DNA of 34,780 nucleotides from Clostridia bacterium (GTDB lineage: Bacteria; Bacillota; Clostridia; Oscillospirales; Acutalibacteraceae): positions 1 to 34,780 of the forward strand of contig JAFTXJ010000018.1 of assembly GCA_017461625.1 (NCBI GenBank), read 5' to 3'. Of this stretch, positions 1 through 34,780 are shown piece after piece (positions within the stretch are counted from its first letter, which is position 1; each line of letters starts with the position of its first letter). The notes below the pieces were generated by a model that was not told where the DNA came from, ran no database searches, and saw only the letters and a list, made by a program, of their open reading frames with translations. A program made the translations under genes and the position numbers.

Positions 1-176
1 GAAAACAAAAAATCCGTCACATAGACAGCACAAATAGCGGGAAGACATTTCATCCTCTCGCACAGTTTGCACTGAAACTATGTAACGGCTTAAAGTTTAA
101 GCACTGATTGTCCGTATGTTGCTGACCGAGTATCGGACTATACATTTTCGGTCAGATAATATGTGTTGGCATAAAG
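1..176 (-). ncRNA. Candidate structured RNA or leader ending in an intrinsic terminator
   Basis: Read on the minus strand, this stretch folds into consecutive elements. First comes an 8-bp stem, CTGACCGA with TCGGTCAG, whose loop carries GTCCG that can pair with a downstream CGGAC, giving a possible H-type pseudoknot. A small GCTTAAA/TTTAAGC hairpin follows. Last is a long, nearly continuous hairpin: the 11-bp outer arms lie at 78-88 and 14-24, 9-bp inner arms at 66-74 and 26-34, and apical arms at 53-61 and 37-45. A U-rich run at 12-1 follows the last arm, as in an intrinsic terminator. It could be a small RNA or the attenuating leader of a gene to the left. I do not recognise the family; it does not match 6S, SRP, tmRNA or RNase P RNA as far as I can judge. 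The 5' end is uncertain. Confidence 0.4.
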
Positions 177-248
177 CCAATAAGTAAAAAAATATGTGTT
201 TCAGATTATATTCAGTTGTTGGGTAAATACATTATTTACCAATTTACC

Positions 249-273
249 ATTATACAGAACATTTGTTTGTCAA
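249..273 (-). promoter_or_regulatory. LexA-like box overlapping a possible promoter
   Basis: The plus-strand sequence AGAACATTTGTTTG at 256-269 fits the Gram-positive LexA box pattern (CGAAC, four bases, GTTCG-like). It shares the 11-base core ACATTTGTTTG with the box upstream of lexA in this window. On the minus strand it lies between a TTGACA at 273-268 and a TATAAT at 254-249, so bound LexA would block a promoter firing leftward into the structured RNA. The TTGACA to TATAAT spacing is only 13 bp, shorter than usual, so the exact promoter is uncertain. Confidence 0.4.
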
Positions 274-285
274 GAACTTTCTCAA

Positions 286-321
286 AAAAGAAAAGGTGGT
301 GTCGGTTTTTGCCGACACCAC
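286..321 (-). terminator. Intrinsic terminator of the cobalamin-uptake operon
   Basis: A perfect 10-bp inverted repeat (arms 296-305 and 312-321, GTGGTGTCGG/CCGACACCAC) with a 6-nt loop lies just after the stop codon of the ECF fusion gene. On the minus strand a U-rich run follows it (286-295). Confidence 0.9.
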
Positions 322-343
322 GCTTCATTTATACTGTTAACTT

Positions 344-2986
344 TTACTCAACCAACCCATATTTTACTTTGATACGGTCCATTTTTTCAAGCATTGGTTC
401 GGCAGCGAGCATAATGAATATAATTGTTCCAAAGCCGTGTACCAGGTCCATAGGAAGTCCTGAAATGTAATATGCCATCAAGGCTTTAACTGTTATTGAC
501 TGTGACGAATACATAAACATTGATGCAGGGTTCATTATTCCGCCGTAAATAACAACAGCGGCAAATGCACCGAAAACGGCAAGGGAAACCCGTGTTCTGC
601 GAAGCCATCCTTTTTTGAAAAGAATTCCTGCAAGAAAACCTATAATACCCATTGCAAACATCTGCCATGGAGTCCACGGTCCTTGAGAGAACAGCATATT
701 TGAAAGAAGCATTGTAACGGCTCCTACAAGGAATCCCGCTTCTCCGCCGAAAGCTACACCTGCGATTATTGTAAGTGCAAGAACTGGCTTAAACTGCGGA
801 AGCATAAAAAAAAGGCTTCTGCCTGCTATTCCGATTGCACAAAGCACAGCGATTGTCACAAGCTCTCTTGCCTTAGGCTTTCTACCCTCAAACACGAGAA
901 CAAACGGCAACATACACTCTAAAAGCACAAGCAGTGCGACAATGTTATACTGTCGGTTGTCGAGATAAAAAATCCCTGCAAATATGGTCAGCGGGATAAA
1001 GAGCAATATAGCAACAGATGCCACAATTGTCCGCTTGCTTAAGTTCCGTTTTTCTTTCTGTGTCTGCACTATAAGCGGCGGTTCGCTCCGTCTTCCGATT
1101 ACAATCATAAACACGGTAAGAGCAACAAACAAAATCCCGTAAAGCCATAATTGGTTTTTACCCGCTTCACTTATGCCCGAAGAATTTATAAGTGCTGATA
1201 AATCGGTAATTCCCGTTGCATAGAAAAACACAGCCAATGAAATAAGCCCTGATGCTGCAGCAAGAATTTTACGCCATAGTTTAAGTGGTTCAGGCTTGAA
1301 ATTTACACTTCTCGGGGCAGGCTCAGGCAAAAGTGTTATTTCATCCGCACTTTCTTTTTTCTTAATCTCTCCGCCACAGCAAGCAATGATTTCATCAACC
1401 GTTATCGCATTGGGAATGAGGTGCCTTGCCATACGGTTTGCAGATGTTGTGTAGAAGTTATTACCTGAGAAGAACTCACGGGGAGTGCCTTCTGCGACAA
1501 GATTACCGTCAAAAAACATACCGCATCTGTGTGCATATTCTGCACAGAAGGTCACATCATGGCTGACCATAAGCACGGTTACGCCCTGATTTGTCAGCTT
1601 ACCGATAATATCTGCAAATGTTACCTTGAATTCTGCATCAAAGCCTTTTGTCGGTTCATCGAGAAGAATTATATCGGGTGCGGTAAGAAGAACTTTTGCA
1701 AGTGCAGTTCTTTGCTGTTCACCGCCTGAAATGTCATAAGGGTGTCGGTCAAGAAAGTCAGTCAGCGAGCAAAGACTAACCACACGGGCAACCTGCTCAT
1801 CCTTTTCTTTCTTTGTGATTTTTACATTACTTAGAGCCTCATATAAATCCTCACGCACAGTTCTTTTCACAAAAAGCGCCTGCGGATTCTGCGGTAACAT
1901 TCCAACCTTACCGTTTGCTTTTACATTACCTCGGTAAGCCTTGCGAAGTCCCGAAATCACTTTCAGCGTTGTTGTTTTACCTGCACCGTTACCGCCGAGA
2001 ATTGCATAAAATTCACCCTTGTGCAGAGTGAGAGAAAAGCCTTTTATAACATCGGGCAGGTCTTTTTCGTATCTAAACCATATTTCATCACACTCAAGTG
2101 TTATTTCGTCAGTATATGTATGCGCTTTTTCCCTTTCAAGGGTACGAAGTGCTTTTTCTTTGCTTCTTTCAGTCAGGAACTCACTGCCGTCACGGACTGT
2201 CAGAGGACAAGGAAGATTTGTTTCAACGCCTGCCCACACTCTCATCGCTGTCGGCATAGCAAGGAACATTCCGTTGTCCTTATCACGAAGATGAAGTCCC
2301 ACTTTTTCGGGAGAATCATCACTGATAATTTCACCTTTCTCCATAACAATAACTCTTGTTGCAAATGGAAAAGCTTCTTCAAGTCTGTGTTCGGTAAGAA
2401 TAACCGTTATACCGAGCTCACGGTTGATTTTGCCGAGAAGAGCGAGGAAATCAGAAGCGGCAATAGGGTCAAGCTGTGCTGTAGGTTCATCAAGTACAAG
2501 TATCTTCGGATTCATACACATAACCGAAGCAAGGCTGAGAAGCTGTTTCTGACCTCCTGAAAGCTCGGTTACATTCTTATAGAACCAATTTTCAATACCG
2601 AAGAATGCTGCAACCTCTGCCACACGTCGGCGGATAGTCGGTGTATCAAGCCCGAGGCTTTCAAGTCCGAAAGCAAGCTCGTGCCATACCTTATCGGTTA
2701 CCACCTGATTTTCGGGAGACTGAAGCACAAAGCCTATTTCCTGCGCCTGTATTCTCTCGTCAACCTCATTAAGTGCTTTGCCGTTAAACAGAATTTCACC
2801 GTCGAGCACACCGTGAGGTGTAAGGCAGGTTTTGAGGTGACGCAAAAGTGTTGATTTGCCGCAGCCTGACGGACCGCAGAGAATCAGAAATTCACCCTGT
2901 GATACATCGAAGGAGATATTACGAAGAGCTTTGTTTTCCTGCTCGGGATATGCGAAGCTTACATTTCTGAAACTGAAGTTTTCCAT
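344..2986 (-). CDS. ECF transporter: two ATPase domains fused to a membrane S component (probable corrinoid uptake)
   Basis: This 880-residue protein carries the energising and substrate-binding parts of an energy-coupling-factor vitamin importer on one chain. The first ABC domain has Walker A GPSGCGKST (38-46), signature LSGGQ (142-146) and Walker B LVLDEP (163-168). The second has GGNGAGKTT (331-339), ISGGEQQ (419-425) and LLDEP (441-445). Hydrophobic helices start near 575; about 700-865 resembles an S component, with a conserved-looking GEAGFLVGAVTMLLSNM stretch (748-764). The ATG at 2986 is preceded by AAGGAGG, and upstream methionine codons lack such a site. It overlaps the ecfT gene by 28 bp and is last in a cobalamin-riboswitch operon, so B12 or a related corrinoid is the inferred substrate (CbrT-like role). 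Fusion of EcfA1, EcfA2 and an S-like domain is unusual. Which helices bind substrate is not resolved. Confidence 0.85.
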   Translation of the reverse strand: MENFSFRNVSFAYPEQENKALRNISFDVSQGEFLILCGPSGCGKSTLLRHLKTCLTPHGVLDGEILFNGKALNEVDERIQAQEIGFVLQSPENQVVTDKVWHELAFGLESLGLDTPTIRRRVAEVAAFFGIENWFYKNVTELSGGQKQLLSLASVMCMNPKILVLDEPTAQLDPIAASDFLALLGKINRELGITVILTEHRLEEAFPFATRVIVMEKGEIISDDSPEKVGLHLRDKDNGMFLAMPTAMRVWAGVETNLPCPLTVRDGSEFLTERSKEKALRTLEREKAHTYTDEITLECDEIWFRYEKDLPDVIKGFSLTLHKGEFYAILGGNGAGKTTTLKVISGLRKAYRGNVKANGKVGMLPQNPQALFVKRTVREDLYEALSNVKITKKEKDEQVARVVSLCSLTDFLDRHPYDISGGEQQRTALAKVLLTAPDIILLDEPTKGFDAEFKVTFADIIGKLTNQGVTVLMVSHDVTFCAEYAHRCGMFFDGNLVAEGTPREFFSGNNFYTTSANRMARHLIPNAITVDEIIACCGGEIKKKESADEITLLPEPAPRSVNFKPEPLKLWRKILAAASGLISLAVFFYATGITDLSALINSSGISEAGKNQLWLYGILFVALTVFMIVIGRRSEPPLIVQTQKEKRNLSKRTIVASVAILLFIPLTIFAGIFYLDNRQYNIVALLVLLECMLPFVLVFEGRKPKARELVTIAVLCAIGIAGRSLFFMLPQFKPVLALTIIAGVAFGGEAGFLVGAVTMLLSNMLFSQGPWTPWQMFAMGIIGFLAGILFKKGWLRRTRVSLAVFGAFAAVVIYGGIMNPASMFMYSSQSITVKALMAYYISGLPMDLVHGFGTIIFIMLAAEPMLEKMDRIKVKYGLVE

Positions 2987-3849
2987 TTTCTCTCCTCCTT
3001 GTAGTTTAATATCACGGGTGTAATGCAAAGTGCGGAATATACACAATAGAAAGGTATTGTTGTCATATCAAATGCAGCATAACGAATATCCGGGAAATAT
3101 CTGAAGCCGAAAGCGTTAAGCAAAGTCCCCTCAATGATAAACAATCCACAGAAAGAAAGCCATATAAGAGCGTATTTGTCTCTTTCTTCAAATCGATAAA
3201 TTGAAAAAGCAGTTCTGCCTTTTAGTCCGTATCCGCGGCTTTTCATACTGTCAGCAGTTTCAATGGCATTTTCAAGCGACCATGTTATCATAATTGAAAA
3301 TATGTGAATTGCCGTCTTTGTCCTTTCGAAAAGGCTTCCGTTCGACACATCTCTGCCGATGCTTCTTTGCGCTTCAGTGACAGTCTGCATCTGCGATTTG
3401 AATTTAGGAACAAATCTTAAAGACATACTCAGCACAAGTGACAAAGCAGGAATAACCTTGCCGAAAAGATAGATAAACTTGTCCGTTGTCATCAACCTGT
3501 TAAAGGACGAAAACCACATCAGCGTTGTAATTATCATCACGCCTGCAGAAAATCCGTACAGAATGCTCTCCAAGGTAAGTGGATTGCCATTCGGAAAATA
3601 CAGCAGAGTTGTTGCACCCTCGTGATTGAATGCAGGGTTGATAAATGCAGTCAGAAGCACCGTCGGCAGACAGTATTTCAAGAGAAATATCACGCTTTTC
3701 TTCCCATTTATACTTACTGCATAAATAACAGCACACACGAGAGAAATCCCTTGTGCCAACGGGTGTGTCAGCACAAGAGAAAAGCTTATCGTAAATCCAA
3801 AATATATTAAATTTATAAAAGGATGATATTCTAAAAATGAATCTCTCAT
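2959..3849 (-). CDS. ecfT: ECF transporter transmembrane coupling subunit EcfT (CbiQ family)
   Basis: This roughly 296-residue integral membrane protein has several hydrophobic helices and the EcfT coupling-helix signature with an x-R-G motif (MKSRGYG, around residue 204). EcfT subunits connect the two ATPases to the substrate-binding S component and transmit ATP-driven motion. Here the ATPase and S parts are fused in the next gene, so this protein completes the transporter. I chose the ATG at 3849; a TTG at 3861 would add four residues and overlap the preceding lipoprotein gene, but sits almost on top of the GAAGGAA ribosome-binding sequence. The 3' end overlaps the fusion gene's start, suggesting translational coupling. 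Confidence 0.85.
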   Translation of the reverse strand: MRDSFLEYHPFINLIYFGFTISFSLVLTHPLAQGISLVCAVIYAVSINGKKSVIFLLKYCLPTVLLTAFINPAFNHEGATTLLYFPNGNPLTLESILYGFSAGVMIITTLMWFSSFNRLMTTDKFIYLFGKVIPALSLVLSMSLRFVPKFKSQMQTVTEAQRSIGRDVSNGSLFERTKTAIHIFSIMITWSLENAIETADSMKSRGYGLKGRTAFSIYRFEERDKYALIWLSFCGLFIIEGTLLNAFGFRYFPDIRYAAFDMTTIPFYCVYSALCITPVILNYKEERKWKTSVSEM

Positions 3850-3854
3850 AAATT

Positions 3855-4973
3855 TTACCAAGTTCCTTCACGACCGACATCGTTACCGAGGTCACATGTA
3901 TAACGCCATTCCACTTTTTCGCCGTCTGCAAGCTGATAACGGGAGCAACCATAATTGGGATACCATCCGTTAACACGGTACATCCATCCTGAAAGCTCAC
4001 CGCAGTCAAATTCATAAAGATTGTTTATGCCTTCGATATAGGCACTGTTATAAACAGGTGTCCATGAGGATTCCATATGTATGTTATTTTCCTTACAAAC
4101 ACGCTGAAGCACATCGTAGACCGATTCACCTTCATAGAATGCCACCTTTGTGGGCGGTAAAATAACACCGTCTGAAGGTACCAGATGACGTTTATCAGGA
4201 TCGAGGTCAGAAAGGTTATTCAGGATTGTTGAACATTCAATGGAAAAGATGCAGGTATATGTCTTTTTGTTGTTGATTTCCTGATTTTCAGGCTCAACAG
4301 GCATAGGCTTCCCTTCGGGTACAGGGTCAGTGTCATACTTATCCTTTCCTGTTGCAGTACCGTCAGAATAAACTCTGTCATCAGAGTTCTGCACACCTGA
4401 AAGATATTTGTCTTTTTCGCTTGAAACAGAATCATTTTCTGTCGGATTTGTATTTTCTGCAGTGGTGTCTTCTGTATATTTTGTTTCATCGGGTAAAATT
4501 TCAATTTCACGAATAATCTTGTTTACAGATATATTCAGAATACTTGTTTTACTTCCTGTTACAGAAACAGAATAAACACCCTTGCCGCCGTTAAAAGCGG
4601 TTGCACTGTCTGCTGACCATTTTTCTTTGATATGAATGGAAAGTAAGGCGGGAAAGCCCAAATCCTTCGTTTCGGTAAAATTGACCTTTATGCCTTTATC
4701 TGATTTGTTCAGGACAACGGATAAATTTACATCCTTTGTTTCATTGATGTCACTGCCGAAAACAGTCCATTCGTATTTAATATCATTTGATGAACCTGTG
4801 AATGTGGCGATAGCGTTTTCGTTTTTGACTTTATCTAAAACACTTTTCTCAACAATACCGTTTTCCGGAATAGCTATGGGTTCATTAAGGTTAACCTGTG
4901 TGAAATTACCACTGCAGGCTGTAGTTGTCATAAGAAGCACGAAGGCTAATATTAAACATATTATTCTTTTCAT
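3855..4973 (-). CDS. Lipoprotein with C-terminal DUF4430 / transcobalamin-like C domain
   Basis: The 372-residue product begins with a lipoprotein signal ending at Cys20 (TTTAC). A beta-rich segment (about 30-155) and a Thr/Ser/Asp-rich linker (about 160-238) follow. Residues 239-372 form a DUF4430-type domain with the hallmark SGWMYRVNGWYPNYG (328-342) and a YxLxDGExVEW-like end. DUF4430 (Pfam Transcobalamin-like_C) is related to the beta domain of intrinsic factor and transcobalamin, which closes over cobalamin. It is probably the membrane-tethered corrinoid-binding protein of this importer. It starts 1 nt after the preceding stop codon with GGAG as ribosome-binding site, and is followed by ecfT. 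Ligand binding is inferred from family and riboswitch, not shown. Confidence 0.85.
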   Translation of the reverse strand: MKRIICLILAFVLLMTTTACSGNFTQVNLNEPIAIPENGIVEKSVLDKVKNENAIATFTGSSNDIKYEWTVFGSDINETKDVNLSVVLNKSDKGIKVNFTETKDLGFPALLSIHIKEKWSADSATAFNGGKGVYSVSVTGSKTSILNISVNKIIREIEILPDETKYTEDTTAENTNPTENDSVSSEKDKYLSGVQNSDDRVYSDGTATGKDKYDTDPVPEGKPMPVEPENQEINNKKTYTCIFSIECSTILNNLSDLDPDKRHLVPSDGVILPPTKVAFYEGESVYDVLQRVCKENNIHMESSWTPVYNSAYIEGINNLYEFDCGELSGWMYRVNGWYPNYGCSRYQLADGEKVEWRYTCDLGNDVGREGTW

Positions 4974-4974
4974 T

Positions 4975-5601
4975 TTAATCTCCTATAACAATTTTGCCGT
5001 TTCTGACATTAAGTGTACCGGTTGTCATTGCCAGACTTTGTGTTTCGTCTGATGCCGCAAAAACAGCATCTTCGAAAACAAGGTCACATACATCGCCTTT
5101 GCGAAGACTTCCTCTGAAACGGAATTTCAGGCGAAGCACAACATTGTCGTCCTTTGCAAGCAAGTCTTTGTCAAACGCATTCTTTCCGCCTGTTGTGTCA
5201 AGGTACATAATGTTGATTTTACCCGTTTTGTTGCATTGAGTCGGGTTACAGCTCCAGTCCGGTAGTCTTTGTTCAATCTCTTCACCGTCATTACGGATAA
5301 AAACGTTACCTTCTTCTATACCTATAAACTCAAGCTTTGACGGGTCAAATACAATGCTCATACTTGCAGCCGGATATTTAGCTTCACCGAATGATGATAT
5401 TGTCACGTCGAGGGTGATTTCATCTGTTTCGGAAAGGCTGATTTTCTGCGGAGTTTCTATTGTAAGTGTATGTTTGCCGAACGGGTTTTCACCGCAGAAT
5501 GAAAAAAGGAGAAACAGTATCAACAAAAGCAGTAAAACGCCGATTGAGATACCAATTTTTATTCTCTTTTTTGTTTTCGGTTCCAATTTGCTTTTACTCA
5601 T
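4975..5601 (-). CDS. Membrane-anchored cohesin-like domain protein
   Basis: This is a 208-residue protein with a Lys/Arg-rich N-terminus, one transmembrane helix (about 15-35) and an extracellular beta-sandwich (about 42-206). The sandwich has cohesin-like features: a LTIETPQKISL opening strand, LDVTI, SMSIVFDPSKLEFIGI, then LRLKFRF and LVFEDAVF strands. Cohesins bind dockerins, and the gene just upstream encodes a secreted protein ending in a dockerin. The simplest reading is a surface anchor that retains the dockerin protein next to the importer. The ATG at 5601 is preferred over 5607 because AGGAG lies 7 nt upstream of it but only 1 nt upstream of the other. The cohesin call is by pattern only. 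Confidence 0.7.
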   Translation of the reverse strand: MSKSKLEPKTKKRIKIGISIGVLLLLLILFLLFSFCGENPFGKHTLTIETPQKISLSETDEITLDVTISSFGEAKYPAASMSIVFDPSKLEFIGIEEGNVFIRNDGEEIEQRLPDWSCNPTQCNKTGKINIMYLDTTGGKNAFDKDLLAKDDNVVLRLKFRFRGSLRKGDVCDLVFEDAVFAASDETQSLAMTTGTLNVRNGKIVIGD

Positions 5602-5616
5602 ATTCATTCTCCTAAG

Positions 5617-5643
5617 AGGGGTGGGCGTGTCAGTCCCACCCCT
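5617..5643 (-). promoter_or_regulatory. GC-rich intercistronic hairpin
   Basis: A perfect 9-bp inverted repeat (AGGGGTGGG at 5617-5625, CCCACCCCT at 5635-5643) with a 9-nt loop sits between the stop codon of the secreted dockerin protein and the start of the cohesin-like gene. No U-run follows on the minus strand, so it is more likely an mRNA-stability or processing element than a full terminator. It could lower expression of the downstream genes relative to the secreted protein. Confidence 0.6.
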
Positions 5644-5653
5644 TAATAATCAG

Positions 5654-8434
5654 TTAGTTATTAGCTGTAATAGTTGCTGCCTTTGTAACAACGATGTATT
5701 CACTGCCGTCTACAAACGCTTCAACGATACCGAGAGCATCAAATGTATTGATTCTGCTGTCACTGTTCACATTGAGGGCGAGAATCTTGTCATCTGACGG
5801 TGCATCTGTTTTACGAAGCCAGGAATCAACTGCACCGAGTGCATCCTGTGCATTGATTACTCCGTCACCGTTTGCATCGCCGAATATGATTTCATCAGCG
5901 TTGTCATCAGAGAGAACAAAATTCTGCTTATCAACGAACTTCGCCATATCAATTGAAGAATCAACAAGTGCAACGTAAGTTGAAATACCTGTTTTATCAG
6001 AAATTTCTGTGCTGTACTTGAATTCATAACCGTTGATGCCGTCGTTGTAGTTGAGCTTTGCACCGGCCTTTGCACCGACAACTGCTACTGCAACGGCCAT
6101 TTTCTCCGAGGGGATAAGGTCAACATTATCACCAACATAGAGACACATTGCACTATAAGAAACACCTGTTACAACATTTACCGTACCGCTTGCATCCGTA
6201 ATGTCAACGATAATCATAGAGTTTTCATCCGAAGAATCTGAATTGAGTTTAACGGACATTCCGCTGATGTTAAAGCCAAGCTTGTCGCCTGCAGTTACGG
6301 AATCGACACGGAAAGTAATTGTGAAAAGAAGTGCCGGGAAGGTGGTTCCGCTTACTGTGATATCGCTATGGTTGTTAGCGTCAAAGTAAACTGCACGGAG
6401 CTTACCTGTGCTTTCTTCAACATTGTAATTTACCGTTCCGCCCGAAAGACGGCTTTCGGCTGTAACTGCCGTAACTGTAAGACCTTCGGGAACATTCATA
6501 ATAAAATCAATAAGCTTGTAGCCTGCGTTGTTATCCCACTGGTCAATGCTGATTGTTGCGTTGAAAGTTTTGCCGACCTCATCGGATATTTCAGCAGGAA
6601 GCCCGAGAGTTGCTGTCATCTTACCTGGAACGATTTCAACATTTTCATCAAATGCAACATCAGACATATCAAAAAGATTTGTTTTGTTATTTATAAAACG
6701 CTTGTAGGCAACAAGAGCGTAGCAAGATTGGTCAGTAGCCATACCGTTTGCATCTGCGCCTGCAATATGTTCAAACTGCGCCTTATCTTCAAGATAATGG
6801 AGAAGCAGTCCGTCAACAACAGATTTTCCGTTCTTTACAAAACGGCTGTCGGTATCAGGATTGATGCCCCATGTTGTGCAGGCAACGATTACCCATGCAC
6901 AGCTTTCAGAGCATTCACTTCCGCCCGATGCAAATGTACCGTTTTCGTGCTGTATTTCAGAAAGACAATCAAATGCTTTTTCACAAGCTTCAGCTACAGC
7001 TGTCTGATTGCGATAGGGATACAAAGCCTGAAGCGCCATACCCGTAACATCAGGGTCAGATGCGTAAGTCTTGTTTGCCTGTAATGCCCAACCGCCATCA
7101 TCATGCTGAAGTGAGAGGATGGAATCAATACACTGCTGACGGATGGTTTCATCGCTTGTTTCATAGTTGCCCGAATCCAACGCGATAAGTGCCCATATCG
7201 TACCGTTAAGACCCTGCTTTTTAACCCAATCAAAACCGTTCAGGCTGTATGCTTCAACAAGATTCCAATCACCAACAGCAGTTGCATCCTTACCGATAGA
7301 TGAAAGTGCAACAATCAAACGGGAATTTTCTGTTGATTTATTTGTGTGGAGTGCACCGTTCATATTAACCGATGAAGCTGTTTCATTTACTGTTGAAACA
7401 ATACGGTTGTAGTAATCATTAAAATAAGTGCTGTTCTTTTCAAAATATTCACCGCGTGCCAGACTCAACACTGTCCATTCACCTGCGTCAGTACCGAAAG
7501 CAGGTTCTTGTACTGTATCAGCAAGCTGTGCCATTGTAGCATTAAGCACAGCGCTTACATCCTGAGGCTCACGGGGAGCATCCGCCGATGTAACTGTTAC
7601 CTCTGCATAGCCGGGAGCAGAAACGATTGAATCGGGATATTCGTTACCATAACCTCCGTCAACCCAAAGATACCATTTTCCTGCAGATGGGAAAGTGATA
7701 GATGCACATCCGCTGTCATCTGTTGTTACACTTCCCGTTTCATTATAGAGTGCTTTACCGTAATGTACTTCATAATCAGGTATTTCAAAGAAAACGGAAT
7801 TGTATTCATAATCCTTTGTGCCTTTAATAAGCTTGATGTCGCAAGCTTTGGCTGTTTCTGTGGTGTAAGAATGTGTTACATCACCGTTTGCATCAGCAAA
7901 ATAATGAAAACCGTAAGCCGAGTCCTGATAGAAATCCCAGCTTGTAAAGCCTGCAAGGTCAATAAAGTCGCCTGCTTCAAGAACAATCTGGTCAGAAGTT
8001 GCACCCCATCCTCCGCTTGCAAGAGGATACTGACCGTTCAGATAATAGTTGAGGTTTTCGTCTCTGCCGAAAAGACCGCCTGCAAAATATGAGCTACCGG
8101 GACTACCTGTAAAAGTTACCTCGCTCCAATCACCGCCGTAAAGCTCTTCGTGAGCGAAGATAATAAGCTGTAAAGCGGTAATATCATATTCTCCGTCACC
8201 GTCTTCGTCATAAAGATATTCTGAAAGACCGTATTCATTCAAATCAACAGATTTAAGTGTTTCAAAGGATACGGGAATATAAGCAATAGGTGTACCGCTT
8301 TGGTCGTTGGTATATTTATCATCATAGCTTACAGAGATATAAACATATTCGCTTTCTGATGCAACAGACATAAGTGGTGTTGCTGTTAGCAGCATTGCGA
8401 TGGCGAGAATAACGCTTAAAATTCGCTTTTTCAT
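5654..8434 (-). CDS. Secreted intrinsic-factor-like protein with cohesin-like and dockerin domains
   Basis: The 926-residue product starts with a signal peptide (about 1-27). Residues 28-200 resemble a DUF4430-like beta domain (ALQLIIFAHEEL, YYLNGQYP, then LEAGDFIDL). Residues about 300-585 form an alpha/alpha barrel related to prenyltransferase/intrinsic-factor repeats (LQHDDGGWAL, DVTGMALQALYPY, then CYALVAYKRF). About 604-756 is cohesin-like. Residues 851-912 are a dockerin with two Ca-binding loops (D853/N855/D857/D864 and N888/N890/D892/D899). Together the barrel and beta domains recall the two halves of mammalian intrinsic factor. It is the second gene behind a cobalamin riboswitch, supporting a role in corrinoid capture at the surface. 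The ATG at 8434 has AAGGAG upstream; in-frame codons further upstream would place the signal peptide internally. Confidence 0.85.
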   Translation of the reverse strand: MKKRILSVILAIAMLLTATPLMSVASESEYVYISVSYDDKYTNDQSGTPIAYIPVSFETLKSVDLNEYGLSEYLYDEDGDGEYDITALQLIIFAHEELYGGDWSEVTFTGSPGSSYFAGGLFGRDENLNYYLNGQYPLASGGWGATSDQIVLEAGDFIDLAGFTSWDFYQDSAYGFHYFADANGDVTHSYTTETAKACDIKLIKGTKDYEYNSVFFEIPDYEVHYGKALYNETGSVTTDDSGCASITFPSAGKWYLWVDGGYGNEYPDSIVSAPGYAEVTVTSADAPREPQDVSAVLNATMAQLADTVQEPAFGTDAGEWTVLSLARGEYFEKNSTYFNDYYNRIVSTVNETASSVNMNGALHTNKSTENSRLIVALSSIGKDATAVGDWNLVEAYSLNGFDWVKKQGLNGTIWALIALDSGNYETSDETIRQQCIDSILSLQHDDGGWALQANKTYASDPDVTGMALQALYPYRNQTAVAEACEKAFDCLSEIQHENGTFASGGSECSESCAWVIVACTTWGINPDTDSRFVKNGKSVVDGLLLHYLEDKAQFEHIAGADANGMATDQSCYALVAYKRFINNKTNLFDMSDVAFDENVEIVPGKMTATLGLPAEISDEVGKTFNATISIDQWDNNAGYKLIDFIMNVPEGLTVTAVTAESRLSGGTVNYNVEESTGKLRAVYFDANNHSDITVSGTTFPALLFTITFRVDSVTAGDKLGFNISGMSVKLNSDSSDENSMIIVDITDASGTVNVVTGVSYSAMCLYVGDNVDLIPSEKMAVAVAVVGAKAGAKLNYNDGINGYEFKYSTEISDKTGISTYVALVDSSIDMAKFVDKQNFVLSDDNADEIIFGDANGDGVINAQDALGAVDSWLRKTDAPSDDKILALNVNSDSRINTFDALGIVEAFVDGSEYIVVTKAATITANN

Positions 8435-8469
8435 TATTGAATCTCCTTTTTGATATTTTTCTTTTTGTT

Positions 8470-8769
8470 TTAACCGAAAGTATTCTGTTCTTTCGGTTCG
8501 GTTCTGTGTTTCTCCAACTTCTGTCGTGCAGAAACAGTTTGGTTTTTGGAGCTGATAGTTGCCCTTTTTCTCTTTTTGGATTTTACAGGAACAGGTTTCG
8601 CTTCTTTTAATCCGGCAGCTTCCAACGCCCTTGGCCAAGGACCTAAGAAGGCTTTGATTCGTGACCGTGTGGGTTCATCAAAATCATCCTTTTTGGGCAA
8701 TCTTCCGAGTTCCTCAGCTTTTCTTTTCAAAAGTTCTTCCGCCCAGGACTTTTTCTCATCTGATGTCAC
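8470..8769 (-). CDS. Small protein with a homing-endonuclease-associated (HNH) repeat
   Basis: This 99-residue basic protein starts at a GTG (8769) with AAAGGAGG about 8 nt upstream. Residues about 9-55 match the helical repeat often found beside HNH/homing endonucleases: AEELGRLPKKDDFD, then IKAFLGPWPRALEAAGL. The C-terminal part is Lys/Arg/Gln-rich and looks disordered. No nuclease residues are seen. It is the first gene after the cobalamin riboswitch terminator and lies 35 bp upstream of the secreted protein gene. Its position suggests it is co-regulated by B12, and the repeat suggests DNA binding, but its role here is unknown. Confidence 0.7.
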   Translation of the reverse strand: MTSDEKKSWAEELLKRKAEELGRLPKKDDFDEPTRSRIKAFLGPWPRALEAAGLKEAKPVPVKSKKRKRATISSKNQTVSARQKLEKHRTEPKEQNTFG

Positions 8770-8792
8770 TTGTCAAACCTCCTTTACAAAAT

Positions 8793-8829
8793 AAAAAATA
8801 CCCTTTCAACCAAAAAGGTCAAAAGAGTA
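8793..8829 (-). terminator. Riboswitch-controlled intrinsic terminator
   Basis: On the minus strand TACTCTTTTGACC (8829-8817) pairs over 13 bp, with G-U pairs, with GGTTGAAAGGGTA (8811-8799) around a 5-nt loop, followed by six U (8798-8793). It lies between the cobalamin aptamer and the first gene's ribosome-binding site. The 5' arm can instead pair with an upstream antiterminator segment (8931-8921, AAGAGTGCAAC with GTTGTACTCTT), giving an 11-bp alternative helix. This is the expected layout for transcription attenuation when cobalamin is bound. Confidence 0.85.
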
Positions 8830-8959
8830 CAACAGATTAACGCGGTACGACAACAATAACTTCGGACTGCACAAAATAAAAAAGAACGCAATCCAAAATC
8901 TACCATACTACGATAAATCGGTTGCACTCTTCTCACCAAAGTTGTGTTGAACCTAAAAA

Positions 8960-9128
8960 GACACGGCAGGTGTTCTGACTTAAGGAACAGATATCAAAGC
9001 AGATTATAAACCGCAGAAATGCAGACAATAACCTGATTTTCAATTCCAACACAGTAATGGCGGTTGTTCAGGATTCGAACCTGATTCCCTTTTACATCTA
9101 CTCAGCTTACAACTTTTCAAACCGTATC
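8960..9128 (-). promoter_or_regulatory. Cobalamin riboswitch aptamer
   Basis: The minus strand carries the cobalamin-riboswitch core. AAAAGGGAAT is followed by a CAGGTTCGAATCCTG hairpin and then AACAACCGCCATTACTGT, matching the conserved B12-box region (GGGAA, AATCC, CCGCC, CTGT). The 3' part has AAGTCAGAACACCTGCC, matching the terminal conserved segment. The closing P1 stem is visible as GATACGG (9128-9122) with CCGTGTC (8966-8960), 7 bp. Cobalamin binding is known in this family to switch off downstream genes. The six genes downstream are therefore predicted to be expressed when B12 is scarce. Whether it prefers adenosylcobalamin or hydroxocobalamin is not resolved. Confidence 0.93.
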
Positions 9129-9156
9129 TTCTCATATCAGTATTAAATTTTTATAT

Positions 9157-9185
9157 ATTGTAGCATAGTTGACAAGTTTTTTCAA
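9157..9185 (-). promoter_or_regulatory. Promoter of the cobalamin riboswitch operon
   Basis: On the minus strand TTGAAA (9185-9180) and TACAAT (9162-9157) are separated by 17 bp, a good sigma-A-type promoter. Transcription would start near 9150, just upstream of the riboswitch P1 stem. Confidence 0.75.
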
Positions 9186-9238
9186 TATATTAGCTTAATA
9201 ATTTTTTAACGAACTTTTGCAAAGCCGTAAAAAGCAAT

Positions 9239-9269
9239 AAGACGGCAAGGAAAAACACCAAGCCGTCTT
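9239..9269 (-). terminator. Intrinsic terminator after tnpV
   Basis: An inverted repeat AAGACGGC/GCCGTCTT lies just past the tnpV stop codon and is followed by an AT-rich stretch on the minus strand. It insulates tnpV from the riboswitch promoter immediately downstream. Confidence 0.65.
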
Positions 9270-9276
9270 GTTATAA

Positions 9277-9642
9277 TTAATTACATATTAAGTTGTTTGT
9301 GACAATCTCTCTTGCCCTTGCCTCTATATTTTGCACACGGCACACCCATTCCATCTGATTTTCCTCTTTCAGGTGTTCTGTAACACCTTCAGCTTCTTTC
9401 ATTTGCTCAACTAAAGTATCAAACATATCTCGTGCCTGATTTTCAATTTCAGCACAGTGCTGATATAGTTTTCCTTGTGCAAGTAGTGTTGTAAACAGCA
9501 CCTTCTTGTGTTTTAGAAGTTCGTCTTTATGTAACATACCCCACTTGCCGAGAGTAATGTTTGCTTCTTCGGGTGGTAAAATGAGGTTTGGGATTAAATA
9601 ATCACCAACCTGACGATATTGGATTGTGTTTTGATTTGACAT
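9277..9642 (-). CDS. tnpV: TnpV family protein (Tn4451-type element accessory protein)
   Basis: This 121-residue protein matches the TnpV family first seen in Tn4451/Tn4453-like elements: LPPEEANITLGKWGMLHKDEL near 21-41, followed by a long helical region ending in ARAREIVTNNLI. The family's biochemical role is not established. ATG at 9642 has AAAGGAGG upstream. No recombinase (TnpX/TnpZ) or other element gene is seen nearby, so this is either an orphan remnant or a domesticated copy. The gene has its own terminator and a possible promoter (TAGACA, 17 bp, TACAAT) around 9675-9705 on the minus strand. Confidence 0.8.
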   Translation of the reverse strand: MSNQNTIQYRQVGDYLIPNLILPPEEANITLGKWGMLHKDELLKHKKVLFTTLLAQGKLYQHCAEIENQARDMFDTLVEQMKEAEGVTEHLKEENQMEWVCRVQNIEARAREIVTNNLICN

Positions 9643-9713
9643 AAAAAGTCCTCCTTTAAATTTTGTACTTTTATTGTACTAATAAAAGGAGGGTTTGTCT
9701 AATGTGCAAACAC

Positions 9714-9744
9714 AAGAAAAAGAGAGAAGCCGAAACTTCTCTCT
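9714..9744 (-). terminator. Intrinsic terminator after the FAD/Rieske gene
   Basis: A perfect 9-bp stem (9721-9729 and 9736-9744, AGAGAGAAG/CTTCTCTCT) with a 6-nt loop is followed on the minus strand by a U-rich run. It lies about 80 bp downstream of the oxidoreductase stop codon and upstream of tnpV. Confidence 0.8.
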
Positions 9745-9825
9745 GATTTTCTTTCCTTGCAACGCCCATAAGTTAGAATTTTAAAATTACTGCCTTATGT
9801 GGCATCAGCAAATTCGGTTGCTTTT

Positions 9826-11115
9826 TTAATGCCCGTTTGCGGGATTGTCAATAATCTTCCCTTGCTCATCAATCCGAGTTCCGTGGCAAGGGCAATCCCA
9901 GGAATGCTCAGCATCATTCCATTTAAGCGCACAGCCGAGGTGAGGACATCTTTTGGTAGAAAAGGACAACAAATTGCTCACCGTTTCAAAGCCATTTACC
10001 AAAAGCTGAGGCTTAAGCACACTTCTTGAAGGGTCAAAAATATGAGCAAAATCATTATCCTTTTCTTCAATCATATCACACAAAAGCTCTGCCGCAACCA
10101 TTGCGCCTGTCATTCCCCATTTATTAAAACCGCTTGCAACAAACAGCCTTTTCGTGTGCTTTGAATACTTACCGATATACGGAATATCATCAAGACTCAT
10201 ACAATCCTGAGTTGCCCAATGAAACTTTTCGCTGCTTTCAGGGTAATTCACCTTAACAAAGTCCCTGATTCCTTGCCAGTTACCGCCGTTTTTACCTGTT
10301 CTGTGATCGCCGCCGCCCACAATCAGACAATCAGCGTAATTGCGAAAAGACATTCCCTTTTTGCTTTCATCAACATACATTCCACCCACATCGGGAGCGT
10401 TTTTGAGGGCAACAGCATATGATCGGTGTTGATAAAGCTTAAATGAAAATCCACCGTGTTTATTGATAAAAGGAAAATGAGTTGCAACCACCACGTTTTT
10501 TGCTTCTATTCTGCCAAAATCCGTAACAGCAGTGTTACCTATCATCTCTTTGACAAACGTGTTTTCATAAATATTCAAATTTTTGCTGATGTGAGCAAGA
10601 AATTTTAAAGGGTGAAACTGTGCCTGATTTTTAAACTCAACTGCACCGACAGTGTCAAAAGGTAAAGGCAGATTTTTGCAAAAATTTGCCAAGTAACCGA
10701 TTTTATTTAAAGCATCAAGTTCCTTTTCAATTTTTCGTCTGTCATCAAGAGAGTACACAAAATTATTTTTCACCTGATAATCACAGGCAATTTTTCGGCA
10801 AAGGTCGCTGTATTTTTTAAAGGCGTTCTGATTTGCCTTAAGATACGTTTTTGCACCGTCAACACCAATGTTTTTTACAAGCTTTTGATAGATCAGCCCA
10901 TGCTGAAAAGTTATTTTTGCAGTTGTGTTGCCTGTGACCCCACTGCAAAGAGTATTTTTTTCAACAAGGATGTAGTCAATATTTCTTTGATGCAAAAAAT
11001 ATGCCGTCAGCAAACCTGCAATTCCGCCGCCGATTATGAGAACATCGGTTTTGCAATCACCATTCAGATGTCCAAAGTGAGGCATAATATTACCGTCTTG
11101 CCATAATGATTTCAC
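9826..11115 (-). CDS. FAD-dependent oxidoreductase with C-terminal Rieske [2Fe-2S] domain
   Basis: This 429-residue protein has an N-terminal DAO-type FAD fold with the dinucleotide motif VLIIGGGIAG (25-34). At its C-terminus are Rieske ligands in CPHLGC (390-395) and CPCHG (408-412). DAO-Rieske fusions occur in many bacteria; they oxidise an amine-type substrate at FAD and pass electrons to the iron-sulfur cluster, but the substrate is unknown. There is no signal peptide, so it is cytoplasmic. The likely start is a GTG at 11115 preceded by GAGGTGG. It is transcribed alone, divergently from the GNAT gene, and ends in its own terminator. Confidence 0.88.
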   Translation of the reverse strand: MKSLWQDGNIMPHFGHLNGDCKTDVLIIGGGIAGLLTAYFLHQRNIDYILVEKNTLCSGVTGNTTAKITFQHGLIYQKLVKNIGVDGAKTYLKANQNAFKKYSDLCRKIACDYQVKNNFVYSLDDRRKIEKELDALNKIGYLANFCKNLPLPFDTVGAVEFKNQAQFHPLKFLAHISKNLNIYENTFVKEMIGNTAVTDFGRIEAKNVVVATHFPFINKHGGFSFKLYQHRSYAVALKNAPDVGGMYVDESKKGMSFRNYADCLIVGGGDHRTGKNGGNWQGIRDFVKVNYPESSEKFHWATQDCMSLDDIPYIGKYSKHTKRLFVASGFNKWGMTGAMVAAELLCDMIEEKDNDFAHIFDPSRSVLKPQLLVNGFETVSNLLSFSTKRCPHLGCALKWNDAEHSWDCPCHGTRIDEQGKIIDNPANGH

Positions 11116-11137
11116 GCTACCACCTCAAAGGTAGTGT

Positions 11138-11166
11138 TTGAACTTAATCAAATGTTATGCTATAAT
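11138..11166 (+). promoter_or_regulatory. Promoter of the GNAT acetyltransferase gene
   Basis: TTGAAC (11138-11143) and TATAAT (11161-11166) are separated by 17 bp. The predicted transcript begins near 11173, so translation must start at the ATG at 11191, not at codons further upstream. Confidence 0.8.
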
Positions 11167-11190
11167 ATCAAAAAACAGTGGGGCGATTTT

Positions 11191-11655
11191 ATGAAATTTT
11201 GTTGGACCGATTATGACCCTGTTAAAATGAAATTTGTTGAAAAATGGCTTGATAAAAAAGCCGTAAGATTTACCGGTATGGATGATGGTTGGGAAGATTT
11301 TTATGAATATTGGAAAAATAAAAAAGACACCGTTCTTAACCAAAACTACTGGTGCAAGATTGTGTCTGAAAACGAAGTTCCTTTTGGAATTGTCGCAATA
11401 AGTTTTCATGCAGATTCCTTTTTAATTATGGAAATGCTCATTGCCCCCAAAATGCGTAACAAGGGAAAAGGCACGCTGCTTATCAAAGACCTTTTAGAAA
11501 ACAGCGGACAAATTCTCGGCAAAGCAATCCATAAAGCAGAGGCTGTAATTTACCCGAGCAACAAGGCTTCACAAAAGTGCTTTGAAAAAGCTGGTTTTGC
11601 TATTAAACAGGTGCACGATGACGGTGATGCTATCGATTACATTTTTAACAAATAA
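11191..11655 (+). CDS. GNAT family N-acetyltransferase
   Basis: This 154-residue protein has the GNAT acetyl-CoA-binding motif: MEMLIAPKMRNKGKGTLLIKD, where RNKGKG stands for the (R/Q)xxGx(G/A) pyrophosphate loop. It ends with the usual NKASQKCFEKAGF motif. Such enzymes transfer an acetyl group to an amine; the substrate is not evident. I start it at 11191 because a strong promoter ends at 11166, inside any longer reading frame. The Shine-Dalgarno sequence (GGGGCGA) is weak. It is monocistronic, divergent from the oxidoreductase and followed by a terminator. Confidence 0.82.
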   Translation: MKFCWTDYDPVKMKFVEKWLDKKAVRFTGMDDGWEDFYEYWKNKKDTVLNQNYWCKIVSENEVPFGIVAISFHADSFLIMEMLIAPKMRNKGKGTLLIKDLLENSGQILGKAIHKAEAVIYPSNKASQKCFEKAGFAIKQVHDDGDAIDYIFNK

Positions 11656-11678
11656 AGCTCCCTCGAAAGGGAGCTTTT
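11654..11678. terminator. Bidirectional terminator between GNAT and ABC-F genes
   Basis: A perfect hairpin AAGCTCCCT/AGGGAGCTT with a CGAA-type loop lies between two convergent genes. A short U-rich run follows it on the plus strand and a shorter one on the minus strand. Confidence 0.85.
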
Positions 11679-11679
11679 A

Positions 11680-13278
11680 TTATTGCTTGTCTTCTGCCAT
11701 TTCTTCCAGGTATTCATCAAAGGTGATTTCCTTATCATAGAAGCTACCGGTTGTTACATCAATAATTCTTGTGGCGATTGTCTGCACAAACTGGTGGTCG
11801 TGAGAGGTAAACAAAACTGTTTCAGGGAACTTGATAATTCCGTTGTTAAGGGAAGCGATTGATTCCAAATCAAGGTGGTTTGTTGGCTCATCAAAGAGTA
11901 AAACATTAGCCCCTGAAAGCATCATTTTACAAAGCATACAGCGAACACGCTCACCGCCTGAAAGCACCTTCGCTTTTTTGGTAGCTTCTTCGCCTGAAAA
12001 CATCATTCTGCCAAGCCAGCCACGAACATCAGATTCAAAAATCAAATCTGAATATCTTCTCAGCCAATCAATAAGGCTATCCTCACAGCCGTCAAAAAAC
12101 TCAGAGTTGTCACTGGGGAAATATGACTGTGAAGTAGTCACGCCCCACTTAAATTCGCCCTCATCAGGCTCCATTTCACCCATAAGAATTTTGAAAAGAG
12201 TTGTTTTTGCAAGGCTGTCAGTGCCGACAAATGCAACTTTTTCTCTCGGCTTAATTGTGAAGCTTACGTTATCAAGCACCTTTCTTTCACCGATTGTTTT
12301 AGAAATTCCGCTAACGGTAAGAAGGTCGTTTCCAACTTCTCGGTCAGGCTTAAAGTCAACAAACGGAAAACGTCTTGATGAAACAGGAATATCTTCAATA
12401 ACAAGATTATCAAGAAGCTTTTTACGGCTCGTTGCCTGCTTTGACTTGGAAGCATTGGCACTGAAGCGTGCAATGAAATCCTGCAATTCCTTTTTCTTAG
12501 CTTCTGCTTTCTTATTCTGTTCACGCAGTTGACGCTGTGCCATCTGTGTATATTCATACCAGAAGTCATAGTTGCCCACGTACATTGCAATTTTACCAAA
12601 GTCAATATCAACAATATGGGTACAAACTTTATTTAAAAAGTGACGGTCATGGGAAACAACAATAACTGTGCTGTCAAGCTCAATCAAAAACTCTTCAAGC
12701 CAGCTGATTGCGTCAATATCAAGGTGGTTGGTGGGCTCGTCCATAAGAAGAATCTGAGGATTTCCGAAAAGAGCCTGTGCAAGAAGCACCTTAACCTTCA
12801 TCGCATCGGTCAGCTCGCTCATCTGAAGATAATGAAACTCATTGGTAACACCAAGTCCGTTCAAAAGAATTTCTGCATCACTTTCGGCACTGTAACCGCC
12901 CATTTCTGCAAATTCATCTTCAATTTCACAAACTCTGATACCCTCCTCTTCAGTTAAATCAGTTTTAGAATAAAGGTCATCACGCTCGTCCATGATTTTG
13001 CAAAGTTCCATATTTCCCATAAGAACGGTGCGAATTACTGAATATTCATCAAATTCAAAGTGATTCTGCTTCAAAACAGAAAGTCGCTCACCGGGGGTAT
13101 ATATAACCTCGCCTTTATTCGGCTCAATTTCACCTGAAAGAATTTTTAAAAAGGTTGACTTACCTGCACCGTTTGCACCGATAAGTCCGTAGCAGTTGCC
13201 TTTGGTGAATGCCATATCAACATTTTTAAAAAGCTCTCTGCCACCGTACTGAAGTCCTACATTAACTGTGCTTATCAT
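11680..13278 (-). CDS. ABC-F family ATP-binding protein
   Basis: This 532-residue protein has two ABC ATPase domains, no membrane segment and a charged linker (about 240-300) between them, as in ABC-F proteins, which act on ribosomes. Domain 1 has Walker A GANGAGKST (34-42) and LLMDEPTNHLD (177-187), but its signature is degenerate (MSELTDA). Domain 2 has a canonical LSGGERVR (439-446) and LLFDEPTNHLD (460-470), but its Walker A reads GTDSLAKTT (352-360), missing the usual GxNGxGKS glycines. Which ABC-F subgroup it belongs to (Uup, EttA, YbiT or resistance type) I cannot tell. Its start overlaps the S24/S26 peptidase gene by 17 bp, so the two are likely translationally coupled. Confidence 0.88.
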   Translation of the reverse strand: MISTVNVGLQYGGRELFKNVDMAFTKGNCYGLIGANGAGKSTFLKILSGEIEPNKGEVIYTPGERLSVLKQNHFEFDEYSVIRTVLMGNMELCKIMDERDDLYSKTDLTEEEGIRVCEIEDEFAEMGGYSAESDAEILLNGLGVTNEFHYLQMSELTDAMKVKVLLAQALFGNPQILLMDEPTNHLDIDAISWLEEFLIELDSTVIVVSHDRHFLNKVCTHIVDIDFGKIAMYVGNYDFWYEYTQMAQRQLREQNKKAEAKKKELQDFIARFSANASKSKQATSRKKLLDNLVIEDIPVSSRRFPFVDFKPDREVGNDLLTVSGISKTIGERKVLDNVSFTIKPREKVAFVGTDSLAKTTLFKILMGEMEPDEGEFKWGVTTSQSYFPSDNSEFFDGCEDSLIDWLRRYSDLIFESDVRGWLGRMMFSGEEATKKAKVLSGGERVRCMLCKMMLSGANVLLFDEPTNHLDLESIASLNNGIIKFPETVLFTSHDHQFVQTIATRIIDVTTGSFYDKEITFDEYLEEMAEDKQ

Positions 13279-13723
13279 TGGTTTTTGCTCCTAATCTTAT
13301 CTTAATTGAATTTATTATTCGATTTTTCCACCTGATTGCAGGCAGAGTGATTTTATATTTTTTAAAATACATATTGTTTAATTTCAGCACCTTGCCGTTT
13401 CTTTCAACAGCTTCAAGAATGCCCAAAATCACTGATTTATCAACAGTTTCCGTTGTCCATTGGCTATCCCCTCGCAAGGTGATTTCACTGCCGTTTATTG
13501 CAACAATTCTGTGAAGAACAAGCCTTCCGTTAGCTCTTTTATAAAGAACTATATCCCCTACCGCAAGGGGATTTTGAATTTCAGAAATAACTACGGTATC
13601 TTCACAGTCTTTGATAACAGGCTCCATACTTTTTCCCGATGCCGTAATTCTGACTTTACCGCCTGAGGATAAAACCTCTTCAATCACAGGCGACATTTCT
13701 TTTAAAGAAAGAGTGTCACTCAA
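13262..13723 (-). CDS. S24/S26 peptidase-like protein (SipW-like Ser/His)
   Basis: This 153-residue protein has the signal-peptidase/LexA-fold motifs: nucleophile region SGKSMEPVI with Ser32, then GDIVLYK (56-62), LHRIV with His71 and RGDSQ (84-88). His in place of the usual Lys is as in SipW/ER-type signal peptidases. Unlike these, it shows no clear transmembrane helix. Small S24/S26-like proteins occur with PqqD, HprK-like kinase and ABC transporter genes in RiPP-type loci, and that is its context here. A peptide-processing role is inferred. The start is a TTG at 13723 overlapping the PqqD stop; an ATG nine codons later is the alternative. Confidence 0.75.
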   Translation of the reverse strand: MSDTLSLKEMSPVIEEVLSSGGKVRITASGKSMEPVIKDCEDTVVISEIQNPLAVGDIVLYKRANGRLVLHRIVAINGSEITLRGDSQWTTETVDKSVILGILEAVERNGKVLKLNNMYFKKYKITLPAIRWKNRIINSIKIRLGAKTNDKHS

Positions 13724-13973
13724 TTATATCCGCCCTTTCAAGGGTTGAGATAAATTCTTCAACATCTTTATTGATTTCATCAGCAGTCACATTGCATTCT
13801 TTTGCAAGGGCAACAATTATCTCATCTTTTTCTGCACCCTTTTCGATCATTCGCCATATGAATTTTGCTGTTTCATTCACAGTGATAATTCCCTGAAAAT
13901 CCATACCTGCAGTTGAAACCACTATGTTCATTCCGCTGACCTCACGCAATTTGTATTCAGGTTTAATTTTCAT
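13716..13973 (-). CDS. PqqD family protein (RiPP recognition element-like)
   Basis: This 85-residue protein matches the PqqD fold: an N-terminal beta hairpin (YKLREVSGMNIVVS), then VNETAKFIWRMIEKGAEKDEIIVALAKE, then a final helix with VEEFISTLERADII. PqqD-like domains bind leader peptides of ribosomally made peptides and hand them to modifying enzymes or proteases. No precursor peptide is seen nearby. I use the ATG at 13973, which overlaps the ABC transporter stop codon by 11 bp and has GGGTGA upstream; a TTG at 13994 would add seven residues. Confidence 0.82.
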   Translation of the reverse strand: MKIKPEYKLREVSGMNIVVSTAGMDFQGIITVNETAKFIWRMIEKGAEKDEIIVALAKECNVTADEINKDVEEFISTLERADIIE

Positions 13974-15663
13974 CAGAATCACCCGTTTCTTCAATAATAA
14001 TTTTGCCGTTTATGATTTTAAGCTCTTTGTTGCATACACTCAAAGCAGCTTTTTTGTGAGTGATAATCAAAAGAGTTTTATCATTAAGCTCTCTGAGGTT
14101 TTGAATAAGCCTTTTTTCTGTTGCTTCATCAAGGGCAGAAGTTGCTTCATCAAGCAAAATAATCGGTGCATCATAAAGAATTGCCCTTGCGATGGCAATT
14201 CGCTGGGCCTGACCTTCCGAAAGACCAAGACCTCTTTCACCAAGAATAGTATCAAGCCCCTGCTCAAATTCATTTATAAATTCATCGCAACAGCTTATTC
14301 TGATTGCTTTGTCAATATCCTCTTTGGTTTTTTCACTGTTCATAAATGTGATGTTTTCATGAACAGTGCCGGACAAAAGCAAATTGCCCTGAGGCACATA
14401 AGAAAACAACCTGCGTGTTTCTTTGTCTGCTTTTCTCTCACCATTTCCGCAAAGCAAAATTTCACCGCTTTGAGGCGAAAGAACACCCATCATAAGCTTA
14501 AACAAGGTACTTTTTCCGATACCGGATATACCGGTCACAGCAACAAAATCACCTTTTCTAATTTCACAATTTGTATCTTTAAAAACAAAATCACGATTAT
14601 ATTTAAAGGTGACATCCCTAACTTTTATTGAACGGAGATTTTTATAAAATTCATTAATGTTATCAATTTTTTCACCGGAATACGGTTCATCGGTCAGATT
14701 TTCAAACTCCATAAGCCTTTCAACCGAAGCAACAGTTGCATAAAATGACGGCAAAATGCCTGAAAGTGAAGCCAAGGGACCTTGAATCTGATTAACAAGC
14801 TGTAACACAGCAGACAATTCACCAATATCAATAAATCCGTTATAAACTCGATACCCGCCCCAAATGATTGCAAACAGATGTCCTGCACTGAAAACAAGGT
14901 TAACACCGCTGTTGGCAAAAATGCTCACCGTGGCACGCTTAATTCTCACACGGTAGTTCTCATTCATAAGCTCATATGCCTTTTGGCAAATGCGATCATA
15001 AGCGTTGAACACTTTAACAACCAACACTTCGCTCACCGATTCTTGCATAAAAGAACGAACCTTACCGTCAGATTCCTGACTCTTTTTATGGATGTTTTTC
15101 AGATATTTTTTAAACAGCCTTGAAAAGCCGACAAGGATCCCGCCGCCTGCAACGAAAACTATGGTAAACACAGGGTCAAAGCTGAGCATAATCAAAACAG
15201 CAACCACAAGACGAACAAGCAAAGTAATCAGCCTTGGCAAAAGTCCCATTATGCCGTCAGTGACCACATTAACATCGGAGGTAAGTCGGTTCATAATTTC
15301 ACCGCTGTGAAAATCGGTGAGCTCGCTATAATCTTTTTTGAGCACCGTTTCAAAAATATGACCTCTCAGGCTCATTTCAATTTTAGCCTTTGAGCGTTCA
15401 AAAATGTTTCTGCTGATAATTTTAAAAATGAACTGAACAGTTAAAATAACAGCAAGAATAACAGCACCTTCTGCAAGCAGGTCTGCATCACGATAAGTGG
15501 CACCGTTCACTATGCTTTTTGTGCCGAATGCCGACCACACACCTGCAAAAGCCAACACAACGCTGAGCACCCCGTAAAACGTTACTCCCTTAAGGTGTTT
15601 TTTTGATACGCGGTACATCCATTTAATGGCTGCCATATCCTGATGTCGGTTTCTTTTTTTCAT
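13963..15663 (-). CDS. ABC exporter, fused membrane and ATPase domains
   Basis: This 566-residue half-transporter has six hydrophobic helices in the first ~320 residues. Its ATPase domain has Walker A GISGIGKST (378-386), signature LSEGQ (481-485) and Walker B IILLDEATSALD (501-512). It is of the MsbA/LmrA type and would act as a homodimer to export a peptide or lipid. The signature has Glu for the second Gly, a common tolerated variant. There is no N-terminal C39 peptidase domain. It lies 10 bp after the HprK-like kinase gene and overlaps pqqD-like, so these genes form one operon; its cargo is probably whatever the PqqD-like protein recognises. Confidence 0.88.
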   Translation of the reverse strand: MKKRNRHQDMAAIKWMYRVSKKHLKGVTFYGVLSVVLAFAGVWSAFGTKSIVNGATYRDADLLAEGAVILAVILTVQFIFKIISRNIFERSKAKIEMSLRGHIFETVLKKDYSELTDFHSGEIMNRLTSDVNVVTDGIMGLLPRLITLLVRLVVAVLIMLSFDPVFTIVFVAGGGILVGFSRLFKKYLKNIHKKSQESDGKVRSFMQESVSEVLVVKVFNAYDRICQKAYELMNENYRVRIKRATVSIFANSGVNLVFSAGHLFAIIWGGYRVYNGFIDIGELSAVLQLVNQIQGPLASLSGILPSFYATVASVERLMEFENLTDEPYSGEKIDNINEFYKNLRSIKVRDVTFKYNRDFVFKDTNCEIRKGDFVAVTGISGIGKSTLFKLMMGVLSPQSGEILLCGNGERKADKETRRLFSYVPQGNLLLSGTVHENITFMNSEKTKEDIDKAIRISCCDEFINEFEQGLDTILGERGLGLSEGQAQRIAIARAILYDAPIILLDEATSALDEATEKRLIQNLRELNDKTLLIITHKKAALSVCNKELKIINGKIIIEETGDSDEN

Positions 15664-15673
15664 AAATTCTCCG

Positions 15674-16363
15674 TTATTTCATCTTATCATAAGCCATTTT
15701 AACGGCTTCATCACTTGTATCACAAAACATCGCATAGAAGTTTATGCTTTCAAGCACGTCCTCTGCTCTTGAACAAAGCAAATCCATTTTGCTTTCATCA
15801 TCAGGGCGAATTGTCTGATTAAAAAGAGGTGACATTGCCGATTGAGTATTCAGCTTTTCAATACGGTTCTTTCCCCTGTCTAAAAAGCAAATTCCTTTAA
15901 TGGGATAACCCTTGTTGATGCTTATGTCATTTTTACCGCTGAAAGGTGTGCCAAAGGCAAAGTACTGACCGTTAACTTTTCTTATAGCCGGCTTATCATC
16001 GTTTATGATTTCAGCGTTTTCAAACACCCTGAGCCACCCCTCGGTGTGTGTGGATTTACCTGTTCCGCTGGGGGCAGAAAATAAATATGCTTCGCCATTA
16101 AGCTCAACTGCAGATGCGTGAAGCATCATACCGTCAAAATTCAGCAGTTCCTTGTAAAAAGCCGCACCCATACCGATATACTCAATCTCTTCGTCAGTAA
16201 GGGTGGGGAACTTATTTCGCCTTGAAATATAATAATCTTCACCTAAAGAAAGCTTGATTTGTGCCTCTTTTTCATCGCAAATATATTTCTTGCTTCTGCT
16301 TTTCAAAAGGTCAAAACGGCAGGAATATTCCGCAGTTAAGTCTGCAATTTTATACACTGCCAT
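15674..16363 (-). CDS. HPr kinase-like (HprK/PEPCK-fold) protein
   Basis: This 229-residue protein resembles the C-terminal kinase domain of HPr kinase. It has LHASAVEL (81-88), a P-loop SAPSGTGKSTHT (96-107), IINDDKPAI (119-127) and GTPFSGKNDI (138-147). It lacks HprK's N-terminal domain and is not next to ptsH. Such stand-alone HprK-like proteins accompany lasso-peptide and other PqqD-containing loci, where one type phosphorylates the peptide C-terminus. Its target here is unknown. It is first in the operon, with a promoter 36 bp upstream of the ATG at 16363. Confidence 0.8.
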   Translation of the reverse strand: MAVYKIADLTAEYSCRFDLLKSRSKKYICDEKEAQIKLSLGEDYYISRRNKFPTLTDEEIEYIGMGAAFYKELLNFDGMMLHASAVELNGEAYLFSAPSGTGKSTHTEGWLRVFENAEIINDDKPAIRKVNGQYFAFGTPFSGKNDISINKGYPIKGICFLDRGKNRIEKLNTQSAMSPLFNQTIRPDDESKMDLLCSRAEDVLESINFYAMFCDTSDEAVKMAYDKMK

Positions 16364-16398
16364 TTCACCACTTCTTTCAGAACAGAAATAATCAGTTT

Positions 16399-16427
16399 AT
16401 TTTAACATTTATATGTAATAAAGTCAA
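16399..16427 (-). promoter_or_regulatory. Promoter of the HprK-like/ABC/PqqD operon
   Basis: On the minus strand TTGACT (16427-16422) and TAAAAT (16404-16399) are separated by 17 bp. It sits directly after the clpC terminator, so the five-gene operon is transcribed separately from clpC. Confidence 0.8.
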
Positions 16428-16431
16428 ATAA

Positions 16432-16462
16432 AAAGCGGTATCACCATTGGCAATACCGCTTT
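16432..16462 (-). terminator. Intrinsic terminator of the ctsR-clpC operon
   Basis: On the minus strand AAAGCGGTAT pairs with ATACCGCTTT around an 11-nt loop and is followed by TTATTT, four bases after the clpC stop codon. Confidence 0.88.
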
Positions 16463-16466
16463 AAAA

Positions 16467-18908
16467 TTATTCCTGTGAAAAAACGAAGTTATCGTTTTCG
16501 TATTTGCAGATATATTTTTGACCTGAAGTTATCGTTGAATCAAGCATTTTTTCACTCAATGGGTCTTCAATTTTGGACTGAATGGCTCTTCTCAGTGGTC
16601 TTGCACCGTAAACCGGGTCAAAGCCTTCATCAGCAATTTTAGAAATTGCACTGTCATCAAACTCAATTTCAATACCCAAGCCTTTTGTGCGTTTGCGAAG
16701 TGTTTCAAGCATTCTTGAAGCAATTTCTTTAATATCGTCTTTTTTCAGCTGTTCAAATACGATTATATCGTCAACCCTGTTAAGAAATTCGGGTCTGAAC
16801 AGCTTTTTAAGCTCACCCATAACGGCATCGTGAATTTTGCTGTCAGAGAGTGCACCACCGTTATCATCGGCATTAAACCCGAGTGATTTACCTGCACCAC
16901 CGCTTATAAGCTTTGCACCAACATTTGAAGTCATAATCACAACGGTATTTTTAAAATCTACTTTTCTGCCCTGTGAATCGGTAAGCACACCGTCATCAAG
17001 AATTTGCAAAAGCATATTGAAAACATCAGGATGAGCTTTTTCAATTTCATCAAAAAGCACCACGCTGTATGGCTTGCGACGAACTTTTTCGGTGAGCTGA
17101 CCGCCTTCATCATAACCGACATAGCCGGGAGGGGAACCTACCATTCGTGAAACGGTATGCTTTTCCATATACTCTGACATATCAAGCCTTATAAGTGCAT
17201 TTTCATCACCAAACATTGTTGCTGCTAAAGTTTTGCAAAGCTCAGTTTTACCCACACCTGTAGGACCGAGGAAAATAAACGAGCCTGTTGGTCTGTTGGG
17301 GTCTTTGAGCCCTACACGACCGCGACGGATAGCCTTTGCAATGGCAGAAACCGCCTTGTTCTGACCCACCAATCTGCGATGCATTTCTTCTTCCAGATTG
17401 AGAAGCCTTGTACTTTCTTCCTGCGTGAGCTGAACAACGGGGATGTGTGTCCACTCTGACACAACAGCCGCAATATCTTCGGGGGTTACTTCCCCTTTCA
17501 TTTCGCAGTTTTTGCGGTTCCAGCTTTCCTTGGTTTCGTCAAGCTTTTTCTGAAGCTCTTTTTCTTCGTCTCTCAGCTTTGCGGCAAGCTCATAATTCTG
17601 ACTGTTTACAGCAGCAGACTTTTCATCTGACACCGATTTAATTTTATCTTCAAGTTCTTTGATATTTTCAGGAGGAGTAAAAGCACGAAGTCTGATTTTA
17701 GAAGCTGCCTCGTCAATCAGATCAATAGCCTTATCAGGCAGATACCTGTCAGTAATATATCTTGATGACAAATGAACAGCCGCCTCTATAGCCTCGTCGG
17801 GGATTTTTACATTGTGATGAGCTTCATATTTATCGTGAAGACCTTTGAGAATTTCGATTGCTTCCTCTTGGGTAGGCTCACCTACCACAATAGGCTGAAA
17901 ACGCCTTTCAAGAGCAGAATCTTTTTCAATGTTTTTGCGGTATTCTTCAAGGGTTGTTGCACCGATAACCTGCATTTCACCCCTTGCCAAAGAAGGTTTG
18001 AGAATATTGGCTGCATCAACCGCACCCTCGGCTGAACCCGCCCCCATAAGGGTATGCACTTCGTCAATGAAAAGAATTACATCGCCCGCTTTTGTTACTT
18101 CATCAATGGCAGCTTTGATACGTTCTTCAAAATCGCCACGGTATTTTGTGCCGGCAACCATACCTGTTAAATCAAGTGAAATAATTCTTTTACCTCTGAG
18201 TAATTCAGGCACTTCATCGGTTGAAATTTTAAGAGCAAGCCCCTCGGCAATAGCAGTTTTACCGACACCCGGTTCACCAATTAAGCAAGGATTATTTTTG
18301 GTGCGACGGCAAAGAATCTGAATAACTCTGTTTATCTCATTATGCCTGCCGATTACAGGGTCAATTTTACCCTGACGTGCAAGGTCTGTTAAATCTCTGC
18401 CGAACTGCTCAATGGTCGGAGTTTCACTCTTTTTGCCCTGCTTATTCTTATCCCCCTGGGCAGAGCTTGCAGAAGCAACGCTTTTTGAAATTTCATTGAT
18501 AATTTCATTAGGTGAAATACCGTATTTTTCAAGAATGTTCATTGCAAAACAGCTTGAATCTTTGGCGATGGCAATAAGGATATGCTCAGTGCCAACATAA
18601 GAATGATTCATTGAACGGGCGGCAGCAATTGCACTTTCAATAATCTGTTTGCTTCTGGGAGTAAATTCATTTGGTGAAAGCACTGTGGGAGTACCTATAC
18701 CAACGGTTGTTTTAAGTGTGTTTTCCACAGCAGAAGCACTTACACCCTTAGTGGTTAAAACTGTGTGTGCAACACATCCCTCAACGCTGAGCAAGCCCAC
18801 AAGAAGGTGCTCACTGCCGATATAAGTGTGTCCTAAATTTTCAGCCGATTCAATGGCATCGTTTAACGCTGTGTTTGCTTTTTGTGTGAAGCCTGTGAAT
18901 TTATACAT
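16467..18908 (-). CDS. clpC: ATP-dependent Clp protease ATP-binding subunit ClpC
   Basis: This 813-residue Hsp100 unfoldase feeds substrates to ClpP. It has two Clp_N repeats (1-145), a D1 AAA+ domain with Walker A GEPGVGKT (211-218), a UVR-type middle domain (about 425-475, [11 protein letters not shown] and [14 protein letters not shown]), and a D2 domain with Walker [11 protein letters not shown] ClpP-docking loop contains LGF within [13 protein letters not shown]. Length and domain order are normal. The ATG at 18908 has AAAGGAG upstream. It is the last gene of ctsR-mcsA-mcsB-clpC; McsB-made phosphoarginine tags deliver proteins to ClpC in Bacillus, and the same is expected here. Confidence 0.97.
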
Positions 18909-18946
18909 TCAGCACCTCTCCTTTATTTAATTTATCATATCCGTTT

Positions 18947-19951
18947 TTATGCAAAAATCTCTCTTACTGCATCAGCTCTGATAACATCACGCTGATAAGC
19001 TGTCAGTTCTTGATTTTCACGGGCTTTAATAGTTGCAGGCTGAACGCTGTATGTGAGTTCGTTAAGCTTTTTCATATCAAAATCAAAAACTCCGCTTCGT
19101 GCCCCAAGACGAATTAAAGATGAAAGCTCCATAAATTCATCACAGGTGAGCATTCTTGCATACTGCAAAATTCCTCTTGCTCGCCAAATTTCGTCAACCT
19201 GAGCCGGGTTTTCAAGCAAGCTTTTTGCAGCCGCCCTCTCCTGAGCCACAAGCTGAAGGGTAATTGACTGCAAATTATCAAGAGCCTCCTGCTCAGAAAT
19301 GCCAAGAGTTATTTGATTGCTCAGCTGATAAATTGCACCTTTAGGTGAGCTGCCTTCACCGTGAGCACCTCTTATAACAAGCCCTAATTTAGATACGGTG
19401 GAGGCCAGTTTTCCAATTTGGCCGCACTTTGTGAGTGCAGGAAGATGAAGCATAACGGATGCTCTCATTGCCGTGCCGAGGTTTGTGGGGCACTGAGTAA
19501 GATAACCTATTCTTTCATCAAAAGCATAATCAACACCTGACGAGATAATGTTATCCACTTTATCGGCAACATTGTATGCCTCTTTAAGTGCAAGACCTGA
19601 CATCATAACCTGAAGCCTGATATGGTCCTCTTCACAAAGCATAATACTGATTGCTTCATCATCCGTCAGCACAAGTGCACCGTCGCTGTCGGTTGCAAAA
19701 TCGGGGCTTACAAGGTGTCGCTCTGCCAAAGACACAGCCTGAGCCTTGGTGAGTGTGGATGTTTCAGTGTAAGAAAAATCCCAATATTTTTGTGAAAGAA
19801 GTATGTCTCTTACCTTTTCGCAAACTTCTTTTTTCCCCTCTTTTGTGAGCTTGCAAGGGAACGGGTATTCATCGATATTTCTCGCTAAACGAATTCGTGT
19901 ACTTAACACTATATCCCCTTGTTCGCCACTTTCTATATACCATTTATTCAT
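18947..19951 (-). CDS. mcsB: Protein arginine kinase McsB
   Basis: This 334-residue member of the ATP:guanido phosphotransferase family phosphorylates arginines in damaged proteins and in CtsR. It shows LSTRIRLARN (16-25), ERHLVSP, a central DYAFDERIGYLTQCPTNLGTA segment holding the catalytic-type Cys, and the RGAHGEGS nucleotide-binding loop. In Bacillus McsB needs McsA as activator, and mcsA is the preceding gene. The spacing to mcsA is 53 bp and to clpC 38 bp. The ribosome-binding site (AGGTTAGG) is modest. Length is slightly below the Bacillus protein. Confidence 0.95.
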   Translation of the reverse strand: MNKWYIESGEQGDIVLSTRIRLARNIDEYPFPCKLTKEGKKEVCEKVRDILLSQKYWDFSYTETSTLTKAQAVSLAERHLVSPDFATDSDGALVLTDDEAISIMLCEEDHIRLQVMMSGLALKEAYNVADKVDNIISSGVDYAFDERIGYLTQCPTNLGTAMRASVMLHLPALTKCGQIGKLASTVSKLGLVIRGAHGEGSSPKGAIYQLSNQITLGISEQEALDNLQSITLQLVAQERAAAKSLLENPAQVDEIWRARGILQYARMLTCDEFMELSSLIRLGARSGVFDFDMKKLNELTYSVQPATIKARENQELTAYQRDVIRADAVREIFA

Positions 19952-20004
19952 GTCCAGAAACCTAACCTTTCATTGAAACTCAAGCAAATATCTAAAATTT
20001 TAGA

Positions 20005-20520
20005 TTATTCACTTTCTAATTCCTTTATCTTATCTCTGATAACTGCCGCTTGCTCAAATTCCTGCTTTTCAATAGCATCTGCAAGCTCTTTTTTTAACTG
20101 TTCAATCGGATTTTCCTGTATCTCTTTTGCATGTATAACCGTTGATTCAACAGCAGAAACCTGTTTGCCGTTGTGCTTGATTCTTCCGTGAATCCTCTGA
20201 ATTGACGGCAACAATTTATCATAAAAAGTTTTATAGCATTCACTGCAGCCAACCTTGCCGCTTCTTACAATATCGCCAAAGGTGTTGCCGCATTTCTGAC
20301 ATCTGGTTTCAACAGGTGAAGCTAATTTCTGCACAGTATCCCCCAAAAAGCCGCCAAAAAAATCATCAAGGTTTAAACCAAATCCTGAAAACATATCGCC
20401 GTAACCAAGGTGCTGTGCGCAATCTGCACAAAGATGCATTTGTGTGGTATCCCCATTCACAACTCGCCTGATGTGAGTTGTTGCCTCATTTTTTCCGCAA
20501 TTCTGACAAAGCATATTCAT
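20005..20520 (-). CDS. mcsA: McsA, zinc-binding activator of McsB (UvrB/UvrC motif protein)
   Basis: This 171-residue protein has four CxxC pairs (CQNC, CADC, CQKC, CSEC) that form two zinc sites. A C-terminal UVR coiled-coil motif spans about 136-170 (LKKELADAIEKQEFEQAAVIRDKIKEL). McsA binds and stimulates McsB and helps control CtsR. The start ATG overlaps the ctsR stop by 4 bp (ATGA), indicating translational coupling. A Gly/Phe-rich segment (MFSGFGLNLDDFFGGF) lies between the zinc pairs. Confidence 0.95.
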   Translation of the reverse strand: MNMLCQNCGKNEATTHIRRVVNGDTTQMHLCADCAQHLGYGDMFSGFGLNLDDFFGGFLGDTVQKLASPVETRCQKCGNTFGDIVRSGKVGCSECYKTFYDKLLPSIQRIHGRIKHNGKQVSAVESTVIHAKEIQENPIEQLKKELADAIEKQEFEQAAVIRDKIKELESE

Positions 20521-20975
20521 CTTCCTTTCTTAACTGTTGATAATAATATATTTTTAAAAATTGACGCTCTTACAGTGTCACGCAACGGCAAGCTGACCTC
20601 TCTGAGGCACTTGTCGCTTGTTGCAGCTAAAGCCGCAACCGAAACCTCATCGCTTAAAAGATTCTGATAATTCAGGTTGCTTATATGTGCCCGGCATGTG
20701 GCTTCATCTGCGTGGCTGCCGATGCTGTTGACCACATGCATAAGAGCCGAACCTTTATCATAACTTACACGTGAAATCCTCACATATCCGCCACCGCCTC
20801 GCCTGCTCTCTACAATATAACCGTGTTCAGGCGTAAATCTTGACGAAATAACGTAGTTGATCTGACTAGGCACGCAACCAATTGTCTGAGCAAGCTCGTT
20901 TCGCTGGATTTCCGTAAATCCGTCACTCTCAAGCATTCTGAGAATCATATTGGCTATTTCATTGCTCATATTCAT
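20517..20975 (-). CDS. ctsR: CtsR, heat-shock repressor of clp genes
   Basis: This 152-residue repressor has an N-terminal winged helix-turn-helix (MSNEIANMILRML, TIGCVPSQINYVISSRF) and the Gly-rich wing RRGGGGYVRI, which inserts in the DNA minor groove. The C-terminal domain is where McsB acts. It represses its own operon: two matching operator pairs lie just upstream. The chosen ATG at 20975 has only a weak ribosome-binding sequence; an ATG two codons later is possible. It is the first gene of the operon. Confidence 0.96.
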   Translation of the reverse strand: MNMSNEIANMILRMLESDGFTEIQRNELAQTIGCVPSQINYVISSRFTPEHGYIVESRRGGGGYVRISRVSYDKGSALMHVVNSIGSHADEATCRAHISNLNYQNLLSDEVSVAALAATSDKCLREVSLPLRDTVRASIFKNILLSTVKKGR

Positions 20976-20996
20976 AACATCATCTCACTTTTTGAT

Positions 20997-21068
20997 TTTG
21001 ACTTTCTTTGACTTTGACTATATTATAGCATTACTCAAATAAAAGTCAAAAAGTCAAACAAGGTCAAA
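20997..21068 (-). promoter_or_regulatory. ctsR operon promoter with two CtsR operators
   Basis: On the minus strand TTGACT (21049-21044) and TATAAT (21027-21022) with 16 bp spacing form the promoter. CtsR boxes follow the RGTCAAA-3 nt-RGTCAAA pattern. One is upstream, on the plus strand, at 21052-21068 (AGTCAAA, CAA, GGTCAAA), with an extra half-site at 21044-21050 over the -35. The other is downstream, on the minus strand, at 21013-20997 (AGTCAAA, GAA, AGTCAAA), with an overlapping half-site at 21019-21013. The boxes point in opposite directions, so repressors would bracket the promoter. Confidence 0.9.
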
Positions 21069-21284
21069 TTTCTTCGTTTTTATTGTAAACTCTAAAATAT
21101 CACTTGTTTTCTCAATTTTTTTAACTTTTTCTTAATTTTTCAGACATTTTAAAAAATTAAAATACACACAGAAAAAGTTTGACCTTCATATTATGCTAAC
21201 AGGGAACAAAATTTACAAAAATTTCCCGCAAAATCTTACTATTATTTTCTTATATAAATAATACCTATATTAGCGAAAAAAATA
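21069..21284. other. AT-rich intergenic stretch without a recognised gene
   Basis: This stretch between the divergent ctsR and cysteine desulfurase operons is very AT-rich. It holds one isolated CtsR half-site (reverse complement GGTCAAA near 21178-21184) and no convincing reading frame, RNA gene or terminator. Confidence 0.6.
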
Positions 21285-21313
21285 TTGCAAGAGAGGTAAA
21301 AGTGATGTATAAT
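21285..21313 (+). promoter_or_regulatory. Promoter of the cysteine desulfurase-thiI-cinA-sortase run
   Basis: TTGCAA (21285-21290) and TATAAT (21308-21313) are 17 bp apart. The predicted start near 21320 gives a leader of about 45 nt that contains a palindrome at 21335-21347 and the GGAGGG ribosome-binding site at 21353-21358. Confidence 0.8.
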
Positions 21314-21334
21314 GTAAATGTATATTTTAAAGTA

Positions 21335-21347
21335 GCGAAAATTTCGC
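21335..21347. promoter_or_regulatory. Palindrome in the cysteine desulfurase leader
   Basis: GCGAAAATTTCGC is a perfect inverted repeat around one central base, located between the -10 box and the ribosome-binding site. A related half, TAGCGAAAA, occurs at 21271-21279 upstream of the -35. It may be an operator of an unidentified regulator; I cannot assign one. Confidence 0.35.
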
Positions 21348-21365
21348 ATTTTGGAGGGAAGTTTA

Positions 21366-22499
21366 ATGGAAGCCTATCTTGATAACAGTGCTACAACACC
21401 TGTCTGCCCCGAAGCTATTGAGGCAATCAACAACACATTAACCAAATGCTGGGGCAATCCGTCTTCTCTGCATTTTGGCGGAATAGAAGCTTCTGAAGTG
21501 CTTGAAAATGCAAGGCACTCAATTGCCAAAAAATTATCTTGTGAAGACAGTGAAATTTTCTTCACATCAGGCGGAACCGAAAGCAACAACATTGCCATTT
21601 TCGGTGCTGCTCACGCATACCGCCCCAAGGGTATGAGAATTATCACCACTTCAATTGAGCACCCCAGCGTTGAAGAACCGATGAAACAGCTTGAAAAAGA
21701 GGGTTATGACGTTGTAAGACTTAATGTTGACAAAAATGGTCACTTTGATGAACGTCAGCTTAACGCCGCGGTCAACACCTCAACTTCACTTATCAGCATT
21801 ATGGCTGTCAATAACGAAATCGGCACAATTGAAGCCATTGAAAAGGTGAAATCGGCAGTTCGCAAATATAACGCCCCTGCCCTCATTCATTGTGATGCCG
21901 TGCAGGCTTTCGGCAAAATCCCCTTAAAGCCTCACGCATTGGGAATTGACCTTATGTCAATCAGTTCTCACAAAATTCACGGTCCGAAAGGTGCAGGCGC
22001 ACTGTTTATCAAAAAGGGTTCAAGAATAGCCTCCACCGTTTTTGGCGGTGGGCAGGAAAAGGGAATCCGCCCCGGCACTGAGCCTCTGCCGGCAATTGCA
22101 GGCTTTGGTGCAGCAGCCGATGCAATCAAAGACATTGATGTAAACCTGAGAATTGCAACTCAGCAAAGAGATTATCTTATATCCCGCTTAGTTGAGCTTG
22201 GCGGTGTTGTTATCAACTCACCTGTTGATGCACTGCCTTATGTTACAAACATTTCCGTAACAGGCATCCCTTCAGAGGTTTTGCTCAATTATCTTTCAGA
22301 GATGGGTATATATATTTCAAGCGGTTCAGCCTGTTCAAAGGGTCACAAGAGCCGTGTTCTTACCGAAATCGGTCTTGATTCACAAAGAATCAACAGTGCA
22401 GTGAGAATAAGCATTTCAAGATATACAACCAAGCAAGAAATTGACTATTTCATTCAGGGCGTTGCTTCTGCCCAAAAGAGTATGAGGCGAATGAAATAA
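21366..22499 (+). CDS. Cysteine desulfurase (IscS/NifS family)
   Basis: This 377-residue PLP enzyme converts cysteine to alanine and passes the sulfur to an acceptor as a persulfide. It has an N-terminal AYLDNSATTP, TSGGTESNN, the PLP lysine in SSHKIHGPKGAG, and the active-site loop SSGSACSKG with the persulfide cysteine. The ATG at 21366 follows GGAGGG; a TTG at 21351 is too close to be served. thiI follows after 16 bp, so the probable role is sulfur supply for 4-thiouridine in tRNA. It may also serve thiamine or Fe-S synthesis. Confidence 0.93.
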   Translation: MEAYLDNSATTPVCPEAIEAINNTLTKCWGNPSSLHFGGIEASEVLENARHSIAKKLSCEDSEIFFTSGGTESNNIAIFGAAHAYRPKGMRIITTSIEHPSVEEPMKQLEKEGYDVVRLNVDKNGHFDERQLNAAVNTSTSLISIMAVNNEIGTIEAIEKVKSAVRKYNAPALIHCDAVQAFGKIPLKPHALGIDLMSISSHKIHGPKGAGALFIKKGSRIASTVFGGGQEKGIRPGTEPLPAIAGFGAAADAIKDIDVNLRIATQQRDYLISRLVELGGVVINSPVDALPYVTNISVTGIPSEVLLNYLSEMGIYISSGSACSKGHKSRVLTEIGLDSQRINSAVRISISRYTTKQEIDYFIQGVASAQKSMRRMK

Positions 22500-22515
22500 C
22501 GAAACGGAGTTCAAA

Positions 22516-23688
22516 ATGAAGGAAACAATTCTTATAAAAAACGGCGAGTTAGCTCTTAAAGGTCTTAACCGCCGAACTTTTGAAGACATTCTTATAAAAA
22601 ATATGCGTCACCGTTTAAGTGACCTTGGCAAGTTTAAATTCACCTCGGCTCAATCAACTATTATGGTTGAGCCGGAGGATGAAAATATAGATTTTGATGA
22701 AGCAGTACGCCGTCTTACCAAGGTTTTTGGTATTGCCGCCCTTTCAAGAGCTGCAGCAGTCGAAAAAGATATGGATGTTATCCTTTCCTGTGCAGGCGAA
22801 TATCTTCGTGACCAACTTGAAGGTGCACGCACTTTCAAAGTTGAGGCAAAGCGTTCTGACAAAAACTTCCCCCTCAAATCCCCTGAAATCTGCCGAGAGG
22901 TTGGCGGTAAAATCCTCAGCATGTATCATCACCTTAAGGTTGATGTTCACAACCCTGACGTAGTTGTTATGGTTGAAGTGCGTGACTTTTACGCATATAT
23001 CCACGGCAATCAGATCAAGGGTGCAGGCGGTATGCCCACAGGCTCTGCAGGCAGGGCAGCTTTGCTTGTTTCAGGCGGAATTGACAGCCCCGTTGCAGGC
23101 TGGATGATGGCAAAACGAGGTCTCAACATTGTCGGCATCCACTTTGCATCCCCTCCCTACACTTCACAAAGGGCAGAGATGAAAGTTCACACCCTTTGCA
23201 AAAAGGTTTCTCAGTATTGCGGACGAATCCCTCTTTTTGTTGTACCCTTTACTCATATTCAGGAAGAGATTAAAGACAACTGTCCAGAAGATTTATTCAC
23301 CCTGATTATGCGTCGACTTATGATGCGTTGTGCCGAAATCATTGCCAAAAAAGAGGATTGCGGTGCTCTTATTACAGGTGAAAGTGTGGGTCAGGTCGCA
23401 AGCCAGACCATGCAAGCAATTGCTTGCACCGAGGCAGTAGCAACAATGCCCGTTTTCCGCCCTCTTATCGGTATGGACAAGGATGAAGTGATTATAATTT
23501 CAAGAAAAATTGACACCTTTGAAACTTCCATTCTTCCATACGAAGATTGTTGCACGGTGTTTACCCCCAAACACCCTAAAACGAAACCAAAGCTCTCTCA
23601 GCTTGAAGAGGCTGAAGCGTTAATTGATGTTGACGGTCTTGTTAAAGAGGCTATTGAAAACACAAAATTTATTATGATAGAAAGATAA
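22516..23688 (+). CDS. thiI: tRNA 4-thiouridine synthetase ThiI
   Basis: This 390-residue protein has an N-terminal ferredoxin-like/THUMP tRNA-binding region (about 1-165) and a PP-loop ATPase with SGGIDSPVAGW (near 178-188). Cysteines in the SILPYEDCCTVFTPKHP segment match the catalytic area. It has no C-terminal rhodanese domain, as is typical in Firmicutes, where a dedicated cysteine desulfurase supplies sulfur directly; that gene lies immediately upstream. It adenylates U8 of tRNA and replaces oxygen with sulfur. ATG with CGGAG upstream. Confidence 0.95.
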   Translation: MKETILIKNGELALKGLNRRTFEDILIKNMRHRLSDLGKFKFTSAQSTIMVEPEDENIDFDEAVRRLTKVFGIAALSRAAAVEKDMDVILSCAGEYLRDQLEGARTFKVEAKRSDKNFPLKSPEICREVGGKILSMYHHLKVDVHNPDVVVMVEVRDFYAYIHGNQIKGAGGMPTGSAGRAALLVSGGIDSPVAGWMMAKRGLNIVGIHFASPPYTSQRAEMKVHTLCKKVSQYCGRIPLFVVPFTHIQEEIKDNCPEDLFTLIMRRLMMRCAEIIAKKEDCGALITGESVGQVASQTMQAIACTEAVATMPVFRPLIGMDKDEVIIISRKIDTFETSILPYEDCCTVFTPKHPKTKPKLSQLEEAEALIDVDGLVKEAIENTKFIMIER

Positions 23689-23699
23689 GGTGAACCGCA

Positions 23700-24956
23700 T
23701 TGGCTATATGTGAAATTATCAGCGTAGGCACAGAAATTCTTTTAGGTGACATTGTTAACACAGATGCTCAGTTTTTATCGGTTGAGCTTGCAAAAATGGG
23801 TATCAGTGTGCTTCATCAGACCACTGTTGGGGACAACCCTGACAGACTTCGCAAAGTTCTTGAAATCGCAGTCGGAAGAAGTGATATCATCATCGCTTCA
23901 GGCGGTCTTGGCCCCACTCCCGACGATTTAACCAAAGAAATCTGCTGTGATTTTTTTGATAAGGAGTGTGTGCTGCATCAGGAAAGCCTTGACAGAATGG
24001 TAAACTACTTTTCTTCAAAAGCTCTTGAGATGAGTGAAAACAATAAGAAGCAGGCAATGCTCCCCTTTGACGGTGTTATATTCCCTAACGATAACGGCAC
24101 TGCTCCGGGATGTGCCATTGAAAAAGACGGTAAGCATATCCTTATGCTCCCCGGTCCCCCAAGAGAGCTCAAGCCAATGTTTCTGAACTATGCTGTGCCT
24201 TACCTTAAACAATTTTCTGACAAAGTGATAATTTCTCACAATATCCGTACTTTTGGTATCGGTGAAAGTGTTATGGCACAAAAGGTTGAGGACTTATTAA
24301 ACAGCCACAATCCCTCTGTTGCACCTTATGCCAAAGAGGGCGAGGCACTTCTTCGTGTAACAGCTATGGCTGACAATGAAGATGAAGCTAATCGCCTTGC
24401 TAAACCTATGATTGATGAAATAGTCTCAAGACTAAACGAATTTATTTACGGCATTGATGAGCTCAATATTGAGTCTGCAGTTGTTAAAAAGCTTAAAGAA
24501 AAAGGGCTTACCCTCGTCACGGCAGAATCCTGCACAGGCGGTCTTATCGGCAAAAGAATCACTGACGTATCAGGTTCTTCAGCAGTTTTCGGTTGCGGAA
24601 TTATTTCATATTCTAACGAAATAAAAGAAAAAATTCTCGGTGTGAACAAGGACGACCTAAAAACCCATGGTGCAGTCAGTGAACCTGTTGCACGTCAGAT
24701 GGCACTCGGTGCCCTTAAATTAAGCGGTGCTGACATTGCAGTCAGTGTCACAGGCATTGCAGGCCCTGAAAGTGACGGCACCGACAAACCCGTTGGTCTG
24801 AGCTATATTGCCCTTGCAGCAAAAGACGGAACGGTAGCTGTCAAAAAGCTTCTCACAGGCAAAAACGGTCCCGGTTGCCGTGACTATAACCGCCTGGTTA
24901 ATGCATCAAATGCACTTAACCTTGTAAGACTTTATTTGGATGCTAACCTTGAATAA
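23700..24956 (+). CDS. cinA: CinA family protein (competence/damage-inducible protein A)
   Basis: This 418-residue protein has full CinA architecture. The N-terminal MoaB/MogA-like domain carries SVGTEILLGDIVNTDAQ, SGGLGPTPDDLT and MLPGPPREL. The C-terminal PncC-type deamidase domain, from about 262, carries TAESCTGGLIGKR and VTGIAGPESDGTDKPVG. CinA enzymes hydrolyse ADP-ribose-type compounds and deamidate NMN in pyridine nucleotide salvage. The start is TTG with AAGGTGA upstream. It lies 11 bp from thiI and 11 bp from the next sortase gene. A degenerate relative of this protein is encoded at the end of the same run. Confidence 0.95.
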   Translation: MAICEIISVGTEILLGDIVNTDAQFLSVELAKMGISVLHQTTVGDNPDRLRKVLEIAVGRSDIIIASGGLGPTPDDLTKEICCDFFDKECVLHQESLDRMVNYFSSKALEMSENNKKQAMLPFDGVIFPNDNGTAPGCAIEKDGKHILMLPGPPRELKPMFLNYAVPYLKQFSDKVIISHNIRTFGIGESVMAQKVEDLLNSHNPSVAPYAKEGEALLRVTAMADNEDEANRLAKPMIDEIVSRLNEFIYGIDELNIESAVVKKLKEKGLTLVTAESCTGGLIGKRITDVSGSSAVFGCGIISYSNEIKEKILGVNKDDLKTHGAVSEPVARQMALGALKLSGADIAVSVTGIAGPESDGTDKPVGLSYIALAAKDGTVAVKKLLTGKNGPGCRDYNRLVNASNALNLVRLYLDANLE

Positions 24957-24967
24957 GGAGAATATAT

Positions 24968-26488
24968 ATGGACGAATTCCAAAAGAAAGACCCAAAAAAT
25001 GAAATCGATTTAACCGAATTTGATTTAACTGATTTTAAAGAATATTTTGATGAAGAAGACGCTCAGCGTGAAGCGGAAGCCATTGAAGTTGCTGAACGTG
25101 AAGCGGCAGAAGAAGCTGCAAGGCTTGCCGAGGAGGAACGAATCCGCCTTGAAGAGCAACGTAAGAAAGAGGAAGAAGAAAGAAAAGCTGCCGAAGAGCT
25201 TGCTGCTCGAAAAAAGGCTGAATTTGAAGCAAGAGAAAAGGAAGAAGCACGCAGAGCCGCCGAAAAAGCTGCCGCCGCAGCATTAGCCGCAAAAAAAGCA
25301 GAAGAAGCAAAGCTTCAGGAACAAAAAGAAATTTCTGCAAGATTGTTTGAACAGGCTGATGTCAACAATGAAATGATACCTGATCAGCCAAAGGTTGAAA
25401 CAGTTGCCGATGAAGCATCAAAAATTGAATTTGCCGCATTTTCATCTATTCTTGATATTGAAAACAATACAGTTAACGAGCAACAGCAGCAACCTACCTT
25501 TGATGATGAAACACCATCGGGATTTTTGGCAGACAAAAGCAAGAAAAAAAGCACCCTCGCCGTGGTGATTTGCGTTATTCTCTGCATTGCAACTATTATA
25601 TGCTCAACTTTAGCTGTTTTAAATTTCAAAGACCGTTCATCAGCTGACGAAAACTCAAACGAGCAAAACGTAACTGCTCAAAATAACCGAGCAGAAAGCT
25701 TTAAACCGTTTGATAATTTAACAATCAGCTATAATAATGTTGCATACCCAGATTCAATTAATGAAAAGCTTAAAGCAATGTATTCGGAAAATTCTGACCT
25801 TGCAGGATGGCTTACGATTGAAAATTCAGCAATTGATTATCCTATTATGCAAGACAGTGAAAATAAATATTACTTGTATAATCACAATTCATTTGATGAA
25901 AGTGCCCGTTACGGCACACCCTTTGTTGACTTCCGCTGTTCTAAGAACGGACTCAGCAAAAACACAATTATTTACGGTCATCGTATGAATAACGATACCC
26001 ATTTCGGCTCACTTGACAATTACGCAGATGTTAAGTACTACAAAAGCCATCCGATAATCAAATACGATACACTCACAGGCTCATACACCTTCAAAATCTA
26101 TGCTGCGTTTTACGCAACTACTCAAAGCAGCTCTGACGGCGGTTATGTTTTTGATTATTATAATCCTTATATGAGCGACAATAATTTTGAAGGCTATATT
26201 AATATGCTTAACCAATATGCCCTCTACACAACAGATGCAGGGCTTGAAAAAACAGATAAAATCATCACACTCTCTACCTGCTCACATTTTTATGACAACC
26301 TTAAAAGCGGTGGAGTAGATGCCCGTTTTGTAGTGGTTGGCAGATTATTGCGAAACGGCGAAAGTGAAACCGTTGATACAAGCAAAGTTACTCAAAACTC
26401 AGATTACCGTCGTCCGCAACTCTGGTACGATAAAAACGGTCAGTCTAACCCTTATGCCGCTTATAGAAGCTGGCGACCCTCAATGTAA
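24968..26488 (+). CDS. Class B-like sortase with long N-terminal cytoplasmic coiled coil
   Basis: Residues about 32-125 of this 506-residue protein are an uninterrupted Ala/Glu/Lys/Arg coiled coil. Residues 126-194 are acidic and Gln-rich. A basic KSKKK precedes one transmembrane helix (about 195-220), so the coil should be cytoplasmic and the C-terminal enzyme extracellular. The sortase domain (about 265-465) has catalytic His338 (YGHRM), Cys438 (TLSTCS) and Arg453 (ARFVV). Class B sortases join surface proteins to peptidoglycan or to each other. The C-terminal tail PQLWYDKNGQSNPY is shared with the second sortase. ATG has AAGGAG upstream. A sortase with such a cytoplasmic coil is unusual. 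Confidence 0.9.
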   Translation: MDEFQKKDPKNEIDLTEFDLTDFKEYFDEEDAQREAEAIEVAEREAAEEAARLAEEERIRLEEQRKKEEEERKAAEELAARKKAEFEAREKEEARRAAEKAAAAALAAKKAEEAKLQEQKEISARLFEQADVNNEMIPDQPKVETVADEASKIEFAAFSSILDIENNTVNEQQQQPTFDDETPSGFLADKSKKKSTLAVVICVILCIATIICSTLAVLNFKDRSSADENSNEQNVTAQNNRAESFKPFDNLTISYNNVAYPDSINEKLKAMYSENSDLAGWLTIENSAIDYPIMQDSENKYYLYNHNSFDESARYGTPFVDFRCSKNGLSKNTIIYGHRMNNDTHFGSLDNYADVKYYKSHPIIKYDTLTGSYTFKIYAAFYATTQSSSDGGYVFDYYNPYMSDNNFEGYINMLNQYALYTTDAGLEKTDKIITLSTCSHFYDNLKSGGVDARFVVVGRLLRNGESETVDTSKVTQNSDYRRPQLWYDKNGQSNPYAAYRSWRPSM

Positions 26489-26512
26489 ATCTCACGAAAG
26501 GAGCAAATTTGA

Positions 26513-28534
26513 ATGGCAGACGGATTTGATAAACCAATTATGCCTAAAAAAGAAGGCAAACAAAAATCCCCTGAAGCTATACCGGTTGATGACAAGGGAC
26601 AACCCTTGCCCGACCCTTCTGAAAGCTTAAGCGGATATATCGTTACCACCGGTGTTGAAAATCTTAAAAACACATTTGCTTCAGTTGAGGTTGATGAAGG
26701 GGTAAGAGAAACCATGGAACCCCCACAGCAAATGGGCTTTATAAAAAGGCATCTTGCCGCCAACAGAGGCTATAGCTATTACGGTACCCCTGCAAGCAGT
26801 ATTCCCAAAGATGCCAACGGAGTTGAACCGTCTCCTCTCTCTCGCCTTTTTTCAGAGGCTGAGGTTTTAAATGAAGAAGATGCAAACAATCCCCCTGAGG
26901 TTGTTGCCGCCCCAATAAAGCAGGGTAAAATTGCAACACCAAAACAGTCATTGCAAAAAAATGACGACATTGCAACGGCAAGAAGTGTTTTTGAAAAAGC
27001 AGGATATCATGTGCTTGATGATATTTCTGACTCTTTTAATCTGCCTGATGCAAGGAAAGACAGCAACACCCCCAGACTTCGTGATATGTATCAGACAAAC
27101 ACCAAGGTTATTTACCAATCTGAAGCTGATACCCTCGCTAACGGAAATAAAACAGAAGAGGTTTCTGCCGAAAGCACCGGGCTTTTTACCGAACCCACAA
27201 AGCTCTCACGTGCAAAACGCAAAATAGAAGAAAAACAAAAGAAGAAAGAAATCAAAGCACAAATCCGCCTTGAAAAGCAAAAAGCAAAGGCTCGCAAAAA
27301 GGCTGAGAAAGAAATCCGAAAGGCACAGCTGAAAGCAGAAAAGCTCATAGCCAAAGAAATGACCGAAAAAGAAAAGGCTAAACTTGCAAAGCTTGAAAAG
27401 ATAATCACAGACCTTTCAGGCAAAGGTGCCACACCCAAGTCACAAAAAGACCTTATCTCTGCTCAAGAAGCAAAGATTCAGCAAAAACAGGCACAGGCTG
27501 CCGTTGAAGAAGCTCAAGCTCAAAAGAAAAAAGCTGAGCAAGAAGCAAAGCTTGCTGCAGAAAAGGCTCAAGCTGAAAAGGCAAAAGCCGAGCAAGAAGC
27601 AAAGCTTGCTGCAGAAAAGGCTCAAGCTGAAAAGGCAAAAGCCGAACAAGAAGCAAAGCTCGCTGCAGAAAAAGCTCAAGCTGAAAAGGCAAAAGCCGAA
27701 CAAGAAGCAAAGCTCGCTGCAGAAAAAGCTCAAAAAGAAAAAGAAGAAGCTGAATTGGCTGTCCTTCAGGCTCAACAGGCAAAAGCCGATGCCGAAACCG
27801 TCGCTAAAGAAGCTTTCAAGAAAGCTAAAGAGCAAAGCGAAGAAGCCGCCAGACTCATTGAACTTGCCAAGAAGCAAAAAGAAGACGCTCAACATGCCGC
27901 TGAGCGTGCCGCTAAAGAGGCACAGCAAAAGCTTCAGGAAGAAAAAGAGCGTATCCGCCGTGAGCAAGAAGAAAACAAACAACAGCAAGAGCTCGCCCGC
28001 CGCGAACTTGAAAATCAGCAGGCTGTTGCCCGACAGGCACGTATTGATACCGAACAATTAATGGCAGAGCTTGAAGCCATGCGTAAAGCAGCTGCAGCAG
28101 CAATTGCACAAAAGGAAGAAGCCGAAAAAGCGGCACTTCTTGCCCGTGAAGAAAAAGCCCGACTTGATGCTGAAGTTCAGGCAAGAGCCGAAGCTGAGCG
28201 ACTTCATCAGGAGGAGCTCGCTGCCAAACGTGCCGCAAGAAAAGCACGCGAAGAAGCCCATAAGGAAGAAACTGAAAAAATACGTATAGAGCGTGACAGA
28301 GCGATTGCCAAAGCACGTGCCGAAAAAGATGCTGCTATAGCAAAAGCCAAAGCAGAAAAAGAAGCAGCCATAGCTAAAGCTAAGGCTGATAAAGAAGCTG
28401 CTATTGCTAAAATTCAACGTTCTGACAAAAAGGACAAGGCTCCTGCGGACATCCCGATTTCAAAGCCAATTCCTTCTGACTTGAAAATTGACAAAAAAAC
28501 CATTGTTTCTAATTCTTTAAAGAAAGATGATTAA
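26513..28534 (+). CDS. Large Ala/Lys/Glu-rich coiled-coil protein, function unknown
   Basis: This 673-residue protein has no signal peptide and no hydrophobic helix, so it is probably cytoplasmic. Residues about 1-225 are non-repetitive and Pro/Asp-rich. About 227-655 is a very long charged coiled coil including four near-identical 18-residue repeats (AEQEAKLAAEKAQAEKAK) and a C-terminal stretch of IAKAKAEKEAA repeats. The composition resembles the coil of the preceding sortase, suggesting the two could interact across the membrane's inner face. Similarity to TolA is only compositional. ATG at 26513 has AAAGGAGC upstream. It overlaps the second sortase gene by 8 bp. Confidence 0.85.
   Translation: MADGFDKPIMPKKEGKQKSPEAIPVDDKGQPLPDPSESLSGYIVTTGVENLKNTFASVEVDEGVRETMEPPQQMGFIKRHLAANRGYSYYGTPASSIPKDANGVEPSPLSRLFSEAEVLNEEDANNPPEVVAAPIKQGKIATPKQSLQKNDDIATARSVFEKAGYHVLDDISDSFNLPDARKDSNTPRLRDMYQTNTKVIYQSEADTLANGNKTEEVSAESTGLFTEPTKLSRAKRKIEEKQKKKEIKAQIRLEKQKAKARKKAEKEIRKAQLKAEKLIAKEMTEKEKAKLAKLEKIITDLSGKGATPKSQKDLISAQEAKIQQKQAQAAVEEAQAQKKKAEQEAKLAAEKAQAEKAKAEQEAKLAAEKAQAEKAKAEQEAKLAAEKAQAEKAKAEQEAKLAAEKAQKEKEEAELAVLQAQQAKADAETVAKEAFKKAKEQSEEAARLIELAKKQKEDAQHAAERAAKEAQQKLQEEKERIRREQEENKQQQELARRELENQQAVARQARIDTEQLMAELEAMRKAAAAAIAQKEEAEKAALLAREEKARLDAEVQARAEAERLHQEELAAKRAARKAREEAHKEETEKIRIERDRAIAKARAEKDAAIAKAKAEKEAAIAKAKADKEAAIAKIQRSDKKDKAPADIPISKPIPSDLKIDKKTIVSNSLKKDD
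27515..27735 (+). repeat. 54-bp tandem repeat in the coiled-coil gene
   Basis: About four in-frame copies of a 54-bp unit (18 codons, roughly GAGCAAGAAGCAAAGCTTGC at the start) follow each other with few base changes. The high DNA identity suggests recent duplication and possible copy-number variation between strains. Confidence 0.85.
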
Positions 28535-29429
28535 AATGAAACCGAACAATAAAAAAGAACTGATAAGAAAATGTCTTATGATTGTGGCAATTATCGGTGT
28601 TGTTGCAAGTTCAGGTTATCTGGTTTATGACTTAGTCTGGTTACCGTTTTCGATTGACAAGCAAAACGAAGTTTTTGATGTTGACGAAGACAACGAAAGC
28701 ACACCCAAAACAACTTTATCTGACACCGAAAAAGCCCCCCCTGTTCAGGAAAAATATGTTGAAATCAAAAGTCAATATAATGATTTTGCAGGCAAACTCA
28801 TTGTCAAGGGGTTAAAAATGGATTTCCCCGTTGTTCAGGGTCAGGACAATTCTTATTATTTAAAATACAACATTGACGGTGAAGAAGATAAGCATGGAAC
28901 TTTATTCGTCGATTACCGTAACAATCTTGTTAATCTCAACCATAACACCATTATCTTCGGTCACAATATGCGTGACGGCACACAGTTTGGTATGCTTAGT
29001 ATGTATAAAAAGCTCAGCACGTATCAAGCTTGCCCGATAATCACATTCAACACAATTTACAACGATTATAAGTGGAAGGTTTTTGCAGCCTTCCTTATCA
29101 ACACACAACCGGAACATGATAACGGATATGTGTTTAACTATCTTCGCACAGATTTTGGCAGTGATGAAGAATTTTATGATTTTTACGACGAGGTTATGGA
29201 GCGTTCATATTTTATAACTGATGTTGACGTAACACCTGAAGATAAAATTCTTACGCTTTCAACCTGCAGTCTTCTCATCGATGACTCTCGGTTTGTTGTT
29301 ATGGCTCGATTAGTCAGAGACGGCGAAGATGCCTCTGTTGACACCTCTGCCGCACACAAAAACACTAATCAACGTTTCCCTCAATCGTGGTATGATGAAA
29401 AAAATCAGACTAACCCATATGTAGACTAA
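28527..29429 (+). CDS. Class B sortase
   Basis: This 300-residue protein has an N-terminal transmembrane helix (about 13-35), a spacer and a sortase domain (about 78-265). Catalytic His146 (FGHNM), Cys247 (TLSTCS) and Arg255 (SRFVV) are present. It is a paralogue of the upstream sortase but lacks the cytoplasmic coil. Both end in a PQxWYD...Q(S/T)NPY tail of unknown role. The first ATG (28527) overlaps the upstream gene; an ATG at 28536 starting MKPNNKKEL is equally plausible. No sorting-signal substrate protein is visible in the operon. Confidence 0.92.
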   Translation: MIKMKPNNKKELIRKCLMIVAIIGVVASSGYLVYDLVWLPFSIDKQNEVFDVDEDNESTPKTTLSDTEKAPPVQEKYVEIKSQYNDFAGKLIVKGLKMDFPVVQGQDNSYYLKYNIDGEEDKHGTLFVDYRNNLVNLNHNTIIFGHNMRDGTQFGMLSMYKKLSTYQACPIITFNTIYNDYKWKVFAAFLINTQPEHDNGYVFNYLRTDFGSDEEFYDFYDEVMERSYFITDVDVTPEDKILTLSTCSLLIDDSRFVVMARLVRDGEDASVDTSAAHKNTNQRFPQSWYDEKNQTNPYVD

Positions 29430-29442
29430 GAAAGGAGTTCTT

Positions 29443-30534
29443 ATGAACATAAAACTTTTTTCACTTGCAAAAGGTGAAGCCTCCGCTTTCGCCGGCAGTA
29501 AAAAGCTTATTGCCGACTGTGCCAATGCTTTTGACAATGAAGGAACCAAGTTCAGTAACTTCGCCTCACCTAAAAGGATGTTTATTGCTGTTTCACAAGC
29601 TCTGCGTTCAGCTGATTGTATAATCATCGCTGTGCAGAACCAGTCATATAACTCAATCAAAAAAATGCTTTGTTCAGCCCTTGAGCTTGAAACTCAACAG
29701 CATGAGGATATTTATGTTAATCTTCTCCCCTTGTTTGAAAAAGGCAAAATTTCAAAAAATGCTTTAATTAACAACTCAGCCTTTCCCGTAATGGCACAAA
29801 TTTTCCCTACTGATAATTTAATGTCTTGTGGTTTTGCCATTTCTTCAGGTTCACAAAGCATCATTATCATTCCTCTTGACCCGATTAAAACGGCAGAAGT
29901 CGTTTTTGGCAGCCTTTACAGTTATCTCGGTGAAAAAGCAGGTGTAGAAGAAAATGAAGACCTGCAAAAGCTTAAGCTCCTTCGTCTGACTGAAAGGCTT
30001 TTCACTGCTTTGAAAAAGACAAAGTCCACCCTTGCCTTTGCACCTGTAAACGGAATCGATTTGATTCAGAAATGCGCCGGTATGGTTGACAAAAACAGTG
30101 AAGTTTTCAGATTTTCACAATCAGCTGAAGCAAGAACTCCATCTCAGCCTGTTAAGGATTACATTGCCTCATGTGCACAAAAAACGCGCATTGAAACAAA
30201 AAGCAATTATGCAGTAGCAGTTTCAAGCGCATTTTCAGGTAATGAAGATGATTCAATTTTTATTTACTGTGCAGTTTCTGACAAAAATGAAACCATTGTC
30301 ACCAAAATTTTTGCCGGTGATGAAGAAGACGCAAAATCCCTTGTTAATATCGGGGTTGAGTACGCTCTTAAAATTGCAGGCAATACCATCATAGAAAAAG
30401 ACAGCGAGCTTCATTCAAAATCAGCCAAAGCAACAAACAAGTTAAGAAATAACATAATAACAATAACTGCGTTTGCTTTGGGCGGTTCTGCCGCAATTTG
30501 CGCCATACTTGCCCTTCTTTTGGGTAACGGTTGA
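29443..30534 (+). CDS. Membrane-anchored degenerate CinA-like protein
   Basis: This 363-residue protein appears to be a diverged paralogue of CinA, encoded four genes upstream. By eye ADCIIIAVQNQSYNSIKKML (57-76) aligns with CinA SDIIIASGGLGPTPDDLTKE. AQIFPTDNLMSCGFAISSG (118-136) aligns with GVIFPNDNGTAPGCAIEKD, and TLAFAPVNGIDLIQKC (196-211) with TLVTAESCTGGLIGKR. NYAVAVSSAFSGNEDD (255-270) aligns with DIAVSVTGIAGPESDG. The GGLGPTPDD and ESCTGG motifs are lost, so enzyme activity is unlikely. A hydrophobic helix (about 338-360) ends the chain, suggesting tail anchoring with the bulk in the cytoplasm. ATG has AAGGAG upstream. The CinA relationship is my inference. Confidence 0.65.
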   Translation: MNIKLFSLAKGEASAFAGSKKLIADCANAFDNEGTKFSNFASPKRMFIAVSQALRSADCIIIAVQNQSYNSIKKMLCSALELETQQHEDIYVNLLPLFEKGKISKNALINNSAFPVMAQIFPTDNLMSCGFAISSGSQSIIIIPLDPIKTAEVVFGSLYSYLGEKAGVEENEDLQKLKLLRLTERLFTALKKTKSTLAFAPVNGIDLIQKCAGMVDKNSEVFRFSQSAEARTPSQPVKDYIASCAQKTRIETKSNYAVAVSSAFSGNEDDSIFIYCAVSDKNETIVTKIFAGDEEDAKSLVNIGVEYALKIAGNTIIEKDSELHSKSAKATNKLRNNIITITAFALGGSAAICAILALLLGNG

Positions 30535-30536
30535 TA

Positions 30537-31124
30537 TTAATAATAACGCATAACCGCCACAACCTTGCCGAGGATTGACACTTCATCAACGATAATCGGT
30601 TCATAAGTGCAGTTCTCGGGTTGAAGGCGATAATATCCGTTTTCTTTATAAAAGGTTTTAACCGTTGCCTCATCTTCAATAAGGGCAACAACAATATCAC
30701 CGTTTCTTGCAAAAGGAGTTTTTTCGGCAATAACCAAATCCCCGTCAAGAATACCTGCCTCAATCATACTTTCGCCCCTTACGTGGAGGGCAAAAAGCGG
30801 CTTATCTCTTGAAACGGTGCCTGTATACGGAAAGTAACCTTCAATTGATTCAACAGCAAGAATGGGTGCACCTGCAGTAACAGTGCCCACAATCGGGACC
30901 TGAACAATATTATCCTGCTGACCGACGATTCTGATTGAACGTTTAAGAAGTGGGTCACGTGAAATATAGCCCTCTGCTTCAAGCACATCAAGATGAGCCT
31001 GAACCGACGAGGTTGATTTTAGACCCACTGCGGCACAAATTTCTCTTACCGAGGGAGGAACACCGTCACAGCTCCTTTCCACAAGAAAGTCATAAATAGC
31101 TCTTTGTTTATCATTTATAGCCAA
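30537..31124 (-). CDS. lexA: LexA repressor
   Basis: This 195-residue SOS repressor has an N-terminal winged helix (VREICAAVGLKSTSSVQAHLDVLEAEGYI) and a C-terminal S24 self-cleavage domain. The cleavage site is Ala84-Gly85 (VTAGAP), nucleophile Ser119 (GESM) and general base Lys156 (VKTFYK). It represses DNA-damage genes until RecA filaments trigger its autolysis. The start is a TTG at 31124 with AGGTAGGG upstream. Its 3' end is only 2 bp from the convergent CinA-like gene, with no terminator seen between them. LexA-like boxes overlap its promoter. Confidence 0.95.
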   Translation of the reverse strand: MAINDKQRAIYDFLVERSCDGVPPSVREICAAVGLKSTSSVQAHLDVLEAEGYISRDPLLKRSIRIVGQQDNIVQVPIVGTVTAGAPILAVESIEGYFPYTGTVSRDKPLFALHVRGESMIEAGILDGDLVIAEKTPFARNGDIVVALIEDEATVKTFYKENGYYRLQPENCTYEPIIVDEVSILGKVVAVMRYY

Positions 31125-31163
31125 AATTATCCCTACCTTTCAAAAGTAGTGTTAGTTTTTAAT

Positions 31164-31203
31164 ATTATAGCACAAATGTTCGCCGAATGCAAACATTTGT
31201 TTG
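31164..31203 (-). promoter_or_regulatory. lexA promoter with LexA-like boxes
   Basis: On the minus strand TTGCAT (31192-31187) and TATAAT (31169-31164) are 17 bp apart. CAAACATTTGTTTG at 31190-31203 is a perfect palindrome of LexA-box type over the -35. A second imperfect site, AGCACAAATGTTCG, lies at 31169-31182 next to the -10. This supports autorepression. A TATAAT at 31211-31216 on the plus strand suggests the same box may also affect the divergent GDPD-like gene, though no clear -35 is visible there. Confidence 0.7.
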
Positions 31204-31238
31204 TTATTTTTATAATTTTTTTATTTTGAGGTATTTCA

Positions 31239-32507
31239 ATGAAAAAGTTTCGTATATTTTTATCGGTTTCACTCATTATACTCCTGGCTTTCGGTGCCTT
31301 TTCATTCGGTGCATTCGCTGTTATTGACACCTACAGCGATGGCGAATCAATTGACAAATCAATTCTTTTAGGCAATCAAACATCAGCAAAAACATACACC
31401 ACCGAATTAAAAAGCTGTGCTAATATGGGTAACTGGCAAAAATATTCAGAAAATTCTATTGAAGCCATAACCGATTGCAACACCGACTATATTTCTGTTG
31501 ATGTTAAGCTCACTAACGACGGTGTACCGATTCTGATGGCAGATGATACCGTTGACAGAATGTGTATCGATGCTGAAGGCAACACAGTCACCGGTGCAGT
31601 AAGTGAAAAAACATATGAAGAAATCTCAACATACTTCCTTCGTTACGGCAACGGCGGTGAGCTTTCTAAAAAAAGCGAATACATTGTTCCCTCACTTAAG
31701 CAGGCCCTTGATGCCATTGATGACGAAAACACTCTTATCATTGACGTTTCTATGGAAGATTTAGGCAAAGTAAGCGGCGTTGTAGAAAACGAAGAAAAGA
31801 TGAACAAAGTTATGTTCCGTTTAACCGATGCTGACAGCCGTGATATTTTATCCATTATTGAAAAAAATGAGAAATTTAAAAATCTCATTATCCCTCAATA
31901 TAACGGCAACATTATTTTCGGTGCAAACTCACTTTTAAAAGACACCGTTGATGCCAAGCTCAACATCGTCAAGGTGGGCACTAAAAACCGTAACGGCGTT
32001 GTTCTTTATGATTCTTACACAAAGCAATTTAAAGAAAAATCCATTATGGCTATGTTTTCAATGGTTGATGAATATTCAGCCGACAGGTCAGATGATATAA
32101 CCGGTTGGGATAACGTAATTTCTCACGGATATTCAATTATCGAAACAGATTATCCTGAGCTTCTTGAAAGATACATCTCTTCTACAGAAGAAATGAAAAA
32201 AGAATTAACAGATCTCGTCAGAATGTGTGAAAGCTATCTCGGCGGTGATTTTTCAGCCGACAGCTCAAAAAAATTCACCGCCGCTTATAACACTGCTAAA
32301 AGCTATGTCAGCGGTGTTGCTTCTCAAAGCCAGCTTTCGGGTGCATTTTATGATTTAAGTGAAGCTTACAGCGAACTTGAGCAATCATCACCGGACGAAA
32401 CCGCAGGCAAATTTACCTTTTCAATCGGAAGAATAATTGCCGTTGTGCTTTGCGGAGGCGGAATTGTTGTAAGCCAGGTCTATTTATTTAAGAAAAGAAA
32501 AAAATAA
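31239..32507 (+). CDS. Membrane-anchored GDPD-fold protein lacking catalytic histidines
   Basis: This 422-residue protein has an N-terminal signal or anchor helix (about 5-29), a glycerophosphodiester phosphodiesterase-like domain (about 50-310), a FIVAR-like helical segment (about 322-385), and a C-terminal transmembrane helix ending in KKRKK. The fold is visible in ENSIEA, DYISVDVKLTNDGVPIL and ETDYPELL. The expected HRG is NMG (62-64), the metal-binding Glu of ExD is Ser86 (Asp88 kept), and the HD pair is Ala101-Asp102. Catalysis by the usual GDPD mechanism is therefore unlikely; a binding or structural surface role is inferred. GAGG precedes the ATG. The next gene follows after 30 bp. Confidence 0.75.
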   Translation: MKKFRIFLSVSLIILLAFGAFSFGAFAVIDTYSDGESIDKSILLGNQTSAKTYTTELKSCANMGNWQKYSENSIEAITDCNTDYISVDVKLTNDGVPILMADDTVDRMCIDAEGNTVTGAVSEKTYEEISTYFLRYGNGGELSKKSEYIVPSLKQALDAIDDENTLIIDVSMEDLGKVSGVVENEEKMNKVMFRLTDADSRDILSIIEKNEKFKNLIIPQYNGNIIFGANSLLKDTVDAKLNIVKVGTKNRNGVVLYDSYTKQFKEKSIMAMFSMVDEYSADRSDDITGWDNVISHGYSIIETDYPELLERYISSTEEMKKELTDLVRMCESYLGGDFSADSSKKFTAAYNTAKSYVSGVASQSQLSGAFYDLSEAYSELEQSSPDETAGKFTFSIGRIIAVVLCGGGIVVSQVYLFKKRKK

Positions 32508-32537
32508 CAATTAAAATCTTACCTAAGGGGTGATTAT

Positions 32538-34124
32538 ATGTCAGATAAAGTAATGCTGGAAAGAGCCGATTATCCCGAGCAAGTGGGTGTTTCATCAAAA
32601 GAAATTGAAGCTCTCATTGCTGATTTTGAAGAAAACAATATTGAAGTACATAGCCTTATGATTATGAGTCAGGGTAAGGTTGCTTTTGAAAGCTGGGCTG
32701 ACCCATACTCGCCCGACACACCTCACGCAATGTATTCGGTCAGCAAAACGGTCACCTCCGCAGCAATCGGATTTGCCGTTGAAGAAGGGATACTTACAAC
32801 CGATACAAAGCTGCTTGATATTTTCCCCGAATTTATTCCTGACAAACGTGATGAAAACCTTGAAAAGCTTGACATTCACTCTCTGCTCACAATGCAATCA
32901 GGCAAAAATGTCAGTGTTTTCACTGATAAAACAAAGCCCAATTGGGAGCGTCAGTTTTTTGAATCTCCCTGGTCATTTACACCGAATGACGGTCATTTTC
33001 AATATATAAGCGAAAACCAGTATATGCTGTGCTCCGTTATTAATAAAATTACCGGGCAGACAGTTACAGAATATCTCACTCCCCGCCTTTTTGAACCGCT
33101 TGGTATTGACACCCCTGCATGGGAAGTTTCACCAAGGGGGATTGAAGCAGGCGGTTGGGGGCTGTTTTTAAAGACAGAGGATCTTGCAAAAATCGTCACC
33201 TGCTACCAGCATAACGGTGTGTTTAACGGCAAACAGGTTATTCCTGAAAGTTGGATAAGAAAAACAAGGAAACGTCACGTTGACAATTCCCATGCCAACT
33301 CAGAACCCGATAGCCAATGCGGTTACGGATATTGCGTGTGGCACTGTGCCGGTGCTTCAGCTTACCGTATGGACGGTATGTTTTCACAGTTTGGCATTAT
33401 TTTTAAAGACAGAGATGCTTCATTCATTATAACAGCAGGTGAAATCAACGAGCAAAAAACACGTGATGCTATCTGGCGCCACTTCCCCAAAGGATTTATT
33501 AAACCTGACAGCGAGCCAAAATACGAAAGTGAAATTAGCCTTGCTCCACTCAAAGACATTCTTGAACCCAACGAGAGAAGTGTGCTTGAAGAAACCATCA
33601 AAAACCGAAATATTAAATTCAGCAAAAACCTTATTCTTGAAACCTCAGGCTTCCCTGTGAGTATGCTTCCCATTCCTGTTGTATATATGTCTGCCGACAA
33701 AGCAGGCAACATTAACAATGTTAAGTTTGATTTCAGCGAGAATGAATGCACAATGACATGGGATGAGGGCGACGAGCACAACACCATTGTATGCGGAATG
33801 GACGGTAAATATCGAACATCTAAAATTCGCCTTGCAAGTATGAATTTCACAGCATTCAGCACCGCAGCGTGGAAGGACGAGGACACTCTTGTTATCAATA
33901 TGCGACCGATTGAATCGGTTTGCAGAAGAACCATTGAATTTGATTTCAAAGATAAAAACATTGTCACATTTACCCCAAGCTCGCAGCCACCAACAGACAC
34001 AATTGCAGAAAGCATTGCTCATATGGTAGACTTACCCGGGCTTCCGAAAGCCTTTGCCGATATGGCATTTGACCAGTTACCCAAAATAATTGATGCAAGC
34101 TATAGAGGCTCATTTGAAGAATAA
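32538..34124 (+). CDS. Serine hydrolase of the beta-lactamase/6-aminohexanoate-dimer hydrolase type
   Basis: This 528-residue protein has a penicillin-binding-type domain (about 15-345) with the catalytic SxxK motif S67-V-S-K70 inside HAMYSVSKTVTSAAIGF. A Tyr motif lies near Y156 (QYISENQYML), and AGGWGLFLKTEDLAKI follows. A C-terminal beta-rich region (about 350-500) follows. There is no signal peptide or membrane helix, so it is probably cytoplasmic. This argues against a cell-wall PBP and for an esterase or amidase acting on a small molecule; the substrate is unknown. The ribosome-binding site is AAGGGGTG. It probably forms an operon with the preceding GDPD-like gene. Confidence 0.85.
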   Translation: MSDKVMLERADYPEQVGVSSKEIEALIADFEENNIEVHSLMIMSQGKVAFESWADPYSPDTPHAMYSVSKTVTSAAIGFAVEEGILTTDTKLLDIFPEFIPDKRDENLEKLDIHSLLTMQSGKNVSVFTDKTKPNWERQFFESPWSFTPNDGHFQYISENQYMLCSVINKITGQTVTEYLTPRLFEPLGIDTPAWEVSPRGIEAGGWGLFLKTEDLAKIVTCYQHNGVFNGKQVIPESWIRKTRKRHVDNSHANSEPDSQCGYGYCVWHCAGASAYRMDGMFSQFGIIFKDRDASFIITAGEINEQKTRDAIWRHFPKGFIKPDSEPKYESEISLAPLKDILEPNERSVLEETIKNRNIKFSKNLILETSGFPVSMLPIPVVYMSADKAGNINNVKFDFSENECTMTWDEGDEHNTIVCGMDGKYRTSKIRLASMNFTAFSTAAWKDEDTLVINMRPIESVCRRTIEFDFKDKNIVTFTPSSQPPTDTIAESIAHMVDLPGLPKAFADMAFDQLPKIIDASYRGSFEE

Positions 34125-34130
34125 AGTATA

Positions 34131-34163
34131 AATGGTTGACTCATTTGAGCCAACCATTTTTTC
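34131..34163 (+). terminator. Intrinsic terminator after the serine hydrolase
   Basis: AATGGTTG and CAACCATT pair around a partly paired CTCA/TGAG interior, followed by a run of T. It closes the plus-strand operon facing clpX. Confidence 0.88.
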
Positions 34164-34231
34164 TTCAGGCTTCTCTCTGAGAATAAGTTTCGTAGTAAGC
34201 AGATGTGTATCACTTTTCTTCGATTACTATA

Positions 34232-34262
34232 CAAAAAGACGGTAGATTTTACTCTACCGTCT
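34232..34262 (-). terminator. Intrinsic terminator of clpX
   Basis: A perfect 10-bp stem (34237-34246 and 34253-34262, AGACGGTAGA/TCTACCGTCT) with a 6-nt loop is followed on the minus strand by five U, just after the clpX stop codon. Confidence 0.9.
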
Positions 34263-34271
34263 GTCTTAATT

Positions 34272-34780
34272 TTATCGTCTTCTTGCTTTTCTTGTAATAT
34301 CCGGTTCCGCACCGTCAGTGATGCATTCTTTTGTAAACTTAACTTTAGATATATTCTTGTCGCCGGGAACCTCATACATCACGGGAAGCAAAATTCCCTC
34401 CATAATTGAACGGAGCCCACGTGCACCCGTTTCTTTTTCAAGAGTTTTTTCTGCAACGGCAACCAATGCATCATCATCAAATTCAAGCTCAACCCCATCC
34501 ATATCAAAAAGGGCTTTATACTGCTTTAGAATGGCGTTTTTAGGCTCCTTAAGGATTTTTACCATATCATCCTTATTGAGCTGGCTGAGGGTTGTGATAA
34601 CCGGCAAACGGCCGACAAGCTCGGGAATAAGTCCATACTTTGACAAATCCTGATGAACAACCTTGGTTATAAGGTTTTCTACAGATAATTCAGACTTGCT
34701 CTTAACCTCAGCACCAAAGCCGAGGGCAGAACCGCCGATACGCTTTTTAACAATTTTTTCAATGCCGTCAAAAGCACCAC
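34272..34780 (-). CDS. clpX: ClpX, ATP-dependent protease ATP-binding subunit (3' part; runs off the right edge)
   Basis: The last 168 complete codons of clpX are present, beginning mid-protein with GAFDGIEKIVKKRIG and SALGFGAEV. They include the sensor-2 region, GLIPELVGRLPVI, ETGARGLRSIMEGILLPVMYEVP, and a basic C-terminus ending in ARRR. ClpX unfolds tagged proteins for ClpP. The N-terminal zinc domain and Walker motifs lie outside the window. The gene is convergent with the serine hydrolase and has its own terminator. Confidence 0.96.
   Translation of the reverse strand, partial: GAFDGIEKIVKKRIGGSALGFGAEVKSKSELSVENLITKVVHQDLSKYGLIPELVGRLPVITTLSQLNKDDMVKILKEPKNAILKQYKALFDMDGVELEFDDDALVAVAEKTLEKETGARGLRSIMEGILLPVMYEVPGDKNISKVKFTKECITDGAEPDITRKARRR

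What the first reader, a model, noticed from the sequence alone, without database searches (positions are those of the whole stretch)
344..9185. Riboswitch-controlled corrinoid uptake operon built from intrinsic-factor-like, cohesin and dockerin parts
Seen: a cobalamin riboswitch precedes a secreted protein with an alpha/alpha barrel like the alpha half of intrinsic factor, a cohesin-like domain and a dockerin. It also precedes a membrane-anchored cohesin-like protein, a lipoprotein with a DUF4430 domain (related to the beta half of intrinsic factor), and an ECF transporter. Known: mammalian intrinsic factor and transcobalamin bind cobalamin between these two domain types; cohesin-dockerin pairs assemble cellulosomes. 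Inference: the bacterium uses a cellulosome-style lock to hold a B12-capturing complex on its surface beside the importer. This would be a Gram-positive parallel to surface B12 capture by BtuG in Bacteroides.
Basis: partly seen in the sequence, partly recalled or inferred. Interest (0 to 1): 0.9.

Follow-up and report, generated by a model that had tools for sequence, protein, structure and literature searches.

The report
Dockable intrinsic-factor-like vitamin B12 receptor operon
A gut-type bacterium appears to trap vitamin B12 outside the cell with a two-part protein built like our stomach's intrinsic factor, holding it beside its importer with a private plug-and-socket pair of the sort known from plant-fibre-degrading machines.

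Summary
The lipoprotein model matches mammalian B12 carriers: 17 of the 18 PDB hits at E<=0.001 are transcobalamin, intrinsic factor or haptocorrin. The 926-aa model also hits transcobalamin, but at rank 39, so the toroid half is less certain.

Relatives show a B12-riboswitch operon (toroid + DUF4430 + ECF) in many Bacillota, whose toroid protein reaches the surface by interchangeable anchors: membrane tail or sortase signal, SLH, or dockerin. The window's variant is rare: a distinct dockerin plus its own cohesin gene, together in 10 of 78 operons and both absent from 68, with at least five changes on the EcfT tree. This dockerin is closer to its counterparts in 7 of 8 other genomes than to any of 22 others compared from its own. 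Six such genomes searched lack CobS.

Best reading: surface corrinoid capture by an intrinsic-factor-like complex held by a private cohesin-dockerin lock. B12 binding and docking are untested. My paper searches found no description.

The parts
8948..9141 (-). Cobalamin riboswitch aptamer at the head of the operon
   Evidence: RF00174, 50.9 bits, gathering 31.5, E 5e-10
8470..8769 (-). Small HNH_repeat protein (99 aa), first gene of the operon, function unknown
   Evidence: PF18780 47.9 bits; the only HNH_repeat match in this genome, and in 4 of 5 other genomes searched a match lies at this operon
5654..8434 (-). Secreted 926-aa putative corrinoid-capture protein: signal peptide, N-terminal region, alpha/alpha toroid, cohesin fold, X module, dockerin
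   Evidence: ORF and translation; domains
7586..8362 (-). N-terminal region (residues 25-283); DUF4430-like in 7 relatives, divergent and poorly modelled in the window's copy
   Evidence: hhalign 99.8% for an alignment of 7 relatives, 16% for the window's own with L093; pLDDT mostly under 50
6644..7585 (-). Alpha/alpha toroid (residues 284-597), candidate alpha half of the B12 clamp
   Evidence: pLDDT mostly above 90; the 926-aa model hits transcobalamin 7qbe_C (E 7.2e-5) and squalene-hopene cyclase 1sqc (E 4.9e-5), ranges not shown; conserved in 75 aligned stretches
6170..6619 (-). Internal cohesin-like domain (residues 606-755)
   Evidence: 926-aa model hits solved cohesins, e.g. 2vo8 TMt 0.75, 2xdh TMt 0.73; hhalign to the operon cohesin 93%; PF00963 in 1 of 9 relatives only
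5900..6169 (-). X-type module (residues 756-845) preceding the dockerin
   Evidence: Aligned in 10 of 10 Doc/Coh loci, including L161 which lacks the internal cohesin
5720..5899 (-). Dockerin (residues 846-905) with A-Q / T-F at the recognition positions
   Evidence: PF00404 27.9 bits in the isolated piece; alignment with 22 own-genome dockerins
4975..5607 (-). Membrane-anchored cohesin (210 aa, N-terminal hydrophobic anchor), proposed socket for the dockerin
   Evidence: PF00963 38 bits; 6 close matches (itself included) in 398 genomes, each at this operon; profile hits solved cohesins
3855..4973 (-). Lipoprotein with DUF4430, the transcobalamin-beta-like half
   Evidence: PF14478 66.6 bits; model pLDDT 86.4; 17 of 18 PDB hits at E<=0.001 are mammalian B12 carriers
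2959..3861 (-). EcfT (CbiQ-type) transmembrane energy-coupling component
   Evidence: PF02361 33.6 bits
344..2986 (-). Fused EcfA-EcfA'-S protein (two ATPases plus substrate-binding S component); ORF opens at 3046, likely ATG at 2986
   Evidence: TIGR04520 347.1 bits over cut-off 315; PF12822 and PF07155 over cut-off at residues 726-881 of the 900-aa ORF

Best explanation
This is a B12-repressed surface corrinoid-capture and import operon. When cobalamin is scarce the riboswitch lets the operon be read. The toroid of the secreted 926-aa protein and the DUF4430 domain of the membrane lipoprotein close on a corrinoid from two sides, as the alpha and beta domains of intrinsic factor and transcobalamin do, and pass it to the S component of the dedicated ECF importer. 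The secreted protein has no membrane tail or SLH domain that my scans recognise; its X-dockerin plugs (calcium-dependent) into the membrane-anchored cohesin encoded by the next gene, which keeps the capture protein next to the lipoprotein and importer. SHOWN by computation: parts, riboswitch, DUF4430 fold, toroid fold in general, operon conservation, anchor exchange, co-occurrence of dockerin and cohesin, distinct dockerin. INFERRED: corrinoid as ligand, the two-sided clamp, the cohesin-dockerin pairing itself, hand-over to the S component.
For: Riboswitch: in the window, in 8 of 9 other Doc/Coh loci; of 30 RF00174 hits in 36 relatives, 17 lie within 300 nt upstream of a toroid, DUF4430 or HNH_repeat ORF (two of these 17 are below the gathering score), 5 are farther off or beside no such ORF, and 8 lay outside fetched stretches and were not examined. 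DUF4430 fold; its sequence profile ranks transcobalamin first in the PDB at E 0.0033. Toroid. Anchor exchange among 129 toroid ORFs: C-terminal membrane segment 55, SLH 30, dockerin 25, internal membrane segment 7, none seen 12; 85 of the 129 have EcfT downstream. Lock: this dockerin type and the cohesin gene agree in 78 of 78 operons, 10 with both and 68 with neither; 5 independent starred contrasts all go the same way; a single clade is rejected, p-AU 1e-110 on a quick tree. Dockerin: 53-91% identity to its counterparts in seven other genomes and 36% in L161, best 39% among 22 others of its own genome. Physiology: CobS in 0 of 6 genomes, B12-binding domain in 6 of 6, 5 above cut-off.
Against: No binding or interaction data exist. 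By sequence the toroid profile finds squalene-hopene cyclase (E 7e-20) and alpha-2-macroglobulin but no transcobalamin or intrinsic factor at E<=10. By fold, transcobalamin is rank 39 for the whole 926-aa model, behind cohesins, TEP1, squalene-hopene cyclase, pilins, complement C3 and others; its alignment spans 488 columns at rmsd 22 and the aligned range is not shown, so it cannot be credited to the toroid with certainty. The S component matches no named S family at cut-off. One Doc/Coh locus, L161, has no riboswitch at gathering score. The contrast test has only 5 pairs and cannot reach p 0.05. 15 of 25 dockerin-bearing toroid proteins have no cohesin gene of this kind next to them. The genome is 86.6% complete, so a scaffoldin could be missing.
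Confidence: 0.67

Rival explanations
1. The dockerin does not pair with the operon's cohesin but plugs into a general scaffoldin elsewhere in the genome, as the ordinary dockerins of R. bromii-type relatives presumably do.
For: The genome has 24 dockerin matches and 4 cohesin matches including the window's own of each (one of the 4 cohesins is below cut-off); 15 toroid proteins of relatives carry other dockerins with no such cohesin gene beside them; the genome is incomplete.
Against: Dockerin type and neighbouring cohesin gene coincide in 78 of 78 operons; the recognition positions (A-Q / T-F) differ from the mostly S, A or G residues of the 22 own-genome dockerins compared, none of which has Q at the second position of the first loop.
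Confidence: 0.1
2. The internal cohesin of the 926-aa protein binds the dockerin of the next copy, so the protein forms chains or a coat, with the membrane cohesin only nucleating it.
For: The 926-aa model hits solved cohesins; R. bromii Amy4 carries both a cohesin and a dockerin and is proposed to self-aggregate (PMC5814915, section 7 read).
Against: Terrisporobacter (L161) keeps X-dockerin and membrane cohesin but lacks the internal cohesin, so chaining is not required; the internal cohesin is only distantly related to the membrane one.
Confidence: 0.2
3. The ligand is not complete cobalamin but a corrinoid precursor or fragment such as cobinamide, a pseudo-cobamide or the lower ligand.
For: The S component falls below the cut-off of each NCBIfam S family it matches. 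R. bromii, which bears a relative of the operon, is reported unable to make B12 (PMC6231298, passages), which fits any salvage. A B12 ECF transporter of Lactobacillus takes cobalamin and cobinamide (PMC5997447, passages).
Against: CobS, needed to finish cobinamide into a cobamide (recalled), has no match in any of 6 genomes searched, which favours complete cobamides; the DUF4430 fold is that of proteins that hold whole cobalamin.
Confidence: 0.15
4. The toroid is a secreted enzyme (terpenoid cyclase or prenyltransferase relative) or a peptide-binding or adhesive domain, and B12 control is incidental.
For: The best sequence relatives in the PDB are squalene-hopene cyclases, with thioester proteins further down; they also score by fold.
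Against: It is secreted and repeatedly next to DUF4430 and ECF genes behind B12 riboswitches; 6 relatives carry toroid and DUF4430 on one chain in the order of intrinsic factor. In the alignment the cyclase D-x-D-D stretch reads D-x-D-x-T here (the motif's role is recalled).
Confidence: 0.08

Closest known systems
Mammalian intrinsic factor, transcobalamin and haptocorrin
   Same: A beta domain of the same fold as DUF4430 together with an alpha/alpha toroid; in those carriers the two halves enclose cobalamin (recalled; solved complexes are named)
   Different: In the window the halves lie on two proteins, are surface-bound and stand beside an importer; identity in the fold alignments is 12-18%
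Cellulosome and amylosome cohesin-dockerin systems (e.g. C. thermocellum, R. bromii)
   Same: Type I dockerin with two calcium loops, X module and genuine cohesin; the 926-aa model hits C. thermocellum multimodular chains 3kcp_A and 4fl4 (range not shown, presumably the cohesin-X-dockerin tail); Amy4 of R. bromii also carries cohesin plus dockerin
   Different: The cargo is a putative vitamin receptor, not an enzyme; one cohesin sits in the same operon; no cellulase domain among 10 other dockerin proteins of the genome
BtuG/BtuB of Bacteroides
   Same: Surface protein that captures B12 beside an importer (PMC6977713, passages)
   Different: BtuG is a beta-propeller that works with the outer-membrane transporter BtuB; no shared fold is claimed here
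ECF-CbrT of Lactobacillus delbrueckii
   Same: ECF transporter for B12 (PMC5997447, passages)
   Different: The passages seen for CbrT mention no extracellular capture protein; here the T, A, A' and S parts are encoded with two extracellular proteins
DUF4430 protein of R. gnavus (PDB 3u7z, 'putative metal binding protein')
   Same: Similar fold (rank 18, E 6e-4); its being a DUF4430 protein is recalled
   Different: Short single chain; the record's title names no B12

Membership tests
Cobalamin riboswitch (RF00174) | Covariance-model score above the gathering score | tested here: met
   50.9 against 31.5 bits, full length 1-189
Intrinsic factor / transcobalamin family | Beta domain fold | tested here: met
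   17 of 18 PDB hits at E<=0.001 are B12 carriers, TMt 0.75-0.77 to isolated transcobalamin beta domains
Intrinsic factor / transcobalamin family | Alpha/alpha toroid domain of the carrier type | tested here: inconclusive
   Toroid modelled with high confidence; the 926-aa model hits transcobalamin at E 7.2e-5 but the range is not shown, and cyclases and thioester proteins score similarly; no sequence link
Intrinsic factor / transcobalamin family | Alpha then beta domain on one polypeptide | tested here: not met
   Two separate genes in the window; met in 6 relatives: L046, L048, L049, L052, L054, L059
Intrinsic factor / transcobalamin family | Cobalamin binding | not testable with these tools
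   Needs protein and ligand
Cohesin | PF00963 above cut-off / cohesin fold | tested here: met
   38 bits against 24.1; 10 of 10 orthologs match at E<=0.1; profile hits solved cohesins
Type I dockerin | Two calcium-loop F-hand repeats, PF00404 | tested here: met
   27.9 bits against 22.9 in the isolated piece, 10 of 10 orthologs at E<=0.1; 22.3 bits, just below, in the whole ORF
Cellulosome | Multi-cohesin scaffoldin carrying dockerin-borne plant-cell-wall enzymes | tested here: not met
   4 cohesin matches in the genome, at four separate places; 10 of 23 other dockerin proteins scanned show LRR, GH25, GLUG, DUF4474 or nothing else, no cellulase; genome 86.6% complete, 13 dockerin proteins not scanned
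ECF transporter | T, two A and S components | tested here: met
Named B12 ECF S component | Match to a curated S family at cut-off | tested here: inconclusive
   Only weak FolT-family and riboflavin S matches, 27.3 against 60 bits and 25 against 99 bits

The most novel reading that the evidence does not exclude
Bacillota possess an undescribed class of cell-surface corrinoid receptors built on the two folds of vertebrate intrinsic factor, dedicated to ECF importers and switched on by B12 shortage. Its anchor is freely exchanged between sortase or membrane tail, S-layer domain, shared scaffoldin and, in the window's group, a private cohesin and X-dockerin that are gained and lost together. As far as my searches show it would be the first cohesin-dockerin lock used for vitamin capture, and a possible bacterial source or parallel of the vertebrate B12 carriers.
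Probability: 0.52. Interest if true: 0.88.

Novelty: new variant of a known kind. Interest (0 to 1): 0.78.

Why it matters
How Gram-positive gut bacteria that cannot make B12 compete for it is poorly known; a 2020 review notes gut Gram-positives with btuFCD homologs but no btuB and one ECF case (PMC6977713, passages). This operon gives a concrete machine, present in records of named species (several Paenibacillus, Ruminococcus bromii, Terrisporobacter petrolearius), and makes two questions directly testable: whether bacteria use intrinsic-factor-like clamps, and whether cohesin-dockerin pairs serve nutrient capture and not only enzyme complexes. The private pair would also be a new orthogonal building block for protein assembly.

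Tried and rejected
Rejected: a simple statement that dockerin and cohesin always go together. My first dockerin profile was too narrow; a wider one found 15 more toroid proteins with other dockerins and no neighbouring cohesin gene of this kind, so the claim was narrowed to this dockerin type. The sortase-signal test is a rough letter pattern; therefore counts C-terminal membrane segments only.

Led nowhere: sequence profiles of the toroid against the PDB for a transcobalamin link (none among the hits at E<=1 or at E<=10); a B12-box letter pattern to verify mapped riboswitches was too strict (11 of 50 loci passed; by coordinates alone 30 of 50 have an RF00174 hit within 350 nt upstream, 5 of the 30 below the gathering score); NCBIfam gives no B12 name to the S, cohesin or DUF4430 proteins; the N-terminal region of the window's own 926-aa protein stays unassigned. 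No complex could be modelled, and Foldseek output shows no aligned ranges.

Rows dropped before counts: L096, L106, L111 and L158 (same contigs as L103, L035, L033 and L038); B2_L093 (near-copy) in the group statistics; one of the 23 other own-genome dockerins was not caught by my profile, so 22 were compared; 27 of the 77 loci listed were left out. A6 holds 75 of 132 and A7 81 of 147 domain stretches listed. The tree holds one row per locus with a toroid ORF and a separate EcfT ORF downstream, 78 rows.

Full report
WHAT IS THERE. The window (contig C11 of a 1.85-Mb genome, 86.6% complete) holds one operon on the minus strand. RF00174 lies at 9141-8948, 50.9 bits. Then come an HNH_repeat protein of 99 aa (8769-8470), a secreted protein of 926 aa (8434-5654), a 210-aa cohesin with an N-terminal membrane anchor (5607-4975), a 372-aa lipoprotein with DUF4430 (4973-3855), EcfT (3861-2959) and a fused EcfA-EcfA'-S protein (to 344). 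Gaps between genes are under 50 nt or the genes overlap.

FOLDS. The 926-aa model (65 aligned sequences) has pLDDT mostly above 90 at 284-597 and about 80-97 from 611 to 890 except a weaker stretch at 731-740; the N-terminal 280 residues and the end of the dockerin (from 891) are poor. Foldseek against the PDB puts mostly solved cohesins on top (2w1n, 4ums, 2vo8, 2xdh and others), includes C. thermocellum multimodular chains (3kcp_A, 4fl4) with 342-351 alignment columns, and lists transcobalamin (7qbe_C, E 7.2e-5, prob 1.00, TMq 0.23, the highest TMq among the 50 rows shown) at rank 39, near TEP1 (rank 14), squalene-hopene cyclase (1sqc, E 4.9e-5, rank 33) and complement C3. The output gives no aligned ranges, and several of these alignments, transcobalamin's included, span more than one domain at rmsd above 20, so credit to the toroid is my inference. 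The toroid is of a fitting fold, but this search does not single out B12 carriers. The lipoprotein model (pLDDT 86.4) does: 17 of 18 hits at E<=0.001 are transcobalamin, intrinsic factor or haptocorrin, with TMt 0.75-0.77 to the isolated beta domain, and the 18th is 3u7z from R. gnavus. A DUF4430 profile from 81 sequences ranks transcobalamin first in the PDB by sequence alone (E 0.0033; the top five of seven hits at E<=10 are B12 carriers). An earlier 27-sequence profile gave it only E 2.1. A 75-sequence toroid profile finds no B12 carrier at E<=10.

A WIDESPREAD SYSTEM. The 926-aa protein matches in 48 of 150 genomes of the same family, some of them only through the dockerin or other short stretches. 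Module profiles show toroid, DUF4430, EcfT, EcfAA' and S as neighbours in many loci; 85 of 129 toroid ORFs have an EcfT ORF on the same strand within 5.5 kb downstream. In six relatives toroid and DUF4430 are one chain in the order of intrinsic factor, with a membrane segment between. Riboswitches: RF00174 was found in 25 of 36 relatives (22 above the gathering score) with 30 places; 22 places lie in fetched stretches, and 17 of these sit within 300 nt upstream of a toroid, DUF4430 or HNH_repeat ORF, two of the 17 being below the gathering score; the other five are 508-4304 nt away or beside no such ORF. For 50 loci of the named genomes, 30 have a hit within 350 nt upstream by coordinates, 5 of them below the gathering score. 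The contig identity behind these coordinates was checked directly only for L102, L103, L121 and L167, where one search gives the same coordinates (L121's hit lies 438 nt upstream). The set was chosen for bearing the toroid, so these figures say how the operon is controlled, not how common it is.

ANCHORS ARE EXCHANGED. Among 129 toroid ORFs in 117 loci: C-terminal membrane segment 55, SLH 30, dockerin 25, internal membrane segment 7, none recognised 12, two of which are cut by the end of the stretch. A rough pattern saw sortase-like signals in 27 ORFs, duplicates included. The SLH and dockerin profiles were built here from these sequences. The domains are constant and the attachment varies. 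This is the strongest argument that the dockerin of the window protein is its surface anchor.

THE LOCK. The window's cohesin has six close matches in 398 genomes of the family (itself included; E 8e-139 to 4e-35); four weaker matches (E 2e-5 to 4e-4) show no toroid gene in the stretches fetched around them. With the named genomes, ten distinct loci carry it: window, L093, L094, L095, L103, L033, L102, L121, L161, L167. In all ten it follows a toroid protein ending in X-dockerin and precedes the DUF4430 gene. PF00963 and PF00404 match 10 of 10 at E<=0.1. In an EcfT tree of 78 operons, dockerin of this type and cohesin gene agree in 78 of 78 rows (10 both, 68 neither). Starred branches force at least five changes, five independent contrasts all agree, and the best tree with the ten held together is rejected (p-AU 1e-110). 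Five contrasts cannot reach p 0.05 by sign test, and the tree is a quick one with some long branches, L167 among them. If any dockerin is counted instead, 2 to 3 of 7 contrasts show a dockerin without the cohesin gene. Nine of the ten loci have the riboswitch upstream; L161 shows none at gathering score.

SPECIFICITY. The genome has 24 dockerin and 4 cohesin matches. The window's dockerin is at best 39% identical to 22 others of its genome, yet 53-91% identical to its counterparts in seven other genomes, and 36% to L161 (the near-copy L093 was left out). At the positions that set specificity in known dockerins (recalled), the operon's type has A-Q in the first loop and T-F in the second in most members, the genome's others mostly S, A or G; none of the 22 has Q at the second position of the first loop. 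Ten other dockerin proteins of the genome, of 23, were scanned: three with LRR repeats (one of them also with a cohesin), one GH25, one DUF4474, one with GLUG motifs, four with nothing but the dockerin; no cellulase. Fifteen toroid proteins of relatives, including those of three R. bromii strains, carry ordinary dockerins with no such cohesin gene next to them; R. bromii has scaffoldins of its own (PMC5814915, section 7 read), so these probably use a shared scaffold.

PHYSIOLOGY. CobS matches in 0 of 6 Doc/Coh genomes searched, while it rings in 10 of 14 control genomes. The B12-binding domain is found in all six, five above cut-off, including frames of 782-819 aa in five of them that have the size of methionine synthase (the name is inferred). 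Corrinoid users that cannot complete cobamides would gain from capture. R. bromii, which bears a relative, is described as unable to make B12 (PMC6231298, passages).

MECHANISM. Commitment: surface corrinoid capture by a split intrinsic-factor-like clamp, held by a private cohesin-dockerin lock, feeding a dedicated ECF importer, derepressed when B12 is low. Shown: parts, DUF4430 fold, conservation, co-occurrence. Inferred: ligand, clamp, pairing, hand-over. The N-terminal region is DUF4430-like in an alignment of seven Doc/Coh relatives (hhalign 99.8%), so those proteins may carry both halves themselves; in the window's copy it is too divergent to say.

NOVELTY. Searches for DUF4430 with cobalamin, intrinsic factor with dockerin and cohesin, cobalamin riboswitch with cohesin and Firmicutes, transcobalamin with Firmicutes and ECF transporter, DUF4430 alone, cobalamin riboswitch with squalene, surface and transcobalamin, dockerin with cobalamin, R. 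bromii with dockerin and amylosome, and BtuG with Firmicutes, ECF and Gram-positive showed no description of the system in the rows listed; some searches listed only the top of longer lists. Passages were seen in PMC4350170, PMC3766115, PMC5997447, PMC2667541, PMC5814915, PMC6231298, PMC10553843 and PMC6977713, and one section of PMC5814915 was read. The library holds only openly licensed PMC papers. That DUF4430 is labelled transcobalamin-like in InterPro is recalled, not checked, and would mean that the fold link itself is not new. Each part is a known kind; the assembly and its use are not, as far as these searches go, hence 'new variant of a known kind'.

Noticed in passing
window 8470-8769; also L036, L040, L093, L094, L095, L102, L103, L105, L108, L115-L118, L126, L132, L135, L152: A small HNH_repeat protein (conserved stretch around LGPWPRALEAAGL) sits between riboswitch and toroid gene in the window; 21 such ORFs occur among 117 loci, 18 of them within 200 nt of, or overlapping, the toroid ORF downstream. 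In five Doc/Coh genomes it is the only HNH_repeat match, except one extra in G318, and it is absent from G008. It may be a new regulator of corrinoid uptake.
   Followed up: partly
L053 1731-2993 (G000:C3): The genome's only other cobalamin riboswitch (101.1 bits) precedes a 157-aa protein that looks DUF4430-like by eye and a 167-aa protein similar to the S component, so both B12 switches found in the genome seem to govern DUF4430 plus S pairs.
   Followed up: partly
L131, L165, L170 (Ruminococcus bromii) and L045, L108, L125, L140, L146, L156, L160, L171, L173, L174, L176, L180: Toroid proteins end in ordinary dockerins without a neighbouring cohesin gene of the window's kind; a vitamin receptor might ride on the amylosome scaffoldins in R. 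bromii.
   Followed up: partly
L056 9681-9938 with a riboswitch at 10110-10333 (G132:C10): A decayed relative: short fragments 74-79% identical to the window's toroid, one with an internal stop, still behind a cobalamin riboswitch.
   Followed up: no
L167: A Doc/Coh operon on a record titled Bifidobacteriaceae (Actinomycetota) MAG, unlike the other bearers, which are Bacillota where named; transfer or mis-binning cannot be told apart here.
   Followed up: no
L107, L110, L120, L129, L135, L138, L144, L147, L148, L154, L163, L164, L175: Large toroid and DUF4430 proteins with SLH domains or several toroids per chain (up to 2952 aa, L135), many in Paenibacillus; possibly multivalent B12 receptors on the S-layer.
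   Followed up: partly
window 3858-4973, residues 30-160 of the lipoprotein: A second, N-terminal beta-rich domain of unknown kind, shared by 9 of the 10 Doc/Coh loci and a few other relatives.
   Followed up: no
window 9277-9642: TnpV transposon-encoded protein just upstream of the riboswitch.
   Followed up: no
window 13262-15663: A short protein resembling a signal peptidase, a 92-aa PqqD-like protein and an ABC exporter in a row, judged by eye from translations; could be part of a peptide maturation cluster.
   Followed up: no
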